Shown piece after piece: positions 1-64,000 of a stretch of 64,000 bases of DNA. Within the stretch, counting starts at the first letter, position 1. The number at the start of each line of letters is the position of its first letter. Under the pieces are notes generated by a model that made no database searches, had not been told where the DNA came from, and saw only the letters and a program-made list of their open reading frames with translations. The translations under genes were made by a program, and so were the position numbers. Origin of the DNA: Erythrobacter sp. (GTDB taxonomy: Bacteria > Pseudomonadota > Alphaproteobacteria > Sphingomonadales > Sphingomonadaceae); contig JAACTC010000008.1 in the NCBI GenBank assembly GCA_009993635.1, positions 1-64,000 on the forward strand. Reading direction: 5' to 3'.

Positions 1-265
1 GTAAGTCCTTCAGTTCCTCAAACCGGAGACCATCTCCGGCTTGCGAACATCCAGAAGAAGCAGGGCATGGGAGGACTGCACCGCAGGAGCAAAGCTCCAA
101 GGGGAACCTGTTCATGACGGGGGTGCGGGCAGGCGCGCGAAGCGCGACAACACGGCCGGAAAGGAACGGGTTGCCGTCCTCAGCTGACCTGGTTCAGGAC
201 TGTTCGCGAAGAAAGCCGGATGGGTATCGGGTGCGGGTCTGCAGGCTCACGTGACCCTGCTGCAA
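1..265. other. Left-edge stretch with no supported gene
   Basis: I see no convincing coding region here. The minus strand has a short open frame running off the left edge, but its product is cysteine-rich and matches no family I know. By analogy with the rest of the block, this stretch probably carries the downstream leader of the next minus-strand element gene outside the window. I found no second copy of the tRNA-Leu 3' end, so the far attachment site is not here. Confidence 0.3.
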
Positions 266-535
266 TCAGCCTGCTCCATCACCCCCTGATGCCGCCAGGA
301 GATCCATGAAGTTGCGCGCAGCTTCGCGGTCTTCCTCGCTTTCGAACGCCACATCGAGATCGGGGGCGGACCCAAACATGTGCAGGAACGACCACAGTGC
401 AAAGCGCTTGCCCCGATCCTCCTCAAGGCCGAGATCGACCCGGCAGTGCTCGATGCCGGCTGACAACGTGTCGGGAGCAACCCCGGAGAGATCGGTGGTG
501 GCGAAGTAGCGCTGCAGCAGATCGTCAAGTTGCAT
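266..535 (-). CDS. Small conserved element-associated hypothetical protein (89 aa)
   Basis: No function can be assigned. The 89-residue acidic protein has a KRFALWSFLHMF segment followed by PDLDVAF and a REAARNFMDLL tail. I recall this arrangement from small proteins in sphingomonad integrative elements and plasmids; that is recollection, not a search. It has no signal peptide or membrane segment. An upstream ATG at 571 is possible, but the start at 535 (MQLDDLL) gives the more natural N-terminus. It is the last visible gene of the minus-strand block that begins with the toprim primase and lies 70 bp after the DUF2493 gene, so co-transcription is likely. Confidence 0.6.
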   Translation of the reverse strand: MQLDDLLQRYFATTDLSGVAPDTLSAGIEHCRVDLGLEEDRGKRFALWSFLHMFGSAPDLDVAFESEEDREAARNFMDLLAASGGDGAG

Positions 536-605
536 GACCTGAACATAGTCGGGTCGGCACCAAATGCACATCCAGGCAATTCAGATACAGATGATGAAGG
601 GCCCC

Positions 606-1541
606 TCAGGACCCCGGAGAGGTCCCCAACGGTCCGCGGCGATCGACCACGGTGATCCGGCGCGCCTTGGCATCGATGACGAGCCGTTCCGTCACGCCGT
701 TGCCCGGGAAGGCGACAACGTAGCGCGGATTGAGGGAAAGCATCTGCTCGTTGCGCTTGAACCCGGCACGGGCGCCGAGACGACGATCAAGCGAATAGGT
801 CAGCTGCTGCACTTCGCGGCGCTCAGCCCAGCTCGCTGCCAGGCGATCGGCACCCTTGCCGTCGCCGCCATGGACCAGGAAGAGATCGGGAACCGCATCG
901 CGAACCTTGTCCAGCGTCGCCCAGATATTGTCGGCATATGCACGCGCGTCCTCGGCGTTCTCGAAGCTTTGGCGTCCGCCGGCAAAGATGACCGGAGTTC
1001 CTTCCGGGATAAGGGCATGACGGCGGTCCTCAGCGCGAGCGCGGAGGAAATCGCGGGCATCGATCACGGCCGAGGTGAGGTGGCGCGAATGGCTCGTGCG
1101 CGAGCCGGAAACGGGCTTCCACGAGGAACCGGTCTCGTCGCGATAGAGTGCTGCCGCAGCCTCGCGCATCTGCTCGAAGGCCAGCATGCTGGCTTCGGCA
1201 GCCTGCGCGCGTTCGACCTGCTCCTCCAGATTGCTCGAATGCACTTCGGAACCATCAGCCGATGCGAGCAGGACACGGATCTCGTCGCTGGCCCGGTCAA
1301 GTTGAGCCGATTTGCGGCTGGCGGCCCGGTGGAAGAGGTTGACCACGCCCCAGGCAATATCCTCGGCATCGGCTTCCAGTGCAGTGTCAGAGAACATGGC
1401 AAAGAGGTCGGACCAGACCGCGGCAAGGGTCTGCTCGATCGCGTTCTCGCAGGGAAAGTCGCTCTCGTTGAATGGGGCCGGCCTGATGCTGAGGCCTGAG
1501 AGGTCAAGGCCGCTCAACTGGTCGATGAAGCTGTCGTACAT
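606..1541 (-). CDS. DUF2493 (SLOG-superfamily) domain protein
   Basis: A 311-residue protein. Residues 1-170 are mostly helical and unassigned. Residues about 182-299 form a DUF2493 domain: the nucleotide-loop signature FAGGR at 186-190, HGGDGKGAD at 224-232, FKRN at 261-264 and FPGNG at 278-282. DUF2493 belongs to the Rossmann-like SLOG superfamily, thought to sense or process nucleotide-derived ligands. The precise substrate is unknown and no activity should be assumed. The gene sits in the conserved minus-strand block of the element. Its start is preceded by an ATCAGGAGA Shine-Dalgarno box shared with ardC, parB and the helicase gene. The long complementary open frame on the other strand is a codon mirror. 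Confidence 0.85.
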   Translation of the reverse strand: MYDSFIDQLSGLDLSGLSIRPAPFNESDFPCENAIEQTLAAVWSDLFAMFSDTALEADAEDIAWGVVNLFHRAASRKSAQLDRASDEIRVLLASADGSEVHSSNLEEQVERAQAAEASMLAFEQMREAAAALYRDETGSSWKPVSGSRTSHSRHLTSAVIDARDFLRARAEDRRHALIPEGTPVIFAGGRQSFENAEDARAYADNIWATLDKVRDAVPDLFLVHGGDGKGADRLAASWAERREVQQLTYSLDRRLGARAGFKRNEQMLSLNPRYVVAFPGNGVTERLVIDAKARRITVVDRRGPLGTSPGS

Positions 1542-1765
1542 GGGGTGTCTCCTGATCTGATCGCGGGGACAAGGAAGGGAGGCACCATTGCCTCGGCCCT
1601 GTCCGCCGGAGCCCGATCAGGGCCGGGACAAGGGGCGAGACGCACCGCGTAGCGGGAAACCTGCGGCCCTAGGCTGGCGCGGGCAACACGGGCCGACGGG
1701 ACGCAGGTTGCGGCGCGCCCCGACCGGCCCAAGGGCCTCTCTCGGCGGACAGGACCGAGGCAGGT

Positions 1766-2204
1766 TCAGGACACGGTGTCGCGGGTGCATCGGGAGCGTT
1801 CGAAGACTGCTTCGCCATTCGAGAACCGACCCACCAGGCGCAGCTCGCCAAACAGGTCGATGAACCTTCCCGACACCTGGGCGAGCCAGTGCCGTGCCAT
1901 TGCCGTTCGTGGCGTGGTGCAATCGGCTTCCCAGTACCGGGAATCGTCGCGTTCTACGAGCCAGATCGCGGCAAGGCCGCAATAGGTCGATATGCCGCAA
2001 TCGGCGAAGGCATTGCGCAGGAGGATACGGTCCTCCCGACCGCGCCATCCTTCGAAGCGCTCGAAGGACGGAAAGTTCGTTTTCGTGGTATGGATGATCT
2101 CGTCGACGAGGCACTCGTAGGCAGTCCGCATCGTCCTCTTCGCCGTCATCAAGCAGGCGAAAGGCTACCACGGAGCCAGTCGGATAACTGACGGAGCGTC
2201 CCAT
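1766..2204 (-). pseudogene. Conserved element protein with an apparent frameshift
   Basis: Two frames together look like one gene. A start at 2204, 14 bp after ardC ends, reads MGRSVSYPTGS and continues to about residue 28 (GEEDDAD). From about 2120 the recognisable body (ECLVDEI, GWRGREDRILL, STYCGLAAIWLVER) is in another frame and ends at 1766. I recall sphingomonad element proteins in which the MGRSVS start and the WLGRED/YCGL body form a single chain. Restoring two bases after the GAC at about 2122-2124 would join the frames. The intact downstream frame (1766..2152, 128 aa) could still be expressed from its own ATG. Either a real 2-nt deletion or a sequencing error explains this. Function is unknown. 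Confidence 0.6.
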
Positions 2205-2218
2205 CTACAGTCCCCTGT

Positions 2219-3148
2219 TCAAGCCGCTTCGGCGAGATCGAGGTCGGCCTCGCCTTGACAGGATTGGTAACCGCCAAGCTCAAGCAGCAGGCTCGCCGCT
2301 TCCTCGGCCTTGGCCGCAGCCGTCAGGATCGCACGGTCATCCGATTTGAGGATCTTGAGCCAGGACGCGATGTAGCTGGCGTGATGGTCGAGGTGGGTGA
2401 CCGGAAGACCTAGTTCGGCCCCGAGAATGGCCGAGGACAGCTCGGCGATGAGTTCCTCGGCAGCATAGGCTTCGCTGCCGAAGCGGTTCTTGAGATCGCG
2501 ATCGAGCCGCGAGGAATGCCCCGTCCAGTGCGACAGCTCGTGCGCGAGTGTCGCATAGTAGTGGTCATAAGCTTCGAAGAGCTCGGCTGGCGGCATGGTG
2601 ACGCGGTCGCGCAGGGGCTCGTAGTAGGCCTGCGCACCATGATGGCGCAAGTCGGCGCAGATATGGGCGAAGAAGGCATCGAGCCGGTCTTCGCGCCCTT
2701 CGGGCTCAAGCGCGGCAACCAGTGGCTTGGGATGATAAAATGCAGGGAGACCATCGCACTGGTCGGCGTTGAACACCGCATAGGCCTTGAGCACGCGCCG
2801 ATTCTCGGAGTCCGCTTCCCCTTCGGTGTTTTCGACTTCCTTGGTGTAGCTCTTGTAGAAGATCGCGCTGGTCGATTTCTCACCCTTGCGGACCTGTCCG
2901 CCGAGCTTCTGGCACTGGCGATAGGTCATCCAGTAGGGCGAGGCGTAGCCACAGCCGTCGGCCACCATCCACAACCAGAAGGTGTTCATGCCGCGATAGG
3001 GCGTCCCGCAGGAGCGCAAGGGCCGCGAGACGGGCACACCGCGCCACGGCTTGACCCAGGGCTTTGTGCCTTGCTCGAGCTTTTCGATGATGGCGGCGGT
3101 GATGCGCTGGGCAGGCGAAGTCGAAGCAGTGCGGCGGGACTTGGTCAT
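2219..3148 (-). CDS. ardC: ArdC-family antirestriction protein, zincin-like
   Basis: A 309-residue ArdC-type protein. An N-terminal ssDNA-binding domain (about 1-140, with the TKPWVKPW and YRGMN signatures) is joined to a zinc-metallopeptidase-like domain carrying HELSH at 203-207 and a downstream AAEELIAEL glutamate segment. ArdC of plasmid pSa binds ssDNA and protects incoming transferred DNA from restriction; the same role in conjugative entry is inferred here. The ATG at 3148 is chosen because AGGAGAA precedes it. An in-frame ATG at 3268 would prepend 40 residues and overrun the shared leader block. It lies downstream of parB in the minus-strand block, but the plus-strand cargo cassette separates them. 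Confidence 0.9.
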   Translation of the reverse strand: MTKSRRTASTSPAQRITAAIIEKLEQGTKPWVKPWRGVPVSRPLRSCGTPYRGMNTFWLWMVADGCGYASPYWMTYRQCQKLGGQVRKGEKSTSAIFYKSYTKEVENTEGEADSENRRVLKAYAVFNADQCDGLPAFYHPKPLVAALEPEGREDRLDAFFAHICADLRHHGAQAYYEPLRDRVTMPPAELFEAYDHYYATLAHELSHWTGHSSRLDRDLKNRFGSEAYAAEELIAELSSAILGAELGLPVTHLDHHASYIASWLKILKSDDRAILTAAAKAEEAASLLLELGGYQSCQGEADLDLAEAA

Positions 3149-3220
3149 GGGAGTTCTCCTGATCGCCGAGACGGACATGTCCCGGTTCAGGAAAAGCAAA
3201 AGCTCCCTCCCCTCTCGTCT
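3149..3220 (-). promoter_or_regulatory. Shared G/A-rich leader block before ardC
   Basis: On the minus strand a GAGAGGGGAGGGAGC block (3202-3216) lies about 54 nt upstream of the ardC start. It is followed by a variable stretch and the Shine-Dalgarno motif ATCAGGAGAAC. Closely similar blocks precede parB, the helicase and the primase genes of the same element. The role is unknown; a protein-binding leader or promoter element is possible. Confidence 0.5.
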
Positions 3221-3365
3221 AATGATGACGGCTTTGCCCCCTGATTTGAGCCATTCAGCGACGGCCACTGCGACCCCAAAAGCTGCTATTCTATTGCTGA
3301 TTTCTGTTGGTAGAATTCCCGCCGATTAACCTAGATTTTGAGGTGCTCTCGCCTATCTTTCTTCG

Positions 3366-4499
3366 ATGGCTGCGCAGCATCAACACTACGTTCCGAAACT
3401 CCTTCTTCGCGGCTTTCTCAGTGGTGATCCCGAGCGGGCATTGAAAGAGCAAGTTCACGTGCTCGATCTCGAAGCGGGGAAGTCCTTCCCGACGTCAATC
3501 GACAACATCATGGGTGAGCGTCGCTTCAACGAATTTTGGGTCGATGACGACGTGCTTGCGACTATCGAGCCATGGACAGGCCGCATCGAGTCTCATCTTG
3601 CCCCTATCATCGAACGGATCAGGTCGAGAAAGACGCTAGAGCGCACGCAAGAGGAAATTGCGAACCTCGCGTTTCTGATGGCCTTCCAGTTCGTAAGGAC
3701 CAAGGGCATGCGCCTTATGCCAGAGCGGATCGATGCTCAGCTTCGTCGGCATGTCAAACGCATGGGATTCGATCCAGCGAAGGTTGATGGTTTGATGAAC
3801 CTCGACGAGGAAGGCCTCAAGAAGGAGCATATTCGGCACCAGGTTCAGAATCTCGAGAAGTACGTCGAGATTATGGCCGAGAAGGAGTTCTTCCTGATGA
3901 CGCCGCCAGATGGGCGGTCATTCTACATCGGCGATCACCCTGTGGTGCTGCACAATGAGGAGCCAAGAACTGTGCATACAGGCCATCTTGGCATTGGGGC
4001 GGCCTATATCCAAATCTACTTGCCGCTCTCGTCGGACGTGCTGCTATGCGCATACGACAAGGCGGTGCTGGGCCAGATGATGAAGGCATCTGACGAAGCC
4101 CGCAACAAAGAGGTGGCGGGATATGCGCTGTCCAAGCTGATTGCCGGTGAGATTTCCGCCGCACAAATGAAGCAAGCTATCGATGCTGCTCGCGATCTCG
4201 ATCCGGTGGCGGCAATGATAAGGGCGATCAGAGCTGGTCAGCCGATTGCGGTCGGTCCCGAACAAGTCCAGTGTTACAACTCCTTGCAGGCATTCTTCGC
4301 ACATAGGTTCGTGATCGATCCTGACGATAGCTTTGCCGTTGCGCATGACATGATTGGTGAGAGAAAATCGGTCGGGCAGGACGAACAAGCCGATGAACCG
4401 GAAGACCTTGCCGCCAAGCATTTCTCAGAAACTGGCGTTTCGATGCCGGCAAAGCCAATCGCGGCCAAGCATGGATCAAAGGCGCGCCCAGCCCAATGA
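3366..4499 (+). CDS. DUF4238 domain protein, cargo-cassette gene 1
   Basis: A 377-residue soluble protein of the DUF4238 family. The N-terminal QHYVPKLLLRGF segment (residues about 6-17) carries the family's hallmark HYVP. A helical mid-region (AFLMAFQFVRTKG) follows, then the IGDHPVVLHN segment near residue 190 corresponding to the conserved family GDxPV. The molecular function of DUF4238 is not established. Members are frequent in genomic islands, which fits. The gene is on the plus strand against the element's minus-strand block, is visibly more AT-rich than its neighbours, and is followed 157 bp later by a second cargo gene in the same direction. I infer a two-gene accessory cassette, possibly defensive. 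No membrane segment or signal peptide is seen. Confidence 0.8.
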   Translation: MAAQHQHYVPKLLLRGFLSGDPERALKEQVHVLDLEAGKSFPTSIDNIMGERRFNEFWVDDDVLATIEPWTGRIESHLAPIIERIRSRKTLERTQEEIANLAFLMAFQFVRTKGMRLMPERIDAQLRRHVKRMGFDPAKVDGLMNLDEEGLKKEHIRHQVQNLEKYVEIMAEKEFFLMTPPDGRSFYIGDHPVVLHNEEPRTVHTGHLGIGAAYIQIYLPLSSDVLLCAYDKAVLGQMMKASDEARNKEVAGYALSKLIAGEISAAQMKQAIDAARDLDPVAAMIRAIRAGQPIAVGPEQVQCYNSLQAFFAHRFVIDPDDSFAVAHDMIGERKSVGQDEQADEPEDLAAKHFSETGVSMPAKPIAAKHGSKARPAQ

Positions 4500-4656
4500 T
4501 CGCGAAGCAGGCGCGAAAAGCCAAAACTCAATAAGTATTGCCGGAGGTCCCAAGTCCGCTTGGCACCCGCGTAGAAAGAACGCAGCCTTGGGTGCGCCCG
4601 GTGGATGTTCTTGCTTTATTCCTCCCGCTCATTCAAAGTTGCCCCGAGGTGGACCG

Positions 4657-6318
4657 ATGAAGAAATTTAGGAATCTGGAACGCTACCGGGTGGGTGGGAC
4701 GGATTCTAACATGAACCTTGCCGTCCAGCTCCCGCGCACACCTTCTGGGAGGACATATCGGTATTCGCCGAATGCAAACGCCCATCCGCGGCATTTTCTG
4801 ATCGGAGATGTTGTCGAAGGCTACGAGGTCAAACAAGAGGCACGCGCCCGCATGAAACTTGAGCCGCGTTCCAATCAGACCGTTTGCCCGTACAGTGGCG
4901 TAGTTGCTTCCGATGATGAGTTTACGCATCCTGAAGACCGACAGACGGGAATAGACACGGTAAGGCATGCGGCCGAAGAAGATATGCGCGCCCTCGTAGA
5001 CGACATGTTCAAGGATCTCGGCCGCAAATTCTCATCAAGCAAATCCATCTCGTTTAAGCCGGGCCCGAAGCGCAGCGCCAAGCCGAAGCCGCATTTTGTC
5101 CGCAGCGATCTCCTGCGGGAATTGGTCTGCGACCATTGCGGACGCGATTACGGCGTGTTTGCCATCGCGCTTTTCTGCCCTGACTGTGGTGCGCCGAACG
5201 TGCGACTTCATTTCCAGCGCGAACGAACGCTCGTTGGAGCACAGGTCGATCTTGCAGAAGCGCAAGGAGAGGGACTCGAAGAGTTGGCCTATCGCTTGCT
5301 CGGCAACGCACACGAAGACGTGCTCACGGCCTTCGAGGCGACGCTCAAGACTGTGTATCTGCACGGCATGAGAAACGCACCCGCCAAGCCGCCGAGGAAC
5401 GACTTCCAGAACATCGAGAAGGCTAAGAAGCGATTTGCCGAACTTGGCATCGACCCATTTCAGCATCTCACGTCAGGAGAACTGACGAAGCTTGAGCTCA
5501 ATATCCAGAAGCGCCACGTAATCGGGCATAATCTAGGTGTCATCGACCCTAAATTTGCCGATCATGCGCAGGAAGCAAAAGTTGGTGAGACAGTCCATCT
5601 TGTCGCTAGCGACATTCGAGAATTCGCCACGTTGTGCCAGAATGTCGTTGACGATCTGGATGCTTGGCTTGTTGGCGCAACCTCACCTACGGTGGGTCAG
5701 GAATTGCCGCCGCTCCTCGTGGCGTCACCTGCACACACCAATTCGTCAAACGAGCCTCTTTCGTTGGAAAATCTCGACGTGAGATTGAGCGGGCTGGCCC
5801 GTCAAGTCGCGCTTTGGTTCGCGAAGAAATCAACCAACGGGAGCCACCAAAATACGACAGCCGAAGGTGATGAGATTGTTGCGGCATTTCCAGATGCAGC
5901 CGAGCGTAGCATCGAAAAGGCGGTTGCGGAGTTAGAGGAAGAGGGATTCGTCACGACATCGGGTGGAATTGGCCGCAGAATTCCATTCATTTTTGCGACG
6001 ACCGATTTATTCGCGACGTTCGATCCGGTTGCATTGGGCACTGACCCATATGCGGATGCGGGCGAACTGATCGCCCGGATACTCGCTACCGTTGAAGGCG
6101 GAGAAGAGTCGATCGATCCGGCGAAGTTGCATGAAGGCCTTGGCTGGGAATTGCGGCGTTTCAACCCCGCTCTCGCAATCGTCATTGCGCATGTCGATTC
6201 CCGTCGCGTCAGCGACGAATACGGCGGCGAATATGTTGCACGGTATTTCTTCCTTCTTCCGGAAGACGAAATTGCCCTAGAGCGCCTTGCTGAAAGGCTC
6301 AAAGGGCGAAGCCAATAG
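4657..6318 (+). CDS. Zinc-ribbon protein with HEPN-like Rx4H motif and C-terminal winged helix, cargo-cassette gene 2
   Basis: A 553-residue protein of no family I recognise. Seen: an N-terminal region with two conserved-looking PxxH segments (1-140), a four-cysteine zinc ribbon (C158, C161, C174, C177), and a helical region about 205-340 holding RHVIGH (R286 to H291). This fits the Rx4-6H signature of HEPN ribonuclease domains within suitably placed helices. A region about 380-460 reads like a winged helix (EKAVAELEEEGFV), followed by an acidic C-terminus. The ATG at 4657 has GAGGTGG upstream; the open frame extends back to 4354 but overlaps the preceding gene. HEPN assignment and any toxin or defence role are inference. 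It ends before the parB terminator region. Confidence 0.7.
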   Translation: MKKFRNLERYRVGGTDSNMNLAVQLPRTPSGRTYRYSPNANAHPRHFLIGDVVEGYEVKQEARARMKLEPRSNQTVCPYSGVVASDDEFTHPEDRQTGIDTVRHAAEEDMRALVDDMFKDLGRKFSSSKSISFKPGPKRSAKPKPHFVRSDLLRELVCDHCGRDYGVFAIALFCPDCGAPNVRLHFQRERTLVGAQVDLAEAQGEGLEELAYRLLGNAHEDVLTAFEATLKTVYLHGMRNAPAKPPRNDFQNIEKAKKRFAELGIDPFQHLTSGELTKLELNIQKRHVIGHNLGVIDPKFADHAQEAKVGETVHLVASDIREFATLCQNVVDDLDAWLVGATSPTVGQELPPLLVASPAHTNSSNEPLSLENLDVRLSGLARQVALWFAKKSTNGSHQNTTAEGDEIVAAFPDAAERSIEKAVAELEEEGFVTTSGGIGRRIPFIFATTDLFATFDPVALGTDPYADAGELIARILATVEGGEESIDPAKLHEGLGWELRRFNPALAIVIAHVDSRRVSDEYGGEYVARYFFLLPEDEIALERLAERLKGRSQ

Positions 6319-6465
6319 GGACGCGAATCGGGAGAGGCGACAATCAGGCCGATAAGTCATGTGTTGGCCGATTGTTTCTCACGACTAGGGGAGTCATTTT
6401 TAGTCTCCTCCCGCCGCGGACGCCTTTGCAAGCCGACATTCCTCTTACGGCCCAAATTCTGACAT

Positions 6466-6502
6466 GAAAAAGGCGGTCCGTCCCAATTGGGACGGACCGC
6501 CC
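6466..6502 (-). terminator. Rho-independent terminator of the parB-like gene
   Basis: A perfect 13-bp inverted repeat (6472-6484 and 6489-6501) with an AATT loop is followed on the minus strand by TTTTT. It lies 30 bp after the parB-like stop. It therefore isolates the primase-helicase-parB transcript from the cargo cassette and ardC. Confidence 0.9.
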
Positions 6503-6530
6503 ACCGAGCGACCTCGACCTGTCAGGAGGG

Positions 6531-8504
6531 TCAGGCAGCCTGCTCGGCAATTTCGTCTGTCGCATCGTCGCTGACTGCCTCGTCGACTTCGACATCAATC
6601 TGCGCGACCTCCTGAGCAGCAGTGAACAGCATGATCGCAGGAACCCAGGCTTGCGCCCGCTCCTTGACCTCGGCCTCGCCGATGAAGTTGCCTGAGAAGA
6701 TGCGCTCGGCTGCGCTCGCAAGCTCAGCCTTCTTCGAAGCAGCGTATCGGCTGACCAGCTCCGGACCACCCGCAGCATCGAGCGCTTCGAGCGTGCGAGC
6801 CTTGGCCACGCGGTCGAAGTAGTTAGCAGCTGTGGGACGCCACCAATGCGCGGTCTCGATTTCGAGGAGCGAGCCGAGTGCCTCGTGCATCGGCACCGAG
6901 CGTTCGCCTTCACAGGCAAGGCTGGCGACGAGCGTGCGCGAGACGACATGGCCGAGCCAGGCCGAGCGCGCCTCGTCGGAAAGCGCCCGGAACTCCGCGA
7001 ACCGCTCGACATCGCTTTCGCCAGAACGCCAACTTTCATCGAGTGAACGTGCGAACTCGGCCAAAGCTGCACTCGCCGGTGCATCCTTGGCCTCGAACCC
7101 GGAAACCGGGCCAGACGCGACCGAGCCGACGAGCGTCGACGCCTTCCTAGAACGCCAGTCGTGCCCATCGGCATCGGCGAGCGTGAAGACCATGAAATCG
7201 AGCGCCAGTGCCGGATCGTTGGCGAGATGGATTGCCAGGATGTCACGACGTTGCATCGCGAGCTCGTCGAGCAGGCGCTGGGACAGCGAGCTCGCCTTGG
7301 GTTTCGCCGCTTCGATTTCCTCAATGGCCTCGACCACGCCTTCGTCAGCGACGACCTCTGTCTCGGTATAGAACTGCGGAACCAATGTCGGCTCGCCATT
7401 GCGCGAAAGCACGAGGAAGGCGCCGGCTTCGGGTTTCAGCTCGTCGGCGAGTACCGGCGGCCGATCGGTGAGGTCTCGCATGGCACGGTCGATCGCCACG
7501 AGCTCCTGTTCAGCCTTGGCGACCTCGTCTTCGTCGCTGTCCTCGTCTTCGAGAATGGCGGCGACGCGGTCGTAGTCCGCTTCGAGGTCGCTAAGCTCCT
7601 GCGCTTCCATTTCGGTTATGGGTGCAGGTTCGCAGGGCAGACGGCCCAAACCTTCGACAAGGTCATGGCTGACATAGTTGCCAAGCGTCGGCCGCACCCA
7701 GGCAAGGCCGTATTCAAGCGCGGTCTTTTCAGCCGCTTCTTCCATGGCCTTGTGCGCGAGGTCCTCGAGCAGCGCGACATCGATCCAGCTCTCGCTGGCG
7801 TCATCGTCGAACAGTTCGCGCTCGATCCGGCCACCCGCGCCGAGGTAGGCATCGCGTCCGACAAGCACAGCTCGCGGATCGGAACCGCGCACCGTGGCAT
7901 CAAGCACCATGCGGCGGATCGTGTCAGGCGTGATCTGGTACCAGGCGTCTTGCAGCTCGGCATAGACATGCGCCTGGCGCTCGATGTCGGAGATCGCGCC
8001 GTAGGCCTTGGCCATGTCGAGCGTGATCGTGCCTTCCGCGAGGGCTTCGAAGACGCAAGGCGCGAGAGCAGCCAAGCGCAGACGTCCTTCGACGAAGCGG
8101 ACAGTGAGGCCGAAGCGGCGTGCCACGTCTTCGGTGGTAGCCCCCGCCTCGATGATGGAAGCGAAGGCCTGCGCCTCGTCGGCCGGATTCATCGCGAGAC
8201 GCTGGAAGTTCTCGGCAAGGCTGGCTTCGCGCACTTCGCTCTCCTCGCCCTCGATGACGAGGCAGGTGACCTCGTGGTTTTCGGGCAAGGTGCCCTCTTC
8301 GGCCAGCGCCTGCAGCGCGGCGAGACGGCGACCGCCGGCCTCGACGTCGAACCTGCCGCGCTTTCCTTTGCGCACGACGAGGTTCTGCAACAGGCCGCGC
8401 GCAGCGATATCTGCCCGCAGCTGGAGGTCGGCCAGCACGTCGCTCGACTTGCGCACGTTGCGCGGGCTCGGGACAAGCTTCTTCAAGGGGATCGACTGGA
8501 TCAT
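6531..8504 (-). CDS. ParB/RepB/Spo0J-type DNA-binding protein
   Basis: A 657-residue protein, much longer than a chromosomal ParB (about 300). The first 90 residues are a ParB nuclease-like domain (IPLKKLVPSPRNVRK start, then the GGRRLAALQAL box and ENFQRLAMNPADEAQAF). A helix-turn-helix region (TTEDVARRFGLTVRFVEGRLRLA) follows, then a long acidic tail of unknown role. ParB-like proteins of this size are typical of sphingomonad conjugative plasmids and integrative elements, usually without a neighbouring parA; none is visible here. The start at 8504 is set by ATCAGGAGAAC; an upstream in-frame ATG at 8582 lies inside the shared leader. Role in partition or in transcription of the element is inferred. 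Confidence 0.85.
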   Translation of the reverse strand: MIQSIPLKKLVPSPRNVRKSSDVLADLQLRADIAARGLLQNLVVRKGKRGRFDVEAGGRRLAALQALAEEGTLPENHEVTCLVIEGEESEVREASLAENFQRLAMNPADEAQAFASIIEAGATTEDVARRFGLTVRFVEGRLRLAALAPCVFEALAEGTITLDMAKAYGAISDIERQAHVYAELQDAWYQITPDTIRRMVLDATVRGSDPRAVLVGRDAYLGAGGRIERELFDDDASESWIDVALLEDLAHKAMEEAAEKTALEYGLAWVRPTLGNYVSHDLVEGLGRLPCEPAPITEMEAQELSDLEADYDRVAAILEDEDSDEDEVAKAEQELVAIDRAMRDLTDRPPVLADELKPEAGAFLVLSRNGEPTLVPQFYTETEVVADEGVVEAIEEIEAAKPKASSLSQRLLDELAMQRRDILAIHLANDPALALDFMVFTLADADGHDWRSRKASTLVGSVASGPVSGFEAKDAPASAALAEFARSLDESWRSGESDVERFAEFRALSDEARSAWLGHVVSRTLVASLACEGERSVPMHEALGSLLEIETAHWWRPTAANYFDRVAKARTLEALDAAGGPELVSRYAASKKAELASAAERIFSGNFIGEAEVKERAQAWVPAIMLFTAAQEVAQIDVEVDEAVSDDATDEIAEQAA

Positions 8505-8580
8505 TGTTGTTCTCCTGATGGAATGAAGGCGCAGGTGAGGATCACGAGGCCCACAAGCCCAAAGGGCTCCCTCCACTCTC
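8505..8580 (-). promoter_or_regulatory. Shared G/A-rich leader block before parB
   Basis: The minus strand has GAGAGTGGAGGGAGC (8566-8580) about 62 nt upstream of the start, then ATCAGGAGAAC directly before it. This is nearly identical in sequence and position to the ardC leader. Confidence 0.5.
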
Positions 8581-8609
8581 ACCTTTGTGATTGGGGTCTG
8601 CCCGAGGTA

Positions 8610-11600
8610 TCAGGCGGCAAGCGCGGGGAGGACCGACGAGGCTCTCGACACCGGCACGAACAGCCGCGTGCGGTAGCGGATGATCTCGGTGAAGCAGCCT
8701 TTGCCCTTGTACCAGTCGAGCCGATCAGGCGAGAAGCCGGTCAATTCAAGGCGCTGTTCCCCGCCGACCAGCGATCGCTTCACAGTGAGTGGATCGTGGC
8801 TTGCGAGGCTCAGCGGTTTCCCGCTTGCGATGACAAGCCCGCCGATCTGGTCTGGCGTCGGACCGGTAATCCCGGAAAGGCCAAAGGTCTCGGCGATGGC
8901 TGCGAAATCGACTTCGAGCACTTCGCGCCCGATGATCGACTGTCCATCCTCGGCAACGAGCCGGGTGACGCGGACATGATCGCCGGGCAGGCGTTTCCAG
9001 ACCGGCAGCAGCAGCCCGGCGGCGAGATGGACGCGCTCGGTCACCGGTGAAGCGGCAGCTTCTTCTTCCTCGGCGCGCCAAGCGCTTGTGAACGCAGTGG
9101 CGCCAATTTCTTCCCAGTGGCTTTCATCGAGTGCTTCAAGCGTCCAGTTCGCGGATTTGAGCGGACGCAGCAGACGCCGGCGCTCGATCACGGCCCCGTC
9201 ATCGGCGATGAGGCGCCGGGCAGGAACCGACAGCGCGACCTTTCCCGAACGCGCATTGCGCATCGGGATCGCGTGGGGGCTGCCGATCTCGTGCATCCGC
9301 ACCAGGCGCTGCAATCGCAGGGGCCGAAGGTGCCTGGTCACTTCGAGCGAGACGAGGCGGGTTTCCGCTCCGGTCACGGGGTCTGTGCGCAAGAGTTCAT
9401 CTGCTAGGGCCGCGAAGCGATCCACCCTGACGGTTTCCAGTCCCTGGTCGAGCGTTCCCGCTTCGCGCGCGGCTTCGATCCGCGCTTCGACGAGGCCCAG
9501 ATATTCATCAAAGATCGCGTTCTGCAGCGCAATCGGCAGGGCGAGGATACGGTTGAGCCAGCGCTGGATCGTAGGGAGATTATCGGTCAGTCCGCCATCG
9601 GGGTTTTCGAGTCGGAGACCGGTCCTCTCGACGAAGTTGCCGAAAGTGGTGGCTTCGAGCTTGCCGTCATAGAGCAGCTGGAACCAGCGGCTGAGCGCGT
9701 CGCGCGCATAATCACTCTCGAGATTGTCGGCCGGGTCGAACAGGTTCTGTCCGCCAGTCTGGCGCTGGCCGCGCGTAAGCGCGCCCAGTGCATCGAGCCT
9801 GCGCGCAATGGTCGAGATGAACCGGCGCTCACCCTTCACGTCAGTGGTCACCGGCCGGAACAGTGGAGCCGAGGCCTGGTTGGTGCGGTTGGTGCGGCCA
9901 AGGCCCTGGATGGCGTTGTCGGCGCGCCAGCCCGGTTCGAGCAGGAAATGGACGCGGCGCTGTTGGTTCCTGCAACCAAGGTCGGCATGGTAGGAGCGCC
10001 CCGTGCCACCCGCATCTGAGAAGACCAGGATGCGCTTGGTCCCTTCCATAAAGCTCTTCGCTTCGGCGACATTGGCGCTGGGGCTTCGCCGTTCGAGGCG
10101 CTGCTGACCATCGCGTCCCAATACCAGCCTGCGGGTCCGGCCCGTGACCTCGGCCACAGCCTGGGTCCCGAAGTGCTCGATAATCGCGTCGAGCGCGGTG
10201 GCGATTGGCGGCAGCGCGCAGAGTTGTTCGATCAGCGCATCGCGCGCGGCTACGGCGCGGGGGCAGAAAACGGGATTGCCCTCGTCGTCGCTCATCGCCT
10301 CGGAACGCAGATTGCCGTCCTCATCGGTGAAGACCTGCATCAGACGCACCGGAAAGCTCTTGGTGAGGTAGTCGATGACGTACTCGCGCGGGGAGAGATC
10401 GATATCGAGCGCTTCGCGTTCCTCGTCGGAGAAGTCGGCAAGGCGCCGGTCGAGCATGGCCTCGGCGGTCGAGACCAGCTGCACGACCACCGAATGGTCC
10501 TCGCCAAGCGCCGCTTCCATCGCGGGGATCAGGCTCGGCAGTTTCATCGAGAGCAGGAGTTGGGCAAAAAACCGCTGCTTGGTGCCTTCGAAGATCGACA
10601 GCGCCGCAGCCTTTGCGTTGCGGTTGAGGGTATCGCCGCTGTCCTCGTCGACCACCCGCGTTGCCTCCAGTGCCGCTTCGAGGTTGCGGTGAATGATCGC
10701 CCAGGCATCGGCATAGCCATCGTAAATCCGCACTTGTGCTTCGGTCAGGCAATGTTCGAGGATCTCGTACTCGACCCCGGCGAAGGACAGCGCACGGGCA
10801 AGATAGAGGCCCTGGGCCTTGAGGTCGCGGGCAACGAGTTCCATCGCCGCCACGCCGCCGGCGCGGATCTCGGTCATGAATGCTTCGTGGGTCGGAAAGG
10901 CGGTCTCGGGTCCCCACAGGCCAAGCCGGGAGGTGTAGCCAAGATTGGCGATATCCGAGGCGCCGGTAGCAGACGCGTAGAGCACGCGGGCGCGCGGCAG
11001 ATGATTCTGTAGTCTGAGGCCCGCCATGCCCTGTTCGGAGCCTTTGACCTTGCCACGGCTCGAGGAGGACCCGAGCGCATTGGCCATGGCGTGGGCTTCA
11101 TCGAAGGCGATCACACCGTCGAAACTCTCACCCGCCCAGGCAAGGATCTGATCGAGCCGCGTATCCTCGGCGCGCCCCGAGCGCAGCGTCGGATAGGTGA
11201 CGAAGAGAATGCCTTCGGACATCGTTACGGGGTGGCCGAGTTTCCAGCGCGAGAGCGGCTGAAGATCGAGCGGCAGCCCGCCAAGTGCTTCCCAGTCGCG
11301 GCGTGCATCTTCAAGCAACGCCTCGTTCTTGGTGATCCACACATGACGACGCTCGCCTGTGAGCCACCGGTCCATAATAACCGCTGCGATCTGCCGTCCC
11401 TTGCCCGCTCCGGTCCCGTCGCCAAGGAAGAAGCCTTGGCGGTATGCGTTCCCATCCTCGGACAATTCCAGCGAGGTGCCTTCCTGGCTGACTTTGAACT
11501 GACCTGGGAGATCGCGCGCGAATGCCTGGGCAGCGTAGACCAGTGTCTCGCATTGCGCTTCGGACAATAGACCATTGGCCTGCCAACCTGCGGGGAGACG

Positions 11601-12857
11601 CGGACTAACTTCCGGCTGCGGAGCCGCGACCGAACCCATGGCGACCGATTCCACGAGCGGGGTGGGGTGAACCGGCGCGCCTTCGAATGCGATGCGGCTT
11701 GGCCGGTAGGGGAGATAGATACCTGTCTGTTCGGGAACCGGCGCGGGATCGGCGAGGACCGAATAGGCAAGGTCGATCGCATTCGCTGTGACTGCTGGTG
11801 TCACTGCGAAAGGCGCCAACGGCCGGACCGGCTTGCGTTGGGTCGAAGTCTTGCCAACGAGGCGCATTGGCTTGCCGACTGGCAGGCAATGGAGGCTGGC
11901 GGATGTTTGCGCACGTCGCGGAAGCTCGGTGACTAGCTCGTGGAGCGCGATCAGGTCACCGGTACCTCCGGTGATCGCTGGCGCAGGCGCAGCCGACACT
12001 TTATCGATGACGACCAGGCGAACAGCGATTCCCGTACCCGTCCGGCGAAACATCTGCTGCAGGTGCACATCGAAAAGCAGCGATGCTTCATCCTGCGCCT
12101 TGGCGAAAGTGGAAGCATCGAAGCCTTCGGGCATTATGGCGACAATCCTTACGCCATTAGCAGCGGCCCGGATTGCACTGCGAAGGTGGCGCTGCGCCGT
12201 CTCACCGTCCATGCCGCGTTCCTGGCTGCGAGCGAATGGCGGATTCATCAGAACGACCGACGGAAGCGGGCCGCGATGCAGGTCAGCGATCAGTTCACCG
12301 TCGTGCGCGGTGATCGTGGCCGAAGCGAAGATGTGGCTCAGGCTGTATCGTCTTGCCGGATCGATCTCGTTGAGGAGCAGCGAGGCCTTCTGGACGCTCC
12401 CCCAGAGAGCAAGGGCACCATTGCCAGCGGACGGTTCGAGTAGCGTGTCTTGCGCAGAGATGGCTGCAGTCTTCGCCATCAGCCAGGCGAGCATCGGCGG
12501 GGTAGAGAATTGCTGAAGTTCGACCTGTGCTTCACTGCGAACATGCCGGGGCGGCAAGGCTGCTTCGAGCCAGTCGAAGCGCGCTTCTGCTTCATGCACG
12601 CTTGTCGCCAGATCGATGCGCGAAGACTCTCGAAGCCAGAGCAGTGTGCCGATCTCGACCGCGTTGTTGTAGTCGTCGATGGTCCAGGCACTTCCCCAGT
12701 GCTGGGCACCAGTTTCTTCGACGAACAGGCCGGAAATGTCGGCCCGAGTAAGATGACGCCCCGAGGCGAGAAGCGCGGCAACCCGGGCGCCGATAGCGTA
12801 GGCCAAGAGTACTGACGGGAGCTGCCCGCTGGCAGGAAACAGATCTGATTGAAGCAT
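8610..12857 (-). CDS. N6-adenine methylase / strawberry-notch-type superfamily 2 helicase fusion
   Basis: A 1415-residue fusion. The N-terminal part holds a class I SAM-dependent methyltransferase with EPSAGNGALALW (141-152) and catalytic NPPF (205-208). The C-terminal part is a strawberry-notch-like SF2 helicase with Walker A GTGAGKGR (481-488), DEAH (586-589) and a motif-VI-like GRTNRTNQ in the C-terminal half. Such fusions are common in plasmids and integrative elements of alphaproteobacteria. Their role (DNA protection, replication or gene control) is not established. The ATG at 12857 follows an ATCAGGAGGAC box. It is 105 bp before the parB start and 75 bp after the primase, with the same leader type. 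All catalytic motifs look intact. Confidence 0.88.
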   Translation of the reverse strand: MLQSDLFPASGQLPSVLLAYAIGARVAALLASGRHLTRADISGLFVEETGAQHWGSAWTIDDYNNAVEIGTLLWLRESSRIDLATSVHEAEARFDWLEAALPPRHVRSEAQVELQQFSTPPMLAWLMAKTAAISAQDTLLEPSAGNGALALWGSVQKASLLLNEIDPARRYSLSHIFASATITAHDGELIADLHRGPLPSVVLMNPPFARSQERGMDGETAQRHLRSAIRAAANGVRIVAIMPEGFDASTFAKAQDEASLLFDVHLQQMFRRTGTGIAVRLVVIDKVSAAPAPAITGGTGDLIALHELVTELPRRAQTSASLHCLPVGKPMRLVGKTSTQRKPVRPLAPFAVTPAVTANAIDLAYSVLADPAPVPEQTGIYLPYRPSRIAFEGAPVHPTPLVESVAMGSVAAPQPEVSPRLPAGWQANGLLSEAQCETLVYAAQAFARDLPGQFKVSQEGTSLELSEDGNAYRQGFFLGDGTGAGKGRQIAAVIMDRWLTGERRHVWITKNEALLEDARRDWEALGGLPLDLQPLSRWKLGHPVTMSEGILFVTYPTLRSGRAEDTRLDQILAWAGESFDGVIAFDEAHAMANALGSSSSRGKVKGSEQGMAGLRLQNHLPRARVLYASATGASDIANLGYTSRLGLWGPETAFPTHEAFMTEIRAGGVAAMELVARDLKAQGLYLARALSFAGVEYEILEHCLTEAQVRIYDGYADAWAIIHRNLEAALEATRVVDEDSGDTLNRNAKAAALSIFEGTKQRFFAQLLLSMKLPSLIPAMEAALGEDHSVVVQLVSTAEAMLDRRLADFSDEEREALDIDLSPREYVIDYLTKSFPVRLMQVFTDEDGNLRSEAMSDDEGNPVFCPRAVAARDALIEQLCALPPIATALDAIIEHFGTQAVAEVTGRTRRLVLGRDGQQRLERRSPSANVAEAKSFMEGTKRILVFSDAGGTGRSYHADLGCRNQQRRVHFLLEPGWRADNAIQGLGRTNRTNQASAPLFRPVTTDVKGERRFISTIARRLDALGALTRGQRQTGGQNLFDPADNLESDYARDALSRWFQLLYDGKLEATTFGNFVERTGLRLENPDGGLTDNLPTIQRWLNRILALPIALQNAIFDEYLGLVEARIEAAREAGTLDQGLETVRVDRFAALADELLRTDPVTGAETRLVSLEVTRHLRPLRLQRLVRMHEIGSPHAIPMRNARSGKVALSVPARRLIADDGAVIERRRLLRPLKSANWTLEALDESHWEEIGATAFTSAWRAEEEEAAASPVTERVHLAAGLLLPVWKRLPGDHVRVTRLVAEDGQSIIGREVLEVDFAAIAETFGLSGITGPTPDQIGGLVIASGKPLSLASHDPLTVKRSLVGGEQRLELTGFSPDRLDWYKGKGCFTEIIRYRTRLFVPVSRASSVLPALAA

Positions 12858-12934
12858 GGCAATTCGTCCTCCTGATTGGGGCATCGGGACACGCCCTTTG
12901 CCGGATCAGGAAATCGAGAAGCCCTCTCTCCTCT
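12858..12934 (-). promoter_or_regulatory. Shared G/A-rich leader block before the helicase gene
   Basis: On the minus strand GAGGAGAGAGGGCTTCT (12918-12934) lies about 62 nt upstream of the start and is followed by the ATCAGGAGGAC ribosome-binding box. This is the third member of the leader family. Confidence 0.45.
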
Positions 12935-13847
12935 ACGGGGCCGCTTTGCGGCGCAGCCATGCTATCAGCTCATCATTCCAGTCAGTATCGCGTGAAGATG
13001 GCTTGCGGACCTGGATCGTCCGCCCTTCCTGTGCGTAGGCTGCCAGGCCATGCAACGCGGCCAGCTCGCCGCCAGCATCATGATCGACGAAGAGATGAAG
13101 CTCGGTCACGCTCTCGGGCACGCTGACGAGTCCGAAGCGCTCATTGCCCAAGGTCGCCCAGACGGGAATACCGGTAAGAGCATAGGCCGACATCGCGCTC
13201 TCGATACCCTCGCCGAGGCCGAGCTTGCCGGAAGCCGGAGCCAGGAGGCGGACAGCAGCTTCACCGAGGGCGCCAAGCGCACGCTTCGGCTTGTCGAAAG
13301 CGGCCTTGGTACAGTCCTCGCCCGACAGGAAAGTGCGGTGGATGGCGACAGGTCCCTCGTCGAGGCTGACCGCCGCAATCATGGCGGGCAGAAAGCGGGT
13401 TCGTCCTTTCGGGCCGAGAGGTGTTCGCGGATGAAAGCGAAGAGCGGAAGATGCGGCGAGGATGCCGCGCCTCTCAAGATAGGCCTTTGCCGGACTGGCA
13501 CGCAGTGGCTGTGCTTCGTGCCAAATCCTCAGTGCTGCCGCCGACGGCTTGCTATTTCTAGTCGGCTCGGAGTGGTCGGCAGCCGTAGGCCCTGAGAAAA
13601 GCGCACCTGCCTCGAAACCTTCACACGCCAATGCGGACAGCACGCTCTGCTGATCGCATCCCGCAAAGCAATGGAACAGGATGGCCCGTCGACCGAGCGA
13701 CACACCGAGTGACGGCGTACGGTCATCATGCGCAGGGCAGCAGGCCATGCCCTTTGTGCCGGACCATTTGCCCCCTCGCGATTCGCAAATGCGACTGGCG
13801 GTCTCGACAAGCGACCGGTTGGGATGAGTTTGGACAGACAGGGACAT
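12933..13847 (-). CDS. Toprim-domain primase-like protein with CHC2-type zinc finger
   Basis: A 304-residue protein. The N-terminal zinc finger has C36/C37-P-A-H40 and C60-x3-C64, as in phage and plasmid primases. The C-terminal half is a toprim domain with GEGIESAMSA (metal-binding glutamate) and VDHDAGG (DxD). Expected to synthesise primers for element replication, or for the transferred strand after conjugation. It is shorter than DnaG and lacks a helicase-interaction domain. It is the first gene of the minus-strand block and is divergent from the lytic transglycosylase gene, with a LexA-like box between them. Its leader has GAGAGGAGAGGAAC at about 40 nt and GAGGAG before the start. Confidence 0.85.
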   Translation of the reverse strand: MSLSVQTHPNRSLVETASRICESRGGKWSGTKGMACCPAHDDRTPSLGVSLGRRAILFHCFAGCDQQSVLSALACEGFEAGALFSGPTAADHSEPTRNSKPSAAALRIWHEAQPLRASPAKAYLERRGILAASSALRFHPRTPLGPKGRTRFLPAMIAAVSLDEGPVAIHRTFLSGEDCTKAAFDKPKRALGALGEAAVRLLAPASGKLGLGEGIESAMSAYALTGIPVWATLGNERFGLVSVPESVTELHLFVDHDAGGELAALHGLAAYAQEGRTIQVRKPSSRDTDWNDELIAWLRRKAAP

Positions 13848-13900
13848 GCGAGCTCCTCAGCATGCAAAGTGGCCGCCTCATCAGCGTTCCTCTCCTCTCC
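13848..13900 (-). promoter_or_regulatory. G/A-rich leader block before the primase gene
   Basis: On the minus strand GGAGAGGAGAGGAAC (13886-13900) lies about 40 nt before the start, with GAGGAG near the ATG. It resembles the other three leaders but is closer to the gene and less similar. Confidence 0.35.
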
Positions 13901-13936
13901 CAAAGGCAGGCATTCGCGGCTTTCCTACAGGCATAT

Positions 13937-13951
13937 GTTCTATTTATGTTC
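13937..13951. promoter_or_regulatory. Candidate LexA (SOS) box, GTTC-N7-GTTC
   Basis: GTTC at 13937-13940 and 13948-13951 are separated by exactly seven AT-rich bases. This is the direct-repeat LexA box described for alphaproteobacteria. It sits in the divergent control region between the primase block and the lytic transglycosylase operon, 34 bp before the latter's start. Direct repeats of TATGTTCTAT surround it. One or two such matches are expected by chance in a window this size, so position is the main support. Confidence 0.5.
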
Positions 13952-13985
13952 TATATCGATTCGAATCAATGGAGCACCAATCGAG

Positions 13986-14570
13986 ATGACCTGCCTCAAT
14001 CGTCTGACCGCGATAGCGGTCGCCTGTTTGGGAATGATCGCGACCTCCTCACAGCAAGTCCGCGCCCAGGATTTCACCTTGTTCGAGCACGCGATCGTTC
14101 AGCCGCAGCCAGAGCCGCAACCAGCAAGGCAATATCTTCCTGCGATCTATCAGGCCGGGCCAGCAGACGTTTCCTACCGGGAAGGCCTGTATATCGTGGC
14201 AATAGCCGAGGCCGAGCGCCGGTACGGGCTTCCGACAAATCTGCTCCGTGCCCTCATCTGGGCAGAATCCCGCTTCAATCCGATGGCTGTGAGTCCAGCT
14301 GGCGCTGCCGGACTTGCTCAGCTTATGCCGGCCACGGCGCGAGAACTGGGCGTCCGGAACCGTCATGACCCCCTTTCATCGATCGACGGTGGTGCCCGGT
14401 ACCTTCGCGACATGCTGGACCGGTTCGACGCGGTCCACCTAGCCTTGGCTGCTTACAATGCCGGCCCAGGTGCCGTCTCCCGATCTCGCGGCATCCCGAA
14501 CAATGGTGAAACGCCGCAATATGTCCGGTCTGTGTTGGGACGTTGGCAGGCAATTGGCACATACAATTGA
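13986..14570 (+). CDS. Secreted lytic transglycosylase, VirB1-like
   Basis: A 194-residue protein with a signal peptide (residues 1-27, ending VRAQ) followed by an SLT domain. The catalytic glutamate is in WAESRFNP, with GLAQLMPATA and YNAGPGAV, the three hallmarks of family 1 transglycosylases. It cleaves peptidoglycan in the periplasm; beside an integrase and DNA-processing genes it probably opens the wall for a type IV secretion channel, as VirB1 does. The start at 13986 gives a clean signal peptide; an ATG at 13935 lies inside the LexA-like box. First gene of the four-gene plus-strand operon. Confidence 0.88.
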   Translation: MTCLNRLTAIAVACLGMIATSSQQVRAQDFTLFEHAIVQPQPEPQPARQYLPAIYQAGPADVSYREGLYIVAIAEAERRYGLPTNLLRALIWAESRFNPMAVSPAGAAGLAQLMPATARELGVRNRHDPLSSIDGGARYLRDMLDRFDAVHLALAAYNAGPGAVSRSRGIPNNGETPQYVRSVLGRWQAIGTYN

Positions 14571-14634
14571 CGAAACTGCCTGATTTCTGGCTAGTGTCTG
14601 AGAGTATATGCCGGAATGAAGACGGACAAAGCCA

Positions 14635-15186
14635 GTGAATGAGACGCCCGGTGAACCGTTCGACTTTCGTAGAGCGTTGAAGGCACAGAAGCGCCGGAAG
14701 CTGAGAAAGGAGATCGCGTTGGGTCTGGGTGGTTTCGCAATCGTTTTTGCGGGAGGGATGCTGGCACTCAATTGGCCACTCCATGATGCCAACCTTGCTA
14801 ACGCCGACCAGCCTCCTCAGGCATTATTCCAGCAAGCGAGCTCCCCACAATTCGACATCTGCGGGTCCATCCGGCGCACATGCGTCGTGGATGGAGATAC
14901 TTTCTGGCTTGATGGCACAAAGATCCGCATTGCTGACATCGATACTCCCGAGATCAGCGAGCCTCGTTGCGACTATGAATACGAACTCGGCATGCGAGCG
15001 ACACATCGCCTTGTCGAATTGCTTAATGCCGGACCGTTTGAACTCAGGACCATCGGGAGCAGAGATGAGGACCAGTACGGTCGCAAATTGCGGGTTGTAA
15101 CGCGCGGCGGCCGCTCGCTTGGCGATCAGCTGGTCAGCGAAGGGCTGGCGCGGACCTGGACCGGGAGACGTGAGCCATGGTGCTGA
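14635..15186 (+). CDS. Membrane-anchored thermonuclease-family (SNase-like) protein
   Basis: A 183-residue protein with a basic cytoplasmic start, one membrane segment (about 27-47) and a staphylococcal-nuclease-like domain: VDGDTF, IDTPE, DQYGR and GLARTW, which include the metal and catalytic positions. Expected to cut nucleic acid at the outer face of the inner membrane. Similar genes are typical neighbours of conjugation genes, but their role there is unproven. The stop overlaps the next gene's start region by 10 bp, indicating translational coupling. Confidence 0.85.
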   Translation: MNETPGEPFDFRRALKAQKRRKLRKEIALGLGGFAIVFAGGMLALNWPLHDANLANADQPPQALFQQASSPQFDICGSIRRTCVVDGDTFWLDGTKIRIADIDTPEISEPRCDYEYELGMRATHRLVELLNAGPFELRTIGSRDEDQYGRKLRVVTRGGRSLGDQLVSEGLARTWTGRREPWC

Positions 15187-15371
15187 ACCGCGACCAGGAA
15201 TTGTGGGCCGTCGCGCTTTGGGTCGAAAAGAACCATGGCGAAGATGGACCCGCGTATATCGCGCAGCAGATCCAGCGACTATCCAACGATGGGGACGAGG
15301 CAGGCATAGCCACATGGAGAACAATTGCTGAGCGCTTCGATCAGCTTAATTGCCAAAGCTCCACGAACTGA
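15177..15371 (+). CDS. DUF6961-like small protein (64 aa)
   Basis: A 64-residue protein beginning RDQELWAVALWVEKNHG and continuing through a helical GPAYIAQQI and ATWRTIAERF. I recall this as the DUF6961 family of short sphingomonad proteins of unknown function. The ATG at 15177 overlaps the nuclease gene by 10 bp, so it is co-expressed with it. It has no membrane segment. Confidence 0.7.
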   Translation: MVLNRDQELWAVALWVEKNHGEDGPAYIAQQIQRLSNDGDEAGIATWRTIAERFDQLNCQSSTN

Positions 15372-15382
15372 GGCTCGGGACG

Positions 15383-15487
15383 ATGCGGAAATGGCTTCGA
15401 GACTGGGGCGTCAGAATGGAGTTCGCCTTGCTGGCGTCAGTGTCTCTGCTGGGGCTGATCCTGAGCCTTCAATCCTGCACTGGCTGA
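15383..15487 (+). CDS. Single-pass membrane micropeptide (34 aa)
   Basis: A 34-residue peptide starting MRKWLRDWG, then a hydrophobic helix (about residues 13-28, FALLASVSLLGLIL) and a SCTG end. It begins 12 bp after the preceding stop, in the same direction, with a GAGG-like box overlapping that stop. It ends 21 bp before the convergent integrase gene. Gene-like spacing and a clear basic-then-hydrophobic pattern support it; function is unknown. The cysteine near the C-terminus is not a lipobox. Confidence 0.5.
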   Translation: MRKWLRDWGVRMEFALLASVSLLGLILSLQSCTG

Positions 15488-15507
15488 GAAGAAATTCGAT
15501 CTCAAGA

Positions 15508-16731
15508 TCAACCCTGCGCAAACTTGCCCTTGATGACCTTTCCTCCGGTCCCGAGCTCATCGAGGTAGTCGCTCCACCATTGAGCCATGCGCACACGCTC
15601 GTCCCAATGTTTGCCGCGATGATAGATGCCGCGCACGACGTTGCTGTCGCCATGCGCCAGGGCACGCTCGATTGCATCCGGATTCCAAAGTCCAGACTCG
15701 TTCAGGAATGTTGATGCCGTCGCCCGGAGTCCATGAGCGGTAACTTCATCCTTTGAATATCCCATGCGACGGAATGCGGCATTCAAAGTGTTTTCGCTCA
15801 TGGGACGCTTGGAGCTGCGCGCAGACGGGAACACATATCCTTCGTGGCCGAGCATCTCGGCCAGGTCTGTGAGATAGCCGACAACCTGCTTGGAAAGCGG
15901 AACGGCATGCGCTCGGCGCGCTTTCATTTTGCCGGCAGGTATTTTCCACACGCCATCGACAAGGTCGATCTCGTGCCATTCGGCGTGCCGGAGTTCGCCG
16001 GGGCGCACGAACACATGCGGCGCGATCTGCAAAGCGAACTTCGTGACCATGTATCCGGTGTAGTCGTCGATTGCGCGCAGAAGCCCGCCTAGCTCGGTGG
16101 GCTCGAGGATTGCTGCGTAATGCGTGGCTCTCGGCGTTACGAGAGCGCCCTTCAGCATGCTGGTCGGATCGGATTTGCAACGGGTGGTTGCAACACCGTA
16201 GCGAAACACGCGGCCTGCGAACGACCGGCACTTCTTTGCAGTCTCGTGCTTGCCAGTGGCTTCCAGCCGCTTGAGGGGAGCCAGGACTTCGAACGGCTCG
16301 ATCTCGTTGATGGGTCGGTTCCCGATGGCAGGTGCAAGCTGGTCGAGGAAATAATTGGCCTTGACGATCGTGCCCTGGGCGCGGCCATTCTGAACCATCA
16401 TCTGTTCAATATACTCACGTGCGACTGCCTCGAACGTCTGCGCAGAAAGAAACTCCTCGCGGATCTTCCGCTTCCGCTTCTCAAAGGCCGGGTCGCTCCC
16501 AGAGGCAACAGCCTGGCGCGCCTCGTAGGTTGCGTCTCGCGCTTGCTTGAGGCTGACCTCGGGATAGCTGCCGATTGCGAGCTTCTTCTCGATCTTGCCG
16601 ATCCGGTACCGGAAGCGCCATAGCTTGCCGCCAGCAGGCGTGACCTCGATATAGAGGCCGCGCTGGTCAGCGACCTTGTAAGGCTTGTCTTTCGTCTTGA
16701 GGGCGCGAAGCCGAGTCTCGGTCAGAGGCAT
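15508..16731 (-). CDS. int: P4-type tyrosine integrase of the element
   Basis: A 407-residue tyrosine recombinase with the N-terminal DUF4102 arm-binding domain (LTETRLRALK, GGKLWRFRYR, GSYPEVSLKQAR) and a C-terminal catalytic domain. Visible catalytic residues: arginine in RPGELR, histidine and arginine in HGLRAT, and tyrosine in GIYHR. It catalyses site-specific integration and excision. The gene lies next to the 3' end of tRNA-Leu, the usual target of this family, so the element's attachment site is almost certainly there. The ATG at 16731 (MPLTETR) matches the family start; an in-frame ATG at 16833 would add 34 non-conserved residues. It is full length. Confidence 0.95.
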   Translation of the reverse strand: MPLTETRLRALKTKDKPYKVADQRGLYIEVTPAGGKLWRFRYRIGKIEKKLAIGSYPEVSLKQARDATYEARQAVASGSDPAFEKRKRKIREEFLSAQTFEAVAREYIEQMMVQNGRAQGTIVKANYFLDQLAPAIGNRPINEIEPFEVLAPLKRLEATGKHETAKKCRSFAGRVFRYGVATTRCKSDPTSMLKGALVTPRATHYAAILEPTELGGLLRAIDDYTGYMVTKFALQIAPHVFVRPGELRHAEWHEIDLVDGVWKIPAGKMKARRAHAVPLSKQVVGYLTDLAEMLGHEGYVFPSARSSKRPMSENTLNAAFRRMGYSKDEVTAHGLRATASTFLNESGLWNPDAIERALAHGDSNVVRGIYHRGKHWDERVRMAQWWSDYLDELGTGGKVIKGKFAQG

Positions 16732-16733
16732 GT

Positions 16734-16782
16734 GCGGGCCTTTTCCCAATGTGGTTTTCGCAAAGGCCCGCAAAAGGCCCGC
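16734..16782. repeat. Three copies of AAAGGCCCGC at the integrase start
   Basis: AAAGGCCCGC occurs at 16762-16771 and 16773-16782 as direct repeats 1 nt apart, and in inverted orientation at 16734-16743 immediately before the integrase ATG. The first and third form a 10-bp perfect inverted repeat with an 18-nt loop. Such iterated sites next to an integrase gene suggest binding sites for the integrase arm domain or an autoregulator; this is inference. Confidence 0.55.
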
Positions 16783-16879
16783 AAAAATGTCTGGAACCCC
16801 CGAGAACAGACGGGACGATCCGGAACGATCCAAGGGCCAAATCCCTAGGATTTCTGCGGGTTTTATAGATTATCCGAGA

Positions 16880-16894
16880 GAACAAGAGAAGAAC
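16880..16894. promoter_or_regulatory. Candidate LexA (SOS) box, GAAC-N7-GAAC, upstream of int
   Basis: GAAC at 16880-16883 and 16891-16894 are separated by seven bases. In the other orientation this is GTTC-N7-GTTC, the alphaproteobacterial LexA consensus. It lies 149 bp upstream of the integrase start, directly beside the tRNA 3' end. LexA control of integrase is known for some integrative elements; here it is a sequence-only inference. Confidence 0.45.
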
Positions 16895-16897
16895 AAA

Positions 16898-16925
16898 TGG
16901 TGCCCAGAAGAGGACTCGAACCTCC
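16898..16925 (-). other. Probable attachment site at the tRNA-Leu 3' end
   Basis: The 3' part of the tRNA gene (T-arm, acceptor strand and CCA) faces the integrase gene. P4-type integrases typically recombine within this part, and the intact tRNA is regenerated at the integrase end. The exact core cannot be set without the far junction, which should repeat part of this stretch. Confidence 0.6.
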
Positions 16926-16984
16926 ACGACCTTGCGATCGCCGCCACCTGAAGACGGTGCGTCTACCAATTCCGCCATCTGGGC
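16898..16984 (-). tRNA. tRNA-Leu (anticodon CAG)
   Basis: An 87-nt gene with encoded CCA. The acceptor strand begins GCCCAGA and pairs with TCTGGGC. The D-arm GCGGAATTGGTAGACGC is typical of leucine tRNA. The anticodon loop TTCAGGT gives CAG, closed by CCGTC/GGCGG with one G-T pair. There is a long variable arm as expected for class II tRNA, and the T-loop GGTTCGAGTCC is canonical. It is intact and marks the boundary between the element (left) and the chromosome (right). Confidence 0.97.
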
Positions 16985-17034
16985 ACACGAGGCAGCCCGG
17001 TCATCTTCGTCCGGGGCCTAGGGTAGGCGCGGGC

Positions 17035-17063
17035 CACTAGCGGAGGGTGACCCACCCTGTCAA
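17035..17063 (-). promoter_or_regulatory. Probable tRNA-Leu promoter
   Basis: A perfect TTGACA -35 on the minus strand (17063-17058) is followed after 17 nt by CTAGTG (17040-17035). This lies about 50 nt upstream of the tRNA 5' end. The -10 is weak against the enteric consensus. Confidence 0.45.
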
Positions 17064-17173
17064 CGCAAATAGAGCGCATCGGTCGGTCTTGCGGCGCTGG
17101 CCGCCATCCGGCAAAGCGACTTGCACGCATTGCGTACCGCCCACCCGCTTACCCCGCCGAGAAAGGCCCCTCT

Positions 17174-18124
17174 ATGTCTCGCTCCAATCCGCTGACCGAC
17201 AGGCTGGTGACGATCTTCGGCGGCAGCGGATTTATCGGCCGCCATGTCGCGGAAGACCTGCTGCAGCAGAATGCCCGCGTGCGGATCGCCGCGCGCAACC
17301 CGGAAGAGGCGTTCACGCTCAAGCCGCTGGCCAAGCTGGGCCAGCTGCAGTTCGCGCGCTGCGACCTGCTGGACGAGGCGAGCGTGCGTGCGTGCGTCGA
17401 AGGCAGCCACGCGGTGGTCAACCTGGTCGGCAGCTTCGAGGGCAACCTGATGAAGCTGATGGGCGAGGCGGCGGGCACGCTGGCGCGTGCGGCGAAGGAT
17501 ACCGGCGCGAAAAGCTTCGTGCAGGTGAGCGCCATCGGCGCGGATCGCGATGGCCCCTCCGAATATGCCCAGGCCAAGGCGCTGGGCGAGGAACTGGTGC
17601 GCGAGGCCTTCCCCGAGGCGACCTGCCTGCGGCCCTCGATCATCTTCGGCCCCGATGGCGGCATCCTGCAGCTGTTCGCCGGGCTGATTTCCACCCTGCC
17701 CGTGCTGCCGGTATTCGCCCCCGATTCGCCGTTGCAGGTGGTGCATGTCGACGATGTCGCCGCAGCGATCGCCACGGCGCTCCGCGAGCCCGCTGCGCAC
17801 GCGGGCAAGACCTACGAACTGGCCGGGCCGGATCGCTGGACGATGATGGAACTGAACCGGCGAATCGCCACGGCGCAGCGGCGCAAGCGCACCTTCGTGC
17901 CAATGCCCGACAGCGCCAGCGCCGCCTTCGCCGCGATGCCCGGCACGCCGATGGGCACCGACCAGTGGCGCATGCTGAAGGCGGGCAGCACGGCGGACGG
18001 CGACCATCCCGGCTTTGCCGAACTGGGGATCCAGCCGCGCCCGCTCGAACTGGTGATCGACCGCTACATGGTCCATCACCGCAAGCATGGCCGGTTTGCG
18101 GACAAGATGGACAGCCTGAGCTAA
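17174..18124 (+). CDS. Complex I NDUFA9-type NAD(P)-binding protein
   Basis: A 316-residue atypical short-chain dehydrogenase of the NDUFA9/YfcH group. The Rossmann signature GGSGFIGRH is at about 15-23. NLVGSF, SAIGAD and YAQAK replace the usual catalytic tyrosine-lysine region (YxxxK kept), and VVHVDDVAAAI is the late family motif. In mitochondria and some alphaproteobacteria NDUFA9 relatives associate with respiratory complex I. Whether this bacterial protein does so is unproven. It is the first chromosomal gene after the tRNA and stands alone, convergent with the NfeD gene 25 bp away. Confidence 0.88.
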   Translation: MSRSNPLTDRLVTIFGGSGFIGRHVAEDLLQQNARVRIAARNPEEAFTLKPLAKLGQLQFARCDLLDEASVRACVEGSHAVVNLVGSFEGNLMKLMGEAAGTLARAAKDTGAKSFVQVSAIGADRDGPSEYAQAKALGEELVREAFPEATCLRPSIIFGPDGGILQLFAGLISTLPVLPVFAPDSPLQVVHVDDVAAAIATALREPAAHAGKTYELAGPDRWTMMELNRRIATAQRRKRTFVPMPDSASAAFAAMPGTPMGTDQWRMLKAGSTADGDHPGFAELGIQPRPLELVIDRYMVHHRKHGRFADKMDSLS

Positions 18125-18149
18125 AAACCCGCGCGAGGCGCGGCTGCGG

Positions 18150-18632
18150 CTAGGCCGGTGCGCCGTCTTCGGTGCCGTTCTTGTCGGCAATCAGCGCAAT
18201 CGGCTCGACCAGCAGGATCGCCCCGTCATTGCCGCTGATTCGCACGCGCTCGCCCGCTGCGGTGTCCGGGCCGCGCGCGATCCATTCGCTGTCGCCCACC
18301 TGCACGCGCCCGCTGCCGCTCTCGATCGGTTTGACCACCAGCGCGGTTTCGCCGACCATCCGGCCGCCGCGCTGGTTGAGCAGCGGATCGCTGCTGACGA
18401 TGGGCTTGTCGCGCAGATAACGGCGCGCGCTGTAGACCGCGATCAGCGAGAGGCTGACGAAACTGATGATTTCCAGCGGCAGGCCGAAATCGAACAGGAA
18501 GCTGAGCCCGCCCGTAGCCAGCGCCGCAACCGCCAGCCAGATGAGGTAGACGCCGGGAACCAGCAGTTCGAGCACGGCCAGCGCCAGACCGAGCGCCAAC
18601 CAAATCCAGTACTGGTCGACCCCGTCGATCAC
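18150..18632 (-). CDS. NfeD-family membrane protein (short form)
   Basis: A 160-residue protein with two or three closely spaced membrane helices (about 8-75) and a C-terminal OB-fold (about 95-150, GETALVVKPIESGSGRVQVG). This is the short NfeD class that lacks the ClpP-like protease domain. Its start overlaps the stop of the stomatin-like gene (18629-18632), and NfeD/stomatin pairs are a conserved partnership implicated in membrane protein quality control and lipid microdomains. Co-translation with the upstream gene is expected. Confidence 0.9.
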   Translation of the reverse strand: MIDGVDQYWIWLALGLALAVLELLVPGVYLIWLAVAALATGGLSFLFDFGLPLEIISFVSLSLIAVYSARRYLRDKPIVSSDPLLNQRGGRMVGETALVVKPIESGSGRVQVGDSEWIARGPDTAAGERVRISGNDGAILLVEPIALIADKNGTEDGAPA

Positions 18633-19654
18633 TGGGCATCACCGCGGGTGGAGCGGGGCACCGAAACGCGCTGCTTCTCACGGCTCACCGGGTCACGCTC
18701 GCCAGACAGCGGCACACCTCCGTTGCCGCCCATGGGCGCATTTTCGGCGGGCTGGATCGCATCGCGCACCAGCTCGCCAATCCCGCCGAGCGAGCCGATC
18801 AGCTGGGTCGCTTCGACCGGGAACAGGATGGTCTTGGCATTGGGGCTGTCGGCGAACTTGCCCACGGCCTTGGTATATTCCTGCGCCACGAAGTAATTGA
18901 TCGCCTGGTTGCCGGAGGATGCGATCGCGTCCGACACCATCTGCGTCGCCTTGGCTTCGGCCTCGGCCGCGCGTTCGCGCGCCTCGGCGTCGCGGAAGGC
19001 GGCCTCGCGCTTGCCCTCCGCTTCGAGAATGGCGGACTGCTTGGACCCTTCGGAGCGCAGGATCGCGCTGGTCTTGTCGCCTTCGGCCTCGAGGATTTCG
19101 GCACGCTTCAGGCGTTCGGCCTTCATCTGACGGGCCATTGCTTCGGAGATGTCGCGCGGCGGGCGGATATCCTTGATCTCCACGCGAGTGATCTTGACGC
19201 CCCACGGCGAGGTTGCATGGTCGACCACTGCCAGCAGGCGGGCGTTGATCTCGTCGCGCTTGGACAGGGTTTCGTCCAGATCCATGCTGCCCATCACCGT
19301 GCGCAGGTTGGTGGTGGTGAGCGCCATGATTGCAGGGTGCAGGCCGGAAACCTCGTAGGCGGCCTTGGGCGCATCGAGCACCTGGAAGAACACCACGGCA
19401 TCCACGCCGACCATGGCGTTATCCTTGGTGATGATTTCCTGCCCGGGAATGTCGAGCACCTGTTCCATCATGTTGATGCGGTGGCCGACCCGATCGATCA
19501 GCGGGAAAATGATGGTCAGCCCCGGATCGGCCGCCTTGGTGAACTTCCCGAACCGTTCGATAGTGTAGACATAGCCCTGCCGCACCATCGTGACCGCGGT
19601 CATCACGAAGACCAGCAGAACCAGAACCAGCAGACCCAGTACGACCCAACCCAT
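18629..19654 (-). CDS. SPFH/band 7 stomatin-like protein (QmcA type)
   Basis: A 341-residue protein. There is one N-terminal membrane helix (3-24), a band 7/SPFH domain (about 27-185) with the FGKFTKAADPGLTIIFP entry, then an Ala/Glu-rich coiled coil (about 186-250) and a conserved C-terminal ATQLIGSLGGIGEL. Family members form large membrane-associated oligomers. It forms a two-gene operon with nfeD (4-bp overlap). The start at 19654 follows AAGGAGA and gives a proper membrane anchor. Confidence 0.93.
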   Translation of the reverse strand: MGWVVLGLLVLVLLVFVMTAVTMVRQGYVYTIERFGKFTKAADPGLTIIFPLIDRVGHRINMMEQVLDIPGQEIITKDNAMVGVDAVVFFQVLDAPKAAYEVSGLHPAIMALTTTNLRTVMGSMDLDETLSKRDEINARLLAVVDHATSPWGVKITRVEIKDIRPPRDISEAMARQMKAERLKRAEILEAEGDKTSAILRSEGSKQSAILEAEGKREAAFRDAEARERAAEAEAKATQMVSDAIASSGNQAINYFVAQEYTKAVGKFADSPNAKTILFPVEATQLIGSLGGIGELVRDAIQPAENAPMGGNGGVPLSGERDPVSREKQRVSVPRSTRGDAQ

Positions 19655-19756
19655 GCGTTTTCTCCTTGTGCGGGGGCCAGACTAGCCTGCGGGCAAGACC
19701 GGGCCAAGGAAAACCGGTCGAGGATCTGGGAGGGGTGCAAAACCGGACCCGCACAA

Positions 19757-19790
19757 AGAAAAAGGGCCGCCTCTTGCGAGGCGACCCTTT
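19757..19790 (-). terminator. Rho-independent terminator after the 69-aa gene
   Basis: On the minus strand a 12-bp near-perfect stem (arms 19762-19773 and 19779-19790) ends in TTTTTCTTT. It lies 27 bp beyond the stop of the small membrane protein gene. Confidence 0.85.
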
Positions 19791-19816
19791 CCCGAAAACT
19801 GTATGACGCGTTGGTG

Positions 19817-20026
19817 TTACGCGCTCACGCCGTCGTCGATCACTTCGGTGCCGACGAAGATGGCACCGGCGACCAGCGCGATGATCAGCAGCTGCGAAAT
19901 GCCGGGTGCGAGTTCGGATTCTTCCGAAACCGGCGCAACGTCACGAACGGTCTCAGCCTGAGCAGCGATCGAGCCGCCTGCAAGAGCGAGCGCCGCAGCG
20001 GCCACAATAGTCTTTCCGAAACGCAT
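19817..20026 (-). CDS. Small secreted/membrane protein (69 aa)
   Basis: A 69-residue protein with a cleavable-looking signal peptide (MRFGKTIVAAAALALAGG...AQA, residues 1-24), an acidic linker, and a second hydrophobic helix (about 45-60). No family is known to me. It has its own terminator and a clean AAGGGG ribosome-binding box, so it is a real, probably well-expressed, monocistronic gene. Confidence 0.75.
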   Translation of the reverse strand: MRFGKTIVAAAALALAGGSIAAQAETVRDVAPVSEESELAPGISQLLIIALVAGAIFVGTEVIDDGVSA

Positions 20027-20163
20027 CTTGTATTCCCCTTTGAGATCAACTTTGTTCGCCTAATGCCCTTCGAGAGCGAATAAGGCAAGTCTCCAGTTAC
20101 ATTCCACGAACGCTGTGCAGGCCTATGGCTTTTTGGTCACAGGTCCGGCTCGTCGCATCCGAA

Positions 20164-21039
20164 TTACAGAACGGCGCCATACATCTGCATCAGATCCGCA
20201 AACGCGCGCTCCGCCGCCTGTTCATTATAGGACGGACTGTCGGGCACGGTCCAGCCGTGATCGCCGGCAAACACCTCGATTTTGGCCTGGCGACCGGCTT
20301 CGGCCGCTGCTTCGCGCAGGATCCGCTTGTGTTCGGGTGCCTTGGCATCGTCGTCGCGCGCGATGGCCACGAGGTAGCGCGCCTGCGTATCGTCGAAGGT
20401 GTTGTGCGGGCTCATCGGGTCGCCCTCGCGCACCAGCCCGCCGCCGTGGAAGCTGGCGACCGCCTCGATCCGCGAAGGGACCGCGGCTGCCGACCAGAAG
20501 GTGAACGGCCCGCCCATGCAATAGCCCTGCGTACCAACCGGGCGCGCAGTATCGACCTCGGCCTGCGAATCGAGCCAGCCGACCGCCGCCTTCGCATCGG
20601 ACATGATGGCCTGCGCGGTCAGCTTCTCGCGCCAGGGCGAGACCTTCTGGAAGCCATCATTGCCGGCGAAGTCCGCAAAATCGGAGAACTGTTCGCCCGA
20701 CACGTCGCGATAATAGGGGTTCACGACCAGCACCGCGTAGCCGCGCCCGGCCAGCCGCCGCGCCATGTTGCGTTTTGCTTCGCGCAGGGAGGCAATATCT
20801 GGCCAGAACAGAACTGCGGGAGAACGGCCGGAGGACGGCGCGACGAAAAATCCGTCCATCGTCCCTGCCGGCGTGGCGAAGCTTACCCTGCGTTCGGTCA
20901 ATGGCATCGCGGTGCCGCCGCCAGCCCCGCCAGCCATCGGCGCGCACGCACCCAGCGCGGCGACGCCGGTCAGCGCGCCGAACTGGCGCCGGTTCAGTCC
21001 GCTGCGGGCCCAGCGAGCCAGATCTTTCTCATCGCACAT
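20164..21039 (-). CDS. Dienelactone hydrolase-family protein with Tat-type signal
   Basis: A 291-residue alpha/beta hydrolase. The N-terminus has a twin-arginine motif (NRRQFGALTG) followed by a hydrophobic stretch and GAC, so export by Tat, possibly as a lipoprotein, is likely. The nucleophile is cysteine in GYCMGG, as in dienelactone hydrolases, with aspartate in ARDDDAKA and histidine in GDHGW completing the triad. The substrate is unknown; the family includes carboxymethylenebutenolidases but many members act on other esters. There is no catabolic gene nearby. Confidence 0.88.
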   Translation of the reverse strand: MCDEKDLARWARSGLNRRQFGALTGVAALGACAPMAGGAGGGTAMPLTERRVSFATPAGTMDGFFVAPSSGRSPAVLFWPDIASLREAKRNMARRLAGRGYAVLVVNPYYRDVSGEQFSDFADFAGNDGFQKVSPWREKLTAQAIMSDAKAAVGWLDSQAEVDTARPVGTQGYCMGGPFTFWSAAAVPSRIEAVASFHGGGLVREGDPMSPHNTFDDTQARYLVAIARDDDAKAPEHKRILREAAAEAGRQAKIEVFAGDHGWTVPDSPSYNEQAAERAFADLMQMYGAVL

Positions 21040-21072
21040 CGCGTCTCTCCCCCACGTGCACCGCTAGCCGGG

Positions 21073-21726
21073 TCAGTCCTGCTTTTCGAACGCGGCGCTG
21101 ATCTTCAGGTCGACCTGGTCCGAAACCAGCGGCAGCGCATAATCGATGCCGAAGTCGGACCGCTTGATGGACGTCGTGCCCATGAAGCCGATCGTTTCGA
21201 CCTCGCTCATCGGGTTGTCGCCCGCGCCGGTGAACTTCGCCGCGATGGTCACCGGCTTGGTGACGCCATTCATGGTGAGGTTGCCGGTGATGTCGGCCTC
21301 GGTGCCGTTCGACGCGACGTCGACACCGGTCGAAACGAAACGCGCCATGCCGGGCTCGGGCCCGAAGAAGTCGGGTTCCGCACCATCCTTGCCGGGGCGC
21401 AGCAGGTGATCGCGCAGGCCTTCGCTCACCACCGCGATGCTGTTGATCGGAATGCTGACATCGACCTTGGCGGCTTCCGGGTTCTGCGGATCGATCATCA
21501 GCGTACCTCCGATATCGCCGAAAGCGCCGAAATAGTCGTTGAAGCCGAAATGGTTGACCGTCCACGCGACCAGCGTGTGCGAAGGATCGGTTTCGTACGT
21601 GCCACCCGATACGCGGCTCACATCCATCTGGCCGGGCAGCTGGGGGGCGCCGTCCTGCATGGCGAGCGCGGGCACGGTGGCTGCGCCGACGAGGGCGAGT
21701 ACGGCGAAAGAGTGGGCAATGCGCAT
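21073..21726 (-). CDS. YceI-family periplasmic protein
   Basis: A 217-residue protein with a signal peptide (1-23, ALA-M cleavage) and a YceI domain: the YETDPSHTLVAWTVNHFGF entry, MTNGVTKPVT-like strand and the FGIDYALPLVSDQVDLKI end. YceI proteins are lipocalin-like barrels that bind long isoprenoid or amphiphilic lipids in the periplasm. The start is set at 21726 by the signal peptide; upstream in-frame sequence does not look coding. Confidence 0.92.
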   Translation of the reverse strand: MRIAHSFAVLALVGAATVPALAMQDGAPQLPGQMDVSRVSGGTYETDPSHTLVAWTVNHFGFNDYFGAFGDIGGTLMIDPQNPEAAKVDVSIPINSIAVVSEGLRDHLLRPGKDGAEPDFFGPEPGMARFVSTGVDVASNGTEADITGNLTMNGVTKPVTIAAKFTGAGDNPMSEVETIGFMGTTSIKRSDFGIDYALPLVSDQVDLKISAAFEKQD

Positions 21727-21904
21727 GGTGAATGGCTCCGGGCTGGGGTCGAACGGGCACGCACGGCAAGCCGAAGCTGCCGAAGGCGCATCAGTTCCAA
21801 GTCTCGAACGGCAAGTCCGTTCCTGCGGAAGGCGATTCCGTTTGCCCGCACGCGGTGCCGCACGCCGCCGGCGCCCCAAGGCAGAGCGGAATTCAAAGCG
21901 GTAT

Positions 21905-22921
21905 TCAGCGCCGGGTGAGCGCATCCTCGCTTTCGGCCATCAGCGTCGCGATGATCTGCGCCACGGGCTCTTCTTCCTTCACCATGCCGACCGACTGGCC
22001 CGCCATCAGGCTGCCATTCTCGACATCGCCATCGATCACCGCGCGGCGCAGCGCGCCCGCCCAGTAGTGTTCGACCTGCAGCTGCGCCTCGGCCATCGCG
22101 ATCTCCTCGCGGTCGAGCGATCCGGCGATTTCGCGCTGCTTGGCGGTGAATTCCTCGGTGCCCTTGTTCTTCAGCGCGCGCACCGGGATCACCGGCAACC
22201 GCGCATCGACCTGCACGCTGGCAACCGCTTCGCGGGCCGAGGCACGGAAGAACGCCTTCTTGAAATTCTCGTGCGCGATGCTTTCGGTGGCGCAGGCGAA
22301 ACGCGTGCCCAGCTGCACGCCGCACGCGCCCATCTCCAGATAGCCCGCAATCGCGCTGCCACGCCCGATGCCACCCGCGACGAATATCAGATGCTCCTCG
22401 CTCAGCTCGGGCAGGATTTCCTGCGCCAGCACGCTGGTCGAGACCGGGCCGATATGGCCGCCCGCCTCCATGCCTTCGATCACCAGCGCATCCGCGCCGC
22501 TGCGGAGCAGCTTCTTGCCCAGCGCCAGCGTGGGCGCGAAGCAGATCACCTTGGCGGGGTTCTTGCCGCCCTTGATCGCCTCGACGCTGCCTTTCGGCGG
22601 AATGCCGCCTGCGAGCACCACGTGGGTGACGCCGTGCTTCTCGCACACCGCGATCAGATCGAACAGCTGCGGGTGCATGGTGATCAGGTTCACGCCGAAT
22701 GGCTGGTCGGTGCGGCTTTTCGTCTCGGAAATCTCCGTATCGAGCAGCTCGGGCGTCATCGCACCACATGCGATCACGCCGAAGCCGCCCGCGTTGGAGA
22801 TGGCCGATACGAGATTGCGTTCCGAAACCCAGCTCATCGCACCGCACAGGATGGCGTGCTTGCTGCCGAGGAAGTCTGCACCGCGCTGCATCAGCGCGTC
22901 TGTCTTGGGAGTATTGCTCAT
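21905..22921 (-). CDS. Nitronate monooxygenase-family flavin oxidoreductase
   Basis: A 338-residue FMN-dependent TIM-barrel protein of the nitronate monooxygenase / 2-nitropropane dioxygenase family. Features: an N-terminal PILCGAMSW-like segment, GGFGVIACG, the phosphate-binding EGMEAGGHIGP (about 165-175) and VAGGIGRGSAIAGY (about 205-218), and MGACGVQLGTRF. It oxidises nitronates or acts on 2-enoyl lipids in related proteins; the substrate here is undetermined. Monocistronic by spacing. Confidence 0.9.
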   Translation of the reverse strand: MSNTPKTDALMQRGADFLGSKHAILCGAMSWVSERNLVSAISNAGGFGVIACGAMTPELLDTEISETKSRTDQPFGVNLITMHPQLFDLIAVCEKHGVTHVVLAGGIPPKGSVEAIKGGKNPAKVICFAPTLALGKKLLRSGADALVIEGMEAGGHIGPVSTSVLAQEILPELSEEHLIFVAGGIGRGSAIAGYLEMGACGVQLGTRFACATESIAHENFKKAFFRASAREAVASVQVDARLPVIPVRALKNKGTEEFTAKQREIAGSLDREEIAMAEAQLQVEHYWAGALRRAVIDGDVENGSLMAGQSVGMVKEEEPVAQIIATLMAESEDALTRR

Positions 22922-22961
22922 GGAAGGCGCGGTTACGAGCCTCTCGCCCGCCGGGCAAGCA

Positions 22962-23828
22962 CTAGAACCAGCCCGCCCCTTTCAGCTCGGCCACGCGGGT
23001 GCGGGCCACGGGCGCTTCCAGCCCACCGGGCAGCACCAGCCGCAGATTGCGCCCGTCGCGCTTCACATCCTCCACCGCGTCGCGCGCGACCCACCAGCTG
23101 CGGTGGACCTGCGCCCCGTCGATGCCGCCGAGCTCGGCGACTGCATCGCGCATCCTGAGCAGGATCATTTCGGAACCGAGCGCGGTATGCGCGCGCACAT
23201 AGTGGTCCTCCATCTCCAGCGCGATCAGATCGCTGCCGAGATGTGCCGGCAGGCGATCGAGGAAAGGGCTGGCCGCGGGCGATGGTGGGGGCGTGGGCGA
23301 TGGTGCGGGCGTGAGCGATGGCGATGAAGCGGACGCAGGCGGATCGGCAGGCGTCCCGGCAGTGCCCACAACGACAGGCTGCGTCGCGGCCGCGCTACCC
23401 CGCTGTGTCGCCATGAACAGCAGGGTGACGCCGCCACCGATCAGCAAGACGTAGAAATAGCTCTGCAATGCCTCGTCCAGCGTCGGCCAGCGCATCGCGC
23501 CGGGCACGCGGCCCAGCACCCATACCGCCACCGTCATCGGCACGCTGGCGAGCAATACGCCGACGATGGCCAGCGCCCACTTCGGCAGGTCCAGCCGCTC
23601 CGCCGTCCGCACCGCGACATAGCTGATCGGGCGAAAGCAGGCATAGCCGATGTAGGCGAAGGAGAGCCAGTAGACGAAGCGCCACGCCAGCGGCATCGCG
23701 AAGCTGCCGAACGGCCCGATGAAGGCCAGCATCACGCCGATCACGGTCATGATCGCAAGATCGATCAGGATCTGGCGCAGCACGCCATGCGGCTCGGGCT
23801 GTGCGACCGGGTGTGCAGACTGCTCCAT
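22962..23828 (-). CDS. LytTR-type transcription regulator with N-terminal membrane domain
   Basis: A 288-residue protein. Four hydrophobic helices (about 20-160) are followed by a proline/alanine/serine-rich linker (about 170-200) and a C-terminal LytTR DNA-binding domain (about 205-285: LIALEMEDHYVRAH, VHRSWWVARDAV). Membrane-anchored LytTR regulators of this layout are common in sphingomonads, often next to a small membrane protein they control. Here a DUF2306 membrane-protein gene is divergent, 158 bp away. The start at 23828 is preferred over 23909, which adds a basic non-conserved segment. Confidence 0.87.
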   Translation of the reverse strand: MEQSAHPVAQPEPHGVLRQILIDLAIMTVIGVMLAFIGPFGSFAMPLAWRFVYWLSFAYIGYACFRPISYVAVRTAERLDLPKWALAIVGVLLASVPMTVAVWVLGRVPGAMRWPTLDEALQSYFYVLLIGGGVTLLFMATQRGSAAATQPVVVGTAGTPADPPASASSPSLTPAPSPTPPPSPAASPFLDRLPAHLGSDLIALEMEDHYVRAHTALGSEMILLRMRDAVAELGGIDGAQVHRSWWVARDAVEDVKRDGRNLRLVLPGGLEAPVARTRVAELKGAGWF

Positions 23829-23986
23829 GGGCGCAAGGTGACGGACCGTTCGCGCTTCGTAAAGTGGCAAACGCCCGCAAAACCGCAGCCTTCGCGAAGG
23901 TTTCGTCACGATCGCGAAGGGCGCGTTGCGCGCGAACGGGCATGGGGCATCGACAGGGGCAGACAGACACCTTTGGAGCTTTGCGC

Positions 23987-24523
23987 ATGACCACTTTCGC
24001 CCTGCCTTCCGCCGATGGCCGCACCCCTGCCCGGCCGAAATTCGAAAACGGGCCGCTGACGAAGTCGCTGATCGGCGTGGCGGGGACGCTGATGACGATC
24101 GCCGCAGCAGTCGCGATCTTCAAATGGCTGTCCGGCATCGCAGTCGACGACGGCCGCTATCGCAACCTGGCCATCGCGATCCACGTGGTCACCGTGCTGC
24201 CCTGCGTGCCGCTGGGCGCCTATCTGTTGCTGTCGACCAAGGGTACCAGGCTGCACAAGACGCTCGGCAAGCTGTGGATCGCGCTGATGGTGGTCACCGC
24301 GATCGCGATTATCTTCGTGCGCGGCGGCACGGATTTCAGCTGGATTCACATCTTCGTGCCGATCACCTTGCTGGGTGCGTGGAACGTGGTTCGCACCGCG
24401 CGCACGGGAGATATCGCGCGGCACCGCAAGCATATCACGCAGATGTATCTGGGCGCGCTGATGATCCCCGGCCTGTTCGCCTTTCTGCCGGATCGCCTGA
24501 TGGGCATGTGGCTGTTGGGGTGA
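23987..24523 (+). CDS. DUF2306 membrane protein
   Basis: A 178-residue integral membrane protein with about five helices, including ITQMYLGALMIPGLFAF near the C-terminus. Family hallmarks are HVVTVLPCVPLGAYLLL and RHRKHITQMY. Function is unknown; DUF2306 resembles small heme- or redox-linked membrane proteins, but no ligand residue can be asserted beyond conserved histidines. It is divergent from the LytTR regulator, its most plausible controller. Confidence 0.82.
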   Translation: MTTFALPSADGRTPARPKFENGPLTKSLIGVAGTLMTIAAAVAIFKWLSGIAVDDGRYRNLAIAIHVVTVLPCVPLGAYLLLSTKGTRLHKTLGKLWIALMVVTAIAIIFVRGGTDFSWIHIFVPITLLGAWNVVRTARTGDIARHRKHITQMYLGALMIPGLFAFLPDRLMGMWLLG

Positions 24524-24540
24524 GGCGCCCCCGCCCTCGA

Positions 24541-25698
24541 TCAGCCGTAGCTCAGCGTGACCTTGCCCGCTGCCTCTTTCGCGAGGCGGCGGGCTTCGTC
24601 GGTGTCGCCAGCGGTGGCCAGCGCCACACCCATGCGGCGGTACGGGCGCGTCACCGGCTTGGCGAAGATGCGGATGTCGGAGCCATTGGCCATCGCGTCG
24701 GCCAGGCCATCGTAGGAAACGCTCTCGCTCTCGCGGTCGGCGAGGATCACTGCGCTGGCAGCGGGGCGCGCGCGGATCGTCTCGGGCACGGGCAGGCCCA
24801 TGACGGCGCGGGCATGCAGGTCAAACTCGGTCAGGTTCTGGCTGACCAGCGTGACCATCCCGGTGTCGTGCGGGCGCGGCGAAAGCTCGGAGAAGATCAC
24901 CTCGTCTCCGCGAACGAAGAACTCGACCCCGAACAACCCGTGACCGCCCAGATTGTCGACCACCTTGCGCGCCATCTCCTGCGCGTCGGCCAACGCCGCA
25001 TCGCTCATGGAGTGCGGCTGCCAGCTTTCCTGATAGTCGCCGCGTTCCTGCCGGTGGCCGATCGGCGGGCAGAAGGTGATGCCGCCTCTATGCCGCACGG
25101 TCAGCAGCGTGATCTCGTAGTCGAAGTCGATGAACTGCTCGACGATCACCCGCGCCCGGTCGCCGCGCATATTGGCCACGGCGTAGTCCCACGCGGCCTC
25201 CAGCCCATCGGCGTCCTGCACCGTGCTCTGGCCCTTGCCCGAGGACGACATGACCGGCTTGATAACGCATGGAAAGCCCGTGTCCCCCGCCGCCGCACGC
25301 ACTTCGTCGAGGCTGGTGGCATAGCCATAGCGCGAGGTGCGCACGCCCAGCTCCTGCGCCGCCAGATCGCGGATCGCATCGCGGTTCATGGTCAGTTGCG
25401 CGGCGCGCGCAGTCGGCACGACATGCACGCCCGCAGCCTCCACCTCGGCCAGCACTTCGGTGCGGATCGCCTCGATCTCGGGGACGACATGGTCGGGCTT
25501 GTGCTTCTCGATCACCGAGCGCAGCGCAGCGCCGTCGAGCATCGAGAACACCTCGCGCGCATCGGCCAGCTGCATCGCGGGCGCATTATCGTAGCTGTCG
25601 CAGGCGATCACGTAGGCGCCGAGACGCTTGGCCGAGATAACGAACTCGCGCCCCAGCTCACCCGAGCCGAGCAGCAGGATTTTGGCGGTGTGGCTCAA
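24541..25698 (-). CDS. purT: Formate-dependent phosphoribosylglycinamide formyltransferase
   Basis: A 385-residue ATP-grasp enzyme of purine synthesis that converts GAR, formate and ATP to formyl-GAR. Visible: ILLLGSGELGREF N-terminus, the VIKPVMSSSGKGQS ATP-binding loop, EITLLTVRH, and the FSELSPRPHDTGMVT metal/ATP site. Length matches E. coli PurT (392). No ATG precedes the conserved start; TTG at 25698 overlaps the lysC stop as TTGA, so a TTG start coupled to lysC termination is the best model. Confidence 0.93.
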   Translation of the reverse strand: MSHTAKILLLGSGELGREFVISAKRLGAYVIACDSYDNAPAMQLADAREVFSMLDGAALRSVIEKHKPDHVVPEIEAIRTEVLAEVEAAGVHVVPTARAAQLTMNRDAIRDLAAQELGVRTSRYGYATSLDEVRAAAGDTGFPCVIKPVMSSSGKGQSTVQDADGLEAAWDYAVANMRGDRARVIVEQFIDFDYEITLLTVRHRGGITFCPPIGHRQERGDYQESWQPHSMSDAALADAQEMARKVVDNLGGHGLFGVEFFVRGDEVIFSELSPRPHDTGMVTLVSQNLTEFDLHARAVMGLPVPETIRARPAASAVILADRESESVSYDGLADAMANGSDIRIFAKPVTRPYRRMGVALATAGDTDEARRLAKEAAGKVTLSYG

Positions 25699-26975
25699 GC
25701 CGCCGCATCCTCCGCATCCAGGCCGTAGGCTGTGTGGAGCACGCGCACGGCCAGCTCGGTCTCGTCCTCGTCGATCATCACGGAAACCTTGATCTCGCTG
25801 GTGGTGATCGCCTGGATGTTGATCCCGCGTTCGGCCAGCGCGCGGAACATGTCGCTCGCGACGCCCGCGTGGCTCTTCATGCCCACGCCGACGACGCTGA
25901 TCTTCGCGATGTGGCTGTCGGTGATGATCCGGTTGTAGCCGATCGCCTCGCGCTTGTCCTCCAGCAGGGCCTGCGCGCGGGCGAGGTCGGTCTGGGGAAT
26001 TGTGAAGGTCACGTCGGTCTCGCCCTTGTCTCTCCCGACGTTCTGGATGATCATGTCGACATTGATGCTGGCCTCGGCCAGCGGGCCGAAGATCTCCGCC
26101 ACCGCGCCCGGCTTGTCGGGCACGCGGGTGAGGATGATCTTGGCTTCGTTCTTGTCGTGCGCGATGCCGGTGACGAGCTTGCGTTCCATAAGTCCCTCTT
26201 CGACCATCCGCTCCATTTCGTCTTCGGAAACGATCAGCGTGCCCGGCAGGTCGTCTGCGGGGGTCGCGTTGTCGTCCACGAAGCTGGAGAGAACCTGTAT
26301 CCTGACGCCTTCCTTCATCGCGAGGCTGACAGAGCGGGTCTGCAACACCTTCGCGCCGACGGAAGCGAGTTCGAGCATTTCTTCGTAGGTCACCGCCTTG
26401 AGCTTGCGCGCCTTGGCGACGATGCGCGGGTCGGTGGTGTAGACCCCGTCCACATCGGTATAGATATCGCATCGGTCGGCCTTCACCGCCGCCGCCACCG
26501 CAACCGCGCTGGTGTCCGACCCGCCGCGGCCGAGCGTGGTGACGCGGCCCGCGTCGCTCAGGCCCTGAAAGCCGGGGATCACCGCGATGGTGCCTTCGCC
26601 CATGCTTTCGAGCAGCGCCTCGCTGTCGATCGAATCGACCCGCGCCTTGGCATGGGCTTCCACCGTGCGCACGGGCAGCTGCCAGCCCAGCCAGCTGCGC
26701 GCCTTCGCCCCGAGCGATTGCAGCGTCAGCGCCAGCAGGCCCGAGGTGACCTGCTCGCCGCTCGCCACCACGACGTCGTATTCCGCCGGATCGTAGAGCG
26801 CGTGGGCTTCGCGCGCGAAATTGACCAGCCGGTCGGTCTCGCCCGCCATTGCGGAGACGACCACGGCCACTTCGTTGCCGCCTGCGGCCTGCTTGCGCAC
26901 GATTTGCGCCACACGCCGAATGCGCTCGGTCCCCGCCATCGAGGTGCCGCCGAATTTCATCACGATCCGCGCCAA
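25695..26975 (-). CDS. lysC: Aspartate kinase
   Basis: A 426-residue aspartokinase for the lysine/threonine/methionine pathway. KFGGTSM is at 7-13, the GRGGSDTSAVA substrate/ATP segment is mid-protein, and two ACT domains lie from about residue 270 (LTRVPDKPGAVAEIF; VGVGMKSHAGVAS), the site of feedback control. The family normally starts M-ARIVMKFGG. Here the equivalent is TTG-ARIVMKFGG at 26975, with GAGGAAGG 8 nt upstream. An ATG five codons later (26960) would delete the first strand. It is coupled to purT, and divergent from ubiG 53 bp away. Confidence 0.95.
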   Translation of the reverse strand: MARIVMKFGGTSMAGTERIRRVAQIVRKQAAGGNEVAVVVSAMAGETDRLVNFAREAHALYDPAEYDVVVASGEQVTSGLLALTLQSLGAKARSWLGWQLPVRTVEAHAKARVDSIDSEALLESMGEGTIAVIPGFQGLSDAGRVTTLGRGGSDTSAVAVAAAVKADRCDIYTDVDGVYTTDPRIVAKARKLKAVTYEEMLELASVGAKVLQTRSVSLAMKEGVRIQVLSSFVDDNATPADDLPGTLIVSEDEMERMVEEGLMERKLVTGIAHDKNEAKIILTRVPDKPGAVAEIFGPLAEASINVDMIIQNVGRDKGETDVTFTIPQTDLARAQALLEDKREAIGYNRIITDSHIAKISVVGVGMKSHAGVASDMFRALAERGINIQAITTSEIKVSVMIDEDETELAVRVLHTAYGLDAEDAAA

Positions 26976-27028
26976 GGGCGAAGCCTTCCTCGCTGGTGCC
27001 AGTTTCGGCGCGGTGTTAGGGAGGCCGC

Positions 27029-27757
27029 ATGAGCGATGCAACAGCAACCATTCGCCCCGACGAAGCCGCCCATTTCGGCGCGATGGCCGCGGACTGGTGG
27101 GACCCGAAGGGTTCCTCCGCCATGCTCCACCGGCTGAACCCGGTGCGGCTGGGCTTCGTGCGTGGCGCGATCGACCGCCACTGGGGCGGCGATATCGAGA
27201 GCGTATCGCCTCTTGCGGGCAAGAGCGCGGTGGACGTCGGTTGCGGGGCGGGCCTGCTGTGCGAGCCTCTGTCGCGCCTTGGTGCACAGGTCACCGGCGT
27301 GGATGCCGCGCCCGAGAACGCGGCGGCGGCGGCGGCGCATGCCGAGGCGGCGGGGCTCGACATCCGCTACATGGCGGGCGAGATCGGCGCGCTGGACCTT
27401 GGCACCTTCGACCTCGTCACCTGCATGGAGGTGATCGAGCATGTGGCGGACAAGCCTGCCTTTATCGCCGCGCTGGTGAGCAAGCTCGCCGATGCTGGTC
27501 TCCTCATCCTGTCCACCCCCAACCGCACCGCTGCCAGCCGCCTGCTGCTGGTCGGCGCGGCGGAGGCGGTGGGTGCGGTGCCGAAGGGCACGCACCACTG
27601 GGACGACTTCGTCACGCCCGAAGAACTGACCGAGCTGCTCGCCGATGCGGGACTGACGGTCACCGCCACACGAGGCATCGCCTATCGGCCGGGCAAGGGC
27701 CTGCACCTGAGCGACGACACCAGCCTCAACTACATTCTGGCGGCGCGGCGAGCTTAG
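27029..27757 (+). CDS. ubiG: Ubiquinone biosynthesis O-methyltransferase
   Basis: A 242-residue class I SAM methyltransferase. UbiG hallmarks: FGAMAADWWDPKGSSAMLHRLNPVR near the N-terminus, the SAM loop DVGCGAGLLCEPL (about 69-81), MEVIEHV, and the C-terminal YNPxxKxxxLSDDTSLNYI-like YRPGKGLHLSDDTSLNY. It performs the two O-methylations of ubiquinone synthesis at the inner membrane. Monocistronic, divergent from lysC. Confidence 0.95.
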   Translation: MSDATATIRPDEAAHFGAMAADWWDPKGSSAMLHRLNPVRLGFVRGAIDRHWGGDIESVSPLAGKSAVDVGCGAGLLCEPLSRLGAQVTGVDAAPENAAAAAAHAEAAGLDIRYMAGEIGALDLGTFDLVTCMEVIEHVADKPAFIAALVSKLADAGLLILSTPNRTAASRLLLVGAAEAVGAVPKGTHHWDDFVTPEELTELLADAGLTVTATRGIAYRPGKGLHLSDDTSLNYILAARRA

Positions 27758-27774
27758 GCACCCATTTTGCGTGA

Positions 27775-27880
27775 GACTCCCCTCCCCATGGGGAGGGGCT
27801 GGGGGTGGGGGTTCCCAGCCATCGCCTTGGGCACACCCCCACCCGGCCTCCCCCTTGAGGGGGTGGAGGAAGGGCCGTGC
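27775..27880. repeat. G/C-rich REP-like palindromic repeat
   Basis: This begins with a 20-bp perfect palindrome (27779-27798, CCCCTCCCC mirrored around AT). It continues as alternating G- and C-tracts with a second hairpin (27861-27873, CTCCCCCTTGAGGGGG-like). It lies between the convergent ubiG and gdpD genes. Style and placement resemble interspersed REP elements of sphingomonad genomes; a second, related one is at 30.8 kb. Confidence 0.7.
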
Positions 27881-27890
27881 TCGATGCAGG

Positions 27891-28967
27891 TTACCGCACC
27901 AGCCCCGGATCGTCGGTGAAGTAGCCATCGACCCCGGCGGCCTCGAGCAGCTTCACCAGCCCCACCATGTTGCCCACGCCATTCTCGCTCGCGTCGGATC
28001 GCAGCGACGGCGGCAGGAACACGTTCTCCTTGCGCACGGTCCACGGGTGAACCTGCAGCCCCGCCGCATGGGCATCGCGCACCAGATCGGTCGGCGTGCC
28101 GTCGTCGTTCAGCACGTGGCCCATGAACGGCCCGATCCCGTCGGCATAGGTCGCCACTTCGGCAAGGCCGGTGGGCGTCATGATCCCCGCCCAGGTCATT
28201 GCCGGTTCGTCGTAGGGGCCGCCTTCGGGCCGGATCAGCAGGATCAGCGGCGTGTCGATCAGCTTGTCCAGCCGTTGCAGCGGCGCGACGTCGAACGCCT
28301 GCACGAACACGTCGGAATCCGCGCCATCCAGCCCTTCTTCCTTCAACTGGCGCGCCAGCAGGTCGACCGTATCGATCCCGGTTTCCTGCAACAGCCAGGT
28401 CGGGTGCTTGAGCTCGGGATAGAGGCCGATCTTGCGGCCGGTCTCGGCCTCCTTGGCGCGCTTGAGCGCGATGATGTCGGCAAAGGTGGGCACTTGGTAC
28501 AGCCCGTCGAACCGCGCGTTCGCGGGCCGCAGTGCGGGCATCCGCTCCTTCGCGCGCAGCGTGCGCAATTCGGCGAGCGTGAAGTCCTCCGCAAACCAGC
28601 TGTTGATCAGCTGGCCTTCGATGTCCTTGCTCTTGCGCCGGTCGGCGAACTCCGGGTGGTCGGCGACATCGGTGGTTTCGCCGATATCGTTCTCGTGCCG
28701 GGCGACCAGCACCAGATCCTTCGTCACCACCAGATCGGGTTCGATATAGTCCGCACCCTGATCGATCGCGCGCTCGTAGCTGGCGAGCGTATGCTCGGGC
28801 CGCTCTCCGCTCGCGCCGCGATGCGCGATCACCAGCATGTCGCCATCGGCGTTCACGGGGGCGAGATTCGCAGGGGGAACATCAGTCATCGGCTGCGCCA
28901 TCGCACATGCAGGTGACAGGGCCATGGCGAGGGCGGCACACCATTTCAGCACAATTCGTCCTTCCAT
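27891..28967 (-). CDS. Periplasmic glycerophosphodiester phosphodiesterase (GlpQ-like)
   Basis: A 358-residue protein with a signal peptide (1-25) and a GDPD TIM-barrel domain. IAHRGASGERPEHTLASY and GADYIEPDLVVTKD carry the catalytic histidine, arginine and metal-binding glutamates; YPELKHP and DGYFTDDPGLV close the domain. It hydrolyses glycerophosphodiesters to glycerol-3-phosphate and an alcohol, scavenging phosphate and glycerol. The start at 28967 follows AAGGAAGATC. Its 5' end overlaps the ArsC-like gene by 22 bp, making it the last gene of a three-gene operon. Confidence 0.93.
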   Translation of the reverse strand: MEGRIVLKWCAALAMALSPACAMAQPMTDVPPANLAPVNADGDMLVIAHRGASGERPEHTLASYERAIDQGADYIEPDLVVTKDLVLVARHENDIGETTDVADHPEFADRRKSKDIEGQLINSWFAEDFTLAELRTLRAKERMPALRPANARFDGLYQVPTFADIIALKRAKEAETGRKIGLYPELKHPTWLLQETGIDTVDLLARQLKEEGLDGADSDVFVQAFDVAPLQRLDKLIDTPLILLIRPEGGPYDEPAMTWAGIMTPTGLAEVATYADGIGPFMGHVLNDDGTPTDLVRDAHAAGLQVHPWTVRKENVFLPPSLRSDASENGVGNMVGLVKLLEAAGVDGYFTDDPGLVR

Positions 28968-29293
28968 TGATCTTCCTTGAAGCCGACCAGAATGCCGTCT
29001 GCGTGCTCCAGCACGGGGCGTTTGATCAGGCTTGGATGTTGCACCATCAAGGCAATCGCCTTTGCGCGGGTCATATCGGCCTTGTCCGCATCGTCCAGCT
29101 TGCGAAACGTAGTCCCGCGGGTGTTGAGCAGCACCTCCCACCCGGCCGCATCGGCCCAGCCGCCGATTTCGTCCGCACCCGGCGCATCCTTCTTGAAGTC
29201 ACGGAAGGTGTGGTCGAGGCCCTGCGCCTCAAGCCACTTCCTCGCCTTCTTAACCGTGTCGCAATTGGGAATGCCGTTGATCGTGATCGTCAT
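28946..29293 (-). CDS. ArsC/Spx-family reductase-like protein (YffB type)
   Basis: A 115-residue thioredoxin-fold protein starting ITINGIPNCDTVKKARKWL, with a single active-site cysteine (C11) followed by DTVKKA, the signature of the YffB branch, rather than the CGTSRN-type of true arsenate reductases. It ends with a RPVLEHADGILVGF segment. Arsenate reduction is therefore doubtful; glutathione-dependent thiol reduction is suggested for relatives. It overlaps both the ABM gene (4 bp) and gdpD (22 bp). Confidence 0.9.
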   Translation of the reverse strand: MTITINGIPNCDTVKKARKWLEAQGLDHTFRDFKKDAPGADEIGGWADAAGWEVLLNTRGTTFRKLDDADKADMTRAKAIALMVQHPSLIKRPVLEHADGILVGFKEDQWKDELC

Positions 29294-29616
29294 GCGTCCT
29301 CGCTGTCTCGCTCGTCCGACGGGAACCGGGTCACCTGCGGATCGAGGCAGGTGAACATCGTGTATTCGCCATAGTGCTGTTGCCTGCCTTCGCGCTGAAC
29401 GGAAGCATGATCGGGGTGGCAGCGCCATGCTTTCGCCGCATCGCGCGTCGCCCATTCGGAGATCGTGACGGTCTCGCCATCACCCGCCGCGTAGGTCTTC
29501 ACCGCGAGGAAGCCGGGCTGGCGCGCGGCGAGCGCCTCCATCGCGTCGGCGTGGCGCGCATAGCTCGCCGCATCGTGATCGGGCCGCTTGCGGCTGCGAA
29601 AGACCACGAGGTACAT
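29290..29616 (-). CDS. Antibiotic biosynthesis monooxygenase (ABM)-fold protein
   Basis: A 108-residue ferredoxin-like ABM-domain protein (YLVVFRSRK start, HADAMEALAARQPGFLAVKTY, ISEWATRDAAKAWRCHPDH). Despite the family name most such proteins have no proven monooxygenase role; some degrade heme or quinones. First gene of the ABM / ArsC-like / gdpD operon; it overlaps the next gene by 4 bp. Confidence 0.85.
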   Translation of the reverse strand: MYLVVFRSRKRPDHDAASYARHADAMEALAARQPGFLAVKTYAAGDGETVTISEWATRDAAKAWRCHPDHASVQREGRQQHYGEYTMFTCLDPQVTRFPSDERDSEDA

Positions 29617-29829
29617 CGACCAGACCTACGCAATCCTGCCAGATCGCGCGCGGCCTGACACACCTGACACAGTGTCATGGCGCCAAAAACCCGCGCGGAT
29701 CGCAGGCCTTCGCGAAACATGGATCGGACAGGGGCGGCGGCAAGCATCCATCGCGACGCTTCTAGCCTGCAGGCGCTGCGTAGGACAGCACCTGCACGCC
29801 CCTGTTACCGTCAATCGTGTTGCGGCAGG

Positions 29830-30198
29830 TCAGCCCAGGCGGAAATCGACGATCCGGCCCGAAGAGCTGAACTGGCAGGTGAACTGATCGCGTCGCGGAT
29901 CGCGGATCTGGATGTCGCCCTGCACGGTATAGACGCCGCGATCGCGCTCTTCGGCGTAGGTGATCTGGATGCGGCCATACTGGCTGGCTTCACGCCCGCA
30001 GGCGTTCACCGCCGCGCGTTCGAAGTCGTTGTTGTTCCTGTAGGAATAGCCATAGCTGCCGCCATAGCTCCCACCGTAACCGCCGCCATATCCATCGCCG
30101 TAGCCATCGTCATAGCCGTAGCCACCGCCGAGCCCGTAGGCACAGCCGCTAAGCACCAGCGTGCCAGCGGCAAGAGCAAGAATCGTCCGTTTGCGCAT
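29830..30198 (-). CDS. Gly/Tyr-rich lipoprotein
   Basis: A 122-residue protein with a lipobox (TLVLSGC, cysteine about 18), a Gly/Tyr-rich low-complexity segment of YGGGYGGS-type repeats (about 20-55), and a small C-terminal domain (NACGREASQYGRIQITYA, DPRRDQFTCQF) with two cysteines. Outer-membrane or periplasmic location is likely; function is unknown. The start at 30198 is the only one that puts the lipobox at a normal distance. Confidence 0.82.
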   Translation of the reverse strand: MRKRTILALAAGTLVLSGCAYGLGGGYGYDDGYGDGYGGGYGGSYGGSYGYSYRNNNDFERAAVNACGREASQYGRIQITYAEERDRGVYTVQGDIQIRDPRRDQFTCQFSSSGRIVDFRLG

Positions 30199-30298
30199 GG
30201 AATCTCTCCGTAAATAACGCGAGCCCACCACTCTCGCGGGGTTATGGGAGACTCTACGGTCGGACTATTCGCGTGTTCCCGTGACCGCGCCGGTACCG

Positions 30299-30766
30299 TC
30301 AGCGCGCATGCGCGTCGGCAATGGCCACCGCGAGCGCATCGGCTGCATCCGCCCCCGTTACCTTCGCACCGGGCAGCAGCACCTTGAGCATCGCCTGGAC
30401 CTGCGCCTTTTCGGCGGCTCCCGTGCCCACGACCGCCTTTTTCACACCGCGCGCCGAATGCTCGCGCACCTCCAGCGCGGCCGCGCCGCAGACGGCGAGC
30501 ACGCAGCCGCGCGCCTGCGCCAGCTTGAGCGTCGATTGCGGGTTCTTGTTTACGAAGACCTCCTCGCACGCCGCGCGGTCCGGCGAATGCGCCGCGATCA
30601 CCGCCGCCAGCTCGCGCTGCAATTGCGCCAGCCGCTCGGGCATCGGCGCCTTCGCCTGTGTGGCGATCTGCCCGTTGGCGATGTGCGACAGGCGCGAGCC
30701 CTCGCTGCGGATCACCCCCCAGCCGGTGCAGGAGAGCGAGGGATCGAGGCCGAGGATGATGGTCAT
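30299..30766 (-). CDS. ruvC: Holliday junction resolvase RuvC
   Basis: A 155-residue endonuclease that nicks Holliday junctions during recombination. Catalytic acidic residues are seen in GLDPSLSCTG (first aspartate), CEEVFVNKN (glutamate) and the final AADALAVAIADAH (aspartates). Length matches the family. It lies downstream of yebC (often its genomic neighbour), separated by a REP-like repeat; ruvA and ruvB are not in the window. Confidence 0.96.
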   Translation of the reverse strand: MTIILGLDPSLSCTGWGVIRSEGSRLSHIANGQIATQAKAPMPERLAQLQRELAAVIAAHSPDRAACEEVFVNKNPQSTLKLAQARGCVLAVCGAAALEVREHSARGVKKAVVGTGAAEKAQVQAMLKVLLPGAKVTGADAADALAVAIADAHAR

Positions 30767-30769
30767 AAT

Positions 30770-30868
30770 GGCCCTCTCCTCTTCGAAGGGAGAGGGTTGG
30801 GAGAGGGGTCGGGGCGGATCGCTTGCCCCTCCCCCCGACCCCCTCCCCTGAAGGAGAGGGGGAGGTGA
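30770..30868. repeat. G/C-rich REP-like inverted repeat between yebC and ruvC
   Basis: A complex repeat of G-tracts and C-tracts: a CCTCTCC...GGAGAGG hairpin (about 30773-30797), then a longer pair of arms, GAGAGGGGTCGGGG and CCCCGACCCCCTC. Same style as the repeat at 27.8 kb. It occupies the whole intergenic space, so it may form a hairpin within the shared transcript. Confidence 0.65.
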
Positions 30869-30872
30869 AGGA

Positions 30873-31619
30873 TCATCCGTCCAGCTTCTCCATCACCTCG
30901 TCGGAGATGTCGTAATTGCCCCAGACGGTCTGAACGTCATCGTCGTCGTCCAGCACGTCGATCAGCTTGAGCAGCGTGCCCGCGTTCTTTTCATCCATGT
31001 CGACGGTCAGGTTGGGCTTCCACGCCAGCTTCACCGTCTCCGCTTCGCCGAGCGATTTTTCGAGGGCTTCGGCCACCGCGTGCAGATCGTCCGCCGCGGT
31101 CCAGATTTCGTGCCCGTCCTCGGTGCTGGCAATGTCTTCCGCGCCTGCTTCAAGCGCGGCTTCCAGCACCTTTTCCTCGCCGCCCACATCGGCGGGGTAG
31201 ACGATCAGGCCCAGCCGCTCGAACCCGTGCGCGACCGATCCTTCGGTGCCGAGGTTGCCGCCGTTCTTGCTGAAAGCGGTGCGGATATTGGTCGCGGTGC
31301 GGTTGCGGTTGTCGGTCAGCGCCTCGACGATGATCGCGCTGCCGCCGGGGCCGTAGCCTTCGTAGCGCACTTCCTCGTAGTTTTCGCCATCGCTCGCGGT
31401 GGCCTTGTCGATCGCGCGCTGGATATTGTCCTTGGGCATCGACTGCGCTTTCGCAGCATTCACCGCCAGGCGCAGGCGCGGGTTCATGTCCGGATCGGGC
31501 ATGCCCATCTTCGCCGCGACGGTAATTTCGCGGGAAAGCTTGGAAAACAGGTTGGACCGCTTTTTGTCCTGCGCACCCTTGCGGTGCATGATATTCTTGA
31601 ATTTGGAATGGCCTGCCAT
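30873..31619 (-). CDS. YebC/PmpR-family protein
   Basis: A 248-residue protein with the invariant N-terminus [30 protein letters not shown], and a C-terminal acidic tail. YebC members bind DNA as regulators, and some have been shown to relieve ribosome stalling at proline-rich stretches; which applies here is not decided by sequence. Located upstream of ruvC on the same strand. Confidence 0.95.
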
Positions 31620-31676
31620 GGGTTCCTACCGATTGGCTCGTTGAAACGTGAATGTGTGAAGGCTGGCTCTACGCCC

Positions 31677-32438
31677 ATGGCAAATCCTTATGCAAGACTG
31701 CCGCGAGGGGTGGCGGGTGCAAGAATGGTCGCGCAGGACGTGTGGCGCTTCGCCCTCGCCCCGCGTCTGCCCGCCGGGCGACCGGGCTGGGGCGGTACTT
31801 TCGCCTTCGTCTTTGCGATCGTCCTGACGCTCGACTTTGCCATCGCGGGCGGCGCGATCCTGCTTGAAGTATTGGCGACCGAGGCAGGGTACGAGCCGCC
31901 GCCCTATATCGAGAGCGGGCTGTCGCTGCCGTGGGAACTGGCCGCGATGATCCTGTTTGCCCCCGCCATCGAAGAGGCGATCTTCCGCGGTCCATTGGCG
32001 GGGACGAAGGCTTGGCTGCGGTTCGGGCTGCACATGGGAATCGTGATCGGGCTGATGATCGCAACCACCATCTTCGCCGATTCTCTGCCCGAATACGTGA
32101 TGCTGTCCGCCTCGGTCTTCGCGCTTGGCGTGCTGATCTACGCAGTCGCGCGGCTGCGCGCGCGGCATCGGGCGGAGACCGGCATCCCCGCGTGGTATCG
32201 CAACAACGTCAGATGGTTCGTGTGGGGCAGCACGCTGTTGTTCGGCGGCATCCATCTGTGGAATTACGAGGGGGCCTCAAGCCCGCTCGACGTCCTGCTG
32301 GTGGCCTCGCAAACGACCGGCGGCCTAATCCTTGCCTATACCCGGATCCACCTGGGCCTCGCAGCGGCCATCGCGCAGCACGCGATCTTCAACGCCGCAT
32401 TCGCAGCCGGGTCGCTGGCGATCTACGGCAGCCTCTGA
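31677..32438 (+). CDS. CPBP-family intramembrane metalloprotease
   Basis: A 253-residue membrane protein with about six to eight helices and the three CPBP (Abi/CaaX prenyl protease-like) motifs: EEAIFR, FGGIHLW and HAIFNA. These supply the metal-binding and catalytic residues, so it is probably active. The substrate is unknown; relatives act in protein processing, bacteriocin immunity or stress regulation. Convergent with the YbjQ gene 9 bp away. The start at 31677 is one of several possible. Confidence 0.87.
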   Translation: MANPYARLPRGVAGARMVAQDVWRFALAPRLPAGRPGWGGTFAFVFAIVLTLDFAIAGGAILLEVLATEAGYEPPPYIESGLSLPWELAAMILFAPAIEEAIFRGPLAGTKAWLRFGLHMGIVIGLMIATTIFADSLPEYVMLSASVFALGVLIYAVARLRARHRAETGIPAWYRNNVRWFVWGSTLLFGGIHLWNYEGASSPLDVLLVASQTTGGLILAYTRIHLGLAAAIAQHAIFNAAFAAGSLAIYGSL

Positions 32439-32446
32439 GCGAGCGG

Positions 32447-32794
32447 CTAGATCCGCACCGCCGTGCCGCTGGCCGATACCATCAGCATCGAACCGGTGTC
32501 GCCGATCACCTCATAATCGAGATCGACGCCGACCACCGCATTCGCGCCCAGCTTCTGCGCCTCTGCCTGCATCTCCTCGATCGCGTCGTGGCGCGCCTGC
32601 TTGAGCACCTTTTCATAGGAGCCCGCACGCCCGCCCACGATGTCGCGGATGCCCGCGAACAGATCGCGGAACATGTTCGCTCCGATGATCGCCTCGCCCG
32701 TCACGATGCCGAGATAGTCCTGCGCGGGGCGCCCCTCCACCGTGGGCGTGGTGGTGACGATAATGCCTTCATTGCTCTGCCACGGGCTAGCCAT
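32447..32794 (-). CDS. YbjQ-family (UPF0145) protein
   Basis: A 115-residue protein matching the UPF0145/YbjQ heavy-metal-binding-like family: [34 protein letters not shown], and [16 protein letters not shown]. Function is unproven. The start overlaps the SDR stop by 8 bp, so both are translated from one mRNA. Confidence 0.92.
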
Positions 32795-33662
32795 TGACGA
32801 TGATTCCTCCGTTCGGATGCAGTACCTGACCCGACATATAGGACGAATCCTCGCAGGCAAGGAACAGGAATGCGGGCGCGACCTCGTTGGGCTGGCCAGG
32901 GCGGCCCATCGGCGTGTCCTCGCCGAAATCGTCCATGTTCTCGGGCGGCTGGCCACCCATGGGGTTGAGCGGGGTCCAGATCGGGCCCGGCGCGACCGCG
33001 TTTACACGAATGCCGTCTTCGATCAGGTTTTCGGACAGCGAACGGGTGAAGGCGGTGATCGCACCCTTCGTGGCGCTGTAGTCGAGCAGGATCGGCGCGC
33101 CCTTGTACATCGTCACGCTGGTGCAGTTCACGATCGCGGCGCCTTTCTTCAGGAGCGGGCGCGCGGCCTGCACGAGGTAGAACTGGCTGAAGATATTGGT
33201 CTGGAAGGTGCGCTGGAGTTGCTGCGCGGTGATCTCGGTCACGTCCTCGTCCGGATGCTGTTCGCCCGCATTGTTGACCAGCACGTCGAGCTGGCCGAAC
33301 TTGTCGATCACCGCGTCGACCAGGCCCTGGCAATGGTCCGGATCGCCCAGATCGCCGGCAGAGAGCAAGACCTCAGCGCCTTCGGCCTCGCAGGCTTCGC
33401 GCGTGATGCGCGCGTCGTCATGCTCTTCGAGATAGGCGATCGCGACATTGGCGCCCTCGCGCGCGAACAGCACCGCGACCGCGCGGCCGATGCCGCTGTC
33501 CGCGCCCGTCACCAGCGCGGTCTTGCCCTTCAGCCGACCCGATCCGGGGTAGCGCGGCTGCCATTGCGGCTTCTTGTCGAGATCGGTCTCGTGCCCCGGC
33601 ATCCGCGGCTCTTCGGCGGTTTCGGGGACGAAGGCTGTGTCGGTGCGGGTGGGATCGGTCAT
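32787..33662 (-). CDS. Short-chain dehydrogenase/reductase
   Basis: A 291-residue classical-type SDR of the glucose/ribitol dehydrogenase-like group. The N-terminal extension (about 1-40, with [12 protein letters not shown] entry) is followed by the cofactor loop [15 protein letters not shown], the catalytic serine in [10 protein letters not shown] and YSATKGA (Tyr and Lys). It closes with a family-typical NGGIIVNG end. It reduces or oxidises an alcohol/ketone with NAD(P); the substrate is unknown. Such SDRs are often stress-induced. Co-translated with YbjQ. Confidence 0.93.
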
Positions 33663-33743
33663 GGCGGGGCTTGTCCTTGAAAAAGAGGGGCTTTCCCAAC
33701 ATCAAGCAGCCCCGCGGCAGACCGGTTCCGAAGTTTGCAGGCG

Positions 33744-33980
33744 TTAGCCCATCCCGAGCGCGCTCTTGTAGGTGTCGAGGATCATTTCCTGTTCGCTGCG
33801 GTCGTCGGGCTTCATCTTCCGCAGGCGCACGATCTGGCGCATGATCTTGGGATCGTAGCCGACCGCCTTGGCTTCCGCGTAAACGTCGCGGATATCGTCG
33901 GCGATGCCCTTCTTTTCTTCTTCGAGGCGTTCGATGCGCTCGATCAGCAGGCGCAGGCGGTCGTCGGTGGCTTCGGCCAT
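33744..33980 (-). CDS. gapR: GapR / DUF2312 nucleoid-associated protein
   Basis: A 78-residue helical protein. It has the [20 protein letters not shown] coiled-coil start and the [20 protein letters not shown] segment. Caulobacter GapR binds overtwisted DNA ahead of replication and transcription and is near-universal in alphaproteobacteria. Length matches the family. Monocistronic. Confidence 0.95.
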
Positions 33981-34059
33981 GATGGTCTCCAGTGTCTTTC
34001 GAGAATCGGGTTGGCCGCTCGGTAGCCAGCGCAGCGCGCGCGGTGAACCCGGCAGTTGT

Positions 34060-34371
34060 CTAATCCACGCGATTCTTCTTCACGCTCGCTTCCATCGCGG
34101 CGATCTGTGCGTCGGTCGCCGGTGTCTGGCGGGTCGCCTTCCATTCTTCCTGCGGCATGCCGTGGATCAGCGCGCGCGCCTCCGCCTTGTCGCCTTCGTA
34201 CCCTGCATCGCGAATCCAGTCCGCCAGGCAATTGCGGCAGAAGCCGGCAAGGCCCATCAGGTCGATATTCTGCGCATCGTGCCGGTGGCGCAGGTGCCGC
34301 ACCAGCCGCCGGAAGGCGGCGGCGGCCACCGCATCGTCGAGATCGTCCAGCGAGTCGTGGGCTTCGGCCAT
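34060..34371 (-). CDS. DUF1244 protein
   Basis: A 103-residue protein of the DUF1244 family. [33 protein letters not shown] is the family core, with H/C residues ([14 protein letters not shown]) that could bind metal, and a conserved Y(E/D)GDKAEAR stretch. Function is unknown. The start at 34371 gives the usual length; a longer open frame upstream lacks conservation. Confidence 0.92.
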
Positions 34372-34485
34372 TCTCGTATCCCCTTCTTCTGAATTCGTAT
34401 GCCTCGCCCGCCGTCGGCGGCGCAGGAGGCCCCAGGCGACAAATCGCCCTTGTGTTGCAACAATGCCCTGCCATAGCGATGGGCC

Positions 34486-35946
34486 ATGCCCAAGCTCGAT
34501 CCGCGCAACCGCAAGGTGAAAATCCTCGCCACCATCGGCCCCGCCAGCCGTGATCCCGAAATGCTCCGCCGCCTCCTGAAGGCTGGCGTCGACGCCTTCC
34601 GGGTCAACATGAGCCACGGCGATCAGGCGACCCACGCCGAAACGATCGCCGCGATCCGCGCGCTGGAGGAGGAATTCGACCACCCGATCGCGATCCTGGC
34701 CGACCTGCAGGGGCCGAAGCTGCGCGTGGGCACGTTCAAGGACGGCAAGGCGGTGATCCGCCATTCGGGGCACTTCACGCTCGACACCAATCCCGAACCG
34801 GGCGACGACACGCGCGTGCAGCTGCCGCACCCCGAGCTGTTCGGCATCCTCGAAAAGGGCCAGCGGCTGCTGATCAACGACGGCAAGATCCGCCTGAAGG
34901 TGATCAGGGCCGAAAAGGACTCGATCCTGTGCTCGGCCGAAGTCGGCGGGGTGATTTCGGATCGCAAGGGCGTGAACGTGCCCGACGCCGAAGTGCCGAT
35001 CCCCGCGTTGACGGACAAGGACCGCAAAGACCTCGCCTTCGCGTGCGATCAGGGGGCGGACTGGATCGCGCTCAGCTTCGTTCAGCGGCCCGAGGACGTG
35101 GCCGAAGCGCGCAAGCTTATGCGTGCGACCGACGGCGTGATGCCCGCGCTGTGCGCGAAGATCGAGAAGCCCAGCGCGGTGCGCCGGCTGGACGAGATCG
35201 TGGAGCTATCCGACGGGATCATGGTGGCGCGCGGCGATCTGGGCGTGGAGCTCGATCCCGAAGACGTCCCGCCCTTGCAGAAGAAGATCGTCGATCTCAC
35301 CCGGCAGGCGGGCAAGCCGGTGATCGTGGCGACGCAGATGCTCGAATCGATGATCGAGAGCCCTGCACCGACCCGTGCCGAAGTGTCCGACGTGGCCAAT
35401 GCGGTGTACGACGGGGCGGATGCGGTGATGCTGAGCGCGGAAACCGCGGCGGGCGAATGGCCGGAAGAAACCGTTACCATCATGGACCGGATCGTCGCCA
35501 AGGTTGAACGCGACGAGGGCTATCGCAAGCGGATGAATTACCTCGAAACGAAGGCGGACCCGACCACGGCCGACGCGCTCAGCCATGCCTGTTCGACCAT
35601 CGCCGAAACGGTCAGCATCAGCGCGATCACCGTGTTCACCTTTTCCGGTTCGACCGCGCGCCGCGTTGCGCGCGAACGGCCATCGGTCCCCATGCTGGTG
35701 CTGACCCCGCAGAAACGGGTCGCCCGCCGTGTCGCGCTGCTTTGGGGATCGCACGCCGTGGTGACGCGCGATATCGAAACTTTCGAAGAGATGATCGGCA
35801 AGGGCAAGCGCATGGCGCTGCGTCACGGTTTCGGCCAGGCGGGCAGCAAGCTGATCGTGCTCGCCGGCGTGCCCTTCGGAACGCCCGGCAGCACCAACCT
35901 GCTGCATGTCGTTTCCCTGAGCGGGGACGAACTGAAGGGGCGCTAG
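34486..35946 (+). CDS. pyk: Pyruvate kinase
   Basis: A 486-residue glycolytic enzyme converting phosphoenolpyruvate and ADP to pyruvate and ATP. Hallmarks: NMSHGD near residue 43, the phosphate-binding MVARGDLGVE (about 246-255), and PTRAEVSDVANAVYDGADAVMLSAETA. A C-terminal allosteric domain is present (ending TPGSTNLLHVVSL). Length fits type I enzymes. The ATG at 34486 lies shortly after CCATGG; an internal ATG is unlikely. Confidence 0.97.
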   Translation: MPKLDPRNRKVKILATIGPASRDPEMLRRLLKAGVDAFRVNMSHGDQATHAETIAAIRALEEEFDHPIAILADLQGPKLRVGTFKDGKAVIRHSGHFTLDTNPEPGDDTRVQLPHPELFGILEKGQRLLINDGKIRLKVIRAEKDSILCSAEVGGVISDRKGVNVPDAEVPIPALTDKDRKDLAFACDQGADWIALSFVQRPEDVAEARKLMRATDGVMPALCAKIEKPSAVRRLDEIVELSDGIMVARGDLGVELDPEDVPPLQKKIVDLTRQAGKPVIVATQMLESMIESPAPTRAEVSDVANAVYDGADAVMLSAETAAGEWPEETVTIMDRIVAKVERDEGYRKRMNYLETKADPTTADALSHACSTIAETVSISAITVFTFSGSTARRVARERPSVPMLVLTPQKRVARRVALLWGSHAVVTRDIETFEEMIGKGKRMALRHGFGQAGSKLIVLAGVPFGTPGSTNLLHVVSLSGDELKGR

Positions 35947-36050
35947 GCGGGGTCCGTTTCGCGGCCCGAAATCGCCGCGAAAATCCGCCGCACATAACCA
36001 AACCTTTATCCTATCGCTGTACCCCTTTCGCGCATGAGAAGAGGGCGACA

Positions 36051-37211
36051 GTGGCAATAGCGGTAGACCTGCACCTGATGATCCTCGGCCTGATCTTCGG
36101 ATTGGGCCTTGTATCGCTGTTGGTCCATTTCTCGCTGGGGCGCGGACAGGCGCTCGGCTGGCTGGCCTCGGGCCTGCTGTGCGTGGCGGTCGAATTGCTC
36201 GTCCTGCGCTATGGCGCGCGCTCGCAGCTGGGTGCCGCGTCGCTCGCCATGCTCGTGCCCGCGATCTATTTCTGCTCCTCGCAGGCCGTCCGCCATGCCA
36301 CCGGTCTTGGGCCCACCAGCCGCCGGGTGACCATCGGCATGATTGCGCTGGCCGCGCTGTCACTGCTGCTTTTGGCGACATCCTTGCCGCCCACGCTGCA
36401 ATACGTGCCTTTGCAGCTGGCGAGCATTTTCGTCTTTTTGGACACGACCCTGGCGCTTGCCCGGAAGCACCAGCGGACCCCGCTGGAACACGGCCTGCTG
36501 GTGCTGGGCTTCCTCGTGCTGGCAGGGGTGATCGTTCGCGTTCCGCTGTTCCCCGCCATGCTGGGCCAGCCGACGCCGTGGGCTCCGCTCGACGCGGTGC
36601 TGTTCGAACGCGTCTTCATCCAGAGCATGGGCGTGCTCAACGCAGGCCTTGCCATCCTGCTGGTTGCGCGGATCGTGACCACGGTCATCGCCGACTACCG
36701 ACACAGCTCGGAACGCGATGGATTGACCGAACTGCTCAATCGCCGCGCGTTCGATGCGCTGGTGGACACGCCTGCGACCGCTCGCGGGGCGATCGTCATG
36801 TGCGATATCGACCGGTTCAAGGCGATCAACGATTCCTACGGCCACCATGTGGGCGACGAGGTGATCCGATCCTTCGCCGGCATGTTGAGCCTGCATTGCG
36901 ATCATGCGGGGCGCGTGGGTGGCGAGGAGTTTGCGCTGCTGCTGCTGGATAGCAGCCACGAAGAGGCGGTGGCGCAGGCCGAAGCGGTCCGCCGCGCGTT
37001 CAACCGCCTGTCCCACCCGGCGATCGAGCCCGGTACCCGGCTCAGCGCGAGCTTCGGCGTTGCGGCGTTCGAGGCCGGTTCGCGCATTCGCGATGCGATG
37101 CGAAGCGCCGACCGGGCGCTCTATTCGGCGAAGCGAAACGGGCGCAACCGTGTGGCGGTTGCCGAGGAGGCCGCTCCGCTGCCGGAAGCGGTCCTTTCTG
37201 CGGCGGCATAA
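36051..37211 (+). CDS. Membrane diguanylate cyclase (GGDEF)
   Basis: A 386-residue protein. About seven hydrophobic helices (5-205) precede a GGDEF domain (about 215-375) with CDIDRFKAINDSYGHHVGDE and the active-site GGEEF (about residue 290). It should make c-di-GMP. The product inhibition site (RxxD upstream of GGEEF) is not evident. The first ATG in frame is late; GTG at 36051 with GAGG 6 nt upstream is the best start. Unlinked to pyk by any visible promoter sharing. Confidence 0.88.
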   Translation: MAIAVDLHLMILGLIFGLGLVSLLVHFSLGRGQALGWLASGLLCVAVELLVLRYGARSQLGAASLAMLVPAIYFCSSQAVRHATGLGPTSRRVTIGMIALAALSLLLLATSLPPTLQYVPLQLASIFVFLDTTLALARKHQRTPLEHGLLVLGFLVLAGVIVRVPLFPAMLGQPTPWAPLDAVLFERVFIQSMGVLNAGLAILLVARIVTTVIADYRHSSERDGLTELLNRRAFDALVDTPATARGAIVMCDIDRFKAINDSYGHHVGDEVIRSFAGMLSLHCDHAGRVGGEEFALLLLDSSHEEAVAQAEAVRRAFNRLSHPAIEPGTRLSASFGVAAFEAGSRIRDAMRSADRALYSAKRNGRNRVAVAEEAAPLPEAVLSAAA

Positions 37212-37298
37212 CCGGCCGCAGCGCGTGCAAATCCACCGGGGCGCGTACCCGCAGGCGTCAGGCGATCAGCTGATTTCGAGGGCCAAGCGGGCGATGTG

Positions 37299-38318
37299 CT
37301 AGCGCGCCGTCCGCTCCAGCCCCGCAAGAAACGCCGCAACGTTGGCGCCCAGTGCGTCGACCGCGTAGCCGCCTTCCATCGCCACCAGCGTGGGCAGGCC
37401 CAGCGCGGCCACCGCCTCGCCCATCGCAGTGTAATCTTCGCGCTGCAGCCTGAAATGCGAAATCGGGTCTTGGGCGAAGGTATCCGCGCCGTAGGAGACG
37501 ATCAGCAGGTCGGCCCCGTGCGCGCGCACCGCTGCCAGCGCGGGTTGCAGCGCGGGGGCATAGCCCGCCCAGTCGGTGCCCTGCGGCAGCGGCAGGTTGA
37601 GCGTTGCGCCCTCGCCCGGTCCCTCGCCACGCTCGTCCGCGTGGCCCCAGTAGAAGGGAAAATCGGTCTTCGGGTCGGCGTGGATCGAGGCGAACAGCAC
37701 CTCGCCATCAGTGTAGAAAATGTCCTGCGTGCCGTTGCCGTGATGGTAATCGACATCGAGAATCGCGACCCGGCGCACGCCCCGCGCCTGCGCCGCCCGC
37801 GCCGCGATGGCCACGTTGTTGAGGTAGCAATAGCCGCCCATGTAATCGGCCCCGCAATGATGGCCCGGCGGGCGGCACAGTGCGAAGGCGGCGGAATCCC
37901 CGCCCAGCACCGCGTCGAGCGCGGTCAGCGCAGCCTGCACGCCGCCATACGCCGCGCGCCAGGTATCGGCGGCGATGGGTGTCGACGCATCCATCGCGTA
38001 CTGGCCGATCTTCGCGTCGATCCGATCGAGATCGAGCACGCGCCGCGCGACGACCGGGAAGACGTAGCCCATCGCATCGCCTTCGCGCCCTGCGGCGCGC
38101 CACAGATCGTGCGCCTCGCGCAGGAAGGCGACATAGGCGGGATCGTGCACCGCGAGGATCGGCTCGATTCCGAAATCGCGCGCAGGCTCCCCGGGACCAA
38201 GCGTGTTCAGGACCGCGTCGAAACGAGCGGGCACTTCGGCGTAGTCCGCCCAGCCGCCATTATGCAGCTCGCGTGTCGGGGCGTGGCGGGCCTGCGCCGG
38301 ATCGGAAAAATGCCTCAT
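37299..38318 (-). CDS. Histone deacetylase-family amidohydrolase
   Basis: A 339-residue zinc amidohydrolase of the class II HDAC / acetoin-utilisation (AcuC, acetylpolyamine) group. RPPGHH, YCYLNNVAIAA and ILDVDYHHGNGTQDIFY carry the catalytic histidines and metal-binding aspartate/histidine. A late Y(G)AD segment completes the site. Substrate is likely an acetylated small amine or protein lysine; unresolved. It is the next minus-strand gene after gltX, 7 bp apart, suggesting co-transcription. Confidence 0.93.
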   Translation of the reverse strand: MRHFSDPAQARHAPTRELHNGGWADYAEVPARFDAVLNTLGPGEPARDFGIEPILAVHDPAYVAFLREAHDLWRAAGREGDAMGYVFPVVARRVLDLDRIDAKIGQYAMDASTPIAADTWRAAYGGVQAALTALDAVLGGDSAAFALCRPPGHHCGADYMGGYCYLNNVAIAARAAQARGVRRVAILDVDYHHGNGTQDIFYTDGEVLFASIHADPKTDFPFYWGHADERGEGPGEGATLNLPLPQGTDWAGYAPALQPALAAVRAHGADLLIVSYGADTFAQDPISHFRLQREDYTAMGEAVAALGLPTLVAMEGGYAVDALGANVAAFLAGLERTAR

Positions 38319-38325
38319 GAAAACC

Positions 38326-39717
38326 CTAGCCAGCCGCCCGTTGCAGCCGTGCGCGCGCTTCCTGCTCGCCGATCAGCGGCAGCAGCTCGCCCATGTCGGG
38401 GCCGTGATCCATCCCGGTCAGCGCCTGGCGCAGCGGCAGGAACAATTGCTTGCCCTTGCGCCCGGTGCTGTCCTTCAATGCAATGGTGAGCGCACGCCAC
38501 GGGTCGTCGCCCCATTCCAGCGCGCCGGCGGCCTCGGCCAGATAGGCCTTGTCCTCCTCCGAAAAGTCGGGCTGCTCGATCGGGCCGGTGACCAGCCGCC
38601 ACCATTCGGCGGCTTCGGACACGCGGGTAAGGTTGGGGCGGATCGCGTGCCAGCCCGCCTCGTCGATCCCCTCCGGCAGGCGGTCCTGCACCTCGGCGAA
38701 ATCCATCTGGTGCACGATGGCGGTGTTCAGCCGCTCCAGCTCGGGATCGTCGAACCTGGCGGGTGCGCGGCCGAAGGTGGCCAGATCGAAAGTCTCGATC
38801 AGGTGCCGGCGATCGGCAATCGGTTCGACCGGCTTGCTGGTGCCCAGCCGTGCCAGCAGCGAAAGGATCGCTTCGGGCTCGATCCCCTGTTCGCGCAGCG
38901 CCTCGCAAGAGAGCGAGCCGAGGCGCTTGGATAGCTTGCCCTCCCTGCCCACGAGCAATGCGGTGTGGCCGAAGCGCGGAAAGCTATCGACGACGTCGCA
39001 ATGCTCCGGCCCGACGCCCGCGGTGTGCAATGCGGAGAACATCTGCAGCTGGACCGCAGTGTTGGAGACGTGATCTTCGCCGCGCAGGACGTCCGTCACC
39101 CCCATGTCGAGATCGTCGACCACGCTGGGCAACATGTAGAGCCAGCTGCCATCCGCGCGGCGAATGACGGGATCGGACAGCTGGGCGGGGTCGAATTTCT
39201 GCGAGCCGCGCACGCGGTCCGCCCAGTCGATGAATTCGTCGTGGTCGAGCCGAAAGCGCCAGTGCGGCGCTATGCCCTGCTCTTCGTAATCCGCGCGCTG
39301 TTCGTCGGTCAGGTCGAGCGCGGCACGGTCGTAGATCGGCGGCAGCCCCCGGCCCAGCGCGATCTTGCGCTTGAGCTCCAGCTCCTGCGCGGTCTCGTAG
39401 GCGGGATAGACGCGGCCGGCATCGCGCAGCCTGACGAAGGCGTTTTCGTACAGGTCCAGCCGTTCCGACTGGCGATACTCGGCATCGGGCTCCAGCCCCA
39501 GCCATGCCATATCCGTGCGGATTGCCTCGACGTATTCCTCGCGGCTGCGTTCGGCATCGGTGTCGTCGATGCGCAGAAGGAAGCGCCCGGTTCCGTCCCC
39601 ATCCCCGTCCGCGTCCCCGTCGCCCTTCCGGGCGAGCAGCCAGTTATGCAGCGCGGTGCGCAGGTTGCCGACATGCAGGCGGCCCGTGGGCGATGGCGCG
39701 AAGCGGGTTACGATCAT
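38326..39717 (-). CDS. gltX: Glutamate--tRNA ligase
   Basis: A 463-residue class I aminoacyl-tRNA synthetase. HVGN is the HIGH motif (15-24 region: RFAPSPTGRLHVGNLRTAL), and GKLSKRLG is KMSKS. Length is normal. There is a run of alternating Asp/Gly (about residues 33-44, KGDGDADGDGDGTG), about eight residues longer than the usual GGKF-type loop and encoded by G/T-C-C hexamers. It probably lies on a surface loop near the Rossmann core. Alphaproteobacteria may have two gltX genes, so substrate specificity is inferred. Confidence 0.95.
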   Translation of the reverse strand: MIVTRFAPSPTGRLHVGNLRTALHNWLLARKGDGDADGDGDGTGRFLLRIDDTDAERSREEYVEAIRTDMAWLGLEPDAEYRQSERLDLYENAFVRLRDAGRVYPAYETAQELELKRKIALGRGLPPIYDRAALDLTDEQRADYEEQGIAPHWRFRLDHDEFIDWADRVRGSQKFDPAQLSDPVIRRADGSWLYMLPSVVDDLDMGVTDVLRGEDHVSNTAVQLQMFSALHTAGVGPEHCDVVDSFPRFGHTALLVGREGKLSKRLGSLSCEALREQGIEPEAILSLLARLGTSKPVEPIADRRHLIETFDLATFGRAPARFDDPELERLNTAIVHQMDFAEVQDRLPEGIDEAGWHAIRPNLTRVSEAAEWWRLVTGPIEQPDFSEEDKAYLAEAAGALEWGDDPWRALTIALKDSTGRKGKQLFLPLRQALTGMDHGPDMGELLPLIGEQEARARLQRAAG

Positions 39718-39773
39718 GGCGATTACCGCTACTCCCGCGCTCGTCGCCCTTCAAGCGTGTGTCGCGGCGGCAG

Positions 39774-42083
39774 TCAGGCGACGTTGCTGCGAATTGGGTG
39801 GATGTTCGACCCGAGCGACTTCTGCGTCGGCCATTGGGCGGGCGCGGCCACGGGCTGGGCCGCCTGCTGCGGCTCGATCGGTCGCGAGATGAAATAGCCC
39901 TGCGCTTCCTTGCATCCGTGGCGCCTGAGCCAGTCGTACTGTTCGCGCGTTTCGACGCCTTCGGCGGTCGTCTCCATGCCCAGCGCCCCGGCCAGCATGA
40001 TGACGTTGCGCACGATCGCCTCGCAATCGTCGCGCTCCAGCATTTCGGAGACGAAACATCGGTCGATCTTGATCTTGTCGAACGGAAACGCGCGCAGGTA
40101 ATTGAGCGAGGAATAACCGGTGCCGAAATCGTCCAGCGCGATGCGCAGGCCCAGCTCGCGCAGGCGGTGCAGCATCTGCACGTTCGCCTCGCTATCGTGC
40201 ATCAGCGCGCTCTCGGTGATTTCGATCTCGACCCGCTGCGGGTCGATCTGCGCGTTGGCGATCGCGCTGGTGAGCACGTTGATCAGATTGGGATTGCGCA
40301 TCTGGATCGGCGACAGGTTGATCGCGATCCGGTGCGGTTCTTCCCAGCTCGCCGCCTCGTGGATCGCATGGCGGATGATCCATTCGCCCAGCGGGATGAT
40401 CAGGCCGGTTTCTTCCGCGATGTCGATGAATTCGCCCGGCAGGATCCGCCCGCGTACCGGATGTTCCCACCGCACCAGCGTTTCCTTGCCGGTCCATTCG
40501 CCGGTCTTCAGGCAGACCTGCGGCTGGTAGACCAGCGTGAACTGCCCCTCCGTGATCGCGGTGCGCATATCCAGCTCCAGATCGCGCCGGGTGCGTTGCT
40601 GCTGGGTGAGCGAGGCATCGTAATCGGCGAAAGTAGAGCGGCCCGCGCGCTTGGCGGCGTAAAGCGCCAGATCGGCCTGGCGCATCAGCTCTTCCCGATC
40701 GAGGCCGCGCACTTCGGCCACGGCGACCCCGACCGACGCGGATACGCGCACCGTCTGATCGATCAGGTTGAAGGGCTTGGCCATCTCGTCGACGATCCGC
40801 TGGGCGCAGGCGTGCACCGCGCTCAGGTCGGCCACGCGGGTCAGCAGTACGGCGAATTCGTCACCCCCCAGCCGCGCCGCCAGATCGTGCTCGCGCACGG
40901 TGGCGGCGATCCGGCCTCCCGCTGCCTTGACCAGTTCGTCTCCGATCCGGTGGCCCAGCGTGTCGTTGACAGATTTGAAGTGATCGAGGTCGATGTAAAG
41001 CAGCGCGATCTGCCGGTTCTTCACCTGACCGCCGATGATGTCATCCAGCGTTTCGTTGAACAGGTGGCGGTTCGCCAGCCCCGACAGCGTATCGTACCGG
41101 GCGAGCCGCGCGACGCGCTGTTCGGCCTGCCGCCCTGCGGTAACATCGCGCAACACACCGCGCATCAGGCCATCGCCGGTCGGATTGCCCGAAATCGACC
41201 AGAAATGCGGTTCGTCGCCCACCTTGATTTCAAGCACCAGGTCACGGAAGGCCGCACGCTCCAGCATCAGCCCGGCCAGCTTCTCGCGTGCCGGGCTGGC
41301 TTCGAACAGGCCGACGAGCTCGCGCCCTTCGAGGAAATCGCGATCGAGGCCGGCGGCATGGCCGAAGCGTTCGCACACGTTGACCAGGCAATGCCCCTCA
41401 TCGACTTCCCACAGCCAGTCTGACGACGAAGCTTCGTATTCATGCAGCAGCAGTTTGACCGTTTCAGAGGTCAGCTGCTGGTCGATCTGTTCGCGCAGGT
41501 GTGCCTCGTACTCGCGCGACTGCCGCCACGATGCCCGGATCAGCGCCAGCCCGAAGACCACCGCAAGCACGAAGGACGGCCACGATACCTTGTCCGTCAG
41601 GGTGAAAGAAAGGACCGCCGCCGCGATCATGGAGGCCGCGAGATAGGTCGTCAGCGGCTTGGGAAGCGGACGATAGGCGATGACGGAGGATGCCATCAGG
41701 CCCGCGGTAAGCACCGCGAAGAAGACCGGATGGTTTTCGAACAGGGTCGGGAACAGCAGCACCGCACCGGCGACCCAGAGGATGCTCTCGATATTGGCGT
41801 AGAGCTGCAGCTTGCCGTTGAAAGTCTGGAAGTGGTTGACGTCAATCGTATCGGGATAGAAGTCGAGGGTGATGTTCCACCGGCACGCGTTGCAGACCGC
41901 GATCGCCGCCGCCCAGACGAAGGCGAACAGCGAGGCAGGATGGCCCCAGACGCCCACCGCGCAGGCAAAGGCCGCAAAGGAATGGAGGGCACAAAGGAGG
42001 GGCAGGTGGGATACGAATTCCCGAAGACGCCAGGCCAGCAACAGGTTCTGCTCGCCCATGATCGCCAACTGTTTTTGAATCAC
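39774..42083 (-). CDS. PAS-GGDEF-EAL c-di-GMP signalling protein
   Basis: A 769-residue protein. About six membrane helices (30-200), a PAS-like region (about 225-330), a GGDEF domain with GGDEF (about 415, LGGDEFAVL) and an EAL domain. EAL residues are seen as ETLVRWEHP, NLSPIQ, EITESALM, DDFGTGYSS and EGVET, with the glutamates and DD needed for phosphodiesterase activity. ETL replaces EAL but keeps the glutamate. Net activity cannot be decided. A GTG start at 42083 is preferred because AGGAGG precedes it; the first ATG is at 42059. Confidence 0.9.
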   Translation of the reverse strand: MIQKQLAIMGEQNLLLAWRLREFVSHLPLLCALHSFAAFACAVGVWGHPASLFAFVWAAAIAVCNACRWNITLDFYPDTIDVNHFQTFNGKLQLYANIESILWVAGAVLLFPTLFENHPVFFAVLTAGLMASSVIAYRPLPKPLTTYLAASMIAAAVLSFTLTDKVSWPSFVLAVVFGLALIRASWRQSREYEAHLREQIDQQLTSETVKLLLHEYEASSSDWLWEVDEGHCLVNVCERFGHAAGLDRDFLEGRELVGLFEASPAREKLAGLMLERAAFRDLVLEIKVGDEPHFWSISGNPTGDGLMRGVLRDVTAGRQAEQRVARLARYDTLSGLANRHLFNETLDDIIGGQVKNRQIALLYIDLDHFKSVNDTLGHRIGDELVKAAGGRIAATVREHDLAARLGGDEFAVLLTRVADLSAVHACAQRIVDEMAKPFNLIDQTVRVSASVGVAVAEVRGLDREELMRQADLALYAAKRAGRSTFADYDASLTQQQRTRRDLELDMRTAITEGQFTLVYQPQVCLKTGEWTGKETLVRWEHPVRGRILPGEFIDIAEETGLIIPLGEWIIRHAIHEAASWEEPHRIAINLSPIQMRNPNLINVLTSAIANAQIDPQRVEIEITESALMHDSEANVQMLHRLRELGLRIALDDFGTGYSSLNYLRAFPFDKIKIDRCFVSEMLERDDCEAIVRNVIMLAGALGMETTAEGVETREQYDWLRRHGCKEAQGYFISRPIEPQQAAQPVAAPAQWPTQKSLGSNIHPIRSNVA

Positions 42084-42252
42084 GCGGCTCTCCTCCTCGA
42101 GGAAAGCGACTAGCTCGAATTTCTTAAGGGAAGATCAAGCACATAGCACATGCTACGCCCTAAATCGCGACCGCGCGCGAATTTATCGAACAAAATCAGG
42201 CGAGGCACATGGAAAAGTTTGCAACTGCACGCGTTTCTACTTCATCCAACGC

Positions 42253-42747
42253 TTACTGGCCGAACAGCGTCAGGCTATGCCCCCTGCCGGACAGTCGCAC
42301 CCCGTTCTGCGGCGTCCGCTCGATCCGGTCGGCGGCGCGGATCGCGGCCATTACCTCCGGCAGGCGCTCGGGCAGGCCGATCGCGCACACAGCCACTGCC
42401 GCGTCCGCCCCGGTGCCCGCCTCGGCGGTGGGAGGTGCTGGCGGTGGCACACTTTCGAAGCGATTTGCGTCGATCCGGTACCGCACGGCCTGCGCCGCGC
42501 ACCGCGGCTCCCACCAGATTTCGCTATCGTCTGCGCTCAGCGCGATCCCATAGGCCTCGTCGAATTCCTCGCCGTCGAGCCCCGCGACGCGCCATTCTCC
42601 GGCGAGCGTCACCGGGGCATCGGCCGGGCCGTCGGCCTGCTGCATATCCGCAGTCTCCGCAGCTTCGGGCAATGCGGGCGCGGGCTGCGTGCGGTCACAC
42701 GCGGCGAGCAGGAGGAGGGCGGAACATAGGCAGAGCGGGCGGAGCAT
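42253..42747 (-). CDS. Putative lipoprotein (164 aa)
   Basis: A 164-residue protein with signal peptide and lipobox (LLLLAAC, cysteine about 17), a Pro/Ala-rich acidic linker and a C-terminal domain beginning LAGEWRVAGLDGEEF. This start is like META/HslJ-type domains, but the match is partial. No further motif is clear. It stands between the GGDEF-EAL gene and the rpoC terminator and has no obvious partner. Confidence 0.7.
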   Translation of the reverse strand: MLRPLCLCSALLLLAACDRTQPAPALPEAAETADMQQADGPADAPVTLAGEWRVAGLDGEEFDEAYGIALSADDSEIWWEPRCAAQAVRYRIDANRFESVPPPAPPTAEAGTGADAAVAVCAIGLPERLPEVMAAIRAADRIERTPQNGVRLSGRGHSLTLFGQ

Positions 42748-42884
42748 GGGTCTTCAACGCATATTGGCGCAAGAAGGCTCCCCGATTGGCGCGGGGCGCC
42801 GCCGGGGCACGGACCCGTCCTTCGCAGCTGTGCCTGGCAAGCGACCGGGAGAAGCTGCTCCATGGCGAAACGCGCGCGCCTGAA

Positions 42885-42919
42885 CGAAAGAAGCCCGGGA
42901 AGATCGCTCTTCCCGGGCT
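42885..42919 (-). terminator. Rho-independent terminator of rpoBC
   Basis: A 12-bp perfect stem (42892-42903 with 42908-42919), TCGC loop, followed on the minus strand by TTCTTTCG. It lies 25 bp after the rpoC stop. Confidence 0.85.
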
Positions 42920-42943
42920 CCGTTTCATCATGTGGCGGCAGGC

Positions 42944-47296
<4,353 letters not shown>

Positions 47297-47370
47297 TTCT
47301 CACATCCCTTTGAGGGGAAAACAGGGGGCGGAGGGGACGGGCGACCCGCGAAGGGCCGCCCCGCCTCCCG

Positions 47371-51570
<4,200 letters not shown>

Positions 51571-51810
51571 AAGTCGAGAGAACCTCTTTTACCGTTCCGC
51601 CACGGGCACGATGAGGACACGATGCCCTCGCCCGCACGGGGTTTGAATTTTCGCTGCACGAGGGGGTTGGCCAGAATAAAGGCGGCGATCCGGCAGGCGC
51701 GGCATGCGTCTGTCGTCAGGGATGTACCGCCGCGAGGGTCTGGCCGCGCCGCTTCCTTCCGTGGTTCCGAATCTCGCGCGTGATTCGGCCTTGCTCGAAG
51801 CTGGCGTGAG
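51571..51810 (-). other. rpoB 5' leader region
   Basis: A stretch without coding evidence. If the promoter at 51816-51844 is right, this is a 5' untranslated region of about 240 nt. A short hairpin (CCGAATC and GATTCGG with an 8-nt loop) lies around 51769-51790. No ribosomal-protein operator resemblance was found. Confidence 0.4.
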
Positions 51811-51815
51811 CGCGG

Positions 51816-51844
51816 CATGTAGGAATACGCGGGCGGATTGTCAA
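51816..51844 (-). promoter_or_regulatory. Candidate rpoBC promoter
   Basis: A perfect TTGACA on the minus strand (51844-51839) is followed after 17 nt by TACATG (51821-51816). It reads toward rpoB. It abuts the TATCG operator array that serves the divergent plus-strand module. Confidence 0.45.
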
Positions 51845-51861
51845 AGGAAGCGGGAAATTTT

Positions 51862-51945
51862 CGTTTATCGATCAGGGTCTTATCGTTTTTCGATATTTAT
51901 CGTTTGACGATAAGGCGGCGCGCGATTATTGAATATCGATATCGG
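51862..51945. promoter_or_regulatory. TATCG/CGATA operator array before the DUF2975-HTH module
   Basis: At least five inverted or palindromic TATCG units lie within 80 bp. They include the perfect TTATCGT-N3-ACGATAA (51897-51913), TATCG-N5-CGATA (51881-51895), ATCGAT (51867-51872) and ATATCGATAT (51933-51942). They lie just upstream of the plus-strand small gene and DUF2975-HTH genes. A likely target of the HTH protein or another regulator; this is inference. Confidence 0.6.
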
Positions 51946-51964
51946 ACAACAAGGAGATCGATAA

Positions 51965-52105
51965 ATGTCAGACTTCACCACCCGCATCACCGCTGCCATC
52001 GCCGCAGTCATCATCGCCACCACCAGCATGGCCGCCATCGTCACCGTACCGCCTGCCGCAAATGCCCCGGCGGTCGCCACGGTCGCGTCGCCCGAACTGG
52101 CCTGA
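51965..52105 (+). CDS. Small hydrophobic protein (46 aa)
   Basis: A 46-residue peptide with one strong hydrophobic helix (about 9-27: ITAAIAAVIIATTSMAAIV) and an Ala/Val/Pro tail. An AAGGAG box 9 nt upstream supports translation. It is the first gene downstream of the TATCG operator array and 24 bp before the DUF2975 gene. No family recognised; it may be a leader peptide or small partner. Confidence 0.55.
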   Translation: MSDFTTRITAAIAAVIIATTSMAAIVTVPPAANAPAVATVASPELA

Positions 52106-52129
52106 ACCCAAGCAAGAGGGGAATTCACC

Positions 52130-52657
52130 ATGCCCATCCAGAAAGCCGATCCGCTGCTCACCATTGCGAAGATCATCGTCTGGTTCATCATCGGCGTGCT
52201 CGCCTTCGCAGCCTTCTTCGTCGCGCTGGGCCTGCCCGCGCTCGCCATCTTCAACGGCAAGGTCGCGGCCGAGCTCGCCGCCAACGACGCACCTCAAAAC
52301 CTCGTCTGGTACATTGCCGGGCTGCTTGCCGCGGTGCTGTGCCTGCTCGCCCTGGCGCTGCAGTTCTTCCGCCTGCTGCTGCGAATCGTGAACAGCGTGG
52401 GCGCGGGCGACCCGTTCGCGCCTGAAAACGGCGACCGGCTGAGCGCGATGGCGTGGCTGATGCTGGCCGTAAACCTGCTGGCCCTGCCGGTGGCGGGACT
52501 GGCCGCCTACATCGCCAACACCGCAGGGGAAGACGCCGCAAACGTCGAAGCCAGCTTCGACTTCGGCGGCCTGATCCTGATCCTGACGCTGTTCATCCTG
52601 GCCCGCGTGTTCCGCCACGGTGCCGCGATGCGCGAAGACCTGGAAGGAACCGTCTGA
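52130..52657 (+). CDS. DUF2975 membrane protein
   Basis: A 175-residue protein with four predicted membrane helices: about 14-40, 60-85, 105-125 and 150-165. The sequence GDPFAPENGDRL between helices 2 and 3 is the family hallmark. DUF2975 genes are nearly always paired with a small HTH (Xre/YozG-type) regulator, as here (next gene overlaps in its alternative start, TGATG). Function is unknown. Confidence 0.85.
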   Translation: MPIQKADPLLTIAKIIVWFIIGVLAFAAFFVALGLPALAIFNGKVAAELAANDAPQNLVWYIAGLLAAVLCLLALALQFFRLLLRIVNSVGAGDPFAPENGDRLSAMAWLMLAVNLLALPVAGLAAYIANTAGEDAANVEASFDFGGLILILTLFILARVFRHGAAMREDLEGTV

Positions 52658-52695
52658 TGCCACCCCCCACAGACACAAATGACGGAGGAAAGATC

Positions 52696-52893
52696 ATGGT
52701 CAAGCTGGACGACCTGCTGCACGAACGCCGCATGACGCTGACCGAACTGGCCGAAAGGGTGGGCATGACGCTGGCCAACCTTTCGATCCTGAAGACCGGC
52801 AAGGCCAAGGCGATCCGCTTTTCCACGCTGGAGGCGATCTGCCGCGAACTGGAGTGCCAGCCGGGCGATCTGCTGGGTTACGAACAGGAATAG
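52696..52893 (+). CDS. Xre/Cro-type HTH regulator (YozG-like)
   Basis: A 65-residue helix-turn-helix protein. LTELAERVGMTLANLSILKTGKAKAIRF is the HTH, and CRELECQPGDLLGYE is the typical end of the DUF2975-linked small Xre group. The start at 52696 has a perfect GGAGGAA; an ATG at 52657 overlapping the DUF2975 stop would add 13 residues. It probably autoregulates through the TATCG array. Confidence 0.88.
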   Translation: MVKLDDLLHERRMTLTELAERVGMTLANLSILKTGKAKAIRFSTLEAICRELECQPGDLLGYEQE

Positions 52894-52989
52894 TTTCGCG
52901 AACCGAAATTTCCTGTAGCGCACGGGGTTTGGTCCGCGCTATGCGGTCGCCCGTTGAAAAGACACCTTCACTTTAACAGGGGAATATCA

Positions 52990-53238
52990 ATGAAGAAGAT
53001 CATCGCAGCCGCCACCGCCACCGTGTTCGCTCTCTCGCTCGCCGCTTGCGACGGCACCAACGAAGAAGCCGGCGAACAGGCCGACGACATGACCGAAGCG
53101 CAGGGCGAAGTGCTCGACGCGCAGTCGGGCGTGACCGAAGCCAAGGCCGACATGGCTGAAGAAATGGGCAACGAAGACCAGGCCGAAGCTCTCGAAGAAA
53201 AGGCCGACGACCAGGAAGACGCCGCCGACGAGATGTAA
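52990..53238 (+). CDS. Small acidic helical lipoprotein (82 aa)
   Basis: An 82-residue lipoprotein with signal peptide and lipobox (LSLAAC, cysteine about 20), then a strongly acidic helix-forming region of Glu, Ala, Asp and Gln (AEEMGNEDQAEALEEKADDQ). It may be an oligomerising or spacer lipoprotein. Function is unknown. Good AGGGG ribosome-binding box and a strong terminator after it. Confidence 0.7.
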   Translation: MKKIIAAATATVFALSLAACDGTNEEAGEQADDMTEAQGEVLDAQSGVTEAKADMAEEMGNEDQAEALEEKADDQEDAADEM

Positions 53239-53264
53239 TCTCGCGTCGGGTTTCGACCGATTTC

Positions 53265-53305
53265 GCGGCCGTGCAGTCCCCCGGGATTGCGCGGCCGCTT
53301 CTTTT
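53265..53305 (+). terminator. Rho-independent terminator
   Basis: A long stem (GCGGCCG with CGGCCGC arms at 53265 and 53292-53298, extended by GCA/TGC and TCCC/GGGA) ends in TTCTTTT. It lies 27 bp after the acidic lipoprotein gene. Confidence 0.85.
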
Positions 53306-53332
53306 GGGGCCGATCGTCTTGCAGACGCCCGA

Positions 53333-53701
53333 TCAGCCCTCGCGGCAGCGAATCCAGTGGCGCTTGCCCTGGTAGGTGACGGATCCGTCGTAGGTTTCGC
53401 CATTGCGTACCGCCTTGACCACCGCGACCCGCTCGTTCGCCTGCTCGTCGGTCAGCAGCAGGCGCAGCTCCTCGCCATCGAGCCACCATTGCGGGGCGAG
53501 GACCGGGATTTCCCGATCCGCCACGTACAGGCGCTGAGAGAACAGCGACGCACCGGCCGTATGTCCGAAGCCGACCGATATGGTGATGTGCGGATCGGAT
53601 GCGGTCTGGCAGTCCATGCCACCCGTCGCGTGGGCGGGGCTGGCGAGGAGGCCGAAGGCGGTCGTGACAAGAGCGAACGGGGCGATCAGGTGTTTGCGCA
53701 T
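53333..53701 (-). CDS. Secreted hypothetical protein (122 aa)
   Basis: A 122-residue protein with a signal peptide (1-26, AHA-T cleavage), then a short domain ending HWIRCREG. Two cysteines (MDCQ near residue 30 and IRC near the end) could pair. No family recognised. It is on the minus strand between two plus-strand units. Confidence 0.65.
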   Translation of the reverse strand: MRKHLIAPFALVTTAFGLLASPAHATGGMDCQTASDPHITISVGFGHTAGASLFSQRLYVADREIPVLAPQWWLDGEELRLLLTDEQANERVAVVKAVRNGETYDGSVTYQGKRHWIRCREG

Positions 53702-53984
53702 GGCCCGCAAGCTGGCGCGCGCAGGCTGAACCGGCGGTGGATGGCGTGCCTCTTGCCCCGCTTTCGCTTGACTTCGCACAGGCCGACGCTAAGTGCGCCC
53801 CCGTTCGCTTGTGGCTTTCGAACCGCTGCGAACATCCGTCCGAGACAGTTGGTGAAGGCAATCGGGCCTTCTTAATTTCCAGCCTAGACGGGGAAACGAG
53901 ATTTTCGCGGGTTCGCTCACTTCGGTGCGCACCGCAATCAGCATCCCAGTTAGCGGATGCCCTCCTTCCCCATCAAACGGACCC
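53702..53984. other. Intergenic region upstream of rplJ
   Basis: No coding region is supported. A TTGACT sequence at 53768 is a candidate -35 for the rplJL operon, but no convincing -10 is seen at the usual distance. The rest shows no RNA or repeat structure I can name. Confidence 0.3.
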
Positions 53985-54068
53985 ATGGCCCTGCAGCTTT
54001 TGCAGCGGGGTCGAACGTGAGCCGGTCGTTCCCGCCTGTGCGGGCTCGGCCATAGTGAAGGAGTAAGC
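53985..54068 (+). promoter_or_regulatory. Probable L10-type leader of rplJ-rplL
   Basis: The stretch before rplJ holds complementary segments (GAGCCGG...GCGGGCTCGGCC) that can fold into a hairpin, then GTGAAGGAG before the ATG. It matches the usual look of L10(L12)4 operator leaders upstream of rplJ. This would allow autogenous translational repression. Fold not modelled. Confidence 0.5.
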
Positions 54069-54584
54069 ATGGATCGTTCGCAAAAAACCGATGCGGTCGC
54101 TCAGCTGAACAACGTCTTCAACGAGGCGGGCGTGGTGGTCGTCACCCGCAACCTCGGCCTGACGGTGGCAGAGTCCACCGATCTGCGCGCGAAGATGCGT
54201 GAAGCCGGCGCGACCTACCAGGTTGCGAAGAACCGTCTTGCCAAGATCGCCCTCAAGGACACCGACTATGCAGGTATCGACGAATACCTGACCGGTCCGA
54301 CCGCTCTCGCATACAGCGAAGATCCGGTCGCCGCGGCCAAGGCCGTGGTGGAGTTCGCGAAGACCAACGACCGCATCGAAGTGGTCGGTGGCTCGATGGG
54401 CTCGCAGGTGCTCGACGAAGCAGGTGTCAGGGCTCTCGCCTCGATGCCCAGCCTCGACGAACTGCGTGGCAAGCTCGTTGGCCTGGTCAACGCCCCCGCG
54501 ACGAAAATCGCGCAGGTCGTCAATGCCCCGGCGAACAAGCTGGCCCGTGTCTTCGGCGCATATGCCGCCAAGGACGCTGCGTAA
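54069..54584 (+). CDS. rplJ: Ribosomal protein L10
   Basis: A 171-residue L10 of the 50S stalk base. It starts MDRSQKTDAV and has the RNA-binding N-terminal region (TDLRAKMREAGATYQVAKNRLAKIAL) and a C-terminal helix that anchors L7/L12 dimers. It is 70 bp before rplL. Unlike the common arrangement it is not co-directional with rpoB. Confidence 0.97.
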   Translation: MDRSQKTDAVAQLNNVFNEAGVVVVTRNLGLTVAESTDLRAKMREAGATYQVAKNRLAKIALKDTDYAGIDEYLTGPTALAYSEDPVAAAKAVVEFAKTNDRIEVVGGSMGSQVLDEAGVRALASMPSLDELRGKLVGLVNAPATKIAQVVNAPANKLARVFGAYAAKDAA

Positions 54585-54654
54585 GACGTTTTTCCGCACG
54601 ACATTTCCGGCCGCGGCATGAGCCCGGCCACGCTATTATTTGGAGTGAATTATC

Positions 54655-55029
54655 ATGGCTGACATCGCCAAGCTCGTTGAAGAACTTTCGAAGCTGACCG
54701 TCCTCGAAGCAGCTGAACTCGCCACCGCGCTCGAAGAAGAGTGGGGCGTGAGCGCCGCTGCCGCCGTTGCGGTTGCAGGGCCTGCTGCTGGTGGCGACGC
54801 CCCGGCCGCTGAAGAAAAGGACGAATTCGACGTCATTCTCACCGGCGACGGTGGCAAGAAGATCCAGGTCATCAAGGAAGTCCGCGCCATCACCGGCCTG
54901 GGCCTCACCGAAGCCAAGGGTCTCGTCGAAGGCGCGCCCAAGCCGCTCAAGGAAGGCGTCAACAAGGCCGAAGCCGAAGAAATCAAGGGCAAGATCGAAG
55001 CCGCTGGCGGCACGGTCGAGCTCAAGTAA
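54655..55029 (+). CDS. rplL: Ribosomal protein L7/L12
   Basis: A 124-residue stalk protein. An N-terminal dimerisation helix ([22 protein letters not shown]), an Ala-rich hinge (about 35-50) and the C-terminal factor-binding domain ([24 protein letters not shown]). Ends in an 8-bp-stem terminator. Confidence 0.98.
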
Positions 55030-55072
55030 GCTTCACGATATTTGCGGGTGTCTTGAAGCGCTCGCAGATGGG

Positions 55073-55103
55073 AAGGGCGGTGCCGCAAGGTGCCGCCCTT
55101 TTC
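55073..55103 (+). terminator. Rho-independent terminator of rplJL
   Basis: AAGGGCGG and CCGCCCTT arms (55073-55080 and 55093-55100), extended by wobble pairs, with a GCAA loop, end in TTTTCC. Confidence 0.85.
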
Positions 55104-55124
55104 CGTTATCGGAAGGTCGCGCGC

Positions 55125-55508
55125 TCAGTTCCGGGCCGCTTCGAATTCCTCCGGGCTTCGGAATTTGGCTTTTTCGCAGTCCAGCATGAAACCGTACATC
55201 TGGGGGCGAATACGCTCCGCATTATTGCCGTAAAAGTTCGACAGTTCCGACGCGCGGGCAATGACCTTGCTTTCGACTTCCGACGGATCGCGTGCCTTGA
55301 GCACGGCGAGATTGAACCACACCGCGCCTTCGTCGTAATAGTCGTCGGGCGACTGGCCGTCCGCCTCGGCAAGCCAGGCACGCAAAACCAGGATGCCTGC
55401 GCAGTTTATCGCTTCACCGTAGTGGATCGGCTCTGGCGCAACTGCCGCCGCAGGCATTCCGCAGACAGCCGAAGCGCCCGCCAGCACGAATAGTATTTTC
55501 CTTATCAT
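55125..55508 (-). CDS. Secreted hypothetical protein (127 aa)
   Basis: A 127-residue protein with a signal peptide (1-24, AVA-P) and a helical domain; two or three cysteines (NCAGIL, LDCEKAK) may pair. I recall no family. It lies convergent with rplL and next to the antiporter gene on the same strand. Confidence 0.65.
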   Translation of the reverse strand: MIRKILFVLAGASAVCGMPAAAVAPEPIHYGEAINCAGILVLRAWLAEADGQSPDDYYDEGAVWFNLAVLKARDPSEVESKVIARASELSNFYGNNAERIRPQMYGFMLDCEKAKFRSPEEFEAARN

Positions 55509-55631
55509 TTCCCGCCTCACTTTGCCCGCAACGGATCGGGCGGGAAAATAGCGCGGCGGTACCGCCAGTCTACTGCCTTTACGATTCGGAGCGGATGGCA
55601 AATGACGGGTGCCGCGCCGATTGCGTGAAGT

Positions 55632-57398
55632 TCAGCTGGTCTGCTGCCGCCCGCGCAGGATGTTGCGGTCCTTGCCTGCGTGCAGATCGCCCTGTTCGAT
55701 CTGGTCTTCCAGCCGCGCCATGTCGCTTTTGCGATAGTCGCTTTCCAGCTGATCGATCTCGCTTTCGTCGGTGTCGATCTGGCTCAGCGCCGCGCGGCCC
55801 ATGGCAATCGCCGACTCGCGCAGTTCGCGCACCTGGAAGGCGATGTCCGCCCCGGCCAGCTTCATCACGTGCCGCCGGTCGAACGTGCGCACGAACAGCG
55901 CCGCATTGGGAAAGGCTTCGCGCACCGAGGCGAGGAATTCCGCCTCCACCTGATCGCCATCGATGCAGAAACAGATCACCTCCGCCTCGCCCGCGCCCGC
56001 CTGGCGCAGCATGTCCATCCGCAGGCCGTCGCCGAAGAACACCTTGATGCCGAACTCCTCGGCAATGTCGATCTGGTCGACCTGCCGATCGATCATGGTC
56101 ACGTCGAGGCCTGCGGTGGCAAGCATCTGGGCCACGGTCTGCCCGAAGCGGCCGAAGCCGATCACCAGGGCCTGCGCCTCCTGCCCATCCGGCCCTTCGC
56201 GCTCTTCGCCGGAGCGGTCGGCGGTTTTGCGCAGACCGGCGGTCGCCATCATCAGGAACGGCGTGGTCGCCATCGACAGGGTGACGATAGCGGTGAACAG
56301 GCTGGCAGCTTCGCCATCGATCACCCCGCCCTGCTGCGCCTGGGTGAACAGTACGAAGCCGAATTCGCCCCCCTGGCTGAGCAGCAGCCCGAGCGCGAGC
56401 GCGCTGCGCCACGGCAGTTTGACGAGCATCCCGATCCCGGTGATCAGCGCGGCCTTGGTGATCACCAGCGCGGCGGCCATGCCGATCACGAACAGCGGCT
56501 GTGCGGCGATCGCTTCCAGGTCCAGCATCATTCCTACGGAAACGAAGAACAGGCCCAGCAGGATCGAACGAAACGGCTCGATATCGGCCTCCAGCTCGTG
56601 CCGGTAGGGCGTATCGGCCAGCATCACGCCCGCAATGAATGCGCCCAGCGCGGTCGACAGGCCCAGCGCCTGCATGATCGCGGCAGAGGCAACCACCGCA
56701 AACAGCGAGGCGACGACGAACATCTCGCGCTCGCCCAGCCGCCCGATCAGGCGGAACAGCGGGCGCAGCAGGAAGCGCCCGGCCAGCACCAGCCCGACGG
56801 TGGCGAGCAGGGTAACGGGCAGCAGCATCCAGCCCGATGCGATCCCGCCTTCCTCCGCCCCCTGCGTTCCCAGCGCGGCGACGATGGTGACCAGCGGGAT
56901 GATCGACAGATCCTGAAACAGCAGAATCGAAAAAGCTCGCTCGCCCACGGGGGTGCGCAGATTGCCGCCCGATTGCAGCATCGGCAGCACCTGCGCGGTG
57001 GAGGAAAGGCCCAGCGACAGGCCCACCGCCAGCGCAGCGGCCAGCGGATAGCTGGTCGCCAGCCAGATCACGCCGGTGATCGCCAGCCCGCACAGCACCA
57101 CCTGCGACAGGCCCAGCCCGAAGATCGCGGTGCGCAGGCGCCACAAACGGCTCGGCGCCAGTTCCAGCCCGACGACGAACAGCAGCATCACGATGCCCAG
57201 CTCGCCGAAGCTCAGCGTTTCCTCGCCATTGCCCGCCAGACCGAGCACCTGCGGCCCGACCAGCGCGCCCGCGACCAGATAGCCCAGCGTGGCGCCAAGC
57301 CCCAGTTTCCGGAACAGCAGCACGAACAGCAACGCGGCGGCCAGCAGCACCACCCCGCTTTCGAGCGCGACATGCGCGGAGGCTTCACCATGATCCAT
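55632..57398 (-). CDS. CPA2 monovalent cation:proton antiporter (KefB/KefC type)
   Basis: A 588-residue protein. A 12- to 13-helix exchanger domain (about 1-380) with PLVTIVAALGTQG and LGAFIAGVMLADT is followed by a C-terminal TrkA-N (Rossmann) domain (about 400-520, VIGFGRFGQTVAQML). This is the architecture of glutathione-gated K+ efflux systems. Gating and the ion are inferred; no KefF/KefG partner is seen. Alternative start not needed. Confidence 0.92.
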   Translation of the reverse strand: MDHGEASAHVALESGVVLLAAALLFVLLFRKLGLGATLGYLVAGALVGPQVLGLAGNGEETLSFGELGIVMLLFVVGLELAPSRLWRLRTAIFGLGLSQVVLCGLAITGVIWLATSYPLAAALAVGLSLGLSSTAQVLPMLQSGGNLRTPVGERAFSILLFQDLSIIPLVTIVAALGTQGAEEGGIASGWMLLPVTLLATVGLVLAGRFLLRPLFRLIGRLGEREMFVVASLFAVVASAAIMQALGLSTALGAFIAGVMLADTPYRHELEADIEPFRSILLGLFFVSVGMMLDLEAIAAQPLFVIGMAAALVITKAALITGIGMLVKLPWRSALALGLLLSQGGEFGFVLFTQAQQGGVIDGEAASLFTAIVTLSMATTPFLMMATAGLRKTADRSGEEREGPDGQEAQALVIGFGRFGQTVAQMLATAGLDVTMIDRQVDQIDIAEEFGIKVFFGDGLRMDMLRQAGAGEAEVICFCIDGDQVEAEFLASVREAFPNAALFVRTFDRRHVMKLAGADIAFQVRELRESAIAMGRAALSQIDTDESEIDQLESDYRKSDMARLEDQIEQGDLHAGKDRNILRGRQQTS

Positions 57399-57497
57399 GC
57401 GCTGTGCTCCTGACGCCTCACCTGTCTGCCAATCGCAATGCCGTGCGCGCTCGCTCTAGGCAAGCGGGCTCGGCCCACATATCCGGGCCGGCTTTTT

Positions 57498-58922
57498 ATG
57501 ACCGATACCCATCACCTTTCCGGGGCACGTTCCCCCTGGCGCGCCGAGATCGCCGCCACGCTCCGGCTCAGCTGGCCGCTGGCGCTCGCCAACCTGCTGC
57601 AGATGCTGACCTATGCGATCGACGTGATCTTCATCGCGCGGCTGGGGGAACAGTCGCTCGCCGCGTCCTCGCTGGTGGTATCGATCTTCGGGCTGATCAT
57701 GTGGGCGCTATCCTCGATGACGGGGATGGTCGCCGCAGTCATCTCCGCGGAACTGGGCGCACGCGCGCCGGCGCTGCGGCCCGTGCGCCGCGCGACGCGG
57801 ATGGCGCTGTGGCTGGCGGTGCTCAGCGGGGCGGCGGGGATGATCGTGTGCCTCGGGTTCGAACGTTTCGCGCTGCTCACCGGCCAGGACCCGGCAATCG
57901 CCGCGCTGGGGCAAAGCTACATGGTGATCCTCGTCTGGTCGACGATCCCCTTCATCGTGAACAACGTGCTGCGCAGCTTCGTCTCCGCGCTCGACCGGCC
58001 GATCTTCGCAACCGCGATCACGGCGGTGGGGATTGGCGTCAACGCCATCGCCAATTACGCCTTCATCTTCGGCAATTGGGGCGCGCCCGAAATGGGCCTG
58101 CCCGGCGCAGCGGTGGCCACGCTGTTCACTTCGCTGTTCACGATGGCGGCCTACGTCATCGCGATCCGGCTCGACCGCAAGCTGCACCGCTACCACATCT
58201 TCGGGCGCTGGTGGGTGCCCGACTGGCCGGTGTTCTGGCAGATCACCCGCAAGGGTACGCCCATCGCGCTGATGGTGACGGCGGAGGCGGGCGTGTTCGG
58301 CGCCGCAGCGTTTCTGATGGGCAATATCGGCGCCGCCCAGCTTGCCGCGCACACCATCGCGCTGCAGATCGCCGCGCTTGCCTTCCAGGTGCCCTTCGGC
58401 GTCGGGCAGGCGACCACGATCCGCGTGGGCTATTTCTACGGTGCGCGCGACGGCGCAGGGATGGCGCGCGCGGGCTGGAGCGGCATCGGCATCGCCTTTG
58501 CGTTCATGGCCTGCACGGCCAGCGCCATGGTGCTCGCGCCCGAGTATCTGTTGGCGATCTATATCGACCCCTGGACGGCGGCGAATGCGACGCTGGTGCT
58601 GTTCGCCACGCGCTACCTCCTCGTCGCCGCAGCCTTCCAGCTGGTCGACGGCGTGCAGGCGGTGGCAGCGGGCGCGCTTCGCGGGTTGCAGGACACGCGC
58701 GTGCCGATGTGGATCGCGATCTTTTCCTACTGGGTGCCGGGCTTCGGCCTGTCGCTTACGCTCGGCTTCGCCACCGCGCTGGCGGGCGTCGGCGTGTGGC
58801 TGGGGCTGGCGAGCGGGCTGGCCTTTGCCGCCGTGCTGCTCACCTGGCGCTGGGCCCGGCGCGAAGCACTGGGCCTGACGGGCCTGCCGCCCGGCGAGCG
58901 CCCTAGGCCGACTGCATCGTGA
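57498..58922 (+). CDS. MATE-family multidrug exporter
   Basis: A 474-residue membrane protein with 12 helices in two similar halves, matching the MATE/NorM family of Na+ or H+ coupled drug exporters. The ATG at 57498 (MTDTHH) is the best start; the open frame extends upstream. The 3' end overlaps the MscS gene by 20 bp, convergently. Confidence 0.92.
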   Translation: MTDTHHLSGARSPWRAEIAATLRLSWPLALANLLQMLTYAIDVIFIARLGEQSLAASSLVVSIFGLIMWALSSMTGMVAAVISAELGARAPALRPVRRATRMALWLAVLSGAAGMIVCLGFERFALLTGQDPAIAALGQSYMVILVWSTIPFIVNNVLRSFVSALDRPIFATAITAVGIGVNAIANYAFIFGNWGAPEMGLPGAAVATLFTSLFTMAAYVIAIRLDRKLHRYHIFGRWWVPDWPVFWQITRKGTPIALMVTAEAGVFGAAAFLMGNIGAAQLAAHTIALQIAALAFQVPFGVGQATTIRVGYFYGARDGAGMARAGWSGIGIAFAFMACTASAMVLAPEYLLAIYIDPWTAANATLVLFATRYLLVAAAFQLVDGVQAVAAGALRGLQDTRVPMWIAIFSYWVPGFGLSLTLGFATALAGVGVWLGLASGLAFAAVLLTWRWARREALGLTGLPPGERPRPTAS

Positions 58923-59766
58923 TTTCGCGCTGCGGGAAGGGAATGGAAATTCCGGCATCGTCGAAGGCGGCCTTGGCCGCTTCGGTCAGATCCCACGTCA
59001 GTCCCATATAGTCGCCGGTGGCGCACCACACGCGCAGCCCGATGCCGACCGAGGAATCGTCGAGTGAGGCGACGAAGGCCTGCGGCTCCGGATCGTCGAG
59101 CACGCGCTCGTCCGCCGCGGCAAGCCCCAGCAGCGTTTCACGCGCCTGCTTCATCGAATCGCCGTAACCGATCCCCACGATCAGCTCGACCCGGCGGATC
59201 GGGTGGCGATGCAGGTTGATGATCGGCTGGTTCCACAGCTCCGAATTGGGGACCATCACGAACAGGCCGTCGAATTGCTTCAGCTCGGTGGTGAACAGGC
59301 CGATCCGCTGGACGGTGGCGGTGAACTTGTCGACGCTGATCGCCTCGCCCACCACGAAGGGCCGCTGCACCAGGATCATCACGCCCGATGCGACATTGCT
59401 GAGCGTGCCCTGGAGCGCGAGGCCTATGGCCAGCGCCATGCCGCCCAGCGCGGCGATGATGCTGGTGGTCTCGACCCCGAACTGGCTCAGCACGGTGACC
59501 AGCACCACCGCCCACAGCGCGTATTTGATAATATTGGACAGGAAGTTGGCGATCGTCGGCTCGAACTTGGATGACTTGGCAAGCCCGCGTTCGGCCCAGC
59601 GCGACAGCACGCCCGCGATCAGCAGACCGATGATCAGAACGGCGAATGCGCCGATGATCTGCATGATGTTGGCCTGCAGCCAGTCCGTGATGCTCGCCAC
59701 GAAGCTCAGGTCCACGACGGGCGCGTTATCGGAAGTCGCTGTCGGGCTGGGGGTTTGAGAGGACAT
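58903..59766 (-). CDS. MscS-type mechanosensitive channel
   Basis: A 287-residue small-conductance mechanosensitive channel. An N-terminal region with three helices is followed by the pore helix AALGGMALAIGLALQGTLSNVASGVMILVQRPF (TM3 hallmark), a beta domain and a C-terminal segment (TWDLTEAAKAAFDDAGISIPFPQREI). It opens on membrane tension to release solutes. The start at 59766 (MSSQTP) is preferred; an ORF upstream adds 36 non-conserved residues. Confidence 0.93.
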   Translation of the reverse strand: MSSQTPSPTATSDNAPVVDLSFVASITDWLQANIMQIIGAFAVLIIGLLIAGVLSRWAERGLAKSSKFEPTIANFLSNIIKYALWAVVLVTVLSQFGVETTSIIAALGGMALAIGLALQGTLSNVASGVMILVQRPFVVGEAISVDKFTATVQRIGLFTTELKQFDGLFVMVPNSELWNQPIINLHRHPIRRVELIVGIGYGDSMKQARETLLGLAAADERVLDDPEPQAFVASLDDSSVGIGLRVWCATGDYMGLTWDLTEAAKAAFDDAGISIPFPQREITMQSA

Positions 59767-59903
59767 GCTGCTCCTGCTAGCTGGGGTCTCGAATCGAATG
59801 CTCGGTCGGCCAATAGAGCGGCTGGGCTCCGGAGGCAAAAGCCGCCCCGCCATGCCCGCCTCGCGCGCAGCCACCGGACGCGATTTTTAATCCGTATCAC
59901 CGC

Positions 59904-59932
59904 TTGACGCAGGCTGGACGGCTTCACATATG
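59904..59932 (+). promoter_or_regulatory. groESL promoter
   Basis: TTGACG (59904-59909) and CATATG (59927-59932) are separated by 17 nt. It lies just upstream of the CIRCE element. The surrounding CGCTTGACGC also resembles heat-shock -35 sequences, so sigma-32 use is possible. Confidence 0.6.
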
Positions 59933-59940
59933 CGCCGTGC

Positions 59941-59965
59941 TGGCACTCTCTTCGTGGGAGTGCCA
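59941..59965. promoter_or_regulatory. CIRCE element (HrcA operator)
   Basis: TGGCACTC-N9-GAGTGCCA is a perfect 8-bp inverted repeat with the diagnostic 9-nt spacer. It is the HrcA-binding CIRCE site in front of groESL, repressing it when the chaperonin is in excess. It lies 35 bp before the groES start. Confidence 0.93.
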
Positions 59966-60000
59966 ACGCCCATTTTTCACCCTAGCAAGAGGTATCAAGC

Positions 60001-60288
60001 ATGGCATTTCGTCCGCTGCACGACCGTGTTCTGGTCCGTCGCATTGAAGCCGAGGAAAAGACCGCCGGCGGCATCATCATTCCCGATAGCGCACAGGAAA
60101 AGCCGAGCGAAGGCGAAGTCATCGCCATCGGCGACGGCACCCGTGACGATAACGGCGCGCGCGTCGCGCTCGACGTCAAGGTCGGCGACCGCGTCCTGTT
60201 CGGCAAGTGGGGCGGCACCGAGGTAAAGATCGACGGTGAAGACCTGCTGATCATGAAGGAAAGCGACATCATGGGGATCATTTCCTGA
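60001..60288 (+). CDS. groES: Co-chaperonin GroES
   Basis: A 95-residue co-chaperonin with the [11 protein letters not shown] start, the mobile loop ([19 protein letters not shown]) and the [13 protein letters not shown] end. Caps GroEL for protein folding in the cytoplasm. Shares the CIRCE-controlled operon with groEL 53 bp downstream. Confidence 0.98.
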
Positions 60289-60296
60289 TCCGCTGA

Positions 60297-61991
<1,695 letters not shown>

Positions 61992-62031
61992 GGCCCTCGC
62001 CCCAACCAAGCCTGCCGTTACGGCAAGAAAG

Positions 62032-62062
62032 GCCCCGTCGGAGCGATCCGGCGGGGCTTTTT
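62032..62062 (+). terminator. Rho-independent terminator of groESL
   Basis: A 10-bp stem (GCCCCGTCGG with CCGGCGGGGC, 62032-62041 and 62048-62057) and a 6-nt loop end in TTTTT. It sits immediately before the convergent permease stop, so it may act on both transcripts. Confidence 0.9.
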
Positions 62063-62069
62063 CGTTGCG

Positions 62070-62795
62070 CTAACGAAATGTCCGGCGCTGCAGGTCGGCC
62101 AGCATGGCAGTGCAGACCACGCCGCCCATCGCGAGACCGGTCCAGGCAGAGTCGCCGGCCCCCTCGCCCATCGCGGATTTCAGGGCGACAACCCACGGGA
62201 ACCAGTCTGCGTCGCTGGTGCCCGTCATCAGCACCGCAAGCGCCACCAGCGTGCCTGCAATGCCGAGCGAGAGCGGCAACAGGAAGTTCTTCCACCGCAG
62301 CGCGACCCACAATTGCAGCGCAAGGATGCAGAAGCTCCCAGCCGTCATCCTGAGCACGAACAGCGCATAATCCTGTAGCTGCAGATCGCCGGTCGGCAGG
62401 TTCCCCTTCACCGCGCCGACCGTAAGCCCTGCGAGGATCGCGAAGCAGACCGCAATTGCCGTCATCGCCGCGTGCAGGGGGACGATCACCGTCAGCTTCG
62501 CGAGGAAGATCCGCCACCGCGCATAGGGCTGCGTCAGCGTGAAGTCCCAGCCATTATTGCGGTACTCGACATCGCCCATCAGCGTGGCGAGCGTCGCGAG
62601 CAGTGTGGGATTGAGGAACATCGCCCACAGGGGAAGGGTCAGCTCGTCGAGGATCTGCGACCACTGCGGCGCCCCATCGCGGCTCGCCAGCGCAAGTGCG
62701 ATCAGCAGGCCGGGCAGCAGCGGGGGCACGGTGATCAGCAGCACGACCAGCGATCCGCGCAATTTGCGCAATTCGGCTTCGACAAGACGCAGCAT
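62070..62795 (-). CDS. ABC transporter permease
   Basis: A 241-residue membrane protein with six helices, of the ABC-2 / BcrB-like permease type. It is the membrane partner of the ATPase gene; the ATPase stop and permease start overlap as TGATG. Such pairs export peptides, antibiotics or lipids or provide resistance to them; the substrate here is unknown. Confidence 0.85.
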   Translation of the reverse strand: MLRLVEAELRKLRGSLVVLLITVPPLLPGLLIALALASRDGAPQWSQILDELTLPLWAMFLNPTLLATLATLMGDVEYRNNGWDFTLTQPYARWRIFLAKLTVIVPLHAAMTAIAVCFAILAGLTVGAVKGNLPTGDLQLQDYALFVLRMTAGSFCILALQLWVALRWKNFLLPLSLGIAGTLVALAVLMTGTSDADWFPWVVALKSAMGEGAGDSAWTGLAMGGVVCTAMLADLQRRTFR

Positions 62796-63745
62796 CACGC
62801 AATCTCCTGTTCCAGTTGGGGCCTTTGGCCCATGGTCTGGCGGTACAATTGTTCGAGTCCCTGCCGCTCCGGTGCGAGCGCACGCACTCCGATCCCTGCG
62901 TTCACCAGGCTGCGGTTGATCTGCGCCGGGTCGAAGTCTGCACATTGCTCGCCCGGGACAACGCTCAGATCGTCGGCCCCCGGCCCCGGCGTTACGTCCA
63001 GCCCCTGCCCGCGCAGCATCGGGATCGCATCGACCGGGCGATCGACGGTGATCCGTAACCGTGCAGACGTCCCGCGAAGTTCGCTCAGCGTGCCTTGCGC
63101 AATCAGCTTTCCCTCGCGCAGCAGTGCGATCCGATCCGCCACCTCCTCCACTTCGCCAAGCAGGTGGCTGGAAAGGAACACGGTGGCATCGATCCGCCGC
63201 GGCAGATCGCGGATCAGTTCCCGCATGGCCATGATCCCTTCGGGGTCGAGGCCGTTGGTCGGTTCGTCCAGCAACAACAGTTCTGGCTTGCCCAGCAGCG
63301 CGCGCGCCAGCGCCATGCGCTGCTTCATGCCCAGCGAATAGGACCGCACCCGTCGATCCGCCGCGTCCTCCATCGCCACGATGTCGAGCACGCGTGAAAT
63401 GTCCGCCAGGTCGATCCGCCGCAGGCGGCATGCGAGTTTCAGGTTATCGCGCCCGCTGAGGTGTTCGTAGAGCCCCGGCGTCTCGATGAATGCGCCGATC
63501 CGACCCATCAGCGGCTTGCGGTTCTCGGCCAGATCGCAGCCCAGCAGACGGACACTTCCCGCGTCGGGCTTCAGCAGTCCGACCAGCAGTCGCATCACGG
63601 TGGTCTTGCCCGCGCCATTCGGCCCGAGGAAGCCGAACACCGAACCGCGTGGCACTGCCAGCGCGACATTGCGGACGACGGGGCTGCCGCCGAGGGACTT
63701 TGAAAGGTCGCTCGTCTCGATCGCGTAACTCTGTGGCATTGCCAT
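62795..63745 (-). CDS. ABC transporter ATP-binding protein (BcrA/CcmA-like)
   Basis: A 316-residue ATPase. Walker A GPNGAGKTT (about 43-51), signature YSLGMKQRMALARAL, Walker B LLLLDEPTNGLDP, and a C-terminal regulatory extension (about 225-316) typical of BcrA-type drug/bacteriocin exporters. Start at 63745; an alternative ATG lies two codons in. Divergent from a membrane-protein gene across an operator-rich region. Confidence 0.92.
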   Translation of the reverse strand: MAMPQSYAIETSDLSKSLGGSPVVRNVALAVPRGSVFGFLGPNGAGKTTVMRLLVGLLKPDAGSVRLLGCDLAENRKPLMGRIGAFIETPGLYEHLSGRDNLKLACRLRRIDLADISRVLDIVAMEDAADRRVRSYSLGMKQRMALARALLGKPELLLLDEPTNGLDPEGIMAMRELIRDLPRRIDATVFLSSHLLGEVEEVADRIALLREGKLIAQGTLSELRGTSARLRITVDRPVDAIPMLRGQGLDVTPGPGADDLSVVPGEQCADFDPAQINRSLVNAGIGVRALAPERQGLEQLYRQTMGQRPQLEQEIA

Positions 63746-63757
63746 TGCGCCTCGTAT

Positions 63758-63811
63758 GATTTAACTCTGCCTTAAATATTCACGAGCGACTCGATTTAAG
63801 TCAAGGTTAAA
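63758..63811. promoter_or_regulatory. TTTAA-rich operator region between divergent genes
   Basis: GATTTAACTC (63758-63767) and GATTTAAGTC (63793-63802) are near-identical direct repeats 35 bp apart. CTTAAAT (63771-63777) and ATTTAAG (63794-63800) form a perfect inverted pair with a 16-nt spacer. A further GTTAAATT follows before the start codon. Probably binding sites for a regulator of one or both divergent genes. Confidence 0.5.
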
Positions 63812-63813
63812 TT

Positions 63814-64000
63814 CATGGCATTCCGGCTGCGCCTTTCCGTCTGGCTTTCGACGGCGGTATTCCTGATATTTCTTGCGGCGCTGCTCGTGGAGACGGTCGC
63901 CGTGATCATCAACCGGCCCGAGCCGGGATTGACCATGGACACACTCGTGGCGCGCCTGCCGGGCGCGATCTACCTGTACGCGATATGGTCGTGCCGCAGC
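63814..64000 (+). CDS. Membrane protein, 5' part only (window edge)
   Basis: The first 62 residues of an open frame truncated by the window. It begins MAFRLRLSVWLSTAVFLIFL with a long membrane helix (about 9-34), an exposed loop (INRPEPGLTMDTLVARLPG) and the start of a second helix. The layout resembles DUF2975-type proteins, which would imply an HTH gene downstream; this is inference. GTTAAATT precedes the start and no clear ribosome-binding box is seen. Confidence 0.65.

What the first reader, a model, noticed from the sequence alone, without database searches (positions are those of the whole stretch)
13937..16894. Two alphaproteobacterial LexA-box matches at the element's two control points
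GTTC-N7-GTTC occurs at 13937-13951, in the divergent promoter region between the primase block and the transglycosylase operon. It occurs again at 16880-16894 upstream of the integrase, next to the attachment site. DNA damage is a known trigger for excision of some integrative elements. About one or two matches are expected by chance in 64 kb of this composition, so the joint placement is the argument.
Basis: partly seen in the sequence, partly recalled or inferred. Interest (0 to 1): 0.6.

Follow-up and report, generated by a model that had tools for sequence, protein, structure and literature searches.

The report
DNA-damage switches on a conjugative element
A transferable DNA element of marine alphaproteobacteria carries near-perfect copies of the host's DNA-damage control sequence in front of its cell-wall-cutting gene, its transfer machinery and (less surely) its integrase, so DNA damage probably wakes the element and makes it leave for another cell.

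Summary
Both GTTC-N7-GTTC matches exist as described. In this genome the motif is the LexA box: it precedes lexA, recA, uvrA, radA and others. A matrix built from host SOS promoters alone ranks 13937 (29.6 bits) and 16880 (25.2) first and second in 64 kb; the third scores 12.5. Site 1 equals imuA boxes of three relatives and lies before the lytic transglycosylase in 89 of 91 related loci, proteins down to 56% identity included. G174, a relative with a longer stretch of the element, shows a conjugative element with further LexA-type boxes at the pilin/T4SS promoter, a divergent helix-turn-helix gene and an S24 (SetR-like) gene; each is boxed in 30 of 30 fetched loci, while most homologous T4SS loci of other backgrounds have none. 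Site 2 is weaker: its first half is kept at the attachment site whether or not a box exists, and the second half is missing in 20 of 78 loci. Best reading: the element has its own LexA regulon, and SOS derepresses transfer directly. Binding, induction and excision are untested; the rival is that the S24 protein reads the boxes. SOS-controlled elements are known; this distributed direct-LexA design was not found in the papers searched.

The parts
13937..13951 (+). Site 1: LexA-type operator GTTCTATTTATGTTC upstream of the transglycosylase operon
13921..13929 (+). TTTCCTACA, conserved companion motif 7 bp before site 1; function unknown (possible -35 or second regulator site)
13986..14570 (+). 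lytic transglycosylase (SLT domain; 'VirB1-like' is my naming), first gene of the operon behind site 1
14635..15186 (+). thermonuclease-like protein (SNase domain), next gene on the same strand
12933..13847 (-). DUF7146/Toprim primase-like protein, divergent from the transglycosylase
16880..16894 (-). Site 2: LexA-type match GTTCTTCTCTTGTTC between the attachment site and int; second half not conserved across the family
15508..16731 (-). tyrosine integrase (Arm-DNA-bind_3, Phage_int_M, Phage_integrase), likely start ATG at 16731
16898..16984 (-). tRNA-Leu(CAG), integration target
16895..16917 (-). inferred attachment core GAGTCCTCTTCTGGGCACCATTT; the GTTC of site 2 begins just outside it, on the element side
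   Evidence: inferred from two ends attributed to a related element (L206/L207)
8610..12884 (-). strawberry-notch-type helicase (AAA_34, Helicase_C_4), element backbone
6531..8582 (-). ParB-family protein, element backbone
2219..3268 (-). ArdC-type antirestriction protein, element backbone

Best explanation
The window holds the integrase end of what relatives show to be an integrative and conjugative element (F-type T4SS, TrwC-type relaxase), inserted in tRNA-Leu(CAG). The element carries its own set of host-LexA operators. In unstressed cells LexA sits on site 1 and blocks the transglycosylase-nuclease operon; in relatives it also sits at the pilin/T4SS operon, at a divergent regulator and at an S24 repressor gene. 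DNA damage makes RecA trigger LexA self-cleavage; these promoters open, the envelope is prepared and the mating pore is made. In this clade site 2 would add derepression of the integrase and hence excision. Shown: the boxes, their match to host SOS boxes, their conservation and their position upstream of genes. Inferred: LexA occupancy, repression, SOS induction, excision and transfer.
For: Host motif: the box precedes lexA in 30 of 30 and imuA in 29 of 30 fetched relatives (fetched from 59 and 41 genomes with a match), and recA, uvrA, radA, rmuC, uvrD and two radical-SAM genes in this genome. Site 1 is letter for letter the imuA box of L307, L311 and L320. It is the best matrix match in 64 kb; site 2 is second. 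Site 1 is kept in 89 of 91 SLT loci (56 distinct sequences among those aligned), while much of the neighbouring sequence varies. The pilin upstream region has two boxes in 30 of 30 fetched loci; all 16 GTTC columns are invariant in 29 distinct sequences, while the 7-bp spacer of the divergent box varies at every column. The S24 gene has a box in 30 of 30 fetched loci. In the 80-kb G174 stretch all 7 matches of 18 bits or more lie between the attachment site and the T4SS regulator gene; 0.07 are expected. Homologous pilin loci without the element's TTCCTACA motif mostly lack boxes: none in 22 of 23 and in 4 of 4; three plasmid transglycosylase genes have none in 300 bp.
Against: No binding, expression or excision data exist. 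The element's own S24 protein could be the real reader of the boxes. Site 2 is absent in 20 of 78 comparable loci. The consensus scan found no sigma-70-like promoter at either site, so overlap with a promoter is not shown. In the pilin box 6 of 7 spacer columns are invariant too, so there the conservation is not specific to GTTC. In the window's own genome only a 4.1-kb T4SS fragment is assembled and no close S24 copy was found, so the wider set of boxes is known from relatives only.
Confidence: 0.72

Rival explanations
1. The boxes are operators of the element's own S24 (SetR-like) repressor, which mimics or shares the LexA motif; RecA would act through S24 rather than LexA, or both proteins compete.
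For: 30 of 32 genomes searched (31 chosen for their pilin match, plus the window's own) have an S24 protein at 75-100% identity; all 30 loci have a box upstream of it. Of the 30 proteins 29 keep ASAGFGA and 30 keep the serine (GDSM/GESM) and lysine (VVKR) stretches expected for self-cleavage. SXT's SetR has an HTH plus S24 layout of similar length (PMC4542580, passages).
Against: Pfam finds a LexA DNA-binding domain in host LexA but no HTH family in S24. The sites fit a matrix made from host LexA promoters only. SetR operators have partial dyad symmetry (PMC4542580), unlike these direct repeats. G379 has boxes at transglycosylase and pilin (L146, L247) but only a 42% S24 match; it is a draft of 10 contigs, so this is weak.
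Confidence: 0.2
2. Site 2 is not a LexA box but part of the attachment arm: the first GTTC is an integrase-related sequence next to the core, and the second a clade-specific repeat.
For: GTTC stands three bases after CACCA in all 78 att-type loci chosen by the integrase, whether or not a box follows; 20 of them have an inverted or different second half. Among integrases below 60% identity, 11 of 15 keep it and none of these has a box, but those loci were fetched with a pattern that itself holds GTTC (two mismatches allowed); L172, L181, L197 and L208 lack it. The 11-bp repeat period would also suit integrase arm sites.
Against: Among the 58 box-bearing loci (the window included) all variants score 20.4-25.2, as good as recA and uvrA left out of the matrix (20.5, 19.3). 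The second GTTC stays fixed while bases on both sides change, in integrases down to 76% identity.
Confidence: 0.4
3. Chance matches in AT-richer intergenic DNA.
For: Four exact matches per 64 kb is within the shuffled range, and 42 of 61 exact matches in the genome lie inside genes.
Against: Matrix scores of this height came up in none of the simulations, the local intergenic composition included; site 1 is conserved in 89 of 91 loci.
Confidence: 0.02

Closest known systems
SGI1 sgaDC promoter (LexA box at the master activator of an integrative mobilizable element; PMC9927553, abstract and passages seen)
   Same: Host LexA directly reads a box on an integrative element; SOS starts its transfer programme.
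   Different: There, of six putative sites, the sgaDC activator promoter was confirmed by EMSA and sgiAT was not. Here boxes lie before structural transfer genes (pilin/T4SS, transglycosylase) and regulators; other motif, other class of bacteria.
SXT/R391 ICEs with SetR (PMC4542580, passages seen)
   Same: ICE with an S24-type protein and a presumed DNA-damage trigger.
   Different: SetR, a CI-like protein, is the cleaved repressor with its own partly dyad operators; here the boxes match host LexA.
Integron intI promoters under LexA (recalled; named in PMC3340321 passages and in the listing of PMC3108266)
   Same: Recombinase of a mobile system under a LexA box.
   Different: Not a conjugative element; here the integrase box is the least conserved member of the set.
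Alphaproteobacterial SOS regulon, GTTC-N7-GTTC (PMC3323433 and PMC12907096, passages seen)
   Same: Same motif.
   Different: Here the motif also stands before an element's transfer genes.

Membership tests
LexA regulon of Alphaproteobacteria | GTTC-N7-GTTC direct repeat | tested here: met
LexA regulon of Alphaproteobacteria | host LexA present and its gene preceded by this motif | tested here: met
   own lexA, and 30 of 30 fetched loci
LexA regulon of Alphaproteobacteria | box upstream of the gene and conserved among relatives: site 1 | tested here: met
   89 of 91 loci
LexA regulon of Alphaproteobacteria | box upstream of the gene and conserved among relatives: site 2 | tested here: inconclusive
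   58 of 78 att-type loci, absent in sister clades
LexA regulon of Alphaproteobacteria | LexA binds; gene rises after DNA damage | not testable with these tools
   needs bench work
Integrative and conjugative element | integrase at a tRNA with an attachment core | tested here: met
   own distal end not in the assembly, core inferred from a relative
Integrative and conjugative element | relaxase, coupling protein and T4SS in the same element | tested here: inconclusive
   present downstream in relative G174, whose distal end was not found; in the window's genome only a 4.1-kb T4SS contig
Integrative and conjugative element | excision and transfer | not testable with these tools
   -
SXT/R391-type control (SetR) | S24 repressor with HTH and self-cleavage residues | tested here: inconclusive
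   S24 domain and residue stretches kept; no HTH family match; homology to SetR not tested
SXT/R391-type control (SetR) | SetCD activator and dyad operators | not tested
   -

The most novel reading that the evidence does not exclude
A widespread conjugative element family of Sphingomonadales has made itself a member of the host SOS regulon: host LexA directly represses its pilus/T4SS operon, its transglycosylase operon, its regulators and, in one clade, its integrase, whereas related transfer systems in other genomic settings mostly lack these operators.
Probability: 0.5. Interest if true: 0.72.

Novelty: new variant of a known kind. Interest (0 to 1): 0.6.

Why it matters
In the best-known cases seen here, SOS control of a mobile element runs through an element-borne repressor (SXT) or through one activator (SGI1). 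A design in which host LexA itself holds down the structural transfer operons would tie conjugation to DNA damage in many sphingomonads. It can be tested with one mitomycin C transcriptome of a carrier strain. The contrast with homologous T4SS loci that lack the boxes gives a natural comparison of when such control is gained.

Tried and rejected
Raw motif counting: 61 exact matches in the genome, 33 for the reversed control, 42 of the 61 inside genes. The bare consensus is too weak to decide, so a matrix was built. Looking for the element's other end: no second attachment copy found in window 1-17100 or the own genome at the sensitivity used, and the contig begins inside the element. Distal end of G174's element: not found in 80 kb. 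Reading TTTCCTACA as a fixed -35: rejected, because its distance to the box differs between promoters. Plasmid relatives of the transglycosylase: 343 records, none above 80% identity; three were opened, and none has a box or the motif in the 300 bp before the gene. Pilin in plasmids: no match. Promoter scans gave nothing.

Dropped rows and limits: of 110 loci L059-L168, 19 had no SLT match; L126 is rearranged (a box with the companion motif lies elsewhere in it) and L127 has a different upstream. The two sets overlap in genomes, and L139 is the window itself. The 63-base columns were taken only from loci that hold the exact box, so invariance there is conditional on 89 of 91; the pilin alignment was not so selected. 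One search counts 81 rows, the window included; three without the att pattern (L100, L129, L134) are left out of 78. One search took 40 further pilin places from the list: 16 of the first 17 have an exact box (L379 an imperfect one only), the box next to the pilin gene is seen in 13 of 17, and one of the other 23 has one (L381 had only 141 bp of upstream). In G192 the element's integrase end keeps sites 1 and 2, with one further match of 18.0 elsewhere in 67 kb; its pilin match is on another contig. The matrix contains seven of this genome's own sites besides lexA and imuA; left-one-out scores are given for those seven only (uvrD 9.1, radA 14.8, second radical-SAM gene 15.5). The label imuA rests on a weak NCBIfam match and on the next gene, judged by eye.
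Full report
Observation. Four matches in 64 kb is not remarkable by count (mean 1.91 in shuffles, 13 of 100 reach four). The window is the first 64 kb of contig C11 of a 2.9-Mb genome in 18 contigs.

Is the motif the host's LexA box? Of 61 exact matches in the genome, 18 are intergenic, one is at a gene edge and 42 are inside genes by a codon-usage caller of my own, which misses the transglycosylase itself. The intergenic ones include the upstream regions of lexA, recA, uvrA, uvrD, imuA-imuB, radA, rmuC and two radical-SAM genes, one of them named putative DNA modification/repair (ImuA is below its model's curated cut-off, ImuB was judged by eye). In relatives the box precedes lexA in 30 of 30 fetched loci and imuA in 29 of 30. 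PMC3323433 (passages) gives GTTC-N7-GTTC for Alphaproteobacteria; PMC6472365 (passages) reports lexA, recA, radA and imuAB-dnaE2 induced together in anaerobic Sphingopyxis granuli. A 23-column matrix from these promoters, without any element site, puts site 1 at 29.6 and site 2 at 25.2; the next best place in the window is 12.5. recA and uvrA, left out of their own matrix, score 20.5 and 19.3. No score this high arose in 100 simulations of the window or 4000 of the two intergenic stretches.

Site 1. In 110 loci (80 found by the integrase; 30 by the transglycosylase), 91 have the transglycosylase and 89 of these have the exact box within 160 bp of its start, also where the protein is only 56-65% identical. 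Ten of eleven loci without a primase match keep TTTCCTACA, box and transglycosylase while the sequence before TTTCCTACA is another one, so the box goes with the transglycosylase side (some of these loci are short). Three imuA boxes (L307, L311, L320) equal site 1 letter for letter.

Site 2. It begins three bases beyond the tRNA-Leu end. In G035 two places 96 kb apart, taken as the ends of a related element (82% integrase), share GAGTCCTCTTCTGGGCACCATTT and then differ, so the GTTC is on the element side of the core (that L207 is the true distal end is inferred). A genome of the same genus (G353) has a different sequence after the tRNA and no integrase match within the fetched flank. GTTC follows the core in all 78 att-type loci chosen by the integrase, at 63-100% identity; among integrases under 60%, fetched with a pattern that holds GTTC, 11 of 15 have it and 4 do not. 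So the first half-site has another reason to exist. The second GTTC occurs in 58 of the 78; the other 20 have GGAACA, GAAGAAC or similar. On the integrase tree the box needs at least three changes. Box-bearing variants score 20.4-25.2. I hold site 2 to be a probable but clade-specific LexA box.

The rest of the element. The window begins just after the SSB gene's place in G174. G174 holds the continuation: SSB, TraD-like coupling protein (TrwB_AAD_bind), TrwC-type relaxase, an S24 protein, a HipA-like protein (fragment, below cut-off) and a T4SS operon from TraG_N to TraL and a TrbC/VirB2-like pilin just below the Pfam cut-off (SSB and several names in between are judged by eye, and 'F-type' and 'MOBF' are my naming). 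The window's genome has one 4.1-kb contig 94% identical to that T4SS. In G174 seven matches of at least 18 bits lie between attachment site and T4SS regulator gene, with 0.07 expected in 80 kb: int, transglycosylase, about 400 bp before TraD (one mismatch), S24, one at 38.7 kb without a clear gene, pilin/T4SS and the divergent regulator (HTH_31, below cut-off).

Conservation of these. Pilin relatives occur in 75 of 396 genomes of the order. All 30 fetched loci have both boxes; in 29 distinct upstream sequences every GTTC column is invariant; in the divergent box all seven spacer columns vary, in the pilin box only one does. Of 40 further places, 16 of the 17 that carry a TTCCTACA-like motif have an exact box, and 22 of the 23 without the motif have none. 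Of 16 genomes behind named loci 15 had a pilin match; of 20 loci fetched 16 have both boxes, and the four without the motif have none. The S24 gene has a box in 30 of 30 loci. So the operators go with this element family and not with the T4SS as such; many box-less loci lie on contigs of plasmid size, but drafts cannot prove it.

Mechanism. The best reading is direct repression by host LexA, lifted by RecA after DNA damage. The S24 protein keeps ASAGFGA in 29 of 30 and the serine and lysine stretches in 30 of 30, so a second, SetR-like layer is likely; whether it binds the same boxes is the main open question. Its N-terminus has no Pfam HTH match.

Literature. Searches listed no paper whose title or opening abstract lines describe LexA boxes on T4SS or transglycosylase promoters of such an element (one search listed 20 of 43). 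Only open-licence PMC papers are held, and one of ten searches was not used. Nearest are SGI1 sgaDC (PMC9927553: LexA EMSA and SOS induction) and SXT SetR (PMC4542580). PMC12211044 (abstract) reports putative LexA sites on an IncI1 plasmid without significant effect on conjugation. PMC3340321 (passages) found no LexA box near three pRAS1 transfer genes. PMC4741004 (passages) proposes ICEs in Sphingopyxis granuli without naming this one.

Verdict. Site 1 is a LexA operator with high confidence. Site 2 is a probable, clade-limited one. The larger finding is a LexA-type regulon spread over the transfer genes of a conjugative element family.

Noticed in passing
window 13921-13929; G174 promoters in L221, L222: TTTCCTACA-like motif accompanies most of the element's boxes at varying distance and orientation and is kept in about 90% of distinct transglycosylase upstream sequences; no known reader.
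   Followed up: partly
L079, L082, L084, L085, L090, L093, L098, L130, L142, upstream of the transglycosylase: In these loci the sequence before TTTCCTACA resembles (by eye) that before the pilin/T4SS promoter, as if a deletion had joined the two promoters at their shared TTTCCTACA motif.
   Followed up: no
window 16880-16900 and L097, L099, L101-L114: Sister integrase clades have an inverted repeat (GTTC...GAAC type) where the window has the direct repeat, just beside the attachment core.
   Followed up: partly
L100 (Erythrobacter fulvus) upstream of int: Integrase copy without the tRNA end but with a strong box (25.9 bits); a different insertion site or a rearrangement.
   Followed up: no
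window 3366-6318: Cargo between ArdC and ParB (DUF4238 protein and a 654-aa frame without Pfam match); G174 has other genes there, one with a HATPase domain and others helicase-like by eye, which looks like a cargo hot spot.
   Followed up: no
window position 1; L234 (G000:C8): Contig ends inside the element, at the place of the SSB gene; a lone 4.1-kb contig holds part of a T4SS at 94% identity to G174. Most of the rest of the element was not found in the assembly.
   Followed up: yes
L200 and L201 (G427): Two different integrases of this family lie 23 kb apart on one contig, each next to a copy of the tRNA-Leu end: probably tandem integration.
   Followed up: no
window 13958-13967: GATTCGAATC between site 1 and the transglycosylase start holds two adjacent GANTC sites (CcrM type, recalled) and is largely conserved.
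   Followed up: no
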